49,648 nt of DNA, taken from positions 1-49,648 of the forward strand of contig JALENK010000060.1 in the NCBI GenBank assembly GCA_022767515.1. The letters run 5' to 3'. Position 1 is the first letter of the stretch. The number at the start of each line of letters is the position of its first letter. The notes beneath the pieces are model-generated. The model saw only the letters and a program-made list of their open reading frames with translations. It had not been told where the DNA came from and did not search any database. Both the position numbers and the translations under genes were made by a program. This DNA is from Clostridium sp. GTDB lineage: Bacteria > Bacillota > Clostridia > Clostridiales > Clostridiaceae. Positions 1-49,648 of the stretch are shown here, one piece after another.

Positions 1-1
1 C

Positions 2-139
2 TGTAAATTATCTGAAAAGGATGCGGATGCAGAGGTATATATTCGTGCAGTATCACCAGATGAGATTGAATATATAATATCAAAAGATGGAGAGCCAGAA
101 GAGGATGCAGAAGGTATAAGAGTTAGATTGGAAATGTAA
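2..139 (+). CDS. C-terminal end of an unidentified protein (partial)
   Basis: The frame is open from base 2 to a TAA at 137-139 and encodes the last 45 residues of a protein that begins before the window. The visible part is acidic, with D/E-rich stretches such as KDADAEV and GEPEEDAEG, and ends RLEM. No family can be recognised from this tail. It lies on the same strand as the riboswitch-controlled genes, but the promoter at 189-217 makes those a separate unit. It is called because the frame stays open to the window edge and has plausible codon use. Confidence 0.5.
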   Translation, partial: CKLSEKDADAEVYIRAVSPDEIEYIISKDGEPEEDAEGIRVRLEM

Positions 140-188
140 AAAGGTCATTTTAATAAAAATGTTAACATAATTGTAAAAATTGGACATA

Positions 189-217
189 TTGACTTTGTGC
201 GAATAACAGTATATAAT
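189..217 (+). promoter_or_regulatory. Sigma-A type promoter ahead of the c-di-GMP riboswitch
   Basis: The -35 box TTGACT (189-194) and a perfect -10 box TATAAT (212-217) are separated by exactly 17 bases. The expected start at about 224 falls just at the 5' edge of the riboswitch aptamer, which supports the call. Confidence 0.88.
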
Positions 218-224
218 TTTGATT

Positions 225-297
225 AAGATGATAGGGCAAAGCAGACGAAAGTCTGTGACGCAAAACTAAAGGGACTGTAAAATGTCAGCCAGTTGCA
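225..297 (+). promoter_or_regulatory. Class I cyclic di-GMP riboswitch (GEMM-I)
   Basis: The segment carries the GEMM-I landmarks in order: AGGGCAAAGC, a short stem capped by a CGAAAG loop (AGAC/GTCT), the invariant GACGCAAA, a CTAAAGGGAC arm, and the closing GCCAGTTGCA. The GAAA tetraloop and its receptor-like arm are the family's tertiary contact. An intrinsic terminator follows at 313-349. Bases 272-279 (GGACTGTA), which belong to the aptamer, are complementary to 315-322 (TACAGTCT), the 5' arm of that terminator. The predicted logic is therefore an OFF switch: without ligand this segment can act as antiterminator, and ligand binding sequesters it so the terminator forms. The logic is inferred from pairing only. 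Confidence 0.92.
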
Positions 298-312
298 GTA
301 TTGATTAAAATA

Positions 313-349
313 GGTACAGTCTTCTATATTGGGAGATTGTACCTTTTTT
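313..349 (+). terminator. Riboswitch-controlled intrinsic terminator
   Basis: A ten-base-pair stem (313-322 with 334-343, one G-T pair) with an 11-base loop is followed by six T residues (344-349). It lies 24 bases before the helix-turn-helix gene and is the expression platform of the c-di-GMP riboswitch. Confidence 0.85.
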
Positions 350-372
350 AGTTAGAAAGCGAGGTAATTAGA

Positions 373-567
373 ATGAATGGATATCTAAAAATCTCAGAAG
401 TAGCTAAAAAGTGGGGAATAAAAGAAAGAAGAATCAATACTTTATGTCTTGAAGGAAGAATAGAAGGTGCTGTTAAATTTGGTAATACATGGGCTATTCC
501 TGAGAATGCTAAAAAACCGCAAGATAAAAGAATAAAATCCGGAAAATATATCAAGAAAGACAAATAG
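373..567 (+). CDS. Small helix-turn-helix DNA-binding protein (excisionase/MerR-like)
   Basis: This 64-residue protein has the short winged-helix fold signature of the excisionase/MerR-like HTH_17 group: GYLKISEVAKKWGIKERRI at residues 3-21 as helix-turn-helix, then the typical wing pattern FGNTWAIP near residues 37-44. The C-terminal 20 residues are Lys-rich and could add DNA affinity. The ATG is preceded by GAGG (361-364) at 8-base spacing. It is the first gene after the c-di-GMP riboswitch and terminator, so c-di-GMP probably sets its level. It may regulate the downstream GTPase operon (137 bases away) or be its first gene. Similar small HTH proteins occur singly throughout Clostridia, so the target cannot be told from sequence. 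Confidence 0.8.
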   Translation: MNGYLKISEVAKKWGIKERRINTLCLEGRIEGAVKFGNTWAIPENAKKPQDKRIKSGKYIKKDK

Positions 568-704
568 TGTCACTGTAAAGTGATATTATTAATTTAAACA
601 AAGTGGGAGGTGAGTAAAAGGAGTATTTTGGGTGAGAAGTGTGAGTATGACGTATAAAAAAAGACAGTAATAGAAAGGCTTATGGTAGAAAGGAAGGGGT
701 TATT

Positions 705-2279
705 ATGGCAAATGAAACAATTAGTAAAAAAATGGACATTGCCTCAAGAATAAATGGTATTGCACAAGAGTTTAGAGAATTGATTAATACTGAATTTGTT
801 GAGTTTAGTACCTACTTTGGTGAGAAGATAGAGGAAAATGTTATTTCATTATTAAATGTTGATAAACCTAAAATTATGGTTTATGGAATATATAATAGTG
901 GAAAAAGTACATTAATTAATTCTCTATGTAAAGAAGAAGTGGCCGAAATGGCAGATCGACCAATGACAGATCAAATTACTGAATATGATAGAGGCGATTA
1001 TTATTTAGTTGATTCTCCTGGGGTTGATGCACCAATTCAACATGAAATGGTGACAGAGGAACATATTAATAAATGTCATATAATTTTATATGTAATTAGT
1101 AGTAAAGGATTGTTTGAAGACAGAACAAATTATGAAAAGTTGGCTAATTTGATAAAGAAGGACATTCCTTTTGTGATGGTTTTGAATGATAGAGGATGTC
1201 CAATAGGTAAGGATTGGACTGAAGAACAGAAAAAGAGGGCAAAATTTGATCATAATCAGGATTTAAAATTAATACAATATAAGATTATTGATAATCTTGT
1301 AAAAGTGAGTAATGACCCCAAAATAGCTGAGAAATATGAAGTTGTAATCCTTAATGCTAAGATGGCATGGATGGGAATAACAAAAGGCAAGCCTAAGTTA
1401 TATGATGTTAGTGGAATAGACTTTTTAGATAAGCGTATTAATCAATTATTAACTAATGAGTCAGCAATTGGATCAGTATTTAAACAACCCATAATAAATC
1501 TTAAAGAATGCTTAAATGAAGTAGTACAAATGATTACAAAAACTATGAGTGGAAATTCATCCGAAGATTTTGCAATGCGATTGCATACCCTTGAAAGAAA
1601 GAAGGATAATATTAGAGAGGATTTAAAAATATTAACACTACAAGCAGTTAATAGTCGTTTAGATGAATTGACAAAATCATATGTTAATGGGGATGCAGAT
1701 GTTTTTGAAACTGTCGCCAATTCAATATTTATGGATATTGAAGATAGGTATACTGCAAAAATCAATGAAATGTTAGTGTTTGTAGAGCGTAATTTTAAGG
1801 ATTTGAATTTGTTTATAGATAGTATGTCAAACCTATCTTTTGATGCTTCTGGGAAAAAAGGAAGTCAGTTAGCAGATAATGAGGAAGATGAATCTTCATT
1901 TGATGATGTAGACATACCAAAAGAAAAGACTGGATTTTTTGATTTCCTAAAATCTAGAAGTAGGAGAGAAAAAGAAAAACAAGAGCGTTTGGAAAGAGAA
2001 GCCAAAATTAGAAATGAGAGAGAACAGTATAGAGTCCAAGAAAACATTAGAAGAAAGCAAGAAGCACGTCAGCTTGCAAGTAGTGATTTAGATGTATTAT
2101 ATAGAGAATTTAATGCTATTGTAAATCAAGGATTAGATGAAAAATATGATGATTTAATTACACAGATTCAGCAAATAGATTGTTTAAATAAGCAAGTCAA
2201 AGCAGATGGTGAAAGACAGATGGAAAAGGTTATAAAAATAAGAAATTTGCTTGGAATACTTGAAAATGAAATAGGTTAA
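705..2279 (+). CDS. Dynamin-type GTPase 1
   Basis: A 524-residue large GTPase. G1 is GIYNSGKST (residues 61-69), G3 is DSPG (103-106) and the G4 position reads NDRG (161-164), which departs from NKxD. The GTPase domain covers about residues 50-240. The rest is predominantly helical and charged, including a Lys/Arg/Glu-rich coiled stretch at about 405-455 next to the hydrophobic GFFDFLK. This layout (N-terminal helix, G domain, long helical stalk) fits bacterial dynamin-like proteins, which bind and remodel membranes. The strong site AAGGAAGGGG sits 5 bases before the ATG. It is the first of three GTPases in the array. There is no signal peptide, so it should be cytosolic and membrane-peripheral. 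The dynamin assignment rests on architecture, not on close similarity. Confidence 0.8.
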   Translation: MANETISKKMDIASRINGIAQEFRELINTEFVEFSTYFGEKIEENVISLLNVDKPKIMVYGIYNSGKSTLINSLCKEEVAEMADRPMTDQITEYDRGDYYLVDSPGVDAPIQHEMVTEEHINKCHIILYVISSKGLFEDRTNYEKLANLIKKDIPFVMVLNDRGCPIGKDWTEEQKKRAKFDHNQDLKLIQYKIIDNLVKVSNDPKIAEKYEVVILNAKMAWMGITKGKPKLYDVSGIDFLDKRINQLLTNESAIGSVFKQPIINLKECLNEVVQMITKTMSGNSSEDFAMRLHTLERKKDNIREDLKILTLQAVNSRLDELTKSYVNGDADVFETVANSIFMDIEDRYTAKINEMLVFVERNFKDLNLFIDSMSNLSFDASGKKGSQLADNEEDESSFDDVDIPKEKTGFFDFLKSRSRREKEKQERLEREAKIRNEREQYRVQENIRRKQEARQLASSDLDVLYREFNAIVNQGLDEKYDDLITQIQQIDCLNKQVKADGERQMEKVIKIRNLLGILENEIG

Positions 2280-2312
2280 AAAGACTATGAGATTTTAGGG
2301 AGGGTGATACTT

Positions 2313-3209
2313 ATGAATAAACTTTCAGAAGGACAATTAGAAGTGATTGCTAAACTTTGCAGTGATGATTATGCAAAACGTTTAAGAGCACTTCAAGAAA
2401 AACAAAAAGATAATACAGTTAAAATTGTTAACACAGGAATGGTAAGTTCCGGAAAGAGCAGTTTATATAATACACTAATAAACAGTTCAGATGAGTTCTT
2501 TCCAACTGGAGCAGCAAGAACAACAATAAAGGCAAATTATTATGATTACAAGAATATTTCATATGTTGATACACCAGGAATTGATGTGAGAAATGAAGAT
2601 GATGCATTGGCATTTGATACAATTATCGAGTCAGATATTATTCTAATGATACATAATATTCGTACAGGTCCCTTAAATAAAAGTGAGGTTGAATGGTTGG
2701 AACAAATTGTTTCACGTTTGGGAAGCAAAGAAATGTGTAAAGCAAGAATAATATTTGTAGCGTCATGGAAAGATACTAGAGAAAAAGAAGACGATTATTT
2801 ATCATTTATGTCTGAGTTAAAGAATCAAGTTTTTGAAGTTATTGGAGTGGAAATACCATTCTTTGAGGTATCCGTAAAGAAATATCAACAAGGAATTGAA
2901 AAATCAAAGCAGGTGTTGATAGATAGTAGTGGAGTATTGATGTTGAAAGAATATCTAGAATACTATGCAACGGAATATTTAAAAAAGAAACAATCTATAG
3001 ATGAAGAAGAATATGTATCTTTGCTTAAAGAAATTAGCAATGAATTACAGGATATATATCAAGAAAAGGATAGACAGAAAGAAGAAATTATTGAAAATGT
3101 TAAAAATAAGCAGAAATCTAGAAAGAATGCATGGAAACAAGTATACGATTATTTTTCAGCTCAAAGAACAAAACTTACAAATTTACAAAATGAATTAAGA
3201 AATATTTAA
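2313..3209 (+). CDS. Dynamin-type GTPase 2, short form
   Basis: A 298-residue GTPase. G1 is GMVSSGKSS (residues 42-50), the switch I threonine lies in ARTT near 68-71, G3 is DTPG (86-89), and SWKD (151-154) occupies the G4 position. Residues 235-298 form a highly charged coiled coil (Lys/Glu/Gln-rich), replacing the long stalk of its neighbours. I chose the ATG at 2313 rather than the in-frame GTG at 2304, because the GGGAGGG ribosome site at about 2298-2304 overlaps the GTG and is well spaced for the ATG. It follows GTPase 1 by 33 bases and precedes the repeat protein by 21. Bacterial dynamins often act as unequal pairs, so it may be the partner of GTPase 1 or 3. Confidence 0.8.
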   Translation: MNKLSEGQLEVIAKLCSDDYAKRLRALQEKQKDNTVKIVNTGMVSSGKSSLYNTLINSSDEFFPTGAARTTIKANYYDYKNISYVDTPGIDVRNEDDALAFDTIIESDIILMIHNIRTGPLNKSEVEWLEQIVSRLGSKEMCKARIIFVASWKDTREKEDDYLSFMSELKNQVFEVIGVEIPFFEVSVKKYQQGIEKSKQVLIDSSGVLMLKEYLEYYATEYLKKKQSIDEEEYVSLLKEISNELQDIYQEKDRQKEEIIENVKNKQKSRKNAWKQVYDYFSAQRTKLTNLQNELRNI

Positions 3210-3230
3210 TTATAGAGGGAGAGGATTTTT

Positions 3231-3650
3231 ATGGCAGTAGTAGGACTAGCTTTAGGAGGACTTGCTATTGGGGCAGTTCTTTATGATGATCATAGCGATT
3301 ATAGTGATTATAGTAATTATAGTGACTATGATAATTACAGTAATTATTCAGATGCAGCAGAAAGAAGACAAAGACGTTTAGATGCAAAGCGTAAAGAAAT
3401 AAACGGTCAGGAACAGGAAGTTAATACATATAAGACTAACAATGTAAATGAATATTTAAAATCAGTTTCATTAAAAAATCAAAGTGGTGTAGAGGTTAGT
3501 GTTAATGAGGTTAAGAAGGATGGTGATGGAAAAATAGAGTATGACACTAAAGTAAATTCTGATCGAGAAAGTGCGGAAATTGTAGCACAGATGAAGCAAA
3601 TAGATAGTGTACTTGATAAGATAGATGAGATTTTGGAAGAAGGCGAATAA
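3231..3650 (+). CDS. Small protein with N-terminal hydrophobic segment and Y-x-[D/N] repeats
   Basis: A 139-residue protein of no known family. Residues 3-17 are hydrophobic and glycine-spaced (G5, G9, G10, G14), like a membrane-inserting glycine zipper. Residues 24-41 are six perfect tripeptides Y-S-D, Y-S-N, Y-S-D, Y-D-N, Y-S-N, Y-S-D, preceded by H-S-D. An Arg/Lys-rich helix (about 43-58), a polar middle, and an acidic C-terminal helix (about 113-139) follow. Its stop lies one base before the ATG of GTPase 3, so translation is probably coupled. Two radical SAM enzyme genes follow in the operon. The aromatic-x-Asp/Asn spacing matches the three-residue motif used by cyclophane-forming radical SAM enzymes, so it is a candidate substrate. 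An unmodified tyrosine-rich membrane adaptor is the plain alternative. Confidence 0.75.
   Translation: MAVVGLALGGLAIGAVLYDDHSDYSDYSNYSDYDNYSNYSDAAERRQRRLDAKRKEINGQEQEVNTYKTNNVNEYLKSVSLKNQSGVEVSVNEVKKDGDGKIEYDTKVNSDRESAEIVAQMKQIDSVLDKIDEILEEGE
3291..3353 (+). repeat. Coding tandem repeat, 9-base unit (Y-S-D/N tripeptides)
   Basis: Seven consecutive nine-base units encode H-S-D followed by six Y-x-[D/N] tripeptides. The codons vary silently between units (TAT/TAC, AGT/AGC/TCA, GAT/GAC). That suggests selection on the amino-acid pattern rather than a recent replication-slippage expansion. Confidence 0.85.
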
Positions 3651-3651
3651 C

Positions 3652-5412
3652 ATGGGAATGATGGATAGTATTAATGCTTTTGTTGATACAATGATTGCAG
3701 AACAGAGTAATTTTGAAAATATACAAAATGAAATTAGTAGACGAGAAGATGATGTTTTAGCTGTTTTGAAAGATTTGGAAATAAAAGAGAATGAAATCAT
3801 TACTCAACTAAAAAATGGTATTGCAAAAACAGAAGATGAAAATATGCAAGAGATATTTGATAAATCTTCAGAAAGCTTATATTTATCAATGTCAGAGGCA
3901 AATAAAAAGATAGAACAAGCTGTTAAAGGAATGACATTCATTAATGATTTTGAAAAACGTTTCACAGTATCTGTATTTGGAAAGGTAAAAGCAGGAAAGA
4001 GTTATATTGGAAATTTAATTATGGGACAGCCAGTTAGAAAAGCAGGATTAGCTAGTTCTTATGATAAATTATCTGATTTAACAGTTCATGTATATGATAG
4101 AGGAAAAATGTATGAGCAGAATAAATTAAGCACTGCTATTGAAGAAAAAGAATGCAATGGAGAAGAGTTTTATGTAGATAAAAATGAAGCTACAAGTACA
4201 ATTCAATGGGTTAATATCGGGGGAATGTGTTGGTTTGATACTCCTGGAATTGGTAGCGTTACAGTAGAAAATGAAGAACTTGCAAAAGAGTATGTAAAGA
4301 ACTCGGATTTAGTTATTTTTGCTTGCAATTCAGATGCGGCTGGAACACGACAGGAGTTTTTTGAAATACGTCAATTGTATGATATGGGTAAACCAATATT
4401 ACTTTTATTAACTCAGTCAGATGCATATGATTATGATGTTGATGATGAAGGGGAAGAGATAAGTGTTTTAGTTCCTAAATCGGATAAAGATCGTCAAGAT
4501 CAAGAAAACTATATGATAGAGACACTTCGAGAACAAGGAATGGAAGATGTTCTAAAATATGCAGATATTTTAACAGTATCAGCATTACTTGCGACAGAAG
4601 CATTAGCCAACAATAATGAAGAGATGTTTGAACAGAGTAATATTGGAAAGTTACTAGATAAGCTTACTAGTATTACAAAAAATGATGCTGCTGATATGAA
4701 GAGAAATACTCCTAAAAGTAGAATAAATGAAATGATAGACAGTATTATTTGTGATTTAAACACTGTGTCAAATGAAGTAGCTAAATATTGTGAAGGTATA
4801 GAAGATAGTAAGCGTAGTTTATCTGAAAGAAAGGATTGGATGGTTGAGCAAATTAGGGCGGCCTTAAATATAAAAATTCTTGAAATTATTGGGCAAGCAA
4901 AGGCAGAGGTTGAAAGTAGTGGTTCTAGTGTTTCAGAAGAAGAATTATCAAACAGAATAAATCAAGCTATAATAGATATAGTTCAAAAAGTATGTATTGA
5001 AGAAGCTATTAGTAATAGTGAGTCTATTCCAGATATTAATATAAAGTTAACAGGAATAGGAGATATGAAAATGCGAAGAGATAGTATTCCTTATGAACAT
5101 ATATCAGTCCGTCAGGTTCATCGTGATCCATCTGGTATATTTGAAAAAATTGGTCACTTCTTATTTAATAAGGAATATTATACATCTGAAGAACATACTG
5201 TAACAAAATATTCTACATTTGATATTGGTGTTAATGATAATGAAATTGCTCAAAATATTATTCTTCAGTTGGAAACTATTTTTTCAGGTACAGTAGAAAA
5301 ATATATAGAATATTTAACAAGGGGATATTATGAGCCTATAGAAATATTGCAAAGAAAGACAACAAACGAGATTGAAGAAACAATAATAAAACTAAAAGGA
5401 ATGAGAATGTAG
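3652..5412 (+). CDS. Dynamin-type GTPase 3
   Basis: A 586-residue large GTPase. An N-terminal coiled helical region (about 15-95) precedes the G domain: G1 GKVKAGKS (110-117), G3 DTPG (196-199) and TQSD (254-257) at G4. A long helical stalk follows. Near residues 495-506 the hydrophobic-aromatic patch GIFEKIGHFLFN is followed by YYTSEEH, a pattern seen in membrane-binding paddle regions of bacterial dynamin-like proteins. The ATG at 3652 is preferred to upstream in-frame starts because they lie inside the previous gene and because AGAAGG lies at suitable spacing. The stop TAG directly abuts the next ATG (5413). It is probably cytosolic and membrane-associated, and may act with the other two GTPases of the array. 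Confidence 0.82.
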   Translation: MGMMDSINAFVDTMIAEQSNFENIQNEISRREDDVLAVLKDLEIKENEIITQLKNGIAKTEDENMQEIFDKSSESLYLSMSEANKKIEQAVKGMTFINDFEKRFTVSVFGKVKAGKSYIGNLIMGQPVRKAGLASSYDKLSDLTVHVYDRGKMYEQNKLSTAIEEKECNGEEFYVDKNEATSTIQWVNIGGMCWFDTPGIGSVTVENEELAKEYVKNSDLVIFACNSDAAGTRQEFFEIRQLYDMGKPILLLLTQSDAYDYDVDDEGEEISVLVPKSDKDRQDQENYMIETLREQGMEDVLKYADILTVSALLATEALANNNEEMFEQSNIGKLLDKLTSITKNDAADMKRNTPKSRINEMIDSIICDLNTVSNEVAKYCEGIEDSKRSLSERKDWMVEQIRAALNIKILEIIGQAKAEVESSGSSVSEEELSNRINQAIIDIVQKVCIEEAISNSESIPDINIKLTGIGDMKMRRDSIPYEHISVRQVHRDPSGIFEKIGHFLFNKEYYTSEEHTVTKYSTFDIGVNDNEIAQNIILQLETIFSGTVEKYIEYLTRGYYEPIEILQRKTTNEIEETIIKLKGMRM

Positions 5413-6540
5413 ATGCTGACAATAATTGTGAAAGGAACTAATGGCTGCAACCTTGCTTGCAGCTATTGTTCATTAGGAGAAAAAAAAGATTTTAAATATG
5501 TTAATACAGCAAAATTAATAGAAATATTTGAGTATTCATGTAATTATGCAATAAGCAAGGGAGAAAATACGGTTACATTTATCCTACATGGAGGAGAACC
5601 TACACTCATCAGTATTCAAGTTTATGAAGAGGCAATAGAGTATATTAGAAAAAAGTTTTCTGATTTAGATATTAATTTTTCTATGCAATCGAATGGACTT
5701 ATGATAACAAATGAGTTCATTCGATTTGCAAGAAAAAATGATATTCATTTAGGAATATCTATCGATGGCTCACAGGAAATACACGATTCTGAAAGAAGAA
5801 CAAGTGGAGGAGAAGCAACTTATAAAAGAATAACAGATAATATTGATAAACTTTTAGAAGCAGGAGTTCAAGTTTCATGTTTAATGGTAATGACAAAAAA
5901 TGCAATTGGAAAAGGATATCATTATTTAGAATTTTTTGAAAAGCGAGGCTTACATTTAAAAATAAATCCACTTTTGAACTATGGTGAAGTGTATGATCAT
6001 CCAGAATTATCATTAGAACCAGGAGATTATGCTCACTATTTGATTGGATTATATGAATTTGTTATCGAAAATGATATAGAGATGACAATTGCTCCTACAG
6101 ATAATATTCTTAAAGCTATTATATATAAGCAAAAGCTTGGTGAGTGTACCTTCAATAAGGAGTGTAATAAGAATTTTATCTGTATTGATTATAATGGAAA
6201 TATTTAACCTTGTGGAAAGTTTTCTGATATGAATGAATTTAAAATTGGAGATATATATAGTACAAGCTTTGAGGAATTAATGGCCAAAATAAATGAGAGA
6301 CTATTTTCTCGTCGAAATAGGAATTTACCAGAAGCATGTGGGAAGTGTAATTTCTTAAGACTTTGCAATGGAGGGTGTAGTGCAGAAGCAGTAATAGATG
6401 GCGACTTTAATGAGAGGCCAATATTATGTGAAGATTATAAAATATTGTTTGAATATTTTAGTAAAGATGGATTAGTCTTATTAAAGAAGGAACTAATACG
6501 TCAAAAAAAACAATTGGAGGAGAAGAATATTGAGCTATGA
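5413..6540 (+). pseudogene. SPASM-domain radical SAM enzyme interrupted by a single in-frame TAA
   Basis: The N-terminal part (codons 1-264, ending at the TAA 6205-6207) has the radical SAM motif C12-x3-C16-x2-C19 and GGEP (60-63). The reading frame then continues without shift to 6540. The auxiliary-cluster SPASM motif is complete across the stop: C251-x10-G262-x4-C267, then C309-x2-C312-x5-C318-x3-C322 and C339. The TAA sits within the G-x4-C spacer, where relatives usually have Tyr or Phe, so TAT/TAC to TAA is a one-base change. Without the stop the enzyme would be about 375 residues, normal for peptide-modifying or sulfatase-maturing SPASM enzymes. It abuts GTPase 3 and overlaps the next gene. 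Options are recent inactivation, readthrough, translation as two pieces, or a sequence error. Confidence 0.85.
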
Positions 6541-8230
6541 ATTGTTATTAATTAATGTATCACGAGATCATAGTGGGTTTTCAGAATCATTTCGTGATAG
6601 TATTGGACAGTATGCTATAGCTTCTTATTTAAGACAAAGAGAATTTAAAGCATATGTTTTTTCAGGAGAGGTAAGTGATTGTAAGAAAGTAATACAAAGA
6701 GAGTTAGAAGAAAAAAGAACTAACATTGTAGGCTTTTATGCAGCGGCAGATAACATTAGGATAGTAGGTAATTTTATTAAATGGATAAAAAATACATATC
6801 CAGATTGTAAAACAATAATTGGAGGGCCACAAGCGGCGGGCTTAGATTATTCTTTTTTTTCAAAAACAAAGAATGATTATGCAATAATTGGAGAGGGAGA
6901 AATCCCTATGTATCAACTATTATCAGTTATTGTAGATGGTATTGGTGATATAGATAAAATACCATCACTTGTAAGATGTGACTCAAAAGAAAAGAGTTTA
7001 CTTGTGAATTCGGTTTCAAATGCTGTAATAGAAGATTTAGATAGCATTGGATTTCCGATGGTTGAAGATAATTTATTTGGAAGAGCTAGACAAGGGGAGA
7101 TTGTTGGAATAATTACTGGTAGAGGATGTCCATATAATTGCTCATTTTGTTATGAGGGTGCAAATGCAAAAAATGTTAGATATAGATCAATTTCTAATGT
7201 AATGGAAGAAATAGATTATATTAGAGAGCATAATAAAAAAATGAATTTTATTTCAATATATGATGATACCTTTACTCTTAATAAAAACAGAATTTTAGAG
7301 TTCTGTAATGAAATGAAAAAAAGAAATCTTTTATGGTTTTGTGAAGGACATATTTCTTTTGTAATAAATCAAAAAGATACATTACAGAAGATGATAGAGT
7401 CAGGACTAGCTTGTATCCAATTCGGAATTGAAAGTGGAGCTGATGAAGTTTTAAATGCCTACAATAAACATACAAATCATCAAATGATTTTAAATGCGAT
7501 AGAAATATGCAAAGAGCTTGGAATACATAGTATAACAGGAAACTTTATTATAGGTGGAGCGCATGAAACATATGAAACAATAGAAAAAAGTAAGAAATTA
7601 GCTAAGGAATTAATACATAAAGCAAAAGGAATTATTGAATTATATACAGTATATTTTGCACCATATCCAAATACAAAAATGGTACAAGAGCCTGAAGCAT
7701 TTGATATTAGTATTAATAAAGAAATTCAAGATATGAATATTAATACTATGAGAACACCAGTAGTAAGAACAAAGCAATTATCTAGAAATGAAATATATGA
7801 TATAAAACATGAGTTTGATGAATTCATAAAACATGAGTATGAGTGTGCAGCCAAAGAATCTACTAAAAGCGATATTTTACAAGGATTAACTAGAGATGGA
7901 AAAAGATTAGCACTAAACCCTACTTGGGAAAAGGTATATCTTAGCAAGCCTCATATAGGAGTATTTCTAGATCATATTACAGAAAAAGAGCAGGAGTTTA
8001 ATCCTAAATATTATATTCTTCGTACATTTGAGGATATTAAGTTTGATAATGAAAAATTAATTAGTGATGTTGGTGAATTTGAAGGATTAGAGAAAGATAT
8101 CTTATCACTTTCTACAGGTATATATACTGCAGAAGAAATAGCAAATATTTTTAATGTATCAATAGATGAAGTTGAAAGGATTTATTATAATCTTAATGAA
8201 AGATGTTTAGTTTATATGAGTGAGTTTTAA
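6530..8230 (+). CDS. B12-binding-domain radical SAM protein
   Basis: A 566-residue protein with the two-domain plan of cobalamin-type radical SAM enzymes. Residues 1-150 resemble the Rossmann-like B12-binding domain (IIGGPQAAG near 96-104, IIGEGE near 119-124), without a DxHxxG cobalamin-ligand motif. The radical SAM core starts at GRGCPYNCSFC, with C200-x3-C204-x2-C207. The final 50 residues look like a small winged helix (YTAEEIANIFNVSIDEVERI), possibly a peptide-binding or regulatory module. Family members methylate, cyclise or rearrange unactivated carbons. Translation starts at TTG (6530), 9 bases after GGAGG (6516-6520) and 11 bases inside the preceding SPASM gene, so the two enzymes are probably translationally coupled. 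Substrate unknown; the repeat protein of the operon is the obvious candidate. Confidence 0.83.
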   Translation: MSYELLLINVSRDHSGFSESFRDSIGQYAIASYLRQREFKAYVFSGEVSDCKKVIQRELEEKRTNIVGFYAAADNIRIVGNFIKWIKNTYPDCKTIIGGPQAAGLDYSFFSKTKNDYAIIGEGEIPMYQLLSVIVDGIGDIDKIPSLVRCDSKEKSLLVNSVSNAVIEDLDSIGFPMVEDNLFGRARQGEIVGIITGRGCPYNCSFCYEGANAKNVRYRSISNVMEEIDYIREHNKKMNFISIYDDTFTLNKNRILEFCNEMKKRNLLWFCEGHISFVINQKDTLQKMIESGLACIQFGIESGADEVLNAYNKHTNHQMILNAIEICKELGIHSITGNFIIGGAHETYETIEKSKKLAKELIHKAKGIIELYTVYFAPYPNTKMVQEPEAFDISINKEIQDMNINTMRTPVVRTKQLSRNEIYDIKHEFDEFIKHEYECAAKESTKSDILQGLTRDGKRLALNPTWEKVYLSKPHIGVFLDHITEKEQEFNPKYYILRTFEDIKFDNEKLISDVGEFEGLEKDILSLSTGIYTAEEIANIFNVSIDEVERIYYNLNERCLVYMSEF

Positions 8231-8244
8231 GCAAGGAGGGTATT

Positions 8245-9102
8245 GTGCTAAACAACGATTACAAAAAGAAAGCAATTAAAGATCTTCAGAAGGTTTATAC
8301 AGAATATATCAATGTATTTAAAAAATCAATAAAAGATATGGAAAGATTACAGAGTACTCGTAACATAGCTATAAGAACCATTCAATATGTTGAAAGATAT
8401 GTAATATCATTAGCTAATAGACCAAGAGAATTCGATACTAAATTAGGTGAAATAAAAGTAAGATATATAAAATTTCAAAATACATGTAAGCAAATACAAG
8501 AAATTCAAAGAAAAGAAATTAAACAACAAGTTAGAAGAGGATTGGGTGTAGCAGGTACTCTTGGAGGTGTAGGAGTTGCTACTCTAGGTCCAACAACTGC
8601 CATGTCTGTAGCTATGACATTTGGAACTGCATCTACAGGTACAGCAATTGCTTCTTTATCAGGTGCTGCTGCTACAAATGCAGCACTTGCATGGCTAGGA
8701 GGTGGAGCACTTGCAGCCGGTGGGGCAGGAATGGCTGCTGGAGAGACTATTATGGCTCTTGCAGGTCCAATTGGTTGGGTGATTGGAGGGGTTTCATTAG
8801 CAGGTAGTTTAATTGCAATAAATATGTCTAATAAGGATATTGCAAGAAAAACAGAGCAGAGTATTGTAACAATAAAAAAAGAAATGGAACGAATGAAGGA
8901 AATAGATGTACAAGTACTTAGCTGGAATGAAGAAACAAAGCAGTTATCAAATGCAATTATGAATAGACTGAATTATATTAGAAGAAATAGAAAACTTAAT
9001 TACACAATGTTTAGTGATAATGAAATGAATGAGTTAGTTAGTATATTTAATTCAACAGAGGTATTATCAAAATTATTAGGCAAGACTATAGGAAGGAAGT
9101 AA
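8245..9102 (+). CDS. Glycine/alanine-rich membrane-hairpin protein
   Basis: A 285-residue protein. Residues 1-95 are charged and probably helical. Residues about 100-193 are a long Gly/Ala/Thr-rich hydrophobic region (for example LGGGALAAGGAGMAAG at 151-166 and ALAGPIGWVIGG at 171-182), typical of glycine-zipper hairpins that insert into membranes. Residues 195-285 are again charged and helical. There is no signal peptide. The GTG start follows AAGGAGGG (8233-8240). Such hairpins occur in pore-forming toxins, membrane-scaffolding proteins and some immunity-related GTPase partners. Here it sits 14 bases after the radical SAM gene and 6 before the next gene. I infer a membrane target or effector of the GTPase array. 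No named family is recognised. Confidence 0.75.
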   Translation: MLNNDYKKKAIKDLQKVYTEYINVFKKSIKDMERLQSTRNIAIRTIQYVERYVISLANRPREFDTKLGEIKVRYIKFQNTCKQIQEIQRKEIKQQVRRGLGVAGTLGGVGVATLGPTTAMSVAMTFGTASTGTAIASLSGAAATNAALAWLGGGALAAGGAGMAAGETIMALAGPIGWVIGGVSLAGSLIAINMSNKDIARKTEQSIVTIKKEMERMKEIDVQVLSWNEETKQLSNAIMNRLNYIRRNRKLNYTMFSDNEMNELVSIFNSTEVLSKLLGKTIGRK

Positions 9103-9108
9103 TCTAAG

Positions 9109-10512
9109 ATGGGATCATATGAGTTAACGTTAGATAAGCAAGCAAAAGAAGTTGATTGGTCAAATGATAAATGTGACAAATATGATTATATGATAGCAGC
9201 ATTTTGTGGGTTGGTAGCCGGTATTGTAGATACTTTGTTTGTTGGAGCACCTGGACAAGGAAAATTAGGACAATTTACAGACAAAGCTGCAGATGAAATG
9301 GTTCAAAAGATTGCTATTATGTTGTGGAAGGGAGATGGTAGAAGCTCAGTAGAGGGAAGACCTAAATCTGCCCCTAATACGCTTGAAAAGGCAATATCAT
9401 ACTTAGAACAATCATTTCCAGTTAACTATGATGCAAGATATGCAGCAGATCTTTTGAATACAAACGGTGTACTTTCTTCTATGGCGCCAAAGAACCATCA
9501 TTTTTTATCATTGGCTCATTCTCCAGATATAGTTGGATTATTATTTTCTATATTGGATCAGTTCACAGGTTTAGCATCGTTTATTGATAAAGGGAAATTG
9601 ATTAGACTTATTCCTATTAAGGATGCAAGAAATAATAAGGTTATGTATATGCAAGGAACAAATATACAGTCAAAACTATTTTGTGGAGTATGCAATTGGC
9701 TAGGACATCTTGCATCTGATTTGTGTGGCTCAAGTTCTACAAGACGAGTAGGTAAAACCGGAAGAGGTGCCGGATTACCTATGCCATTTTATAGTTTGTT
9801 TTTAATAATGGATTTTAAAAATTATGATAGTAAAAGTTTTTCAGATATTGCTATAAAAATATTTGAAGAAGGTTATGACTTAAGACATGGAGCAGCAATG
9901 GCGATTCCTGTACTTATTGAGGAGTTATCAATCAAAGTTATTTGGACATTTAAAAGGCATTTTTATGAAAAAAAAGATTGGAAAGAGTGTATTCCATCAG
10001 TAAAGCATGCAGATTTACGAATGATGTTATTAATAGGTAATGCAGCACTTTGCTTAGTAGATGGAATTGATGCAGGTATCCGTACAAGTTTAAATGGTGG
10101 TAATCCGATAACATTGGTATTGCATTTGAACCTTATAGCTTGGGGAAGGTTGATAATGCTAGTTTTTAGGGAATTAAGACTAAGATATGGTAGTATTATT
10201 ACTCAAGCAGTATCAAAATATTTAGCAAAGATTGGATTGAATGATGCATATGCGCTTAAACAGTATTATGAAAGAATGAATGCTCTAGATCAAAGGCTAG
10301 AAGTAATGTTAAAAGATTTTGTGGTAAATGTTGAAAGAGAATATAAGTCCTTTATGGATGGGATGAATAAGAGTTTAAATCCAGCAATGGGGACAGCTGA
10401 GCAGAGAAGAATTGCCAGCGTTGAGTTTGCAAAAAATCAAGGAATTTCTAATGACAGAATTATACGAACACCTGAGGAGTTAAGAGATTGGCTTAGAAAA
10501 GGGGGAAAATAA
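9109..10512 (+). CDS. Unrecognised membrane-associated protein
   Basis: A 467-residue protein that I cannot assign. A hydrophobic segment at about 27-50 runs into GAPGQGKLG (46-54), which resembles a P-loop but lacks the Ser/Thr after Lys and so is probably not an NTPase site. Other conserved-looking features are GQFTDKAADEMVQKIA (54-69), the basic/glycine stretch GSSSTRRVGKTGRGAG near residues 208-223, and two further hydrophobic segments at about 305-330 and 335-357 that could cross the membrane. The C-terminal 100 residues are charged and helical. Its stop is one base before the WYL regulator start. Position in the operon suggests it works with the GTPases and hairpin protein, but the function is unknown. 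Confidence 0.7.
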   Translation: MGSYELTLDKQAKEVDWSNDKCDKYDYMIAAFCGLVAGIVDTLFVGAPGQGKLGQFTDKAADEMVQKIAIMLWKGDGRSSVEGRPKSAPNTLEKAISYLEQSFPVNYDARYAADLLNTNGVLSSMAPKNHHFLSLAHSPDIVGLLFSILDQFTGLASFIDKGKLIRLIPIKDARNNKVMYMQGTNIQSKLFCGVCNWLGHLASDLCGSSSTRRVGKTGRGAGLPMPFYSLFLIMDFKNYDSKSFSDIAIKIFEEGYDLRHGAAMAIPVLIEELSIKVIWTFKRHFYEKKDWKECIPSVKHADLRMMLLIGNAALCLVDGIDAGIRTSLNGGNPITLVLHLNLIAWGRLIMLVFRELRLRYGSIITQAVSKYLAKIGLNDAYALKQYYERMNALDQRLEVMLKDFVVNVEREYKSFMDGMNKSLNPAMGTAEQRRIASVEFAKNQGISNDRIIRTPEELRDWLRKGGK

Positions 10513-10513
10513 T

Positions 10514-11512
10514 ATGTCAAGTAAACAATCAAAAAATTCCCGCACTTTAGATATGTATGCTCGTCTATGTGAGGGGAAGGTAATAAATAAATTAGAGGAA
10601 TCACAGCGTTTTGGTGTGGATGAGCGTTCAATTCAACGTGATATTGATGATATTAGAGCTTTTCTAGATAATCGTTTAACTGAGTATAAAACTATTGAGT
10701 ATGACCGTAATAAAAAAGGTTTTGTTATGACCTATTCAGAAGGCTCTGATATGACAAATAGCGAGATTCTTGCTGTTACAAAAATACTTCTTGAAAGTCG
10801 TGCATTTACAAAGAAGGAGCTTAATGAGATTTTAAATAAGATGGTTAAGGGATGTGTGCCACTAAAGAATATGAAGCTTGTTAGTGAACTCATTGCTAAT
10901 GAAAGATATCATTATGTAGAGCTTCATCATAAATCTATGTTGCAGGATAAGATGTGGGAGCTTGGTGAGAATATCAAGGAGCATAATCTTCTTGAAATAA
11001 AGTATACTAAGGCAAATGCGGTGGAAGAATCTATAAAGAGAATTATTGAGCCTGTGGGTATTATCTTTTCAGAATATTACTTTTATTTAAATGCATATAT
11101 TGATATTCAAGATGAGAATGGAAAGTATGTACATAAGTATGATTATCCTGCAATATTTCGTTTAGACAGAATCAAGTCTTATAAGAGAACTGGAGAAAAA
11201 TTTCAAATTCCTTATGCCTCAAGATTTGAAGAGGGAGAATTTCGAAAGAGAGTACAGTTTATGTATGCAGGAAAGCTTATGAATATTCAATTGAAATACT
11301 ATGGAGCTAATCCAGAACCAATACTTGATAGGCTTCCTACAGCTAAAATCATAAAACAGGACAAAGAGGAAACTTTAATTGAAGCAGAAGTATATGGTAA
11401 GGGAATAGTTATGTGGTTACTTAGTCAGGGAAGTAATATAGAAGTAATAAAGCCTGATTCTCTAAGACAGGAAATGAAACAAAAATTATTGGAGATGCTA
11501 GATAGATATTAA
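10514..11512 (+). CDS. WYL-domain transcriptional regulator
   Basis: A 332-residue regulator. The N-terminal DNA-binding domain (about 8-60) contains SQRFGVDERSIQRDIDDIR, the recognition helix pattern of DeoR/HTH_11-type WYL proteins. Residues about 135-230 form the WYL domain (an SH3-like ligand-sensing fold), and a WCX-like C-terminal region covers about 240-332. WYL regulators sense nucleic-acid or nucleotide ligands and often control phage-defence or DNA-damage loci, for example BrxR and CapW. It is the last gene of the dynamin/radical SAM array, starting one base after the previous stop, and is followed by a terminator. It is a good candidate autoregulator of this operon; no operator could be identified. 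Confidence 0.9.
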   Translation: MSSKQSKNSRTLDMYARLCEGKVINKLEESQRFGVDERSIQRDIDDIRAFLDNRLTEYKTIEYDRNKKGFVMTYSEGSDMTNSEILAVTKILLESRAFTKKELNEILNKMVKGCVPLKNMKLVSELIANERYHYVELHHKSMLQDKMWELGENIKEHNLLEIKYTKANAVEESIKRIIEPVGIIFSEYYFYLNAYIDIQDENGKYVHKYDYPAIFRLDRIKSYKRTGEKFQIPYASRFEEGEFRKRVQFMYAGKLMNIQLKYYGANPEPILDRLPTAKIIKQDKEETLIEAEVYGKGIVMWLLSQGSNIEVIKPDSLRQEMKQKLLEMLDRY

Positions 11513-11536
11513 AGGCTCAATTCGTGTGATTTTATG

Positions 11537-11567
11537 GCATTCAAGCATTTATGCTTGGATGCTTTTT
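11537..11567 (+). terminator. Intrinsic terminator ending the dynamin/radical SAM operon
   Basis: An 11-base-pair stem (11537-11547 with 11552-11562, one G-T pair), a TTTA loop and five T residues lie 25 bases after the WYL gene. Confidence 0.85.
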
Positions 11568-11625
11568 GTATGTATAATTTTTCTGATTTTGTTAATACTA
11601 TAAGTTAGGGAAGCATAAAACAATA

Positions 11626-11653
11626 TTGAGTTTAATTATATATATGATAGAAT
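11626..11653 (+). promoter_or_regulatory. Possible promoter of the ABC exporter operon
   Basis: TTGAGT (11626-11631) and TAGAAT (11648-11653) are separated by 16 bases, about 75 bases before the exporter gene. An overlapping TATGAT (11643-11648) is an alternative -10. The match is moderate. Confidence 0.4.
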
Positions 11654-11729
11654 AATACTGGTAGAATTGATTGTTTCGAGGAAATTTTATCTATGTGTTT
11701 CATAAGCATACAAAGGAGGATGGGCAGAG

Positions 11730-13451
11730 ATGAAAATAGTATTGCAGATTTTAAAAAAATACAGAAAAGAATGTATTTTAGCACCACTTTTTAAGATGCT
11801 TGAAGCTATATTTGAACTTTTAGTTCCATTAGTCGTAGCTGACATAATTGATAATGGTATAGGTTTTAGCGATAAGCCTTACATAATTAAGATGGCGCTT
11901 GTTTTGGTTCTGCTTGCAGCAATTGGTTTAGTAGCCTCTATTACAGCACAGTATTTTGCGGCAAAAGCGGCAGTTAAGACAGCAACTTCATTAAGGAGTA
12001 AATTATTTAGACATATTCAATATTTATCATTTACTGAGCTTGATAAAGTAGGGACATCTACTTTAATTACTAGAATGACTAGTGATATAAATCAAGTACA
12101 AAATGGTATTAATTTAATGCTTAGATTATTTTTAAGGTCACCATTTATAGTATTTGGTGCTATGATAATGGCATTTACGATTGATATTAAGTCAGCTCTT
12201 ATTTTTGTTATTACAATTCCAGCTCTTAGCTTTGTAGTATTTGGAATTATGAAAATAACAAGACCACTTTATAAGGGAGTGCAAGCTTCTCTTGATAAAG
12301 TGCTTGGAGTTACTAAAGAAAATCTATCAGGAATTAGAGTGATAAGGGCATTTAATAATGAGAAGAAAGAAGAAGAGGAATTTTATTCAGCTAATAATAA
12401 GCTAACAGCAATTCAAGTTTTAGTTGGAAAGATATCTGCACTTATGAATCCACTTACATATGCAATTATTAATGTATCAATAATACTTCTTATTTGGACT
12501 GGAGCTGTAAGGGTTAATATAGGAGAGCTTTCTCAAGGTCAGGTAATAGCATTATATAATTATATGTCTCAAATTTTAATTGAGCTTATAAAGCTTGCTA
12601 ATTTAATTGTTAGTGTTACTAAAGCAGTAGCTTGTGCTAACAGACTAAAAGATGTTTTTGAAGTGAATAGTTCAATGGCAGAAGGTACTAGAGATAAGTT
12701 TAATCAAGATAGTGAGTATGAAGTTGAATTTAATAATGTTTGCTTTAAGTATGCGACATCAGGTGCAGATGTACTTACAGATATTAATTTTAAGGTTAAA
12801 AAGGGTGAAACAATAGGAATAATAGGAGGGACTGGATGTGGTAAGTCTACATTAGTTAATTTAATTCCTAGGTTTTATGATGTAACCTCAGGAGAAATTT
12901 TAATAAATGGAGTAAATGTTAATGAGTATACATTTGATGCTATTAAGAAAAAAGTATCTGTTGTATTTCAAAAAACTCAATTATTTAAGGGAAGCATTAA
13001 GACTAATTTGCTTCTTGCAGATAAGAATGCAAGTGATGAGGCAATTAATAAAGCACTAGAAATTTCTCAGTCAAAGGAATTTGTAGAAAAGAAGGAAGGG
13101 AAGCTTGACTCTGAGGTTGTGCAGATGGGTAAGAACCTTTCAGGTGGACAGAAACAGAGATTAACTATTGCAAGAGCATTAGTTAAACAGTCGGATATAT
13201 TAATTTTAGATGATAGTGCATCTGCGCTTGATTATTTAACAGATTCAAAGCTTAGAAAGGCTATTTTGGAGATGGAAAATTCACCTACAGTATTTATTGT
13301 ATCTCAAAGAACAGCCTCAATAATGCATTCAGATAAAATAATAGTTCTTGAGGATGGAAAGATAGCTAGTATTGGCACTCATGAAGAATTGTTAAAGAAT
13401 TGTGATGTATATAAAGAAATTTATGATTCTCAGTTCAAAAAGGAGGCCTAG
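11730..13451 (+). CDS. ABC exporter half-transporter, subunit with degenerate ATPase site
   Basis: A 573-residue protein with six N-terminal transmembrane helices (about 15-300) and a C-terminal ABC ATPase domain. Walker A is GGTGCGKST (near 365-373) and the signature is the canonical LSGGQ. However, Walker B ends LDDSAS with Asp in place of the catalytic Glu, and the switch histidine is replaced (VSQRT instead of AHR). This is the non-hydrolysing subunit of an asymmetric exporter of the BmrC/TM287 type, paired with the next gene four bases later. Such pairs export drugs, peptides or lipids from the inner leaflet of the membrane. The start follows AAAGGAGG. The substrate cannot be told. Confidence 0.92.
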   Translation: MKIVLQILKKYRKECILAPLFKMLEAIFELLVPLVVADIIDNGIGFSDKPYIIKMALVLVLLAAIGLVASITAQYFAAKAAVKTATSLRSKLFRHIQYLSFTELDKVGTSTLITRMTSDINQVQNGINLMLRLFLRSPFIVFGAMIMAFTIDIKSALIFVITIPALSFVVFGIMKITRPLYKGVQASLDKVLGVTKENLSGIRVIRAFNNEKKEEEEFYSANNKLTAIQVLVGKISALMNPLTYAIINVSIILLIWTGAVRVNIGELSQGQVIALYNYMSQILIELIKLANLIVSVTKAVACANRLKDVFEVNSSMAEGTRDKFNQDSEYEVEFNNVCFKYATSGADVLTDINFKVKKGETIGIIGGTGCGKSTLVNLIPRFYDVTSGEILINGVNVNEYTFDAIKKKVSVVFQKTQLFKGSIKTNLLLADKNASDEAINKALEISQSKEFVEKKEGKLDSEVVQMGKNLSGGQKQRLTIARALVKQSDILILDDSASALDYLTDSKLRKAILEMENSPTVFIVSQRTASIMHSDKIIVLEDGKIASIGTHEELLKNCDVYKEIYDSQFKKEA

Positions 13452-13454
13452 GCT

Positions 13455-15191
13455 ATGCGAAAGAGTACTATAAAAAAACTATTAACTAGATTAAAAAAGT
13501 ATAAAATATATATAATATTTTCTTTGATTTTTGCACTATTGACAGTAATTCTTACATTATATTTGCCTATTATAATAGGAAATGCAATAGATTGTATTGT
13601 TTCAGAGGGTAATGTTGATTTTGATAAAATAACTTCAATATTTATTAAAGTGGGAATAGTTGTTGGAATAACGTCTATATTTCAATGGATGATGAATATT
13701 TGTAATAATAAGATAACCTTTAATGTAACTAAAGATTTGAGAAATGAGGCTATTAAAAAGATAGAAGTAGTACCATTAAAGTTTATTGATGGACATTCGC
13801 ATGGAGATATAGTAAGTAGAGTTATAGCAGATGTTGACCAGCTTGCAGATGGTCTACTTATGGGATCTACTCAATTTTTTACAGGAATTATTACAATACT
13901 TGGAACATTGCTTTTTATGTTTTCAATAAATGTATGGATAGCTCTTCTTGTGGTTGTTTTGACACCACTTTCACTTCTTATAGCTAAGTTTATAACAAGT
14001 CGTACATATTCAATGTTTTCTAAACAGTCGGAAATAAGAGGAGAGGAAACTTCTTATATAGATGAAATTTTAGATGGAGAGAAGGTAGTTAAAGCATTTG
14101 GATATGAAGAAGAGGTTATTAAAAACTTTGATGAAATCAATAATAGACTAGATTCTGCTTCACTTAAGGCAGTATTTTATTCTTCATTAACTAATCCTTC
14201 TACAAGAATGGTTAATAACTTAGTATATGCTGGAGTCATACTTATTGGTGCTTTTTCAGCTATTTCAGGTAACCTATCAGTTGGACAGCTAACATGCTTT
14301 TTAAGCTATGCTAATCAGTATACTAAGCCATTTAATGAAATTACAGGAGTTCTTACAGAGCTTCAAAATGCATTTGCCTGTGCTGCAAGAATATTTGAGC
14401 TTATTGAAGAGCCAGCAGAAGTTGCAGAAATTGAAAATGCAGTTGTTTTATCAGATGCTAAGGGAGAAGTAGAAATACGTAATGTTGATTTTTCTTATGT
14501 AGAAGGTAGAGAATTAATTAAAAACTTAAATGTTAAAGTGAAGAAGGGGCAGAAGGTAGCAATAGTTGGGCCTACAGGTTGTGGTAAAACTACACTTATT
14601 AATTTATTAATGAGATTCTATGATGTAAATGCTGGAGAAATTCTAATTGATGGTCATGATATTAGAACTCTCACAAGAAAAAGTCTTAGAGATTCATTTG
14701 GAATGGTACTTCAAGAAACTTGGATTAAGAATGGGACTATAAGAGAAAATATTATAATTGGCAAAGAAGATGCTACAGAAGAGGAGATTATAAAAGCAGC
14801 AAAAGAAGCTCATTCTTATGAATTTATTAAGAGAATGCCACAAGGCTTTGATACCGTTATATCAGAAGAAAATAGTGGACTTTCTCAGGGACAGAAGCAG
14901 CTTCTATGCATAACAAGAATAATGCTTTCTATGCCACCTATGCTTATTTTAGATGAGGCTACATCTTCAATAGATACAAGAACAGAGATGAAGATACAAA
15001 ATGCTTTCACAAAAATTATGGAGGGGCGTACAAGTTTTATTGTTGCACATAGATTGTCTACAATACAAAATGCAGATATGATACTGGTTATGAAGGACGG
15101 AAATATAATAGAGCAGGGTAACCATGAAGAATTATTGAAGGAAAATGGTTTCTATGCAAATCTTTATAATAGTCAGTTTGAAGTTTTATAA
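13455..15191 (+). CDS. ABC exporter half-transporter, subunit with catalytic ATPase site
   Basis: A 578-residue partner of the preceding gene: six transmembrane helices (about 15-310) and an ATPase domain with Walker A GPTGCGKTT (near 370-378), intact Walker B LDEATSS and switch histidine AHRLST. Its signature motif is the altered LSQGQ. In heterodimers of the BmrCD/TM287-288 type the degenerate nucleotide site is built from the partner's altered Walker B and this altered signature, while the intact site uses this subunit's Glu and the partner's LSGGQ. The complementary pattern seen here is strong evidence that the two proteins form one transporter. A bidirectional terminator follows. Confidence 0.92.
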   Translation: MRKSTIKKLLTRLKKYKIYIIFSLIFALLTVILTLYLPIIIGNAIDCIVSEGNVDFDKITSIFIKVGIVVGITSIFQWMMNICNNKITFNVTKDLRNEAIKKIEVVPLKFIDGHSHGDIVSRVIADVDQLADGLLMGSTQFFTGIITILGTLLFMFSINVWIALLVVVLTPLSLLIAKFITSRTYSMFSKQSEIRGEETSYIDEILDGEKVVKAFGYEEEVIKNFDEINNRLDSASLKAVFYSSLTNPSTRMVNNLVYAGVILIGAFSAISGNLSVGQLTCFLSYANQYTKPFNEITGVLTELQNAFACAARIFELIEEPAEVAEIENAVVLSDAKGEVEIRNVDFSYVEGRELIKNLNVKVKKGQKVAIVGPTGCGKTTLINLLMRFYDVNAGEILIDGHDIRTLTRKSLRDSFGMVLQETWIKNGTIRENIIIGKEDATEEEIIKAAKEAHSYEFIKRMPQGFDTVISEENSGLSQGQKQLLCITRIMLSMPPMLILDEATSSIDTRTEMKIQNAFTKIMEGRTSFIVAHRLSTIQNADMILVMKDGNIIEQGNHEELLKENGFYANLYNSQFEVL

Positions 15192-15196
15192 CAAAA

Positions 15197-15226
15197 GCCT
15201 AGATGAATTTTACATCTAGGCCTTTT
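15197..15226. terminator. Bidirectional intrinsic terminator between convergent operons
   Basis: A perfect nine-base-pair stem, GCCTAGATG (15197-15205) with CATCTAGGC (15213-15221), is followed by CTTTT on the plus strand and preceded by AAAA (T-run on the minus strand). It serves the ABC exporter operon and the minus-strand queuosine-precursor operon. Confidence 0.85.
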
Positions 15227-15228
15227 GA

Positions 15229-15447
15229 TTATTTGAAGGAGTAATTTGTAGTAGTTTTTTGAAGGAGTGAAGCTGACTCTTTTTCAGTATATTCACCATT
15301 TTTATTGAAAAATACATTATTTGCAATGATTGTATCCATTAAGGCTTCGATTTTTTCTTGTGTAAGGTCTGATTTTACACCATCAATAGTTAAAGTGGAT
15401 TTTTCACCATCTGTACAAATGAATGTTAATGCTAAACTATATTCCAT
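15229..15447 (-). CDS. DUF2922 family protein
   Basis: A 72-residue protein matching the DUF2922 pattern: a short beta-rich start (YSLALTFICTDGEKSTLTID), then a helix with LTQEKIEALMDTIIANNVF. Members are small proteins of Firmicutes with unknown function and are usually paired with a DUF1659 protein, as here (18-base gap). It is the last gene of the minus-strand run and stops at the bidirectional terminator. Confidence 0.75.
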   Translation of the reverse strand: MEYSLALTFICTDGEKSTLTIDGVKSDLTQEKIEALMDTIIANNVFFNKNGEYTEKESASLLQKTTTNYSFK

Positions 15448-15465
15448 AAATACATTTCTCCTTTA

Positions 15466-15690
15466 TTATATATTTTCAATAGTGCTATTTTCTCTTAAAA
15501 AGTAGTTCTGAGTACCATTTACTAAAACATCAGAAAGAGCATTTGCAACAGCATAAACATTGTCAATATTTGCAGTAGGCTTGATATTTGAAAATGATTT
15601 TGATTTGTAAACAGTATTGCCTTTTGAGTCCACCCCGTTTGAAATTTTAATAGTTAATGAAGAAGAAGTTAATACTTTTGTGATTGCCAT
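15466..15690 (-). CDS. DUF1659 family protein
   Basis: A 74-residue protein of the DUF1659 type: beta strands around SLTIKISNGVDSKGNTVYKSKSFSNIK, then a helix containing VYAVANALSDVL. Function unknown; such genes normally travel with DUF2922, the next gene here. AGGAGG lies before the ATG. It lies 58 bases downstream of queF on the same strand. It may be co-transcribed with the queuosine genes, but no functional link is evident. Confidence 0.75.
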   Translation of the reverse strand: MAITKVLTSSSLTIKISNGVDSKGNTVYKSKSFSNIKPTANIDNVYAVANALSDVLVNGTQNYFLRENSTIENI

Positions 15691-15748
15691 AAAAAAACCT
15701 CCTGTGATATTCTTTTCAATTAAGATATATGCACAAGGAGGATAGTTT

Positions 15749-16225
15749 TTATCGGTTATCTATTTTTTCAGGATATAAATCATGGTTGGCTAATCTATTA
15801 AAGGCTATTTCTTCCCATTTAGTGCCTTTCATACCATAATTACAATATGGGTCAATTGAGATTCCACCTCTTGGAGTGAATTTTCCCCATACTTCAATGT
15901 ATTTTGGGTTCATAAGCTTTATTAAATCTTTCATAATTATATTTACACAATCTTCATGGAAATCTCCATGATTTCTGAAGCTGAATAAATATAATTTAAG
16001 TGATTTGCTTTCTACCATCAATTCAGATGGAACATAAGAAATTGTAATAGTTGCAAAGTCAGGTTGACCAGTTATTGGACATAAGCTTGTAAATTCTGGA
16101 CAGTTGAATTTTACAAAATAATCATTTTCAGGATGTTTATTTTGAAACACCTCTAAAATATTTGGTGCATAGTCAGTAGGATATTTTGTGTTTTGGTTGC
16201 CAAGTAAAGTTAAATCTTTAGCCAT
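15749..16225 (-). CDS. queF: NADPH-dependent 7-cyano-7-deazaguanine (preQ0) reductase
   Basis: A 158-residue QueF of the short unimodular type. It reduces the nitrile of preQ0 to the aminomethyl group of preQ1, the base later inserted into tRNA for queuosine. The catalytic pair is visible as C49 (in [12 protein letters not shown]) and D56. The QueF signature ESKSLKLY lies at about 72-79, with the conserved H/E residues in NHGDFHEDC. The ATG at 16225 is chosen because it starts the conserved N-terminus and has TCCTCCT (AGGAGGA on the minus strand) just upstream; the longer in-frame extension overlaps queC. It is the last enzyme gene of the queDECF operon. Confidence 0.96.
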
Positions 16226-16244
16226 ATTATTCCTCCTAGAATAT

Positions 16245-16925
16245 TTATTTATATATTGGGTCTTTAATACCATTTGCTTCAAATGCCTTGATTCTGTCAA
16301 GACAAGTACCACAAGCGCCACAAGGCTTGTCTGAGCCTTCATAACAGCTCCAAGTAAGTTCATAAGGTACATTAAGCTCTAAGCCAGTTTTTATAATTTC
16401 TGCTTTATTTTTATTTACAAATGGGGCTTTTATTTTAAGATTATTGCCACTTCCTATGTATATTGCATCCTGCATGGCTTTGTTAAAGTTGTCACTGCAA
16501 TCAGGATAAGCATTCCCAGCTGCATCATCTTTATGGATTCCATAGTAAATTTCAGAACAGTCTTTTGATAGGGCAATGCTAGAGGCAACTGATAAAAATA
16601 GCCCATTTCTAAAGGGTACATAAGTGGTAACAGGCCTTCCATCAGTCTTTTCTAATTGTTTTTCATATGATTCATGAGGTATTTCTTTATCTGAATGAGT
16701 CAAAAGAGAACAATCACTGAATTTAAAAATGGATTCTAAATCCATTTGCAAATGTTCAACACCATAGTAGTCTGCAATTTTATTAGATGCTTCAATTTCT
16801 TTTGTATGCTTTTGACCATAAGAAATTGATAAAGCAATTACATTTTCTTTTTTGTATTTGTTAATGGCAAGTGCGAGACAGGTAGTACTGTCAATACCGC
16901 CACTAAATAGTACTAACACCTTCAT
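16245..16925 (-). CDS. queC: 7-cyano-7-deazaguanine (preQ0) synthase
   Basis: A 226-residue QueC, which converts 7-carboxy-7-deazaguanine to preQ0 using ATP and ammonia. The PP-loop SGGIDS sits at residues 8-13. The C-terminal zinc site is seen as [15 protein letters not shown]. The ATG at 16925 is preferred because it begins the conserved KVLVLFSGG strand and has AAGGAGG upstream; an upstream in-frame ATG lies inside queE. The gene lies between queE and queF in pathway order. Confidence 0.96.
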
Positions 16926-16938
16926 TAATTTTTCCTCC

Positions 16939-17604
16939 TTAAACTCCACGCTTATTTGCATCCCATATATATTTGTGAATCTGAAGCTGCATAGTTACAT
17001 CATTTAGATTTTTGTCTTTGATAAACTCTACAATGCTTTCTAAAGGTATTGCACCATATACAGGTGAAATGTAAACATTACATTTATCTTTTAAGTTGTA
17101 TTTTTTTAGTATAAAATAAAATCTTTCTAAATCTTCATTATTTGAAACAACAAATTTTAAGGTGTCATTTTTAGTAAGAAGAGAGAAATTGTCAATACAC
17201 ATTTTATCTTCCATATTACTAGAGGGAAGCTTGTAATCCATTGTGAATGATGGTGGATTATTCTTTGAGATAAATGGTTTTAAGTTTATGCTTCCATTTG
17301 TTTCAATTTCTACATGTATGGAGTCATCTTTTGAAAGCAAGTTTAATAAATCAATTATATTTTCCTGAATTAGTGGTTCTCCACCAGTTAAGGTAACATT
17401 CTTTATATTATTTTCTTTGATAAAGCTGTAAATCTCATTTTCATCTAAAATTTCTTTTGCATCTGTAGAATTTGCCCATTTAGTATCACAAAAAGAACAG
17501 CATAGATTACAGTTACAGAACCTTATAAATACTGCAAGCTGTCCAGATAATCTTCCTTCACCATTAATGCTTATAAATTTTTCAGCAATCTTATATTTAG
17601 CCAT
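16939..17604 (-). CDS. queE: 7-carboxy-7-deazaguanine synthase (radical SAM)
   Basis: A 221-residue QueE, which contracts the ring of 6-carboxy-tetrahydropterin to 7-carboxy-7-deazaguanine with SAM, a 4Fe-4S cluster and magnesium. The cluster motif is C32-x3-C36-x2-C39 followed by DTKWA, the family's substrate and Mg region, and GGEP follows near 75-78. It starts two bases after the queD stop and ends 13 bases before the queC start, which supports one transcript. Confidence 0.95.
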   Translation of the reverse strand: MAKYKIAEKFISINGEGRLSGQLAVFIRFCNCNLCCSFCDTKWANSTDAKEILDENEIYSFIKENNIKNVTLTGGEPLIQENIIDLLNLLSKDDSIHVEIETNGSINLKPFISKNNPPSFTMDYKLPSSNMEDKMCIDNFSLLTKNDTLKFVVSNNEDLERFYFILKKYNLKDKCNVYISPVYGAIPLESIVEFIKDKNLNDVTMQLQIHKYIWDANKRGV

Positions 17605-17606
17605 AA

Positions 17607-18035
17607 TTAAAAAATCCTTTCACTATAACAGGCACAGTTATTAGGTGTTTCATATACAGTTACCTGCTTTATTTTGTAATTTTCTGATTTTAATTCATCA
17701 AATATGAATTTAGCAATATTTTCAGCAGTAGGTCTAAAGTCAACCTCATATAGTGAAAAGCCTTCAGATAGTAATGCATCAATAGTGGTCTTTTTTAGTG
17801 AGGCTTTTTGTATTATAAATGTATGGTCAAGCTTGCTTGTTACTTTTTTTAAAGCCTTTTTTAAATCATTGAAATCAATAAGCATTCCTTCACATTGTTT
17901 GTCTGTTTTTAAGTCAGTATCATAGATTTCAACCTCAACCTTCCATCTATGACCATGGATATTGTTGCATTTTCCCTTATAGCCTGGAAGAAAGTGTGCA
18001 GAATCAAAGCTGGCATTTGTTTTTAATATATACAT
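17607..18035 (-). CDS. queD: 6-carboxy-5,6,7,8-tetrahydropterin synthase
   Basis: A 142-residue QueD of the PTPS fold, making 6-carboxy-tetrahydropterin from dihydroneopterin triphosphate. The zinc ligands H14, H27 and H29 (NIHGHR) and the catalytic C23 are present, as is ETPNN near the C-terminus, the pterin-binding glutamate region. It is the first gene of the queDECF operon. Its 160-base leader carries a terminator and a structured element, so expression is probably controlled by attenuation in response to preQ1 or preQ0. Confidence 0.95.
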   Translation of the reverse strand: MYILKTNASFDSAHFLPGYKGKCNNIHGHRWKVEVEIYDTDLKTDKQCEGMLIDFNDLKKALKKVTSKLDHTFIIQKASLKKTTIDALLSEGFSLYEVDFRPTAENIAKFIFDELKSENYKIKQVTVYETPNNCACYSERIF

Positions 18036-18064
18036 TTTAATTTCCTTTCCGATATTTCAGAGCC

Positions 18065-18094
18065 AAAAAAAGCAGACATAGATAATATGCCTGC
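18065..18094 (-). terminator. Leader (attenuator) terminator upstream of queD
   Basis: On the minus strand, GCAGGCATA (18094-18086) pairs with TATGTCTGC (18080-18072) around a five-base loop and is followed by seven T residues (18071-18065). It lies between the queD promoter and the queD start, which marks it as an attenuator rather than an end-of-gene terminator. Confidence 0.85.
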
Positions 18095-18138
18095 AATAAT
18101 CCATAATAAAGAAATAAACACTTGTAATGTTTATTATT

Positions 18139-18182
18139 GTCCTGGTTTTATTTATAGATAGGATGGCACAAACGAACTATCT
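18139..18182 (-). promoter_or_regulatory. Candidate preQ1-sensing riboswitch aptamer
   Basis: On the minus strand a stem AGATAG (18182-18177) with CTATCT (18161-18156) encloses a C-rich loop and is followed by an A-rich tail reading TAAAACCAGGA. A short stem with C-rich loop and an A-rich tail ending in AAAAC-x-AGG resembles the compact preQ1-I class, but the loop is longer than the consensus and the pseudoknot pairing is weak. The loop's TGTGCC (18170-18165) could pair with GGCATA in the attenuator terminator's 5' arm, giving a switching mechanism. Function is inferred mostly from its place in front of queDECF. Confidence 0.45.
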
Positions 18183-18202
18183 TATATTTATTTATCAAGG
18201 TG

Positions 18203-18231
18203 AGTTTAACATCTTTAGCTTGATGTGTCAA
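18203..18231 (-). promoter_or_regulatory. Promoter of the queDECF operon
   Basis: A consensus -35 TTGACA (18231-18226) lies 17 bases from a -10 TAAACT (18208-18203) on the minus strand. The start would be near 18196, giving a leader of about 160 bases with the aptamer candidate and attenuator. The rest of 18232-18388 holds only the plus-strand -10 at 18338-18346. Confidence 0.75.
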
Positions 18232-18337
18232 TTTAATTTTTATATAATAAGGATATTAATACGAGGCGCTAAAGTATAATGGTTTTTATATTTTTTGTTA
18301 TAAATAGGCATAAATATATAGTGAAAATTATAGAATA

Positions 18338-18346
18338 TGTTATAAT
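18338..18346 (+). promoter_or_regulatory. Extended -10 promoter element before the 121-residue protein
   Basis: TGTTATAAT is a perfect extended -10 (TGnTATAAT), 43 bases before the TTG start at 18389. The -35 region is poor, as is common for extended -10 promoters. Confidence 0.55.
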
Positions 18347-18388
18347 AAAATGAGTGAAGTAACTATATTATTATAAGGAGAGATAATT

Positions 18389-18754
18389 TTGAGAGTTGAT
18401 GAATTACTAAGTAAAATTAATAGAGATATGTTTGCAAATATTAATGTAAATGAGATATTGGAGTTAAGAGATGACACAATGTTTGATAGTGAATGGATTA
18501 GAGTATATAAATTAATAGAGGAGCAAAAACAATCCTTGGGATATTCTGATGAGAACAAGAAAAGTTCAGACGAGTATAGAAAGATGGTTTATAAAAAAAT
18601 TTATGAGTATAGTGATGATAGTGAATTAGCAGCATATATATCTGATGATTTTGGATTAATATATGATTGTGAAGTACTAGGCTATTCTGATTCTTGGATT
18701 GAAGCATTAGAGAGTTATTATGCTATGTGCCAAATACCTTGTGGAAGATTATAA
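18389..18754 (+). CDS. Small acidic hypothetical protein
   Basis: A 121-residue acidic, helical protein of no recognised family. It starts at TTG (18389), supported by AAGGAG (18375-18380) at 8-base spacing. Visible features are an N-terminal helix with repeated acidic residues, a central KSSDEYRKMVYKKIYEY helix, and the C-terminal stretch GLIYDCEVLGYSDSWIEALE. There is no membrane segment or signal peptide. It has its own extended -10 promoter and no obvious operon partner; it lies 69 bases ahead of the zinc-ribbon membrane protein. Confidence 0.65.
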   Translation: MRVDELLSKINRDMFANINVNEILELRDDTMFDSEWIRVYKLIEEQKQSLGYSDENKKSSDEYRKMVYKKIYEYSDDSELAAYISDDFGLIYDCEVLGYSDSWIEALESYYAMCQIPCGRL

Positions 18755-18823
18755 AGTTGTTTTTTTTATAAAGTTTATGTGATACAATGAATTAGTAAAC
18801 GTTAATTTTTAGGAGGTGAAACA

Positions 18824-19585
18824 ATGTTTTGTAAAAGATGTGGAGCACAAAATGATGATGGTGCAAAGTTCTGTTGTAAATGTGGTGAAAACATAGGGGA
18901 AGTTGCTAATGCACAAGGTGGAGGATTTCAAACTAAATCTTCAACATTTAATTTTTTTAATTATATAATTAATTCGATTATTAAACCAGTAGCAACTTTT
19001 AAAGAACAAAAGGAGGAATTAAAGAATCCTAAAAATGCTTTCATATTAGCAGGAATATCATCAGGGTTATTAATGATTCTTAAAGTAATAGTTACTTTGA
19101 TTCAAGACAGTAGGAAAAAATCAGCTTTTGGTGAAATTTCATCATTCTTTGGTTCAAAATCAAGTGGTTCTAATTATGTTGCTATAGTTTTGGGTTCATT
19201 AATTGGACTTTTTGCTGCAATATGTTTAATTGCTGGAGTGTATTATGTTATAGCGAATATATTTAAGAAAAAGATTGATTTTATTTCATTAGTAGGATTT
19301 ATATCAGCATCATTAATACCTGTTATATTAACTACTCAGGTTGTTGGTAAATTACTTGGATTATTGTCTGGACATTTTCAAATAGTATTAGTTATAATTG
19401 CATGTATATATACTATAGCAGTCATTGCAGTTGGTGTTAATGAAGTAGTTAAGCTTGAAAAGCCAGACCAAACAGTATTTTTCCATTTAGCATGTGGTAG
19501 TATTAATTTCATAGTTATTTATATTGTGCTTTATAATTTCTTATTAAATGTTATATCAAGTGCTATAACTAAAAGCTTATTTTAA
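18824..19585 (+). CDS. Zinc-ribbon membrane protein with Yip1-like domain
   Basis: A 253-residue protein. The first 22 residues form a zinc ribbon (C3-x2-C6 and C17/C18 to C20, in FCKRCGAQ and KFCCKCGE). A linker and an amphipathic region follow, then about five hydrophobic helices (near 73-95, 118-145, 158-180, 195-215, 225-250), a layout of Yip1/YIP1-family proteins. The N-terminus should be cytoplasmic. Function is unknown; related proteins are common in Clostridia. AGGAGGTG precedes the ATG and a terminator follows, so it is a single-gene unit. Confidence 0.8.
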   Translation: MFCKRCGAQNDDGAKFCCKCGENIGEVANAQGGGFQTKSSTFNFFNYIINSIIKPVATFKEQKEELKNPKNAFILAGISSGLLMILKVIVTLIQDSRKKSAFGEISSFFGSKSSGSNYVAIVLGSLIGLFAAICLIAGVYYVIANIFKKKIDFISLVGFISASLIPVILTTQVVGKLLGLLSGHFQIVLVIIACIYTIAVIAVGVNEVVKLEKPDQTVFFHLACGSINFIVIYIVLYNFLLNVISSAITKSLF

Positions 19586-19600
19586 TTAGTATACTTAGAT

Positions 19601-19635
19601 AAAAGATACTCTAATTTTGAGTATCTTTTATTTTT
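19601..19635 (+). terminator. Intrinsic terminator
   Basis: AAAAGATACTC (19601-19611) pairs perfectly with GAGTATCTTTT (19619-19629) and is followed by a T-rich run. Confidence 0.8.
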
Positions 19636-19716
19636 TATTAATTGCAATAATATAACAACTAATGATAATATTATAGATGGAAAAGTTATAATATTATATG
19701 TTTGGAGAGGAATATA

Positions 19717-21216
19717 ATGAAGAAGATTAGTGTGTGGCTTGCAATACTTCTAATTACAATTAGTATTGTTTCCAATTTCAAAGTAGTTTATGCACAGGCT
19801 AATACAGATGAGGGAACATTTGTTGTTGGGTTTGATGCGGAATTTCCACCTTATGGATATAAAGATGAGGCTGGAGAATATGTAGGCTTTGATTTGGATT
19901 TGGCACAGGAAGTGTGTAACAGGAGAAATTGGAAGCTTGTTAAACAGCCGATTGAATGGAATTCTAAGGATATGGAATTGAATTCAGGTACTATTGACTG
20001 TATATGGAATGGATTTACTATAAATGGAAGAGAAAATGATTATACATGGTCACTTCCTTATGTAGATAATTCGCAGGTAGTAGTTGTAAAAAAAGATTCT
20101 AATATTAATAGTTTAGATGATTTAAAAGGAAAAAATGTAGCAGTGCAAGCTGATTCATCAGCATTAGCAGCATTAGAGGGTGAAAATGCTACAGAGGAAA
20201 ATAAGAATTTAGCTAAAGCATTTAAGAATTTAGTGCAGGTAGGGGATTACAATAGTGCTTTTATGAATTTGGAAAGTGGTATAATTGATGCTATTGGTAT
20301 GGATATAGGTGTATTTAATTACCAATTCAAATCTAGAGGCGATGGATTTAGAATGTTAGATGCTAGACTTTCTACAGAAAAGTATGGTATTGGATTTAAA
20401 AAGGGTAATGAAAAGCTAAGAGATATGGTTCAGGAAACTCTTTTAGAAATGAAGGCAGATGGAAGCTTTGATAAGATTGCTGAAAAATGGAACCTTAAAG
20501 ATAGTGTATGTCTAGAAAATGATGAAAATAATGTAGTGGTTTCTAATGAAAGTGGTAGTGAAAAAATTGATATCTTAGGTATATTAAGTCAATTATCTGA
20601 TGGAATTCTTAAGACAATTTTAATTTTTGTACTTACATTAGTGTTTTCTATGCCACTTGGATTATTAGTTATGTTTGTTCGTATGTCTAGATTTAAAGTA
20701 TTACAATGGATTGCTAAGATTTATATATCAATAATGCGAGGAACACCACTTATGCTTCAACTTCTTGTAGTATTTTTTGGTCCATATTACATATTTAAGA
20801 TTAATACACCATATTCTTATAGATTTTATGCTGTTATCATAGGTTTTTCTTTGAACTATGCAGCTTATTTTGCAGAAATATATAGAGCAGGTATTCAAAG
20901 CATTGATAATGGTCAAAGAGAGGCTTCCTATGTGCTTGGTTATAATAGAATACAAACATTTAAGAAAATAATCTTCCCTCAGATGGTGAAAAATATTATG
21001 CCACCTGTAACTAATGAGGTTATTACTTTGGTAAAGGATACATCCCTTGCATTTTCTATAGCATATGCAGAAATGTTTACTATAGCAAAACAGGTAGCAG
21101 CATCTCAGACAAATATTATTCCAATATTTGTTGCAGGAATATTCTATTATATATTTAATTTTATAGTTGCATTTATAATGGAAAGAATAGAGAAGAAGCT
21201 TGACTATTATAAGTAA
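19717..21216 (+). CDS. Amino-acid ABC importer, fused substrate-binding protein and permease
   Basis: A 499-residue fusion. Residues 1-26 are a signal peptide (Lys-rich start, hydrophobic core, cleavage near VYA-QA). Residues about 33-265 are a SBP_bac_3 solute-binding domain with FDAEFPPYGY at the start and the substrate-contact region FDLDLAQEV. Residues about 285-495 are a polar-amino-acid permease with the EAA loop (REASYVLGYNRIQTFKKIIFPQ) that docks the ATPase. The ATG at 19717 is chosen because GGAGAGG (19704-19710) overlaps an upstream in-frame TTG. The ATPase gene follows after 15 bases. Glutamine, arginine or cystine are possible substrates; sequence alone does not decide. Confidence 0.93.
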   Translation: MKKISVWLAILLITISIVSNFKVVYAQANTDEGTFVVGFDAEFPPYGYKDEAGEYVGFDLDLAQEVCNRRNWKLVKQPIEWNSKDMELNSGTIDCIWNGFTINGRENDYTWSLPYVDNSQVVVVKKDSNINSLDDLKGKNVAVQADSSALAALEGENATEENKNLAKAFKNLVQVGDYNSAFMNLESGIIDAIGMDIGVFNYQFKSRGDGFRMLDARLSTEKYGIGFKKGNEKLRDMVQETLLEMKADGSFDKIAEKWNLKDSVCLENDENNVVVSNESGSEKIDILGILSQLSDGILKTILIFVLTLVFSMPLGLLVMFVRMSRFKVLQWIAKIYISIMRGTPLMLQLLVVFFGPYYIFKINTPYSYRFYAVIIGFSLNYAAYFAEIYRAGIQSIDNGQREASYVLGYNRIQTFKKIIFPQMVKNIMPPVTNEVITLVKDTSLAFSIAYAEMFTIAKQVAASQTNIIPIFVAGIFYYIFNFIVAFIMERIEKKLDYYK

Positions 21217-21231
21217 AAATGGGAGAAAAGT

Positions 21232-21993
21232 ATGAAGATATTAGAAGTAAATAATTTGAAAAAAAGTTTTAATGATAATGAAGTATTAAAGGATATAAAC
21301 TTATTTGTAAATGAAGGAGAGGTAGTATCAATAATTGGACCATCTGGTTCTGGTAAAACTACTCTTCTTAGATGCTGTACTTTGCTTGAAAATATTACTA
21401 GTGGAGAGCTTATTTACTGTAATGATAAGATTGTTCAAAATAATGATAAGAATCAGGCAGTATATGCATCAAAGGAAAGTTTAAAAAGGGCTCTAAACTA
21501 TTTTGGGCTTGTATTTCAAAACTTTAATTTATTTCCTCATTATTCAGTAATTAAAAATATTGTAGATGCGCCAATACATGTACAAAAGAGGGATAAAGAG
21601 GAGGTACTTAATGAAGCTAGAGTTCTTTTAAAGAAGGTTGGACTTAAAGAGAAGGAGAATGCTTATCCTTGTGAACTTTCTGGAGGTCAAAAGCAGAGGG
21701 TAGCAATTGCCAGAGCACTTGCAATGAAGCCTAAGATGTTATTTTTTGATGAACCCACATCAGCACTTGACCCTGAAATTACAGCAGAAATATTAAAGCT
21801 TTTAAAGGAACTAGCAAAGGAAAAAATGACAATGGTAATAGTTACCCATGAAATAGATTTTGCAAAAGCTGTATCAGATAGGGTAATATTTATGGATGGA
21901 GGTATAATTGTAGAAGAGGGACGTCCAGAAGAGGTTATTGATAATCCTAAAAATGAAAGAACAAAGGCATTTTTAAAAAAATTAACCATATAA
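21232..21993 (+). CDS. Polar amino-acid ABC transporter ATP-binding protein
   Basis: A 253-residue GlnQ-type ATPase. Walker A is GPSGSGKTT (about 37-45), signature LSGGQKQR, Walker [11 protein letters not shown] and switch histidine in [13 protein letters not shown]. There is an insertion of about 15 residues after Walker A (around [16 protein letters not shown]) compared with the shortest GlnQ proteins. It energises the fused binding-protein/permease encoded just upstream. Confidence 0.95.
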
Positions 21994-22028
21994 TAGTTAG
22001 GGAATATAAAATTTAAGGAGATGGAGTA

Positions 22029-22997
22029 ATGTTAAGCTTATTATTTAAAGATACAAGTTCGATAATACAAGTTTTAGGTATGATTTTTGCTTTTTTTGCA
22101 ACATTTATTTTTACAAGTAAGTTAAGTGATTATCTTCCAAAGGACCTTGGTAGAGACTTTGCAGTTAATGGAAAACAGTCAGCAGGTAAGCCAAGAGGTG
22201 CAGGAATAATATTTATTCTTGTTTTTGCAGTTACTACAGTATTATTTGCACCTATGAATTTTGAAATAGCAATATACTTGATTGCAATAATTGCAGGTAT
22301 GATGACAGGATACTTAGATGATGCATCAAAGGCACCATGGGGAGAATATAAAAAAGGGCTTTTAGATTTTATAATTGCAATAATTATTGCAATTGCATTC
22401 TTATATTATAATGTAAATAGTGTTGAGCTATTAATTTTTGGTACAGAATTTATCCTTAATCCTATTGTTTATGGAATTTTGATTGTGATATTAGTATGGA
22501 CAGCGATAAATGTAACTAACTGTTCTGATGGGGTCGATGGCTTATCTGGTACATTGACAATAATAACAATAACATCAATATACATAATTAATGTTATTAA
22601 GGGAAATAATGATGAATTTAATTATTTAATTATTATATTTGGACTATGTATTTTGGCTTATTTATGGTTTAATGCAGCACCAAGTAAGCTTATGATGGGT
22701 GATGCAGGCTCAAGAGCAATGGGACTATTTATAAGTATAGCAGTTCTTAAAACAGGAAGCCCTATAATATATTTATTAGTTTCCCTTGTATTAGTATTAG
22801 ATGGTGGGCTTGGTCTTTTAAAAGTAGCATTATTAAGATTCTTAAAAATTCATATTTTTAAAGATGTTAGATTGCCTCTTCACGACCATGTAAGAAAAGT
22901 TAAAGAGTGGTCTAATACTCAAACAGTATTTAGATTTGCAATAATACAGATATTTGTATCTATAGTTACAATATATTTAGTATATATAATGAGATGA
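22029..22997 (+). CDS. MraY-like phospho-N-acetylmuramoyl-pentapeptide transferase
   Basis: A 322-residue polytopic protein (about ten hydrophobic helices) of the polyprenyl-phosphate sugar-1-phosphate transferase family. Conserved cytoplasmic motifs are GYLDDASK (Asp-Asp pair binding Mg), NCSDGVDGL (compare MraY NxTDGLDGL), MGDAGSRAMG and PLHDHVRK, which matches the MraY-type PLHHHFE rather than the WecA/TagO pattern. It would transfer a sugar phosphate to undecaprenyl phosphate. It lies alone, away from other cell-wall genes, and diverges from standard MraY (Ser-Asp for Thr-Asp, HDH for HHH), so it may be a second, specialised copy or the organism's only one. Confidence 0.82.
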   Translation: MLSLLFKDTSSIIQVLGMIFAFFATFIFTSKLSDYLPKDLGRDFAVNGKQSAGKPRGAGIIFILVFAVTTVLFAPMNFEIAIYLIAIIAGMMTGYLDDASKAPWGEYKKGLLDFIIAIIIAIAFLYYNVNSVELLIFGTEFILNPIVYGILIVILVWTAINVTNCSDGVDGLSGTLTIITITSIYIINVIKGNNDEFNYLIIIFGLCILAYLWFNAAPSKLMMGDAGSRAMGLFISIAVLKTGSPIIYLLVSLVLVLDGGLGLLKVALLRFLKIHIFKDVRLPLHDHVRKVKEWSNTQTVFRFAIIQIFVSIVTIYLVYIMR

Positions 22998-23009
22998 TAG
23001 TATTAGATA

Positions 23010-23037
23010 GGACATATTCAATTAATAGAATATGTCC
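23010..23037 (+). terminator. Probable terminator after the MraY-like gene
   Basis: A perfect ten-base-pair stem GGACATATTC/GAATATGTCC with an eight-base loop lies 13 bases after the stop. The T-run is weak (TGAAAATTTTG), so efficiency is uncertain. Confidence 0.55.
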
Positions 23038-23161
23038 TGAAAATTTTGTTAAAATTTAGTTAATTTAAGTTCATTTTTTGTAGATTCATTGAATAAATTG
23101 AGAAAAAATAGTATGATTATAATATAGTTAATTATTAATGAGGGAATATTATACGAAAAAA

Positions 23162-23177
23162 TGTAAACGTTATTACA
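23162..23177 (+). promoter_or_regulatory. Palindromic operator-like site upstream of the hybrid kinase
   Basis: TGTAAACGTTATTACA contains inverted TGTAA/TTACA arms and fits 13 of 14 positions of the cre consensus for CcpA (TGWAANCGNTNWCA). It lies 45 bases before the kinase start, downstream of a candidate TATAAT near 23120. The consensus match is real but chance is not excluded in AT-rich DNA. Confidence 0.4.
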
Positions 23178-23221
23178 ACATTAAGCAATTTGAAAATTTA
23201 TAGTAAAGAGGGTAATTGGGG

Positions 23222-26200
23222 ATGAAAAAAGAATATATAAAGACTTTAAAAGCTATGGAAAAAAAGATTAATGAAGGAAGAGTGTTCTTTATAAAGGGAA
23301 ATCAAAATAGTGCATTTTCTAAAGAAGAGATAGAGGGCATTATACAAAATAAGGATATTGAAATATATTATTATAGATATGATACAGATAAAATACAATC
23401 TATTTTTTCTCCATTGCTTGGATGGATAAAGGATATATATGAGAGATTATATTCAGAGTTTATGACAGAAGAGGATTTTATAAATGAGTGTGGTATATAT
23501 TCCCTTCATAAGGAGTGCTTTATTTCGTATCTAAAAACAGGGTTCGTTCTTAGATCAGAGCTTGTAGTGCTAGGTGAAATAAGATATGAACAGGAAATGT
23601 TTGTTGATTCTGTAATTAGAATTTTAAAGTATATTCTTAAATTTAATAAGTTAATTTTAGTATTTGACGGACTTCAAAATTCTAACTCTTCTATTATTGA
23701 AATTTTTAAGGCAATTATAGAGGAAGGGCAGATTAATAATCTATCTATTTTAGTTTATTATAATGACAATTATGATGTACTTGAATATATGCAAAATGAT
23801 TGGGATAAGCTTTTGCAACTTTTAAATAGAAAAGATATGATTATTGATTATTCTAATATAATAAATGATGAACAAGAAATAATTAAGGGTGAAGTTAGAA
23901 GTAAGGACTTAGAATTAAAAGCAGAAGATATTGAAGATATAATATGTAAAATAAATAATATGATTGTTATGACTAATGTAAATCAAACCTTATATTATTC
24001 TCAGCTTCTTTATGATAATATTTCAAATAAGACTATTGAGGTGGATAGAGAATATCAAAAAAAATCTATAATATACTTAATTATGGCAAATATTTATTCA
24101 AAATACAGAACTAATCTTATGGTTATACATAAGATGGATTATTATATCGAAAAGTTTTTGTGTGAAGAACTAAAAAAGCTATCTTCCGGAGAAGATGATA
24201 TTGTAAATTATATATATGCATTTTTTAAATGTATGATATATAATATTGAAAATCAACCTAAACAAGCTTTTGCATATTATATGCAGTGTAAAGAGTTTGC
24301 TAACGTATATGGTAATGAAGATTATGATTTTTATGCAGATTTAAATTACTATATTATGCTTTGTTATGATAAAACTATACTTACAAGAAGAAAAGAAAAA
24401 ATATCTCAAGCAGAAATTGAGCTTGCTAAAGAATTAGAGAAAAGAGAACAATATAATTTACTTGCAAATATGTACTTATATAATTTTGAGATTTCGGATG
24501 AGGAAATTGAAGATATATCTACAGGAAAAAAAGATTTTGAATATCTATATAAGGCTGTTGAGTATGGAAAAAAGATAAATAATAGATTTTTTTTAGAGAG
24601 CGCATATGGAAGAAAAAACATATATTTTAATAATAATAATATAAATGATAAATTGTTTAAATTAGATGTTGGAATGCAGGAATATTTAGGCTTAGAACTT
24701 TCAAATCAAAAGTATTCATTTATGGCCTATAGGTATACAATGACAGAAGAATATGGAATGTCACATAAAACGAATAATGAGCTTTTGTTAAAGATGTATG
24801 ATAGCTTATTAGTGGAGGGTGTTGTTGAAAACTATTCTACAGATAATAATATAGTTGAATTTTTACTTGCAGTTTACAATATGAGTGTTAATTGTATGTG
24901 TGCAAGAGATTATAAAGCAGCAAGTGAATATTTAATTATAGCAATCAAAGAGATGGAAATGCTAAATAGCTTTGATTTGTCTATGTGTGATTTATCAAAG
25001 CTTTATGGAATGTTAGCATATTGTTATATGGAAATGGAAATGGATTATAAGTGCTCACTTAATCTTTATAAATTAAGAAATATTATTGAATTTGGATTTA
25101 AATATGAACAAGAAGTAATAGATGGTTGTTGTAGACTTAGAAGAGATTCATTATTTTTATTATATATTACAGAAGGTCTAGTTAGCCTAAAAGATGGTGA
25201 TATTCAAACAGCAGAGCAGAAAATTAACAGAGCTTATGAATTTTTTAAGGTTGAAGAAGGACAATGGCCATTTATGTATCCTATATTGGCAAGAGCAAGC
25301 TATAAATTGTATATGAATATGGGATTGGAAGATAAGGCAAAAGATATAATTATAAAATGTAGAGAATTTGCAAAGGAATATAAGTTATTTGACCTTGCAG
25401 AAAGAATGGATTATATCCTTGAAGGTAAAAAAATAGTAGAGAAAAAATACGATTTTTCTTTAAAGGGAATTACTAAAGAGAAAATGTTTGCTTTACTTAA
25501 AAAGAAGCGAATGGAAATGGACTTAGACTTAAAGAGCAAGGAATTTGAATTTATTTCATTATGGAATAATAATTTAAATAAGAGTGATGATGAGGTGGGG
25601 TGTATAAAATCCTCTATTGATATGGCAGGGAATTTCTTAAAGCTTGAAAAAATGTTATATATAACTCTTTCAAAAGAAAAGGATATTGAAAACTATAATG
25701 AATTCAATCTTACAAGAGATGGAAGAGTTATTAATGTTGCTTATGATTCTGTAAATAAGAAGTTAAGTGATATTGATATATTTAATATAGTTGAGTATTT
25801 TAATTCTAAAGAAAATAAGTCATTTGTTGTAACAAGGATAAATAGTAAGTTTGTTCATTATAGTGAACTTATCGATATATTTGAAGAGGATGATATGATT
25901 TGTTTTATGGCTATTCCAATAATAAAGGAAGAAAAATTACAAGCAATTTTTATTGCATATGGGGTTATTGGAGAAGCTGGAATAGCCAATGATGATTTGA
26001 TTGAAAGTAGTAAATTAGATACGTTAAAAATACTTTTTAATCAATTAGTTGATGTAGAAAAAATACATAAATCTGATAAGCAGTTAAAGGAGGCATTATA
26101 TGAAGCCAATGCTGCAAATAAAGCAAAGAGTGATTTCCTTGCAAATATGTCACATGAAATTCGTACACCATTGAACTCTGTTTTAGGTATGGGTGAGATG

Positions 26201-27949
26201 ATACTTAGAGAAGCAAAGGAGGAGGAGATTGTTGAATATGCTACCAATATAAAAAATTCTGGTACAGCACTTTTATCAATCATTAATGATATATTAGATT
26301 TTTCAAAGATAGAATCTGGTAAAATGGAAATTGTTCCAGTTGAATATGAGTTTAGCAGTCTTTTATATGATATTTATAATATGCTTTCTCCAAGGGCAGA
26401 AAAGAAGGGAATAAAGTTTAATATTAATGCAGCTAAAGATATGCCGTATAGGGTTATTGGTGATGATGTGAGAATACGTCAGATTCTGACTAATATTATA
26501 ACTAATGGAATAAAATATACTAAAGAGGGTAGTGTAACTTTAAATATAGACTGGAGTAAGGCTAAAAAGGATTCCATATTTGTTAAGGTTTCAGTTGTAG
26601 ATACAGGAGTTGGAATTAAGCAGGAGGATATTGGAAAACTATTTGAAACCTTCCAAAGACTTGATATTGAGAAAAATCGTAATATTGAAGGTACAGGTCT
26701 TGGTATTGGAATTACGGTTAAGCTTCTAGATATGATGGGAGGTAAATTGGATGTAGAGAGTGAATACGGAAAAGGCTCAACATTCTCCTTCACTATAGAG
26801 CAGACAGTAGTAGACTATACACCTATGGGAGATTTCAAGGTACAAGCAGAGAACACAATAAAGAAATTAAATACTTTGGATAAGCAGAAAAAGGTTTATA
26901 CTACTCCGGATGCTAATATTCTTGTAGTTGATGACAACGATATGAATAGGTTAGTTATTAAAAAGCTTTTAAAGGAAACTAAGGCACATGTAACTACCTT
27001 AGAGAGTGGAACTTCTTGTCTTGAGGAGGTTAAAAAGAACCACTATGATATAATTTTCTTAGATCATATGATGCCTGAGATGGATGGAATTCAGACACTT
27101 CATGCGTTAAAGAATCAAGAAGAAAATATGTGTAAGGATTCACCTATAATAGTATTAACAGCAAATGCAATATCGGGTGCTAGAGAGATGTACTTAAAGG
27201 AAGGTTTTGTAGACTACTTATCAAAACCAATAAATTCAGATAAGCTTGAAAAAATGATAGTAGATTATTTGCCAAATGAATTAGTAAAGGTTGAAACAGT
27301 AGATGTAGATGTTAAAGAAGAAGCTCAAAAAGAAGAAAATCAGCAAGAGGAAACTAATAATGAATGGGAATATGTTACAGGTCTTGATATGTATGAGGCA
27401 AAAAAATATAATCCAGATAGGGAGTCATTTGACCAATTGTTAAAAATGTATTATGATACAATTGAAAGTAAAGCTAAGCAGATAGAGGAATATGAACGAA
27501 ATGAACAGATAAAGGAATACACAATTCAGGTTCATGCACTTAAGAGTTCTTCAAGGATTATTGGAGCAACAGTAATATCAGAACTTGCAGCTAGATTAGA
27601 AGCAGCAGGAAATGCAGAGAATCTTAATAAAATACATAAAGATACACCACTATTACTTGCATTATATAGAAAATATCATGAATTTTTAGAACCATTTGTT
27701 CCTAAGGAAGAAGAGGCTGAAAAGGTAGAAGTATCAAACGAGGAAATTATAGTAAAGTTATCTTTACTTAAGAGTGCAATGGAAGAATTTGATTTAAATT
27801 CTGCAGATGATATTATGAATGAAATTCAAGAAATAAAAGTACCTGATGTACTTCAAGAAGATTTTGAAACATTACAGGAATACATTACTAATTTTAATGT
27901 AGAAGAAACACCAAAATTAATTGATGAAATGATAGAAAAACTAGGTTAG
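23222..27949 (+). CDS. Giant hybrid sensor histidine kinase (ATPase-like, TPR, GAF, HisKA, HATPase, REC, HPt)
   Basis: A 1575-residue cytoplasmic phosphorelay protein with no membrane segment. Residues 1-230 resemble an AAA_16/MalT-type ATPase whose P-loop is lost (FIKGNQNSAFSK) but whose Walker-B region remains (LILVFDGLQ). About 280-760 is helical and TPR-like; about 775-940 is a probable GAF domain. HisKA has H978 in MSHEIRTPLN; the HATPase shows the G-box GTGLGIG. A receiver domain carries D1281 (FLDHMMPEMDG) and an HPt domain carries H1438 (VHALKSSSR). The phosphate path H978-D1281-H1438 is complete. The ATG at 23222 suits AGAGGG (23207-23212). The next gene, a response regulator 19 bases on, is the likely final acceptor. 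Confidence 0.9.
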   Translation: MKKEYIKTLKAMEKKINEGRVFFIKGNQNSAFSKEEIEGIIQNKDIEIYYYRYDTDKIQSIFSPLLGWIKDIYERLYSEFMTEEDFINECGIYSLHKECFISYLKTGFVLRSELVVLGEIRYEQEMFVDSVIRILKYILKFNKLILVFDGLQNSNSSIIEIFKAIIEEGQINNLSILVYYNDNYDVLEYMQNDWDKLLQLLNRKDMIIDYSNIINDEQEIIKGEVRSKDLELKAEDIEDIICKINNMIVMTNVNQTLYYSQLLYDNISNKTIEVDREYQKKSIIYLIMANIYSKYRTNLMVIHKMDYYIEKFLCEELKKLSSGEDDIVNYIYAFFKCMIYNIENQPKQAFAYYMQCKEFANVYGNEDYDFYADLNYYIMLCYDKTILTRRKEKISQAEIELAKELEKREQYNLLANMYLYNFEISDEEIEDISTGKKDFEYLYKAVEYGKKINNRFFLESAYGRKNIYFNNNNINDKLFKLDVGMQEYLGLELSNQKYSFMAYRYTMTEEYGMSHKTNNELLLKMYDSLLVEGVVENYSTDNNIVEFLLAVYNMSVNCMCARDYKAASEYLIIAIKEMEMLNSFDLSMCDLSKLYGMLAYCYMEMEMDYKCSLNLYKLRNIIEFGFKYEQEVIDGCCRLRRDSLFLLYITEGLVSLKDGDIQTAEQKINRAYEFFKVEEGQWPFMYPILARASYKLYMNMGLEDKAKDIIIKCREFAKEYKLFDLAERMDYILEGKKIVEKKYDFSLKGITKEKMFALLKKKRMEMDLDLKSKEFEFISLWNNNLNKSDDEVGCIKSSIDMAGNFLKLEKMLYITLSKEKDIENYNEFNLTRDGRVINVAYDSVNKKLSDIDIFNIVEYFNSKENKSFVVTRINSKFVHYSELIDIFEEDDMICFMAIPIIKEEKLQAIFIAYGVIGEAGIANDDLIESSKLDTLKILFNQLVDVEKIHKSDKQLKEALYEANAANKAKSDFLANMSHEIRTPLNSVLGMGEMILREAKEEEIVEYATNIKNSGTALLSIINDILDFSKIESGKMEIVPVEYEFSSLLYDIYNMLSPRAEKKGIKFNINAAKDMPYRVIGDDVRIRQILTNIITNGIKYTKEGSVTLNIDWSKAKKDSIFVKVSVVDTGVGIKQEDIGKLFETFQRLDIEKNRNIEGTGLGIGITVKLLDMMGGKLDVESEYGKGSTFSFTIEQTVVDYTPMGDFKVQAENTIKKLNTLDKQKKVYTTPDANILVVDDNDMNRLVIKKLLKETKAHVTTLESGTSCLEEVKKNHYDIIFLDHMMPEMDGIQTLHALKNQEENMCKDSPIIVLTANAISGAREMYLKEGFVDYLSKPINSDKLEKMIVDYLPNELVKVETVDVDVKEEAQKEENQQEETNNEWEYVTGLDMYEAKKYNPDRESFDQLLKMYYDTIESKAKQIEEYERNEQIKEYTIQVHALKSSSRIIGATVISELAARLEAAGNAENLNKIHKDTPLLLALYRKYHEFLEPFVPKEEEAEKVEVSNEEIIVKLSLLKSAMEEFDLNSADDIMNEIQEIKVPDVLQEDFETLQEYITNFNVEETPKLIDEMIEKLG

Positions 27950-27968
27950 ATTAAGGGAGAGATAGAAA

Positions 27969-28721
27969 ATGGAAAATGAGTTATTGTTTTTAACTAGTGG
28001 TAGTAATATGACGGCACTAATACGGAATATTTTTTCAAGAAAGTTTGTAGTAAAGCCTTCCAATTTTAATTTGCTTGAAGTTGAGTGTAGTGTAGATGAT
28101 GGAATGGTAGGGCTGGTGGTAATAGAGGTAACTGGAATTTCAACAAGAGAAATTGAAGCATTTAAAGCAATAAAAGAGGAATTTATAGATCCAAATAATT
28201 TGCCAGTATTTTTAATGGGAAACACTGAAAATAAGTATATGTTAAATCAATTTACTCAATTTAAAGGAGTAATAAACCTTGCTAACTTAAAAATAAATGA
28301 AGTATATGATGAAATTGTTAAATACATGAATGCTAAAAATAAAAAGGCTTCTAAAAAGAAAATAATGCTTGTTGATGATGACCCTATGATATTAAGATAT
28401 ATGGGAGGAGCACTAAGGGAATATTATGATGTTGTGATGGCACCATCTGGCACACTTGCAATTGAATTACTTAGTAAAACTAATCCACTTCCAGATTTGA
28501 TTTTGCTTGATTATCAAATGCCACAATTAGATGGCGCCCAGACTCTTAATATTATAAGAAGAGCTGGACAATTTGAGAATATACCGGTATTCTTCTTGAC
28601 TGGTGTTAATGATAGAGAGTCAATTTTAAAGGTAATGTCACTAAAACCACAGGGATATATCTTAAAAACATTACCACAACAGGAAATACTTAAAAAGATA
28701 AATAGCTTTTTTGAACAATAG
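27969..28721 (+). CDS. Response regulator with pseudo-receiver and receiver domains, no output domain
   Basis: A 250-residue protein. Residues 131-250 are a clear receiver domain: acidic pocket DDDP (136-139), phosphoacceptor D181 in LLDYQMPQLDG, Thr in FFLTG and Lys in YILKTLP. Residues 1-120 have a similar alternation of strands and helices but lack the acidic pocket and phosphoacceptor, so they look like a degenerate receiver or a partner-binding domain. There is no DNA-binding or enzymatic domain, so output is probably by protein contact. It lies 19 bases downstream of the hybrid kinase and is presumably phosphorylated by its HPt domain. Confidence 0.88.
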   Translation: MENELLFLTSGSNMTALIRNIFSRKFVVKPSNFNLLEVECSVDDGMVGLVVIEVTGISTREIEAFKAIKEEFIDPNNLPVFLMGNTENKYMLNQFTQFKGVINLANLKINEVYDEIVKYMNAKNKKASKKKIMLVDDDPMILRYMGGALREYYDVVMAPSGTLAIELLSKTNPLPDLILLDYQMPQLDGAQTLNIIRRAGQFENIPVFFLTGVNDRESILKVMSLKPQGYILKTLPQQEILKKINSFFEQ

Positions 28722-28729
28722 AATATTAA

Positions 28730-28768
28730 AACCTCTTATAACATTGTTTATAGGAGGTTGTTTATTTT
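28730..28768 (+). terminator. Intrinsic terminator after the kinase/regulator pair
   Basis: A 12-base-pair stem (28730-28741 with 28748-28759, one G-T pair) is followed by a T-rich tract. Confidence 0.8.
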
Positions 28769-28845
28769 TATAAAAAGTAGTAGAATTAAGTTTAGATTGA
28801 ATAAATTTGTAGTTAGAATATAAAAAAGGCTGGTGTGGATTTTAT

Positions 28846-30621
28846 ATGGCGGATATATTTGGAAAAATACTAAGTAAGCTAAGAAAGAATAATGATAGTA
28901 GTAAAGAAATTAAATTAGAAAATTATATTACAGATAATAATTCTAAGGATAATTATGGAATATTATTTAATGATTTAAAAAAAGAGTTAAAGGATTCTTA
29001 TGTTGATATAGAAAAGATGCCAAGATTTTCAGTTCATTCAGGTATATTACACTCTATGTATGATGAATTAGTTAAACCAGTAGTATTAACAGTTATGGGA
29101 AAGTATACTATTGGTAAAAAAACCTTTATTAATAGTTTTATTGGTGAGGATATATTAAAAAGTAATGCTAAGTATGGGGTTTCAGTATTTATTAAAATAT
29201 CTTATGGACCTAAGAAGAAAGTTGTTGCTTATTATAGAGATAATACAGAAAAGGAAGTTGACTTAAAGGATTTAAAGTCAGTGACAGTAGATACAAGTGG
29301 TAAAAATACATTAAGAAAAACTATTAAATATGTAGAAATATTTTTACCAAAAAAAGTACTTAAGGAAATTACAATAATTCAAACTCCAGGTTTAGATATA
29401 GAGGATAAAAACTATATTAAGGAGATAAAAAGCTATTTGTCAGTAAGTGATATTGCATATTGGATTAGTGCTTATGGTAAAAGGGTTTCTGTAAACGAAA
29501 TAAATACACTTAATGAGGTTAGTAAAGTTATAAAGCCTTCTCTAGTAATTAATAGAATAAATGAAATAGATGAAGAAGAGGAAGAATTTGAAAAAATATT
29601 AAAAGAACTTAAAGAAACTCTATCAGGAAAAATTGAGGATACCCTTATGATTGATACAGTGTTAGTGCATGAAAATTTAGCTGAGGAGTATTTAGGAGAA
29701 GATTCAAGTTATTTAAATGAGAATACAAAGAAGCTACAAAGTGCATTATTAAAGAGGATTGAAAGTATTAAATCAAAATATATTCATAGTAATATAAATA
29801 TGTTTTTTGAAAAGGTAGTACCTGATTTTAATGATGCAGTAAAAGATTTAAATGAATTAAAAGAATTAATGTCAAAGGAAGAGGAAATAAGAGAATCGCA
29901 TGAAGATAGAAAAAAATATTTAGAGCCATACCATGAAGAGGGAGTGAAAAAATTAAAGAAAAAAGAAGGTATTACTACTGACTTTGATATGATCTTTGAT
30001 GCATGGAAAAATAAGAATGTAAAGGAATATGAAAAAATAGAAGCTCCTTTAGCATACATAAAGAGTATGGAAGATTTGCTTAGGGAGCTAAAGGTCAATG
30101 AAAGAATTATTTACAATATAAAATCATCTTCTGAAACTTATCAAGATATTAAAAATCAATTAGTCATAATTGATAATAAGTACTTAGAATTTGCTGATAA
30201 GGAAAAGGAATTAACTACAGAAGCAGATGAGCTTAATAAAAAATTAGATGAATATTATGCAAGTGGTATTCATAAAGAAGATGATAAAGAAGATGATTGG
30301 GATGAAACTAGAAAAGAATTAGAAAAGTGGAGAAGAGACCTAAATAAAAGAATTAGAGGTGTAGAACTTCGATATATGGCTTTTGAAGAGGATAGAAGAG
30401 ATCAATTCAAGAGAGTTGCAGTTATGAACCAAGAAATATTTGGATATATTGATGAATATAATAAAATTCTTTCTGTAAAGATTGATGAACAGCAACAGTA
30501 TATAAATGAATGTAATAATAAAATTAAGAAATATAATGGAGAATATGATACTTTAAGAACCCAAGTATCTAAGGTTGAGAAAATTCTAAATGAATTTAGA
30601 AAAATATTTGAAAAAAAATAA
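28846..30621 (+). CDS. Dynamin-like GTPase with degraded nucleotide-binding motifs
   Basis: A 591-residue protein with dynamin_N layout: G domain at about 75-300, then a long charged helical region (300-591) dominated by Glu/Lys coiled coil. The motifs are altered: G1 reads GKYTIGKKT (85-93), with Lys where Ser/Thr should contact magnesium; G3 is QTPG (179-182) instead of DTPG; and NRIN replaces NKxD. This suggests weak or no GTP hydrolysis, possibly a scaffold or regulatory partner. It is separate from the three-GTPase array at 705-5412 and sits next to a signalling pair, with the unknown 243-residue protein and AIM24 downstream. No signal peptide. Confidence 0.75.
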   Translation: MADIFGKILSKLRKNNDSSKEIKLENYITDNNSKDNYGILFNDLKKELKDSYVDIEKMPRFSVHSGILHSMYDELVKPVVLTVMGKYTIGKKTFINSFIGEDILKSNAKYGVSVFIKISYGPKKKVVAYYRDNTEKEVDLKDLKSVTVDTSGKNTLRKTIKYVEIFLPKKVLKEITIIQTPGLDIEDKNYIKEIKSYLSVSDIAYWISAYGKRVSVNEINTLNEVSKVIKPSLVINRINEIDEEEEEFEKILKELKETLSGKIEDTLMIDTVLVHENLAEEYLGEDSSYLNENTKKLQSALLKRIESIKSKYIHSNINMFFEKVVPDFNDAVKDLNELKELMSKEEEIRESHEDRKKYLEPYHEEGVKKLKKKEGITTDFDMIFDAWKNKNVKEYEKIEAPLAYIKSMEDLLRELKVNERIIYNIKSSSETYQDIKNQLVIIDNKYLEFADKEKELTTEADELNKKLDEYYASGIHKEDDKEDDWDETRKELEKWRRDLNKRIRGVELRYMAFEEDRRDQFKRVAVMNQEIFGYIDEYNKILSVKIDEQQQYINECNNKIKKYNGEYDTLRTQVSKVEKILNEFRKIFEKK

Positions 30622-30752
30622 AAATGAATATTTTGTAAACTATTGTGAAATACTATTTAAAGTAAGATAATATTTATGTAAAATTATAATTAAGTAAGTA
30701 GCGGATACGTAACAATGAATATAGATTTAGACTTGTGCAGGAGGGGTTACTA

Positions 30753-31484
30753 ATGGTTAGAGCATTAAAACATAATAGCAAAATCAAATATATAAATAGC
30801 AATCAAGAGGGTATGCTTAAAGAAGAAAGAGTAATAGATACTAAAATATTAACAACTTGTTTTCAATATGATGTTGGAGAAAAATTATATATACCTACAC
30901 CTTTGTTAGAATCAGTATTAAAAAATATATTAAGTTCAGAAGAATATATGAAGCATATATCTAAGGAAGAACTATATAAAACTGATTTTTATGATGTGGA
31001 GATACTTGAGTGTATTGGAAATTATGGTTATGGAACAGAAATAACTTATAAGTGCAAAGTAACTCAAGATGGTTTACCACTTATGTATAATAGTGGGGAG
31101 CCAACAGAATTACTTGTTCAAGAAGGATATTTGCTAAATGAAAGTCAAGTTAATAGTTATAAACAAATGGATAAAATATGTTATGTACATGAAAGCTATT
31201 ACGGATTATTAAAGGATAGATACGGTATGGTAAATCCCATTAGTGAAGAGACTCGTTGCCTTAAACTTATGACAAAGGTAGCTTCATGGGGAGATTTCAT
31301 AATGGAGGAAGTTGAAGTTCCAAAGACTATTGAAGGCATTTTATCTAATGGACAAGTCCTTAAGGGAGATATAAATGCTATTATTACAGTAAAAGCTAAA
31401 GATGGTATACAAGTTCTGATGAGAGTCACATATAAAGGAGAAGACGGAACTATATTGCCAATAGATTATACAATTAATTATTAA
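30753..31484 (+). CDS. Conserved-looking hypothetical protein
   Basis: A 243-residue soluble protein of no family I recognise. The predicted character is mixed alpha/beta, with a beta-rich second half (AIITVKAKDGIQVLMRVTY near 208-226) and several aromatic Gly-Tyr segments (GNYGYGTEITYK near 91-102). The ATG at 30753 is chosen because CAGGAGGGG lies just before it and overlaps the only upstream alternative (GTG at 30735). It ends 15 bases before the AIM24 gene, so the two are probably co-transcribed. The 130 bases upstream hold no clear terminator for the GTPase-like gene. Confidence 0.65.
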   Translation: MVRALKHNSKIKYINSNQEGMLKEERVIDTKILTTCFQYDVGEKLYIPTPLLESVLKNILSSEEYMKHISKEELYKTDFYDVEILECIGNYGYGTEITYKCKVTQDGLPLMYNSGEPTELLVQEGYLLNESQVNSYKQMDKICYVHESYYGLLKDRYGMVNPISEETRCLKLMTKVASWGDFIMEEVEVPKTIEGILSNGQVLKGDINAIITVKAKDGIQVLMRVTYKGEDGTILPIDYTINY

Positions 31485-31499
31485 TAGGGGGAAAAGGAT

Positions 31500-32174
31500 A
31501 TGGAATACAGAATATTAGGTCAGCCATTTTGTGCTGTTGAAGTCAAATTAGAAGCAGGGGAATCGATGAATTGTCAGAAAGGTGCAATGGCTTGGATGAC
31601 ATCTAATATGGTTATGGAAACTAAGGGTGGAGGACTTGGAAAAATGTTTTCTAGAGCATTTTCTGGTGAGGCTATGTTTATGAATACTTATAGGGCTGAA
31701 AAACAATCAGGTCTTATATCATTTGCTATGACAGCACCTGGAACAATATTACCAGTGCAAATAACACCATCAAGAAGCATAATTGCTCAAAAATCAGCAT
31801 ATTTGGCATCAGAGCCTGGAATTTCAATGTCAATAGCTTTTCAAAAGAAACTAGGTTCAGGATTCTTTGGAGGAGAAGGATTTATAATGCAAAGATTAGA
31901 AGGAAATGGAACCGCTTTCTTGGAGATAGATGGTAGTGTGGTTGAATATGATTTAGATCCAGGAGAAGTAATGATTATTGATACAGGATATTTAGCAGCG
32001 ATGGATGCTACTTGTACTATGTCTATAGAAACAGTAAAAGGAATGGGAAATAAGCTTTTAGGTGGAGAAGGATTCTTCAATACAAAAATTACAGGACCAG
32101 GACACATTTGGTTACAGACAATGCCATTATCTAATATGGCTAGTGCTATAGCTTCAGTAATTCCAGCAAGATAA
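31500..32174 (+). CDS. AIM24 family protein (TIGR00266 type)
   Basis: A 224-residue protein matching the bacterial AIM24/TIGR00266 family: N-terminal strand MEYRILGQPFCAVEVKLEAG, the family's GGGLGKMFSRAFSGE loop (about 42-57), the region TAPGTILPVQI, GGEGFIMQRLEG, and the C-terminal GEGFFNTKITGPG and LQTMP blocks. These proteins form beta-barrel trefoil-like folds. The bacterial role is unknown; the eukaryotic relative acts in mitochondrial membrane organisation. The preceding dynamin-like gene gives a weak membrane-related context. Confidence 0.9.
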   Translation: MEYRILGQPFCAVEVKLEAGESMNCQKGAMAWMTSNMVMETKGGGLGKMFSRAFSGEAMFMNTYRAEKQSGLISFAMTAPGTILPVQITPSRSIIAQKSAYLASEPGISMSIAFQKKLGSGFFGGEGFIMQRLEGNGTAFLEIDGSVVEYDLDPGEVMIIDTGYLAAMDATCTMSIETVKGMGNKLLGGEGFFNTKITGPGHIWLQTMPLSNMASAIASVIPAR

Positions 32175-32181
32175 AAATTAT

Positions 32182-32212
32182 GCAGGTTTGATATATGTCA
32201 AACCTGCTTTTA
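32182..32212 (+). terminator. Intrinsic terminator after the AIM24 gene
   Basis: A perfect ten-base-pair stem GCAGGTTTGA/TCAAACCTGC (32182-32191 with 32198-32207) is followed by TTTT. Confidence 0.88.
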
Positions 32213-32421
32213 TTATGCTTTATTGTATAGTGTATTATAAATATAATTAGAGAATTACGTTTAAAAATAAGATAAAAATGGAAAGATTAACAATTTAGAA
32301 AAAGAATATTTACAATTTGTTAACAAACAAATAGTCAAATATATGTATAATATATTTTGTGAGAAGTAATTAGGGTAGTCAACTATGGAAAGTTGTTTAT
32401 AGGTAAGAGGAGAATTTAAAA

Positions 32422-32592
32422 ATGGTTTTAAAAGGTAAAAAAGATAGCTGTGATTTTGTAGAATTATATTCAAGTCAAAATCACAGTTATAATGAGAGCT
32501 TAGAGTTAAATACTAAGAGTAAAAAAAATGAGGATAAGACAGTTGTTAAGTTGGAAGTAATACCTAAGGGTGCACTTCAGATACTTCAATAA
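32422..32592 (+). CDS. Small ORF, 56-residue protein of unknown function
   Basis: This short frame begins MVLKGKKDSCDFVELYSS and ends ALQILQ. It has a good ribosome site (AGAGGAG at 32406-32412, 9-base spacing), a TATAAT about 75 bases upstream (32346-32351) and its own terminator 12 bases after the stop, so it looks like a genuine monocistronic gene. The protein is charged and soluble with no membrane segment. The ORF contains a 14-base-pair inverted repeat, so the region could instead be a structured RNA. No family is recognised. Confidence 0.6.
   Translation: MVLKGKKDSCDFVELYSSQNHSYNESLELNTKSKKNEDKTVVKLEVIPKGALQILQ
32445..32489 (+). repeat. 14-base-pair inverted repeat inside the small ORF
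   Basis: Bases 32445-32458 pair with 32476-32489 (13 Watson-Crick pairs and one G-T) around a 17-base loop. The core CTGTGATTTTG/CAAAATCACAG is perfect. It is not followed by a T-run, so it is not a terminator. It could be an mRNA hairpin or a protein-binding site. Confidence 0.75.
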
Positions 32593-32603
32593 AATGTAAT
32601 GTA

Positions 32604-32636
32604 ACTATTTCAAGTTTTTTGAAATAGTTTTTTTTT
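32604..32636 (+). terminator. Intrinsic terminator after the small ORF
   Basis: ACTATTTCAA (32604-32613) pairs with TTGAAATAGT (32619-32628) around a five-base T-rich loop, and a run of nine T follows (32628-32636). Confidence 0.88.
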
Positions 32637-32722
32637 ACTAAATTTTTGATATTATTTAGGAAAATTTAATATTTAGACGTTGAAAAAAAAGTAGAAATAT
32701 GATTTAATTGGTTTGAATTGAG

Positions 32723-34393
32723 GTGATTAAACTGAAATATTTAAATAAGATTATAGCACTATTGTGTACATTTTCTATTATTATAGTTCTATTTGTTCAT
32801 AATTATTATAATTATGAAGATGTATCCTTAGGTTCAGTTAATTTAATAAATATGAATGATAGGTGGACATATTCATATGGAGATGACTATGAAGAAAATG
32901 TTTCACTTCCATTAAAAAAAGAGGTTAAAAAAGGTGAGAAAGCAGCTGTAATAAAATACCTTACAGGAGAATTTAAATATGCTAAAACTTTAATTTTACC
33001 AACATATCATCAGAAGATAGAAGTATATTTAAATGATGTTAAAATTTATTCTTATGGCTATTTGTATGATGATTATACTATTTCAAAGACTAAGGGGTCT
33101 ATGAACCACTATATTAAGATACCAAAGGAAAGTGAAGGAAAGAAATTAACTATATATTTCTCTTCCGAGTATGAACAATATTCAGGTGTCTTAAATCAGG
33201 TAATGTGTGGTGATTCAGAAACAGTAATGGTTAAAATGTTTGCAAATATGATACCGTCATTATTAATGGTATTTTTGCTTGCAATAATTGCATTTATTTG
33301 TTTTGGATTTTATTTTGTAGCAAAAAAACACAAATATATTGGATATAGGTCTTTTCCAATGATGGCATTTTGCGCATTACTTGTTGTATTTTGGGCTCTC
33401 GCTCAGTTTAATATCTACAATATAATTTTTGGAGACCCTCAGATGTCATATTATATAGAATATTTTAGTTTGTTATTACTGCCGATAGCTTGTAATGGGT
33501 ATATATATTTGTTTTGTAAATCAAATAAAAGATTACAATTAAAAATTACATGTGGACTATATATTGCAAACTTTATATTAAATATTATATTGCAGTTTAA
33601 TAGCATAGTAGATATGGTTGATATTTTAAGTATTTTCTTTGGTATACTTATAGCTAATATAATTCAAATAATAGTAATAGTAATCTATGAAGTTAAATAT
33701 ATAGGTAATGAGACACTGAAAATATTCAAAATTCCGATGTGTGTTATGATGGTTACAGGTGTGATAGCTATTATATTTCAAAGCTTTAATAAGTATGACT
33801 ATGTAGCAAACATCATATTAGTGAGTGTGTTATTTTTAATATTTTTCTTTATATTTCATCTTATTACAGATTATTTTAAGGTTCTATCAGAAAAGAAAAA
33901 AGCAGATTATATGCTTCAAATTGCTGATATAGATATGATGACTAAGGCACTTAATAGAAATGCTTACGAAAAAGAATTAAAAAGTTATGATGAAGACATT
34001 GAAAAGTTATCTGGTACAATAGTTGTTTTATTTGATTTAAATTATTTAAAGCATATTAATGATACATATGGGCATGAATATGGAGATATGGCTATTACTA
34101 CTTGTTATGAATGTATGGCAAAAATATTTTTTAAAAAAGGTAAATGCTTTAGAATTGGTGGAGACGAATTTGTCTGTATCTCCCATGAAGAAACTTTAGA
34201 TAAGGAAGTTTTAGCGTTTAAAAGTTTAATAAAATCAAAGGCAAAGGAATTTGTATTTCCATTTACAGTAGCTCTTGGAGTGGCAAGATTTAATGATAAT
34301 GTAGATAATTCTATACATGATACAATAAAGAGAAGTGATGAAATGATGTATAAAAATAAGATGGAAATAAAGAAAAAATTAAACAAAAGATAG
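32723..34393 (+). CDS. Membrane diguanylate cyclase (extracytoplasmic sensor, multi-TM, GGDEF)
   Basis: A 556-residue protein. A signal anchor (about 8-28) leads to an extracytoplasmic beta-rich domain (30-165) like the 7TMR-DISM sensor module. About seven hydrophobic helices (175-385) precede a C-terminal GGDEF domain with intact GGDEF at about 479-483 and the preceding LNYLKHINDTYGHEYGD substrate motif. No RxxD inhibitory site is seen. It makes cyclic di-GMP from two GTP in response to an external signal, and no EAL phosphodiesterase is in the window. The start is unsure: GTG at 32723 lies within GAGGTGAT, a near-perfect anti-SD match better spaced for CTG at 32732. Its product is the ligand of the riboswitch at 225-297. 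Confidence 0.9.
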   Translation: MIKLKYLNKIIALLCTFSIIIVLFVHNYYNYEDVSLGSVNLINMNDRWTYSYGDDYEENVSLPLKKEVKKGEKAAVIKYLTGEFKYAKTLILPTYHQKIEVYLNDVKIYSYGYLYDDYTISKTKGSMNHYIKIPKESEGKKLTIYFSSEYEQYSGVLNQVMCGDSETVMVKMFANMIPSLLMVFLLAIIAFICFGFYFVAKKHKYIGYRSFPMMAFCALLVVFWALAQFNIYNIIFGDPQMSYYIEYFSLLLLPIACNGYIYLFCKSNKRLQLKITCGLYIANFILNIILQFNSIVDMVDILSIFFGILIANIIQIIVIVIYEVKYIGNETLKIFKIPMCVMMVTGVIAIIFQSFNKYDYVANIILVSVLFLIFFFIFHLITDYFKVLSEKKKADYMLQIADIDMMTKALNRNAYEKELKSYDEDIEKLSGTIVVLFDLNYLKHINDTYGHEYGDMAITTCYECMAKIFFKKGKCFRIGGDEFVCISHEETLDKEVLAFKSLIKSKAKEFVFPFTVALGVARFNDNVDNSIHDTIKRSDEMMYKNKMEIKKKLNKR

Positions 34394-34413
34394 AAAATTT
34401 TAATGCTTTGTAC

Positions 34414-34442
34414 TTGACCAAATTAAATAATAATTATATATT
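34414..34442 (+). promoter_or_regulatory. Promoter of the DAHP synthase gene
   Basis: TTGACC (34414-34419) and TATATT (34437-34442) with a 17-base spacer, 33 bases before the ATG. Each box differs from consensus at one position. Confidence 0.75.
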
Positions 34443-34474
34443 AATAGTAATCGAATAAAATAGGGGGCTTAAAT

Positions 34475-35503
34475 ATGAGTTTTAATAAATTAAGAAAATT
34501 ACCATCTCCAGAAGAAATAATGCAAGAAGTTCCTTTAGATGAGCATTTAAAGAAAATTAAGGCAGAGAGAGATGACGAAATTAAGAAAATATTCAGAGGA
34601 GAAAGTGATAAATTTATAGTAATCATAGGACCATGTTCAGCAGATGATGAAGATGCAGTTTGTGATTATGTATCTAGATTAGCTAAGGTTAACGAGCAAG
34701 TTAAAGATAAATTATTTATTGTTCCAAGAATATATACTAATAAGCCAAGAACAACAGGAGAAGGATACAAGGGTATGCTTCATCAACCAGATCCAGAAAA
34801 AGCACCAAACATATTAGAAGGAATATATGCAATAAGAAAAATGTTTGTACGTGCTATAAAGGAAACATACTTGACTCCAGCTGATGAAATGTTATATCCA
34901 TGTAATCATATATATTGTGGTGATTTATTAACTTATGTTGCAGTAGGTGCAAGAAGTGTAGAAAATCAACAACATAGATTAACAGCAAGTGGAGTAGATG
35001 TTCCAATTGGTATGAAGAATCCTACAGGTGGAGATTTATCTATTATGTTTAATGCAATAAAGGCAGCACATGCTTCTCATGACTTTATATATAAAGACCA
35101 TGAAGTATCAACAAGTGGAAATGAATATGCTCATGCTATTTTAAGAGGATTTGTTGATACAAACGGAAATAGTGTTGCAAACTACCATTATGAAGATTTA
35201 TTAAAAACAGTAAAAATGTATGAAGAATCTTCATTTAAATATAAAGGAATTATTGTTGATGCAAACCATGCAAATTCAGGAAAGAAGTTTGAACAGCAAC
35301 CAAGAATAGTTAGTGAAATACTTCATAGTAGAGAATATAATTCAGACATTAAGAGACTTGTAAAAGGAGTTATGGTTGAAAGTTATATTGAAGAAGGTAC
35401 TCAAAAGGTAGGAGAACACATTTATGGTAAGTCTATTACAGATCCATGTTTAGGTTGGGATGCTACTGAAAAAATGTTATATGAAATGGCAGAAAGAATC
35501 TAA
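34475..35503 (+). CDS. aroF: 3-deoxy-7-phosphoheptulonate (DAHP) synthase, AroFGH type
   Basis: A 342-residue class I alpha DAHP synthase, joining phosphoenolpyruvate and erythrose 4-phosphate in the first step of aromatic amino-acid synthesis. Motifs: GPCSADD, the substrate loop YTNKPRTTGEGYKG (KPRTT), GARSVENQQHR, GMKNPTGGD, and VDANHANSGKK with the metal-binding His. Length and order match E. coli AroF/G/H. The isozyme (Phe-, Tyr- or Trp-sensitive) cannot be assigned. It is a single-gene unit with its own promoter and terminator. Confidence 0.94.
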   Translation: MSFNKLRKLPSPEEIMQEVPLDEHLKKIKAERDDEIKKIFRGESDKFIVIIGPCSADDEDAVCDYVSRLAKVNEQVKDKLFIVPRIYTNKPRTTGEGYKGMLHQPDPEKAPNILEGIYAIRKMFVRAIKETYLTPADEMLYPCNHIYCGDLLTYVAVGARSVENQQHRLTASGVDVPIGMKNPTGGDLSIMFNAIKAAHASHDFIYKDHEVSTSGNEYAHAILRGFVDTNGNSVANYHYEDLLKTVKMYEESSFKYKGIIVDANHANSGKKFEQQPRIVSEILHSREYNSDIKRLVKGVMVESYIEEGTQKVGEHIYGKSITDPCLGWDATEKMLYEMAERI

Positions 35504-35505
35504 TA

Positions 35506-35537
35506 AAAAAATCTCAGATGAAAATCTGGGATTTTTT
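35506..35537 (+). terminator. Intrinsic terminator after aroF
   Basis: Stem AAATCTCAGAT/ATCTGGGATTT, extended by flanking A and T runs, with a stable GAAA tetraloop and TTTTTT. Confidence 0.9.
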
Positions 35538-35608
35538 ATTTATTTTCGATGTAAACCTTTTATTTTTTTAACAATTTGTAAATATTTTTGTTTTATAAGT
35601 AAAAATAG

Positions 35609-35636
35609 TTACAAAAATATTAAAAAGTGATACAAT
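35609..35636 (+). promoter_or_regulatory. Promoter of the Lys/Ala-rich CBM21-like gene
   Basis: TTACAA (35609-35614), a 16-base spacer, and TACAAT (35631-35636) preceded by TGA as an extended -10, 31 bases before the ATG at 35667. Confidence 0.6.
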
Positions 35637-35666
35637 AAAATCATAATGAAAAAAGGGGGAACCAAA

Positions 35667-36200
35667 ATGGCAAAGAAAACAATAGCCAGAAAGACAACAA
35701 CAACAAAGAAAGTAGCAACTAAAGTTGCAGCTAAAACAACAACAGCTAAAGTGGCAGCCAAGGCGGAAGAAACTAAGGTGGCAGTAGATAAAGTAGTAGA
35801 AACTAAGGCAGAAGAGGCGAACAAAGAAGTAGAAAAGAAAGTTGAAGCTAAAGTAGAAGAAAAGGCAATAAACTTAGCTGACTATCTTGGAGATTCTCAC
35901 GTAAGGGTATTATTTGATGAAGATGATAAGAAGACAGTTACTAAATATCCAATAAATGTTGTTCTTAAGAATTATGATATTAATAAGAGAGTTTTAGTGG
36001 TTTATACTGAAGACAATTGGGAAACAACACAATATAAATCTTTAGATTATGTTTCACAAGATGAAAATGGAATTGAAATATGGAGTACAACACTAAAGCT
36101 AAGCACTAAGACAAAGGACTCATTTAAATATGTAATTTCATATGGATGCAATGGTAATGAAATCTGGGATAATAATAACGGAGAAGATTACAAGTTTTAG
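35667..36200 (+). CDS. Lys/Ala-rich tail fused to a CBM21-like starch/glycogen-binding domain
   Basis: A 177-residue protein. Residues 1-75 are low-complexity and Lys/Ala/Thr/Val/Glu-rich (KTTTTKKVATKVAAKTTT near 9-26), like histone H1-type disordered tails, first basic and then acidic. Residues about 80-177 match the CBM21/CBM53 pattern: KRVLVVYTEDNWETT, a central IWSTTL, and the closing IWDNNNGEDYKF, equivalent to the family's WDNN-x-G-x-NY. There is no signal peptide, so it should act inside the cell, perhaps on glycogen. The ATG at 35667 is chosen over 35646 because AAAGGGGGA (about 35652-35660) lies between them at good spacing. Monocistronic with a strong terminator. The domain call is from motif memory. 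Confidence 0.75.
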   Translation: MAKKTIARKTTTTKKVATKVAAKTTTAKVAAKAEETKVAVDKVVETKAEEANKEVEKKVEAKVEEKAINLADYLGDSHVRVLFDEDDKKTVTKYPINVVLKNYDINKRVLVVYTEDNWETTQYKSLDYVSQDENGIEIWSTTLKLSTKTKDSFKYVISYGCNGNEIWDNNNGEDYKF

Positions 36201-36203
36201 TAT

Positions 36204-36247
36204 GAAAAAAATACCTCGTCAATTAAGTTTGACGAGGTATTTTTTTT
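36204..36247 (+). terminator. Strong intrinsic terminator
   Basis: A perfect 12-base-pair stem ATACCTCGTCAA/TTGACGAGGTAT (36211-36222 with 36229-36240), extended by A7/T8 runs on both sides. Confidence 0.93.
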
Positions 36248-36279
36248 CTATATAATTATATATAGAGATTAAAAAATGG

Positions 36280-36942
36280 ATGGTGAGGAAAATGACAAAT
36301 GAGCCATATAGTAGTAGTAGAATATGTCAAGATGTTGAAAATAAATTTGCATTTGTTTGCAAGGAACAATTGGATAAGTTTAATGTATTATGTGATTATG
36401 TAAAAAAGATAAATATGTATTTAGATGAATATAGTAAAGAAGATGGAAGTTTAGAGTATTATGCTAAACTAGTATTTGAACGAATTAAAGATCATATGTT
36501 AGCTGCTACCATTCTTATAGGAAAGGGTTTTTTAATTGATGGAATAAATATTGTAAGATCAAGCTTTGAAGATTTGTGGCTTATACAAAATATTTTTTTG
36601 AAAGAGAATTATTTTGAAGAATGGAGAGATGGACTAGGGGTAAGACCTTGGAAGCTTAGACAACTAAAGGATTTAGAGGAAATATATGAAGAAAATGAGA
36701 TGATTTATAAAGCATTATCTAATATCTCTCATTGTAGTGTCGCTAGTATCTCTCATATGGTTAGTGCAAAAGATGGTATGGAGAGTATTCAAAAGGATTA
36801 TAATCTTTTAATTGTTTCATTTTACAGTTCAATTTTACAGGTAGTTGATGGAATGATTTCTCGTTATGGAGAAAAAGAAGAATTAGTAAAAATAAATGAT
36901 GAATTATTTGAGTTAGATATAGTAAATGATGCAAAGGAGTGA
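36280..36942 (+). CDS. DUF5677-like hypothetical protein
   Basis: A 220-residue helical protein. Residues about 68-105 (ILIGKGFLIDGINIVRSSFEDLW) resemble the repeated-helix core of DUF5677, a HEPN-like group of unknown function; the conserved Arg and Glu lie in VRSSFED. A second block, ALSNISHCSVASISH, supplies His/Ser residues often conserved in such proteins. The start is uncertain: ATG 36280 has no clear ribosome site, while ATG 36292 has GAGG at a short spacing of 3 bases. It ends 4 bases before the HisJ start, so the two may be co-transcribed. There is no membrane segment and no toxin RX4-6H motif that I can point to. Confidence 0.6.
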   Translation: MVRKMTNEPYSSSRICQDVENKFAFVCKEQLDKFNVLCDYVKKINMYLDEYSKEDGSLEYYAKLVFERIKDHMLAATILIGKGFLIDGINIVRSSFEDLWLIQNIFLKENYFEEWRDGLGVRPWKLRQLKDLEEIYEENEMIYKALSNISHCSVASISHMVSAKDGMESIQKDYNLLIVSFYSSILQVVDGMISRYGEKEELVKINDELFELDIVNDAKE

Positions 36943-36946
36943 TGTT

Positions 36947-37738
36947 ATGAGTAAAATAATTAGAGATGGGCATATTCATACACCTCTATGTCCTCATGGA
37001 GAGATGAATGAAAAATTTGAAGATTACGTTTATAAGGCTTTAGAGGAAGGGTTAAAGGAAATCACTTTTACTGAACATCTACCTCTTCCAGATACTCTAA
37101 ATGGTGTAGACAATGAATTTTTAAAGGAGTGTGCACTTTCTGATGAGGCAACAGAGGAGTATATAAAAAAGGTTAATGAAATTAAGGCTACATTTAAAGA
37201 TAGATTAAAAATAAATTTAGGCTTTGAAGTGGATTATATTGATGATATGGAAGACACTGTTAGAGAAAAATTAAATAGATATGGAGAAAATATTGAAGAT
37301 TCTATATTATCAGTGCATTTTGTAAAGTATAAGGATAATTACTATGCAATAGATGGACTTAATGATTTTGAATATCTTTTAAAGGAACTTGGTAGTCTAG
37401 AAGAGGTTTATAATTTATACTTTAATACTGTTTATAAATCAATTACCTCTGATTTAGGTAAGTATAAACCCAAGAGAATAGGGCATATTACATTAGTTAG
37501 AAAGTTTGCACAGAAATATCCTTATGAATATAAAAATATAGCTTTATTTAATAAGATAGTTAGGGAAATGAAGGAAAGAGATATGGAATTTGATTATAAT
37601 ACCGCAGGACTTAGAAAGCCATTATGTAAAGAAACTTATCCATCAGGTATATTTTATGAGATTTTGGTTAATAATAATATAAGAAAGGTTTATGGTTCTG
37701 ATTCGCATATTGCAAAGGATGTAGGAGCAGGATTTTAG
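36947..37738 (+). CDS. hisJ: Histidinol-phosphatase, PHP type
   Basis: A 263-residue PHP-superfamily phosphatase, removing phosphate from histidinol phosphate in histidine synthesis. Metal ligands are visible in DGHIHTPLCPHG (H-x-H), FTEHLPLPD, SVHFVKY, RIGHITLVRKF and GSDSHIAKDVG. AAAGGAG (36933-36939) supports ATG 36947. The protein stops at VGAGF, where family members normally continue for a further 15-25 residues as a last helix, so the C-terminus is short. No other histidine gene is nearby. Confidence 0.87.
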   Translation: MSKIIRDGHIHTPLCPHGEMNEKFEDYVYKALEEGLKEITFTEHLPLPDTLNGVDNEFLKECALSDEATEEYIKKVNEIKATFKDRLKINLGFEVDYIDDMEDTVREKLNRYGENIEDSILSVHFVKYKDNYYAIDGLNDFEYLLKELGSLEEVYNLYFNTVYKSITSDLGKYKPKRIGHITLVRKFAQKYPYEYKNIALFNKIVREMKERDMEFDYNTAGLRKPLCKETYPSGIFYEILVNNNIRKVYGSDSHIAKDVGAGF

Positions 37739-37747
37739 GGGAAAGTT

Positions 37748-38755
37748 ATGAATACAGAAGAAATAAAATCAAAGTTAGAAACGTTTGAATATGATTTTTT
37801 AAGAAGAGATGAAAATTTAGGCAAAAATATAATATTATTAACTTTAGGTGGAAGCTATGCGTATGGAACTAACACCGACAGTAGTGATTTAGATGTTAGA
37901 GGCATTGCTGTTGAGAGGGTTTCTAATATTATTGGGCTTACTTCATTTCAACAGTTTGAGGATAAGGAAACAGATACAGTTATTTATGGGTTAAAGAAGA
38001 TAATTAAGCTTTTATTAAACTGTAATCCTAATACTATTGAGATGCTTGGAACTAAGGATGAGCATGTTTTTGTGTGTAATAAATATGGAAAAGAACTTAG
38101 AAATAATATAGATATATTTTTATCTAAAAAAGCCATACAAAGCTTTGGAGGTTATGCATCTCAACAGCTTAGAAGGCTACAAAATTCACTAGTTAGAGAT
38201 AATTATCCAAGTTATGAAAAAGAAGAACACATATTAAATTCAATTAATAATCAAATTGCAACTATGAATGATAGGTATCAATTTTTTGATGATAATAATT
38301 TAAAATTATATGTTGATACATCTAAAAGAGATAGTATGACAGAGGAAATATATATGGATATAAATTTTAAACATTATCCACTTAGAGATTTTAAGAATAT
38401 ATATTCAGAGATGAGTAATGTTGTTAGAAGCTATGATAAGCTTACACATAGAAATAATAAGAAGGATAGTGCACATATGTATAAACATGCAATGCATTTA
38501 ATAAGGCTTTTAAATATGGGGACAGAAATACTTGAAGGAAAAGGAGTAAATACATACAGAGAGGCAGATCATGAAATATTAATGGATATTAGAAATGGTT
38601 ATTATAGCTATGAGGAAATATTTGAAATGGTAGACAAATATGTACAGCAATTTGATTATGCATCTAAAAATACAGTTTTAAATGATAATCCTGATATAGA
38701 GGCAACTAATCAGCTTTTAATTGACATATATAAGGATGTGATATTAAATGCTTAA
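37748..38755 (+). CDS. RlaP-type nucleotidyltransferase
   Basis: A 335-residue protein of the RlaP/YcgL nucleotidyltransferase group (DNA polymerase beta-like fold). The catalytic signature is GGSYAYGTNTDSSDLDVRG at about 34-52: GS followed by D-x-D. Residues around 85-105 (NPNTIEML) and 240-270 (HMYKHAMHLIRLLNMGTEIL) are typical C-terminal helices of the family. The family may transfer nucleotides to RNA or other acceptors, with the substrate unproven. It overlaps the CCA-adding enzyme gene by 8 bases, so both RNA-related transferases are probably co-expressed. Confidence 0.85.
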   Translation: MNTEEIKSKLETFEYDFLRRDENLGKNIILLTLGGSYAYGTNTDSSDLDVRGIAVERVSNIIGLTSFQQFEDKETDTVIYGLKKIIKLLLNCNPNTIEMLGTKDEHVFVCNKYGKELRNNIDIFLSKKAIQSFGGYASQQLRRLQNSLVRDNYPSYEKEEHILNSINNQIATMNDRYQFFDDNNLKLYVDTSKRDSMTEEIYMDINFKHYPLRDFKNIYSEMSNVVRSYDKLTHRNNKKDSAHMYKHAMHLIRLLNMGTEILEGKGVNTYREADHEILMDIRNGYYSYEEIFEMVDKYVQQFDYASKNTVLNDNPDIEATNQLLIDIYKDVILNA

Positions 38756-40064
38756 GCTACCTGAAGATGTTAAATATATAATAAATGTATTAAATAAGAA
38801 CAATTTTGAAGCATATGTGGTTGGTGGTTGTGTTAGAGACAGTATTCTAAATAGAAGCATAAATGATTGGGATATTACAACAAATGCAAAACCAGATGAA
38901 GTGGTTAAGCTTTTTGATAAAACAATTAAAACAGGAATTCAGCATGGTACTGTTACAGTTGTTTTAAATAATGAAAATTATGAAGTTACAACATATAGAT
39001 TAGATGGAAATTACGTAGATGGAAGGCATCCTGAAGAAATTCATTTTGTTAGCAACTTAAAGGAGGATTTAGCTAGAAGGGATTTTACAATAAATGCTCT
39101 TGCTTATAATGAAGAAAATGGACTTCAGGATTATTATAGGGGAGTTGAAGACCTTCAAAATAAGATAATAAGAGCAGTTGGAGACCCTTTAAAGAGATTT
39201 GATGAAGATGCATTAAGGATGCTTAGGGCAATCAGATTTTCATCGCAGCTTGATTTTGAAATTGAAGAAAGTACCTTTAATGCAATAAAAGAGCTAAGCT
39301 ATAGTATTAATAGGATATCTATCGAAAGAATAAGGGAAGAATTCAATAAGATTATTATTTCTAATCCATATGGGATATATAAGCTTATAGACACTAATTT
39401 ATTAAAGGAGTTTTTACCTGAGCTTCTTCTATGTCATAAGGTAAAGCAACAGAATCCACATCACATTTATGATGTATTAGAACACATTATAAAATCAGCC
39501 TCTATAATTGAATCTAGGCTTGATTTAAGATTAACTATGATATTACATGATATTTGTAAGCCACAGTGTAAAACAGTGGACGAAAAAGGAATAGGACATT
39601 TTTATGGTCATCCTCAAAGGTCGAGTAAAAAGGCATTTGAGATATTAAAACGAATGAAGTATGATAATGAAACTATAAAAAGAGTGACTACTTTGGTTTT
39701 ATATCATGATAGGGATATGCCAAGCTTTAAGAGCATAAGAAAGGTTTTAAGTGAGATAGGGGTTGACTTATTTAATGATTTATTAAAGGTAAAGGAAGCA
39801 GATGCACTTGCCCAAAATCCTCTTATGTATCAAGAGAAGCATGAAAGGTTAGAGTTAATTAAGGAAAAACTAAAAAAAATTATAGAGGACAATAATTGTT
39901 TTTCTATAAAAGATTTAGATATTAATGGAAGAGATGTTATAGCTCTTGGAGCTCAAGGAAAGGATGTTGGAAGAGTATTAAATTCTTTATTAAGCAAGGT
40001 TATTGAAAAACCAGAACTTAATTGTAGCGAAAAATTAATAAAACTAGCAAAAAAAATGATTTAA
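38748..40064 (+). CDS. cca: CCA tRNA nucleotidyltransferase with HD domain
   Basis: A 438-residue class II nucleotidyltransferase that adds or repairs the CCA end of tRNA. N-terminal catalytic motif VGGCVRDSILNRSINDWDI (G-G and D-x-D), RRDFTINAL for nucleotide recognition, and the head-neck region DEDALRMLRAIRFSSQL. The C-terminal HD domain (LTMILHDICKP, later YHDRDMP) is a phosphohydrolase-like module found in many bacterial members. The start overlaps the end of the previous gene. Confidence 0.95.
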   Translation: MLKLPEDVKYIINVLNKNNFEAYVVGGCVRDSILNRSINDWDITTNAKPDEVVKLFDKTIKTGIQHGTVTVVLNNENYEVTTYRLDGNYVDGRHPEEIHFVSNLKEDLARRDFTINALAYNEENGLQDYYRGVEDLQNKIIRAVGDPLKRFDEDALRMLRAIRFSSQLDFEIEESTFNAIKELSYSINRISIERIREEFNKIIISNPYGIYKLIDTNLLKEFLPELLLCHKVKQQNPHHIYDVLEHIIKSASIIESRLDLRLTMILHDICKPQCKTVDEKGIGHFYGHPQRSSKKAFEILKRMKYDNETIKRVTTLVLYHDRDMPSFKSIRKVLSEIGVDLFNDLLKVKEADALAQNPLMYQEKHERLELIKEKLKKIIEDNNCFSIKDLDINGRDVIALGAQGKDVGRVLNSLLSKVIEKPELNCSEKLIKLAKKMI

Positions 40065-40131
40065 ACAAAAAAATAAAGATGATAAAATAGAAGTATAAAT
40101 TTATGGATATTTATATAAGGGGGAGATATAT

Positions 40132-41040
40132 GTGCTAAGAAATAAGGATGGGGAAGAATATGATTTTCAAAGAAATAAAGCACTAAAGACAGATGATGCA
40201 TCTAAATGGATATTAATTTTTGTAATATTTATGGGACTAATGATAATGATATTTTCAGTAGTAGAGTTTGTTGATTCCTATAAAAAGACAGCAGATTATG
40301 AAAAGTGTGAAGCAACAGTAGTATATTGTAGTAAAGAAGGTGATTCTAAAATTATTAGAGTTACTTATCAAGTAGATGATGTAATATATCAAACAACTGC
40401 TTCAGATAATATATCATCCAATGTTGACAAGGGTGATATAAGATATGTTAAATATGATTCTAAAAATCCTCAAAATTCAGTTATAATAACTTATGATAGT
40501 AATATTATAGTATTTGTTATAGGGTTAACATTTGCAGGAATAGCCTTAGTTTTAGTTTTATTTAAAAAAGGTTATGAGGCAAAGATAATAAATAGAATAA
40601 TTAGTGCTCTAATTATAGTTGATGCAATAGTTCTAATAGCTGGCTTATGTTATGTACAAGGAACCTTAAATCCAATAGAAATTGTTAGGTATTATCCGAT
40701 ATCTATAGTTATGTATTTAGGATTTATTGCAGGGATAGTATTTTATTTAATAAGAAGAAGAGCGAAAACAAGCTATATTCTTGAATTAATTGAAAAGAAA
40801 GAAATCAATGGAAAATATCTTTATATTTTTGAATGTTCAACAGCAAGAGTTGATTGGTTAAGATTTTATGCATATTATTCTACTGAAAAAATAGATATGT
40901 TTGAGGAAATTGAAAAGTTCAAGGTAAAGATAGGGGAAAACTGCATAATAGATAAAAATGAAGAGCTTAAGGATACTCCTTATACTACATTAATAGATAT
41001 TAGTACAGTTAAAATTGAAGATTTTATACCAAAAAAATAG
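40132..41040 (+). CDS. DUF3592-type membrane protein
   Basis: A 302-residue membrane protein. One hydrophobic helix at about 23-44, then a beta-rich extracytoplasmic stretch (about 48-118; CEATVVYCSKEGDSKIIRVTYQ, then VKYDSKNPQNSVI) matching the DUF3592 pattern, then three more helices (about 122-145, 153-178, 186-206) and a soluble C-terminal domain. Start is GTG at 40132 behind AAGGGGGA. Function is unknown. Its stop codon lies inside the convergent terminator at 41033-41065. Confidence 0.75.
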   Translation: MLRNKDGEEYDFQRNKALKTDDASKWILIFVIFMGLMIMIFSVVEFVDSYKKTADYEKCEATVVYCSKEGDSKIIRVTYQVDDVIYQTTASDNISSNVDKGDIRYVKYDSKNPQNSVIITYDSNIIVFVIGLTFAGIALVLVLFKKGYEAKIINRIISALIIVDAIVLIAGLCYVQGTLNPIEIVRYYPISIVMYLGFIAGIVFYLIRRRAKTSYILELIEKKEINGKYLYIFECSTARVDWLRFYAYYSTEKIDMFEEIEKFKVKIGENCIIDKNEELKDTPYTTLIDISTVKIEDFIPKK

Positions 41041-41065
41041 AAGAGGGACATCCTCTTCTATTTTT
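41033..41065. terminator. Bidirectional terminator overlapping both stop codons
   Basis: A 14-base-pair stem (41033-41046 with 41052-41065) with a five-base loop, A-rich at the left and T-rich at the right. The plus-strand stop (41038-41040) and the minus-strand stop (41058-41060) both lie within it. Confidence 0.85.
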
Positions 41066-41744
41066 GTATTTGAGCTTTAATCATTTCGTGAGAGATTATT
41101 GATAAATTAGATTCATTAAAGGTTAATGCTTTTTCAAAGCAATTATTAGCTTCATCTACGTTTCCATTTTCCTTTAAAAGAAGTCCATAATAATAATATG
41201 GTTCAGAGAAGTTTGGCTTTTTTTCTGCTTCATCAATTATATTTTGATAAATTTTAAAAGCTTCTTCTTTTTGATTTAAGTAATAGTAGGATTGAGCTAA
41301 ATTATCTAAGATAACATTATTAGAATCATAGTCCTTTGCTTCAAGATTAAGCTCAAGTGCTTCTTCATAGCGCTTTCCAACAATTAATAAATATCCTAGG
41401 GTTTCATAAATAGAAGTCGTTTTAAAATCATTTAATAGATTTTTGTAAGTATCTATTGCTTCATCTATTTTACCAATTTTCCATAAATATCTGCCTTCAG
41501 TTTCACGATATGTAATTTTGAATCTATCCTCTGATAGAGATGCATAATCTATGCTGTCTAATACTTCTTTGCAGGTATCAGCTTTTCCTAAATAAATTAA
41601 TGTGGATGCATAGCTCAGTTTAATTCCATTGCCTGCTTTTTTCTTAGAACAAGCCTTTTTATATATTTCAAGAGCTTTATCATAGTTACGTGCATTAAAA
41701 GCAGTATTTGCCTTTATGAAGGCTAGGTTTTCAAAAAAAGACAT
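41058..41744 (-). CDS. Tetratricopeptide-repeat protein
   Basis: A 228-residue soluble protein composed of about five TPR units. Typical signatures are AFNARNYDKALEIYKKAC, GKIDEAIDTYKNLLNDF, GKRYEEALELNLEAKDYD, NQKEEAFKIYQNIIDEA and GNVDEANNCFEKALTFN. It should form a superhelical protein-binding scaffold. GGGAGGA lies before the ATG. It is divergent from sbcD across a 97-base gap and is not obviously related to it. Confidence 0.88.
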   Translation of the reverse strand: MSFFENLAFIKANTAFNARNYDKALEIYKKACSKKKAGNGIKLSYASTLIYLGKADTCKEVLDSIDYASLSEDRFKITYRETEGRYLWKIGKIDEAIDTYKNLLNDFKTTSIYETLGYLLIVGKRYEEALELNLEAKDYDSNNVILDNLAQSYYYLNQKEEAFKIYQNIIDEAEKKPNFSEPYYYYGLLLKENGNVDEANNCFEKALTFNESNLSIISHEMIKAQIQK

Positions 41745-41841
41745 ATATAATCCTCCCTTAAAAATAGTCTATAAAAACATTGTATATTATTTTTTAATTT
41801 ATTACAATAAATGTATAGTTTAAAGGAGGAATGGAGAAAAT

Positions 41842-43047
41842 ATGAAAATTTTGCATACGGCTGATTGGCATTTAGGGAAAAATCTAGAAGGACATAGTAG
41901 ATTAGATGAACAGGAAGAATTTTTAGAGGATATTATTAAGATTGTAAATGATGAGAAGGTGGATTTAGTTATAATAGCTGGAGATATTTATGATACCAGT
42001 AATCCTCCAGCAAGGGCTGAAAAGTTATTTTATAGTACACTTAAGAGGATGTCTGAAAATGGAGAAAGAATGATACTAGTTATTTCAGGTAATCATGATA
42101 ATCCAGAAAGATTAGTAGCAGCAGGACCTCTTGCAAGAGAGCATGGAATTATTATGGTAGGTCTTCCTAAGACGGTTGTGGAAACAGGGGAATATGGTCA
42201 AAATATGGTAGTTGATTCTGGGGAAGGCTTTATTGAAATTAAGATTAATGATGAAAATGCAGTAATATTAACTCTTCCATATCCAAGTGAAAAAAGGTTA
42301 AATGAAGTTATTTATAAAGATATGGATGATGAAGATAAAAATCTTAAATCTTATTCTGATAGAATAAAGGAATTCTTTGATAAGGGCAAAGTAAAGTATA
42401 GAGAGGATACAATAAATTTAGTAGTATCACATCTTTTTGCAATGGATAGTGAAATTTCAGATTCTGAAAGAAATATAAGCCTTGGTGGTAGTTATATTGT
42501 TAATGGAAGTGTATTTCCAAGTGAAGCTCAATATATAGCTCTTGGACATATTCATAAGCCACAGATAGTTCCTAATACTAATAAGAGGGCAAGATATTCA
42601 GGAGCACCAATTCATTATAATAAAAGTGAAATAAACTATGAAAAAAAGTGTTTTATTGTTGAGGTAAAGCCTAACGAAGAATGTAAGGTAAAGGAAATTG
42701 CATTAAAGACATACAAGCCTATAGAAATATGGAAATGTGATAGTGTTGATGAGGCTATAAAAATGTGTAAGGATAATGCAGATAAGAATTGCTATGTATA
42801 CTTAGAAATAAAGACAGATTCCTATATAAGAGAAGACGAAATAAAGGAAATGAAATCTTCTAAGGAAGATATAATTGAAATAACACCGATAATAGAAGCA
42901 AAAGAAAATGATGAAGCAGAGGACTTATTAAAAGAGGAGAAATTTGAAGATTTATTTAAAAGCTTTTATAAAAAGCAAAGAGGCGTAGAACCAACTTCTG
43001 AAGTGTTAGAAATGCTTAATTCATTAATTGCTGATATAGAAGAGTAG
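41842..43047 (+). CDS. sbcD: Exonuclease SbcCD, nuclease subunit
   Basis: A 401-residue Mre11-type metallophosphoesterase nuclease. All phosphoesterase motifs are present: HTADWHLGK, AGDIYDT, ISGNHDN, VVSHLFA and LGHIHKP. It processes DNA hairpins and blocked ends with SbcC. The C-terminal capping and SbcC-binding region (about 290-401) is complete. AAAGGAGG precedes the ATG; sbcC starts 20 bases after the stop. Confidence 0.95.
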   Translation: MKILHTADWHLGKNLEGHSRLDEQEEFLEDIIKIVNDEKVDLVIIAGDIYDTSNPPARAEKLFYSTLKRMSENGERMILVISGNHDNPERLVAAGPLAREHGIIMVGLPKTVVETGEYGQNMVVDSGEGFIEIKINDENAVILTLPYPSEKRLNEVIYKDMDDEDKNLKSYSDRIKEFFDKGKVKYREDTINLVVSHLFAMDSEISDSERNISLGGSYIVNGSVFPSEAQYIALGHIHKPQIVPNTNKRARYSGAPIHYNKSEINYEKKCFIVEVKPNEECKVKEIALKTYKPIEIWKCDSVDEAIKMCKDNADKNCYVYLEIKTDSYIREDEIKEMKSSKEDIIEITPIIEAKENDEAEDLLKEEKFEDLFKSFYKKQRGVEPTSEVLEMLNSLIADIEE

Positions 43048-43067
43048 CTTAGGAAAGGAGAAACGTA

Positions 43068-46000
43068 ATGAAACCTATTAATTTAAAAATAAAAGGATTA
43101 AATAGCTTTGTTGAAGAACAAGAAATAGATTTTGAAAGATTGACTGAAGCAGGATTTTTTGGGATTTTTGGACAAACAGGAAGCGGTAAGTCAACCATTT
43201 TAGATGGAATAACCTTAGCTCTTTATGGCGAAATTTCTAGAAATAGTAGTAATTTTATAAATACTAATTGTGATGAAGTTAGTGTCTCTTATACCTTTCA
43301 AATATCTCTTTCAGAAGTGAAAAAGTATAATGTATGGAGAAATTATAAAAGGAGTAAAAAAACCGGGAAAATAACTCAAAAGTGCAGAGTTACTGATTTA
43401 GTAACTAATAGTATTCTTGCTGATAGTATTAGTGAAGTAAATAGTTTATGCAATAAGATAATTGGATTAAGCTTTGAGGATTTTACAAGAACTGTAGTTC
43501 TTCCACAGGGGAAGTTCAGTGAATTTTTAAAACTGGAAGGAAAAAATAGAAGAGAAATGCTTGAAAGACTGTTTAATCTTCAAAAATATGGGGATAATTT
43601 AGCTAAGAGGATATCAAGTGAAAATGCAAAATTCAAAGCAGAAGAAAATCAGCTTATTGGCGAAGAGAAGGGCTATGAGGGGATAACTGAAGAAGTCCTA
43701 TCTGAAAATAAGGAAATTCTTAATAAATACAATAGTGAATTAGAACTTAAAAAGAAGGAATATGATGCTTTTAAGGTTAAGTTTGAAAGTGCTAAAGAGG
43801 TTTATGAGCTTCAAATAGAAGCAAGAGATTATTTAAGAAAAAGTCAAGAGTTGAATAATAGAAAGCAAGAAATGGAATTAAAGGAAAGTAAATTGAATCT
43901 TGCTAAAGAAGCAGAAATTATTATGCCTTATGTAAAAAGAGCTGAAGATACTAAGAAAAATCTAATTGAATCTAAAGAAGCAGAGAATAATATTCAAAGA
44001 AAAAAGGAAGAGCTTGAAGTACTTATAGTGAAAAGTAAAGAAGAGTTTGAAAAAGTAGAAGAGGCTAAACTGCAAAGATTACCAAAGCTTATAATTGATA
44101 AAAATAATGCAGAGGAAGCCTTAAAAATATCAGAGGATATAGAAAAATGCATTAAATTAAAAGCAAAAATTGAAAAGGATAAATTAGAGTATGAAGTTAC
44201 TTTAAAGAATATTAATAAAGAAATTTCAGATATTGATGACAAAATAAAAGAAGAAACCAATCTTTTTGATTCTCTAAAAATAGAGAAAACTATTAAAGAC
44301 AAGGTAAAAGAAGCAGTACTTCTGTTAAAAGAAGTAGAAGCTTTAGATAAAAATAAGGCTAAGTATGATGAAGATTTATTAAATTTAAATACTGAAATTA
44401 GGACACAAGAGGTTAAATTAGAAGCTTTACAAAAAGATAAGGATAATGATAATAAGGAATTAAAGAATTTAGAGAGTGAGTTAGAGCAACTTATTAATAA
44501 TCAACCTTGTAATGAAGAGGGATTAGCTGAGAAAAAGAGTATGGTTGCTATTGCACAGCATAGCGATGTGTTAAGAAAAGAGCTAGAAAATGGTAAGCCA
44601 TGTCCAGTATGCGGTTCAATGCATTATGATTTAGATCACTTAGATATGAATACTAATACAAAATCTTATGCAAGAGAAAAAGAAGAGTATGATAATCTCT
44701 ATAAAGCTTATCAAGATTTTAAAAAGTTAAAGGAAAATCAGGATTTAAAAATTAAAGAATTTAACGGAAAAATGCAGAAAAAGGAGTTAGAGCTTAAAGA
44801 GTATGAGATATCAATTAAGGCTAAGAGGGAGCAAAAGGAAAAGCATAATTTAGAATTAAGTAAAATTAAAGAAGATAAAGAGGAGATTGTTTCTAAGTTA
44901 GAGATATTAAAGAGGGAAACATCAATAAATGATTTTGAAGTTGAGCTAAAGATTATAGAAGAAAAAGAAGAAAAAAGAGAAGAAATTGCAAAAAAATTAG
45001 AAGATTTAAGAACTAAGCGTGATAAAAACTTGGAAATTAGGGAAAAGATATCTGCTGATATTAACAATTACAACATAAGGCTAGAGAACGGAAAGACAGT
45101 CATAGCTGAAAAGGAGGCACTTTTAAAGGAAAAGGTTTCAAACATAGAAAATATTTCTAAATATTTATTAAATCTTAATAAAGAGATTGACTTAATAAAT
45201 GATAGATATACTAAAATAAAAGCAGAGCATGAAAAAAATGATAAGTTTTATAAAGAGATAAGTGAAAAGTGTGCTTCTATAAAAGCAAAGACAAAAGAGT
45301 TAGCAAATCAAATTGAAGAAAGAGAAGAAGAATTAAAAAATGTGCTATGTAAATCAAGTTTTGAAGAAGTAGCTAAGGTTAAAGAAAGCTTTATTGCTTC
45401 TAAAGAAGAACTATCAAATCTAGAGATGGAGATAGATAATTATAAAAAGGCTTTAGATGAGAATAAAATTCAAGTAGAGAATATTAATAAAAAGCTAGGT
45501 AATAGAAGCATAACAGAAGAGGAATATCAAGGTATTAAGGCATTAAAAGAAAAACAGGAGGAAGAAATTGAAAAAATTAAGGAAATTGTAATAAAAAAGG
45601 CTCAAGAAATTAATATAATTGAAAAGAAGCTAAAAGAAATAGAGAGTATTATAAATAAAAAGAAGGTACTAGAGCATAAGATGGCATTATTAAGTGACTT
45701 AGAAAGCTTGTTTAAGGGTAAAAGATTTGTAGAATATGTAGCGATAAATCGATTGAAATATATATCTAAAGAGGCGTCAAAAAGATTATTTAATATTAGT
45801 AATGGAAACTATGCATTAGAAGTTAATGATGAAGGTAAATTTATTATAATTGATAATAAAAATGGTGGAAAAAGAAGAGAAACTAATACTCTTTCAGGAG
45901 GAGAAACCTTTTTAGCATCACTATCACTTGCTTTAGCTCTATCAAGTCAAATACAATTAAAAAGTAGTGCACCTCTTGAGTTATTCTTCTTAGATGAAGG

Positions 46001-46190
46001 CTTTGGTACTCTTGATGAGGAACTTTTAGATGTTGTTATGAATTCAATTGAAAAAGTTTATAATAAGAATTTGACAGTAGGCATAATAACGCATGTAGAG
46101 AGTATAAAAAATAGGGTTCCAATTAAACTACTCGTTACACCAGCAGAAGCAGGAGTATCTGGAAGTAAAGTTAAGATTGAGACAAATTAA
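43068..46190 (+). CDS. sbcC: Exonuclease SbcCD, ATPase subunit
   Basis: A 1040-residue SMC/Rad50-type ATPase. Walker A is GQTGSGKST (35-43). Two long antiparallel coiled-coil arms (about 180-490 and 535-870) flank the zinc hook CPVC (C512, C515), which joins two molecules. The C-terminal half-ATPase has the signature LSGGETFLASLSLALALS and Walker B FFLDEGFGTLD. It pairs with SbcD for ATP-dependent cleavage of hairpin and protein-blocked DNA ends. It is full length and intact. Confidence 0.96.
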   Translation: MKPINLKIKGLNSFVEEQEIDFERLTEAGFFGIFGQTGSGKSTILDGITLALYGEISRNSSNFINTNCDEVSVSYTFQISLSEVKKYNVWRNYKRSKKTGKITQKCRVTDLVTNSILADSISEVNSLCNKIIGLSFEDFTRTVVLPQGKFSEFLKLEGKNRREMLERLFNLQKYGDNLAKRISSENAKFKAEENQLIGEEKGYEGITEEVLSENKEILNKYNSELELKKKEYDAFKVKFESAKEVYELQIEARDYLRKSQELNNRKQEMELKESKLNLAKEAEIIMPYVKRAEDTKKNLIESKEAENNIQRKKEELEVLIVKSKEEFEKVEEAKLQRLPKLIIDKNNAEEALKISEDIEKCIKLKAKIEKDKLEYEVTLKNINKEISDIDDKIKEETNLFDSLKIEKTIKDKVKEAVLLLKEVEALDKNKAKYDEDLLNLNTEIRTQEVKLEALQKDKDNDNKELKNLESELEQLINNQPCNEEGLAEKKSMVAIAQHSDVLRKELENGKPCPVCGSMHYDLDHLDMNTNTKSYAREKEEYDNLYKAYQDFKKLKENQDLKIKEFNGKMQKKELELKEYEISIKAKREQKEKHNLELSKIKEDKEEIVSKLEILKRETSINDFEVELKIIEEKEEKREEIAKKLEDLRTKRDKNLEIREKISADINNYNIRLENGKTVIAEKEALLKEKVSNIENISKYLLNLNKEIDLINDRYTKIKAEHEKNDKFYKEISEKCASIKAKTKELANQIEEREEELKNVLCKSSFEEVAKVKESFIASKEELSNLEMEIDNYKKALDENKIQVENINKKLGNRSITEEEYQGIKALKEKQEEEIEKIKEIVIKKAQEINIIEKKLKEIESIINKKKVLEHKMALLSDLESLFKGKRFVEYVAINRLKYISKEASKRLFNISNGNYALEVNDEGKFIIIDNKNGGKRRETNTLSGGETFLASLSLALALSSQIQLKSSAPLELFFLDEGFGTLDEELLDVVMNSIEKVYNKNLTVGIITHVESIKNRVPIKLLVTPAEAGVSGSKVKIETN

Positions 46191-46212
46191 TTTTTATAAA
46201 TGGAGGAAAAAA

Positions 46213-46989
46213 ATGAGATTAGCCCTTGCACAAATGGTAATTAAATGGCACAATATTGATGTTAATCTTGAAAAATGTTTAAAATTTATAGAAGAAGCAG
46301 TAGAAAACAATGTTGATTTTATAGTTTTTCCAGAGATGTGCTTAACTGGATATACTATGAAGATAGATAGCCTACCAGATGATGAAACATATATTCTTGA
46401 TTGGTTTAAAGATAAGGCTAAAAAATATAATATAAATATTGGAATCGGGTATTCGATAAAGAATGATGATAAGGGTGACAATAAGTTTACTATTGTATCA
46501 AGAAAGGGTGAGCTGCTTTCATCTTATTCTAAGATACATCCTTTCTCTAAAGCAAGTGAAGATATATATTACAATAAAGGAGAAAACATTGTTTATGCTA
46601 AAGTTGATGACAGTATAGTGAGTACATTTATATGTTATGATTTACGTTTTCCAGAGATATTTCAAGAGGCTTCAAAAAAAGCACAGATAATAATAGTAGC
46701 AGCAGCTTGGCCCGATGTACGTGCAGAGCATTTTGATATTTTATTAAGAGCAAGGGCTCTTGAAAATCAATGCTTTATTGCAGGAGTAAATAGATTTGGA
46801 TATGGAGGAGGATTACATTATTCTGGACATTCACAAATCATATCTCCATTTGGGGAGGTACTTGCATTTAATAATACGAATGAAGCTCTTATTATACAAG
46901 ACATAAATGTAGATGTGATAGATAAAGCAAGATTAGATTTTAACATTAAGAAAGATAGAAGAGAAAAACTCTATAAAGAGTTTTATTAG
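46213..46989 (+). CDS. Carbon-nitrogen hydrolase (nitrilase superfamily amidase)
   Basis: A 258-residue member of the nitrilase superfamily with the Glu-Lys-Cys triad E41 (VFPEMCLTGY), K107 (SKIHPF) and C141 (FICYDLRFPE). The CYDLRFPE context and small size resemble omega-amidases (Nit2/YafV group), which clean up alpha-ketoglutaramate and similar amides, but substrate prediction in this family is unreliable. ATG 46213 is preferred because GGAGG (46202-46206) lies between it and an earlier in-frame ATG that overlaps sbcC. Confidence 0.88.
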   Translation: MRLALAQMVIKWHNIDVNLEKCLKFIEEAVENNVDFIVFPEMCLTGYTMKIDSLPDDETYILDWFKDKAKKYNINIGIGYSIKNDDKGDNKFTIVSRKGELLSSYSKIHPFSKASEDIYYNKGENIVYAKVDDSIVSTFICYDLRFPEIFQEASKKAQIIIVAAAWPDVRAEHFDILLRARALENQCFIAGVNRFGYGGGLHYSGHSQIISPFGEVLAFNNTNEALIIQDINVDVIDKARLDFNIKKDRREKLYKEFY

Positions 46990-47003
46990 AAGGAGGAAGA
47001 AGG

Positions 47004-47888
47004 TTGTTTATTTTAAATTGTATTAGGGGTTTTTGCATGGCACTAGCAGATAGTGTGCCAGGAGTATCTGGTGGGACTATTGCATTTGTACTTGGATTTT
47101 ATGATAAATTCATAGGTTCATTAAACACTTTAACATCCAAAAAAACTTCTAAGGATGAAAAGAAAGAAGCATTTAAGTTTTTAATTAAGCTTGGTTGTGG
47201 ATGGGTATTAGGATTTTTGATGGCAGTTATATTTATTACCTCGTTATTTGAAGAGCATATTTATGAGGTAAGCTCATTATTTGTAGGATTTATTATTTTA
47301 TCAATTCCTATAATCGTTAAGGAAGAAAAAAATGAAATCAAAAATAAATATAAAAATATAATTTTTTCAGTTATTGGAATGTTTGTTGTAGTTCTTGTTG
47401 CCTACTTAAATTCACAAGCAAGTGAAGAAGGTATCAATTTAAGTGGTGGAATGAATTTTGGTCTTATGTTTTATGTATTCATAGCAGGTATGATAGCAAT
47501 ATCAGCAATGGTTCTTCCAGGAATATCTGGTTCGACACTACTTTTAATATTTGGACTATATGCACCAATAATGAAGGGTATAAAAGAAATTTTAAAATTG
47601 AATTTTGAAAGCCTACCTTATGTATGCACACTTGGAGTTGGAATTATAATTGGTATATTAACTACAATTAAAGTTATAAACTATTGTTTAAAAAATCATC
47701 GTTCTCAAACAATATATTTTATATTAGGTTTAATGATTGGTTCGATTTATGCTGTATTTATGGGACCAACTACAGTTGGAAATGAACCTATGGATTTTGG
47801 AAGCTTTAATATAATATTCTTTATATTAGGGGCAGCTTTGATATTTGGACTTGAAAAAACTAAGATGATTTTAGAGAAGAAAAAATAA
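47004..47888 (+). CDS. DUF368 / PopT polyprenyl-phosphate transporter
   Basis: A 294-residue polytopic membrane protein. Two signature repeats are visible: ALADSVPGVSGGTIAFVLG near residues 13-31 and AMVLPGISGSTLLLIFGLY near 168-186, the inverted-repeat re-entrant loops of DUF368. Members of this family (PopT) recycle undecaprenyl phosphate across the membrane for cell-wall synthesis. It starts at TTG (47004) behind AGGAGGAAGAAGG and follows the amidase by 14 bases. The MraY-like enzyme at 22029 uses the same lipid carrier. Confidence 0.88.
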   Translation: MFILNCIRGFCMALADSVPGVSGGTIAFVLGFYDKFIGSLNTLTSKKTSKDEKKEAFKFLIKLGCGWVLGFLMAVIFITSLFEEHIYEVSSLFVGFIILSIPIIVKEEKNEIKNKYKNIIFSVIGMFVVVLVAYLNSQASEEGINLSGGMNFGLMFYVFIAGMIAISAMVLPGISGSTLLLIFGLYAPIMKGIKEILKLNFESLPYVCTLGVGIIIGILTTIKVINYCLKNHRSQTIYFILGLMIGSIYAVFMGPTTVGNEPMDFGSFNIIFFILGAALIFGLEKTKMILEKKK

Positions 47889-47896
47889 AACATTAG

Positions 47897-47932
47897 CCTC
47901 AAATTGTTAGAATAAAATCTAACAATTTGGGG
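47897..47932 (+). terminator. Probable terminator after the DUF368 gene
   Basis: A 15-base-pair stem (47897-47911 with 47918-47932, one G-T pair). The T-run is interrupted (TTATTATTTATTT). Confidence 0.7.
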
Positions 47933-47943
47933 TTATTATTTAT

Positions 47944-47972
47944 TTGGAATAGAATGGATAATGTGATATAAT
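47944..47972 (+). promoter_or_regulatory. Promoter of trpB
   Basis: TTGGAA (47944-47949), 17-base spacer, and TATAAT (47967-47972) preceded by TGA, making a full extended -10. The ATG is 35 bases downstream behind AAGGAGGT. No T-box, trp leader peptide or terminator-antiterminator pair is seen in the short leader. Confidence 0.75.
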
Positions 47973-48007
47973 TCAGTTATGATGTTTAAATTAAGGAGGT
48001 ATAATAC

Positions 48008-49213
48008 ATGGATTATAGAACTTATTTAAGAAATTATCCTGATAAAGATGGAAGATTTGGTGAATATGGAGGAGCTTTTTTATCAGAAGAGTTAATTCCA
48101 GCCTTTAAAGAAATTTCAGATGCTTATCAAACAATATGCCATTCTTCACAATTTATAAATGAGCTTAGAAGGATAAGAAAAGAATTCCAAGGAAGACCAA
48201 CACCAGTTTATCACTGTGAAAGGTTATCAAAAGAGCTTGGTGGATGTCAAATATATTTAAAGAGAGAAGATTTAAATCATACAGGAGCACACAAGTTAAA
48301 TCACTGTATGGGAGAAGGTCTTCTTGCTAAATTTATGGGAAAGAAGAGACTTATAGCTGAAACTGGAGCAGGACAACATGGAGTAGCACTTGCAACAGCA
48401 GCAGCATTTTTTGGTCTTGAATGTGAAATACATATGGGAGAAGTAGATATTAAAAAACAAGCTCCTAATGTTACAAGAATGAAAATTTTAGGTGCAAAAG
48501 TAGTACCTGTAACGCACGGTTTAAAAACATTAAAAGAAGCAGTTGATTCGGCATTTGCTTCATATGCAAAAAACTATAAAGATTCTATCTACTGTATAGG
48601 TTCAGCACTTGGACCACATCCATTTCCATTAATGGTTCGTGATTTCCAATCAGTAGTAGGATATGAAGCAAAAGATCAATTTAAGGAAATGACAGGACTT
48701 CTTCCAGATGTTGTTTGTGCATGTGTAGGTGGAGGAAGTAATTCAGCAGGAATGTTTATTCCTTTCTTAGATGAACCTGTTGATATAGTAGGAGTAGAAC
48801 CACTTGGAAAAGGAGCAAAGATGGGTGACCATGCTGCATCTATGCAATATGGTGAAAAAGGAATAATGCATGGATTTGAAAGCATAATGCTAAAGGATGA
48901 AAAGGGGGACCCAGCTCCAGTATATTCAATAGCAAGTGGTCTTGACTATCCTTCAGTAGGACCAGAACATGCATTTTTACACGATTTAGGAAGAGTAGAA
49001 TATACAACAGCTAGTGATAAAGAAGCAGTTGAGGCATTCTTCAAGCTATCAAGAACAGAAGGAATTATTCCAGCCCTTGAAAGTTCACATGCAGTTGCCT
49101 ATGCTATGAGAAAGGCTAAAGAAATGAAGCAAGGTTCCATTCTTGTTTGCTTAAGTGGTAGAGGAGATAAGGATGTAGATTATATAGTTGAAAACTATGG
49201 TTATGAGCTATAA
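48008..49213 (+). CDS. trpB: Tryptophan synthase beta chain
   Basis: A 401-residue TrpB1-type PLP enzyme, joining indole and serine to give tryptophan. The PLP lysine is K96 in HTGAHKLNH. Other signatures are [23 protein letters not shown], the phosphate-binding GGGSNSAG, and the C-terminal SGRGDKD. The gene stands alone, with its own promoter and terminator and no trpA or other trp gene beside it. It could work with a distant TrpA or salvage free indole. Confidence 0.96.
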
Positions 49214-49221
49214 TTAAAGAT

Positions 49222-49257
49222 AAGCCTGTAAAAGTTATTATTGCTTTTTCAGGCTTT
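49222..49257 (+). terminator. Intrinsic terminator after trpB
   Basis: AAGCCTG-T-AAAAG (49222-49234) pairs with CTTTT-T-CAGGCTT (49244-49256) with one T-T mismatch and a nine-base loop, then TTTG. Confidence 0.8.
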
Positions 49258-49295
49258 TGTTATTTTAGTGCAAATATTTGAAAGGATGAAAATGT

Positions 49296-49648
49296 ATGTT
49301 TAAGGTGGCATTGAGGTATATTGTGGGATATAAGAAAAAGACTATTGTATGTATACTTGGGATTGCTTTTTCAGTTATGCTGATTTTTTCACTTGTTGGA
49401 ATTAGCAATCGTATTATGAACCAATATATGCAGATGGTAGAAGGTATTAATGATGTTTATGATATAAAAATTCATGATATTAAGCATAATATGATGGAAG
49501 ATATTTACAGGGAGATATTTTATTCACATCTAATGATACTGCTGATGATTTGATTAAAAAATATGATTTTACACTTGCAGATAATAATAATTCAGTTTTT
49601 GTGACATTTAGTGATACTGGATTTGATTATGATAGGCAGGGTGAATTT
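49296..49648 (+). pseudogene. FtsX/MacB-type ABC transporter permease, frameshifted and cut by the window end
   Basis: The N-terminus (FKVALRYIVGYKKKTIVCILGIAFSV) is the first cytoplasmic segment and transmembrane helix of an FtsX-like permease. The starting frame ends at a TGA (49551-49553) after 85 codons. From about 49511 the minus-one frame is open to the window edge and reads GDILFTSNDTADDLIKKYDF, the expected extracytoplasmic continuation. Adding one G to the GGG at 49510-49512 joins the two as YRGDILF. The break is therefore a one-base loss in a short G run, either a true frameshift or a sequence error. ATG 49296 has AAAGGA upstream. The partner ATPase would lie outside the window. Confidence 0.75.

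Follow-up and report, generated by a model that had tools for sequence, protein, structure and literature searches.

How bacterial dynamins contribute to immunity is poorly understood. Several dynamin-like GTPases encoded in one operon are a feature of LeoABC, of the paired DLPs Cj-DLP1/2 and of B. subtilis DynA. The sections of the LeoABC report drawn on here (PMC4159319) describe a split GTPase, with the P-loop in LeoC (206 aa, a truncated GTPase with a C-terminal anchor), Switch 2 in LeoB and LeoA following, propose that the system aids vesicle release and report that leo deletion roughly halves the vesicle cargo of ETEC. In B. subtilis, a bacterial dynamin slows phage lysis (an excerpt of PMC8844932). 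The triceptide maturases YxdB, HaaB, YhhB and OscB form a second group, in which a SPASM gene neighbors one for a protein that carries aromatic-x-Asp/Asn motifs in tandem, with i/i+2 spacing. According to part of PMC11002830, SPASM enzymes crosslink residues i and i+2: YxdB joins Tyr to Asp, and others join His or Tyr to different partners.

The operon described here shares the GTPases with the first group and the SPASM gene with its tandem-repeat neighbor with the second. It lies in a window of 49,648 nt, the whole stretch of DNA that was analysed (Clostridium sp., GCA_022767515.1, contig JALENK010000060.1, positions 1 to 49,648, forward strand), and all features below are on the plus strand. 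The preliminary description placed nine same-strand genes at 705–11512, which the ORF list bears out; with the ORF starts used here, the spacing between them ranges from an overlap of 26 bases (g3/g4) to a gap of 24 bases, where that description gave an 11-base overlap to 33 bases, and other choices of start shift these values. Overall, the operon is real, and that description is partly confirmed as an observation and partly supported as an interpretation. Compared with LeoABC and other bacterial dynamin systems, the operon also has two radical SAM genes and a separate repeat protein that appears to be anchored, all of them part of the conserved unit. The claim that its composition is unlike any characterised system appears to hold for the first six genes, a core that looks previously undescribed (a literature search, in part among the matches listed, found no description of the dynamin/radical SAM combination), but not for the tail, which is a known (candidate) defence module.

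A six-gene core with conserved order

Three of the nine genes encode GTPases: g1 (705–2279, 524 aa), a dynamin-like GTPase matched by Pfam MMR_HSR1 and Dynamin_N; g2 (2304–3209, 301 aa), a small GTPase matched by the same two families; and g4 (3625–5412, 595 aa), a second dynamin-like GTPase matched by Dynamin_N. The MMR_HSR1 and Dynamin_N matches in g1, g2 and g4 lie above the gathering score, in agreement with the three dynamin-type GTPases first proposed. Each alignment shows an invariant P-loop together with an invariant DSPG (g1, 12 sequences) or DTPG motif (g2, 15 sequences; g4, 16 sequences), so that domain, P-loop and DxxG are found in all three proteins. Their best PADLOC matches are LeoA or LeoBC at 67–84 bits (LeoA at 84 bits for g1, LeoBC at 78 bits for g4). 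LeoABC proper was dropped as an identification, since the split GTPase is absent and g2 has P-loop and DTPG in one chain. The g4 profile has no match among solved structures at E 0.001.

The order of the core (dynamin-like GTPase, small GTPase, repeat protein, dynamin-like GTPase, SPASM radical SAM enzyme, B12 radical SAM enzyme) is kept in other genomes, at 12 complete loci from Bacillota, Riflebacteria and Synergistota. The expectation that the genes co-occur in the same order elsewhere is thus borne out for genes 1–6 and not for genes 7–9. Furthermore, pairwise distances of g1, g2, g4, g5 and g6 correlate with r of 0.92–0.97 across the 13 loci at which none of the five is missing (L070 being close to L071, and L072 to L073), and for each of the ten gene pairs 0 of 2000 permutations gave a correlation as high. 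A chance neighborhood of genes with no joint function is refuted for genes 1–6 by this order across three phyla and by the co-divergence; it could apply only to the loose link of genes 7–9, nothing speaks for it in the core, and as an account of the operon we consider its probability negligible.

Copies of g4 are seldom found. With the window's own genome counted, g4 occurs in 3 of 225 genomes of the order at E 1e-10 and in 1 of 398 genomes of the phylum at 1e-15, although some copies were perhaps overlooked because 3 to 5 candidates were scored per genome. Among 72,556 plasmid records, 37 carry a g4 match. Phage records and viral contigs yielded no copy of the core; scans of viral contigs with g4 and g8 turned up no relative, and the scan with g5 turned up radical SAM genes that are only distantly related (21–36% identical). 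Plasmids of Klebsiella and Photobacterium and proteobacterial chromosomes carry a cassette with homologues of all three GTPase genes, in which an anchored small protein is encoded between those of g2 and g4. This cassette, for which no name was found, differs from the operon in its order (g2-small-g4-g1) and in having neither radical SAM genes nor a [YH]x[DN] block, and some of its copies adjoin CARF or type III CRISPR genes. The Acetobacteraceae loci show the g4-g1 pair only, and in E. coli genomes nothing close to the Klebsiella cassette was found.

The radical SAM genes and the repeat block of g3

The small repeat protein of the preliminary description is g3 (3231–3650, 139 aa), which has no Pfam or PADLOC family. 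It consists of a hydrophobic Gly-rich stretch (residues 1–17), predicted from its sequence to be a membrane anchor, a [YH]x[DN] block (residues 18–41) and a charged C-terminal part. The block is made up of eight contiguous three-residue units, YDD HSD YSD YSN YSD YDN YSN YSD (3282–3353), with which a tandem array of period 9 (3287–3347) coincides. The neighboring protein with an aromatic-x-x three-residue motif that characterizes triceptide systems is therefore present.

Downstream of g4 lie the two radical SAM genes claimed at the outset, g5 of the SPASM type and g6 of the B12 type, of which g5 is not intact. The g5 frame, that of a putative SPASM radical SAM peptide maturase (5413–6540), contains an in-frame TAA at 6205–6207 that splits it into 264 and 110 residues directly before the SPASM cysteines. 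The gene is uninterrupted in 14 of 15 aligned relatives, the remaining one (L076) being truncated by a contig end; the auxiliary-cluster cysteines are present in 13 relatives, and the window's frame ends before them. Barring an assembly error as the source of the TAA, the stapling step proposed below may have been lost in this genome because g5 is interrupted. Neither this interruption nor the resemblance of g3 to a radical SAM substrate was noticed in the preliminary description, where g5 was taken as a single gene.

The closest curated families of g5 are peptide crosslinkers and sulfatase maturases, and its nearest solved structures by profile search are anaerobic sulfatase maturases. The best NCBIfam models (DynA, YhhB, GrrM/OscB and others) remain far below their cut-offs and no cut-off of a curated family was reached, so the families shown assign no reaction to g5; in this, too, it differs from the triceptide maturases. 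Identification as viperin was dropped (pVip matches at 48 bits, but peptide-maturase matches are much stronger). The other enzyme, g6 (6530–8230, 566 aa), has a Pfam Radical_SAM match above and a B12-binding match just under the gathering score. Its relatives (33–36% identity) occur in what we take to be Nif11-type clusters, where small peptide genes accompany several genes for B12 radical SAM enzymes.

Three-residue cyclophanes at Tyr-x-Asp are the product of a known SPASM enzyme, so that g5 most likely staples the [Y/H]-x-[D/N] block of g3 in this way. At radical-SAM loci, all 13 complete g3 proteins tested have 3–8 [YHWF]x[DN] motifs (shuffle P at most 0.015 each); at loci without radical SAM genes, all 12 small proteins tested have 0–2 (P of 0.075 or more). 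The test left out L071 (near-identical to L070), L079 (the L074 region, same MAG), L086, L087 and L092 (near-identical to L085) and L094, which has two small ORFs 5′ of a broken g4. L067, L068, L088, L089, L091, L093, L095–L098, L100, L103 and L043 have no small gene by the distance rule or are cut by a contig end, and L099 (six motifs), whose contig ends inside g4, was placed in neither group. L084 is similar to L042, and in L042, L084 and L090 the assumed start codons probably lie too far 5′.

The block could instead be no more than a flexible hydrophilic linker, with another target for the radical SAM enzymes (a GTPase, a lipid or a cofactor). The position it occupies is Ser- or Asp/Ser-rich in most radical-SAM-less relatives, including a Ser-rich stretch in proteobacteria, and the correlation of repeats and radical SAM genes comes from few independent events, mainly one deep tree split and one secondary loss, which also counts against stapling. 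This loss is at L075, placed within the radical-SAM clade beside L076 (support 99/98), which has lost the radical SAM pair together with the repeats and the anchor; the joint loss argues against a linker, with the caveat that L075 is perhaps decaying, as the GTPase part of its g1 is also missing. A linker also fits poorly with the strict i/i+2 aromatic-acidic phase, in which Y exchanges with H and D with N, and with the three-residue frame, both preserved despite strong divergence and varying codons, or with the SPASM chemistry on such motifs known from the cited part of PMC11002830. We regard it as unlikely.

Even less probable, in our view, is an antibiotic or signal cluster of the RiPP type, in which g3 would be cleaved to a modified peptide and the GTPases would serve export or immunity. 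Both radical SAM enzymes fall in groups that contain peptide-modifying members, and the small peptide genes beside g6 relatives fit such a cluster. However, no protease or exporter family is found among genes 1–9, for which reason a secreted RiPP was dropped; g3 preserves the hydrophobic anchor, and its conservation extends past the repeats into the C-terminal part; and relatives without radical SAM genes mostly retain an anchored small protein of similar layout. Unlike the products of triceptide systems, the putative target of g5 looks anchored, structural and intracellular, and lies beside GTPases.

An exchangeable tail and its (candidate) defence families

The last three genes are a detachable tail of (candidate) defence families, found also without the core; in two relatives a patatin takes its place. 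The Gly-rich hydrophobic protein first described as a glycine zipper is g7 (8245–9102), which matches PADLOC PDC-M09A at 307 bits and has a conserved Gly/Ala-rich hydrophobic center in a four-sequence alignment. The protein called unknown, g8 (9109–10512), is indeed without a Pfam match but has relatives: it matches the BnzB model at 404 bits over residues 20–372 (353 residues, model positions 158–493 of 504), and its C-terminal tail, only the last ~100 residues (361–462), matches PDC-M09B, the other member of the M09A/M09B pair, at 30 bits. The terminal WYL regulator is confirmed as g9 (10514–11512), a WYL/WCX transcriptional regulator with both Pfam matches above the gathering score. Structure models of g8 (mean pLDDT 41) and g7 (54), built from four-sequence alignments, are too poor for use in a fold search.

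Bunzi (BnzAB) includes TerB, according to a table in PMC10952713. The operon resembles it in g8, which aligns to the latter part of the BnzB model alone and has an M09B-like end. No TerB-type partner was found among g1–g9 (Pfam, E 0.01), and a complete Bunzi system was dropped; a TerB-like neighbor, just under the gathering score, occurs at L029, a relative without the core. Both BnzB and PDC-M09, the latter matched through g7, accompany the dynamin core at some loci only. A viral-contig scan with g7 found four loci with an M09A-like gene followed by another ORF, which is PDC-M09B in the one tested (L104). The PADLOC families BnzB and PDC-M09A are now tied to dynamin GTPases.

The flanks of radical-SAM loci carry a moderate defence signal. 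Among the best 25 of 53 families, ten are matched by at least two of 98 proteins, without a control set (98 of 126 flanking proteins were scanned and L075 proteins left out); five are the BnzB, M09A and WYL tail families and five are mads_3 and PD-T4-6. Among 24 relatives that lack radical SAM genes, at least 5 adjoin CARF or type III CRISPR genes; the count is a lower bound, as candidate CARF neighbors were picked out by inspecting the first residues of ORFs before being tested. The 24 loci are L080–L098 and L100–L102 (22 loci), L042 and L058; L075, L099, L103, L043, L044 and the plasmid loci L059–L062 stand outside the count. The membrane-stress or anti-phage role suggested at first is supported by this genomic context (BnzB/M09A, patatin, CARF/type III CRISPR, plasmids and methyltransferases), which amounts to neighborhood evidence and not to proof.

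Proposed mechanism and flanking elements

Taken together, the sequences suggest a horizontally moving, membrane-acting machine for defence against phages or membrane damage, a reading to which we give about an even chance. In it, the GTPases g1, g2 and g4 would cooperate with g3 as a small membrane-anchored scaffold. g5 would turn the g3 block into a row of Tyr/His-to-Asp/Asn three-residue cyclophanes, a stiff rod between the anchor and the charged, GTPase-contacting part, to which g6 would add a second modification, perhaps methylation. Upon infection or envelope damage, the GTPases would gather at the anchored rods and the membrane would be sealed or disrupted, with swappable downstream partners (BnzB-like and M09A-like here, patatin elsewhere) as co-effectors. 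Expression would be controlled by WYL and, in this genome, possibly also by a c-di-GMP riboswitch. A narrower version, an immune dynamin machine with exchangeable effectors, c-di-GMP-gated here, in which the rigid rod, stapled by RiPP-type chemistry as an intracellular structural modification, sets assembly geometry or the trigger, is tentative and rather more apt to be wrong than right.

If the proposal is true, the peptide-stapling chemistry of radical SAM enzymes would here serve to build a structural component of a GTPase machine at the membrane, for which we know of no precedent. The radical SAM pair is present in some relatives and absent from others, and as both have the same kinds of GTPases but different linkers, they offer a natural comparison. 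The system and its radical-SAM-less cousins, some beside type III CRISPR, make an immune role of dynamins testable.

The transcription unit may extend beyond 705–11512. Upstream lie a sigma-70-type promoter-like site (189–217, 11/12 consensus matches), weak alone as 62 such sites occur in 1–12000 against 65.8 in shuffles; just 3′ of it a c-di-GMP-I riboswitch aptamer (225–300, Rfam RF01051, 59.4 bits against a gathering score of 35); a terminator-like hairpin 3′ of the aptamer (312–344; −22.9 kcal/mol over 305–352, z −7.0); and a 64-aa helix-turn-helix ORF (373–567; HTH_17-like, Pfam 23.4 bits, under the gathering score of 27). A terminator-like hairpin follows the last gene (11536–11563; 3 such sites against 2.6 in shuffles). 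No riboswitch was found in 15 relative loci, 2 of which lack the region before g1. Sister genome G047 was dropped as a clean empty site, as window bases 1–720 have no clear match there either.

Riboswitches for c-di-GMP are associated with lifestyle genes. The one upstream here, the leo deletion effect on ETEC vesicle cargo (the same sections of PMC4159319) and the merely moderate defence signal in the flanks would all suit a general membrane-maintenance, vesicle or trafficking system, in which the GTPases tether or fuse membranes in physiology or stress. The scarcity of g4 in the genomes scanned, some plasmid carriage, the CARF/type III CRISPR genes beside cousins and the M09A/BnzB and patatin partners point away from such a system, which we hold to be somewhat unlikely. 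The defence machine proposed above has one further neighborhood observation beside it: at 3 of the 11 loci retrieved, homologues of the helix-turn-helix ORF precede genes for DNA methyltransferases.

The six-gene core and its spread

Nine plus-strand genes lie at positions 705–11512 of the window: a dynamin-like GTPase (g1), a small GTPase (g2), a 139-residue repeat protein (g3), another dynamin-like GTPase (g4), a SPASM radical SAM protein (g5), a B12 radical SAM protein (g6), g7, g8 and a WYL/WCX protein (g9). ORFs and family matches bear out the preliminary description in its three GTPases, two radical SAM genes, repeat protein and WYL gene, but not in its reading of g5 as one unbroken gene: an in-frame TAA at 6205–6207 lies 5' of the codons for the SPASM cysteines. 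Because the frame is uninterrupted in 14 of 15 aligned relatives, which hold intact g5 copies (the exception, locus L076, is cut by a contig end), the window g5 is either a broken copy or an assembly error. The source genome (2.17 Mb, 113 contigs) is 88.75% complete.

A genome-contig search that used a g4 alignment as query yielded 41 loci, and radical SAM genes follow g4 in 16 of them. L079 was left out because it duplicates a region from one MAG, as were L067, L068 and L076, which contig ends cut. All 12 remaining loci (L063–L066, L069–L074, L077 and L078, of which L070 and L071 are near-identical) carry g1-g2-g3-g4-g5-g6 in one order and on one strand. The ordered co-occurrence proposed for the whole operon is thus kept by its first six genes. 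L074 has an additional g2-like gene 5' of g4; the C-terminal part of this extra GTPase copy (8835–10019) resembles g3.

The named hosts of the core are Bacillota, Candidatus Riflebacteria and Synergistota, with L077 labeled only "Bacterium". Amino acid distances of g1, g2, g4, g5 and g6 correlate across 13 loci (r 0.918–0.969), and for each of the ten pairs all 2000 permutations fall below the observed r. The g4 tree places the window in a group (99/98 support) with L063 (Clostridiaceae), L064 (Eubacteriales) and L065 (Riflebacteria); the placement of the Riflebacteria locus inside Bacillota loci suggests horizontal transfer. Flanking genes are shared mainly within the close pairs L070/L071 and L072/L073; beyond these pairs, what the flanks have in common is the tail genes, a patatin gene, WYL genes and a small number of further matches of at least 60 bits. 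In the sister genome G047, no g1–g9 homologue occurs in the 12 kb before a transporter gene that is 76% identical to the gene following the window operon. Genes g1–g6 are a conserved and apparently mobile unit. No description of this combination was found among the titles and abstract starts searched, which cover few subscription papers and so do not prove its absence from the literature.

Related cassettes without radical SAM genes are also found. A Klebsiella-type plasmid cassette consists of a GTPase, a 163-residue anchored protein, a dynamin and a GTPase; g4 has matches in 37 of 72,556 plasmid records, about 29 of which are almost the same, and in none of 50,697 phage records. In Photobacterium, the GTPase/anchored protein/dynamin/GTPase set sits between type III CRISPR genes, and CARF or type III genes are near at least five of the 24 radical-SAM-less loci (L058, L081, L082, L089 and L091). 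Cassettes next to CARF nuclease or type III CRISPR genes could be a CRISPR-linked dynamin module. In the five Acetobacteraceae loci, g4 and g1 alone are seen.

The g3 repeats and radical SAM chemistry

The g3 protein is made up of a hydrophobic Gly-rich stretch (the anchor; mean hydropathy 2.34 over 17 residues), a block of eight contiguous units (YDD HSD YSD YSN YSD YDN YSN YSD) and a charged part. All 13 complete g3 proteins tested from radical-SAM loci contain 3–8 [YHWF]x[DN] motifs in their first 75 residues, in excess over same-residue shuffles (2000 shuffles, P 0 to 0.015), whereas 12 small proteins at the equivalent place in radical-SAM-less loci contain 0–2 (P 0.075 to 1); in most of these, an anchor is combined with a stretch rich in Ser or in Asp and Ser. 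Within the block, Y exchanges with H and D with N, the three-residue phase is kept in most proteins and codons vary.

In the g4 tree, locus L075 falls within the radical-SAM clade, beside L076 (99/98). No trace of g5 or g6 was detected in its 21.8 kb, and its g3 retains the C-terminal part but no longer has the anchor or the repeats. However, its g1 lacks the GTPase part, which counts against a clean reading, and L075 aside, the contrast is one deep split. The pattern that ties g5 (and g6) to the block is therefore strong, but the independent events behind it are few. It is likely that g3 is the substrate of g5.

The g5 proteins of 13 relatives match peptide crosslinking and sulfatase maturases with scores below curated cut-offs in the matches shown (DynA, also below its cut-off, is the best-scoring family for the member shown); their cluster cysteines are invariant. 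Among SPASM enzymes, according to PMC11002830, YxdB joins Tyr C3 to Asp C-beta, HaaB joins His to Ala and YhhB joins Tyr or His to Arg, all at i/i+2. By analogy, Tyr/His-to-Asp/Asn cyclophanes are inferred in g3, and a three-residue cyclophane is, on balance, the probable product.

Outside the system, the nearest g6 relatives found (33–36%) occur in three of 391 genomes besides the window's own. They sit in clusters where multiple B12 radical SAM genes accompany genes for small peptides, presumably of Nif11 type. Three such clusters (L055, L056 and L057) each have four B12 radical SAM genes, one encoding 1193–1211 residues, and a small peptide gene.

The tail, control region and defense families

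In PADLOC searches, g7 matches PDC-M09A (307 bits) and g8 matches BnzB (404 bits), a family of the Bunzi defense system, for which a table in PMC10952713 gives a TerB link; the C-terminal tail of g8 is PDC-M09B-like. Relatives of g8 occur in 18 of 206 genomes of the window's family, its own included. Sixteen regions from the other 17 were fetched, some short, and none has a g1–g6 homologue at E 0.001; an M09A-like gene is present in seven and a WYL gene in four. Therefore, g7–g9 also occur without the core; the ordered co-occurrence proposed for the whole operon does not extend to them.

In the window, L063, L064 and L065, M09A-like and BnzB-like genes are directly 3' of g6, a place held by a patatin-like phospholipase gene in L066 and L068; in L069, an M09A-like gene lies 3.5 kb downstream. 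The window and L063 have a WYL gene on the downstream side, whereas in L070 and L071 it precedes g1; L066 has an upstream 90-residue fragment resembling the start of g9. Four g7 relatives on viral contigs (L104–L107) are each followed by a 473–514-residue ORF, which in L104, the one tested, is PDC-M09B (504 bits). The g7–g9 segment is an exchangeable tail from known (candidate) defense families. In some of the viral contigs, the M09A-like gene and the ORF behind it run opposite to many neighbors. In Allochromatium (L102, 13155–14255), an M09A-like gene (73 bits) adjoins a PDC-M40B-like gene downstream of a GTPase cassette without radical SAM.

A PADLOC scan of 98 of the 126 listed proteins flanking radical-SAM loci gave, among the best 25 of 53 families and as raw counts with no control, three hits each to BnzB, M09A and mads_3, two each to WYL and PD-T4-6, and single hits to NERD helicase, PDC-M10 and others. 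We lean towards a role of the system in defense.

Upstream of g1 are a c-di-GMP-I riboswitch (225–300, 59.4 bits), a strong terminator-like hairpin (312–344) and a 64-residue HTH ORF (373–567). Searches for the riboswitch gave no match in 15 relative loci (two of them, L067 and L068, do not include the sequence 5' of g1) or at any of 11 fetched loci with HTH ORF homologues. Such homologues occur in 12 of 68 genus genomes, the window's own included. At three of the 11 loci (L189, L190 and L191) a DNA methyltransferase gene follows, two of C5 type (one an 88-residue piece) and one HsdM; a WYL gene adjoins at one and a response regulator gene at four (one of the four tested). These small HTH ORFs are perhaps regulators of defense operons in this genus.

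A further dynamin-family GTPase gene is found in the window at 28846–30621 (Pfam Dynamin_N, 46.9 bits); after it come a 249-residue ORF that matches no Pfam family and, at 31500–32174, a gene of the AIM24 family.
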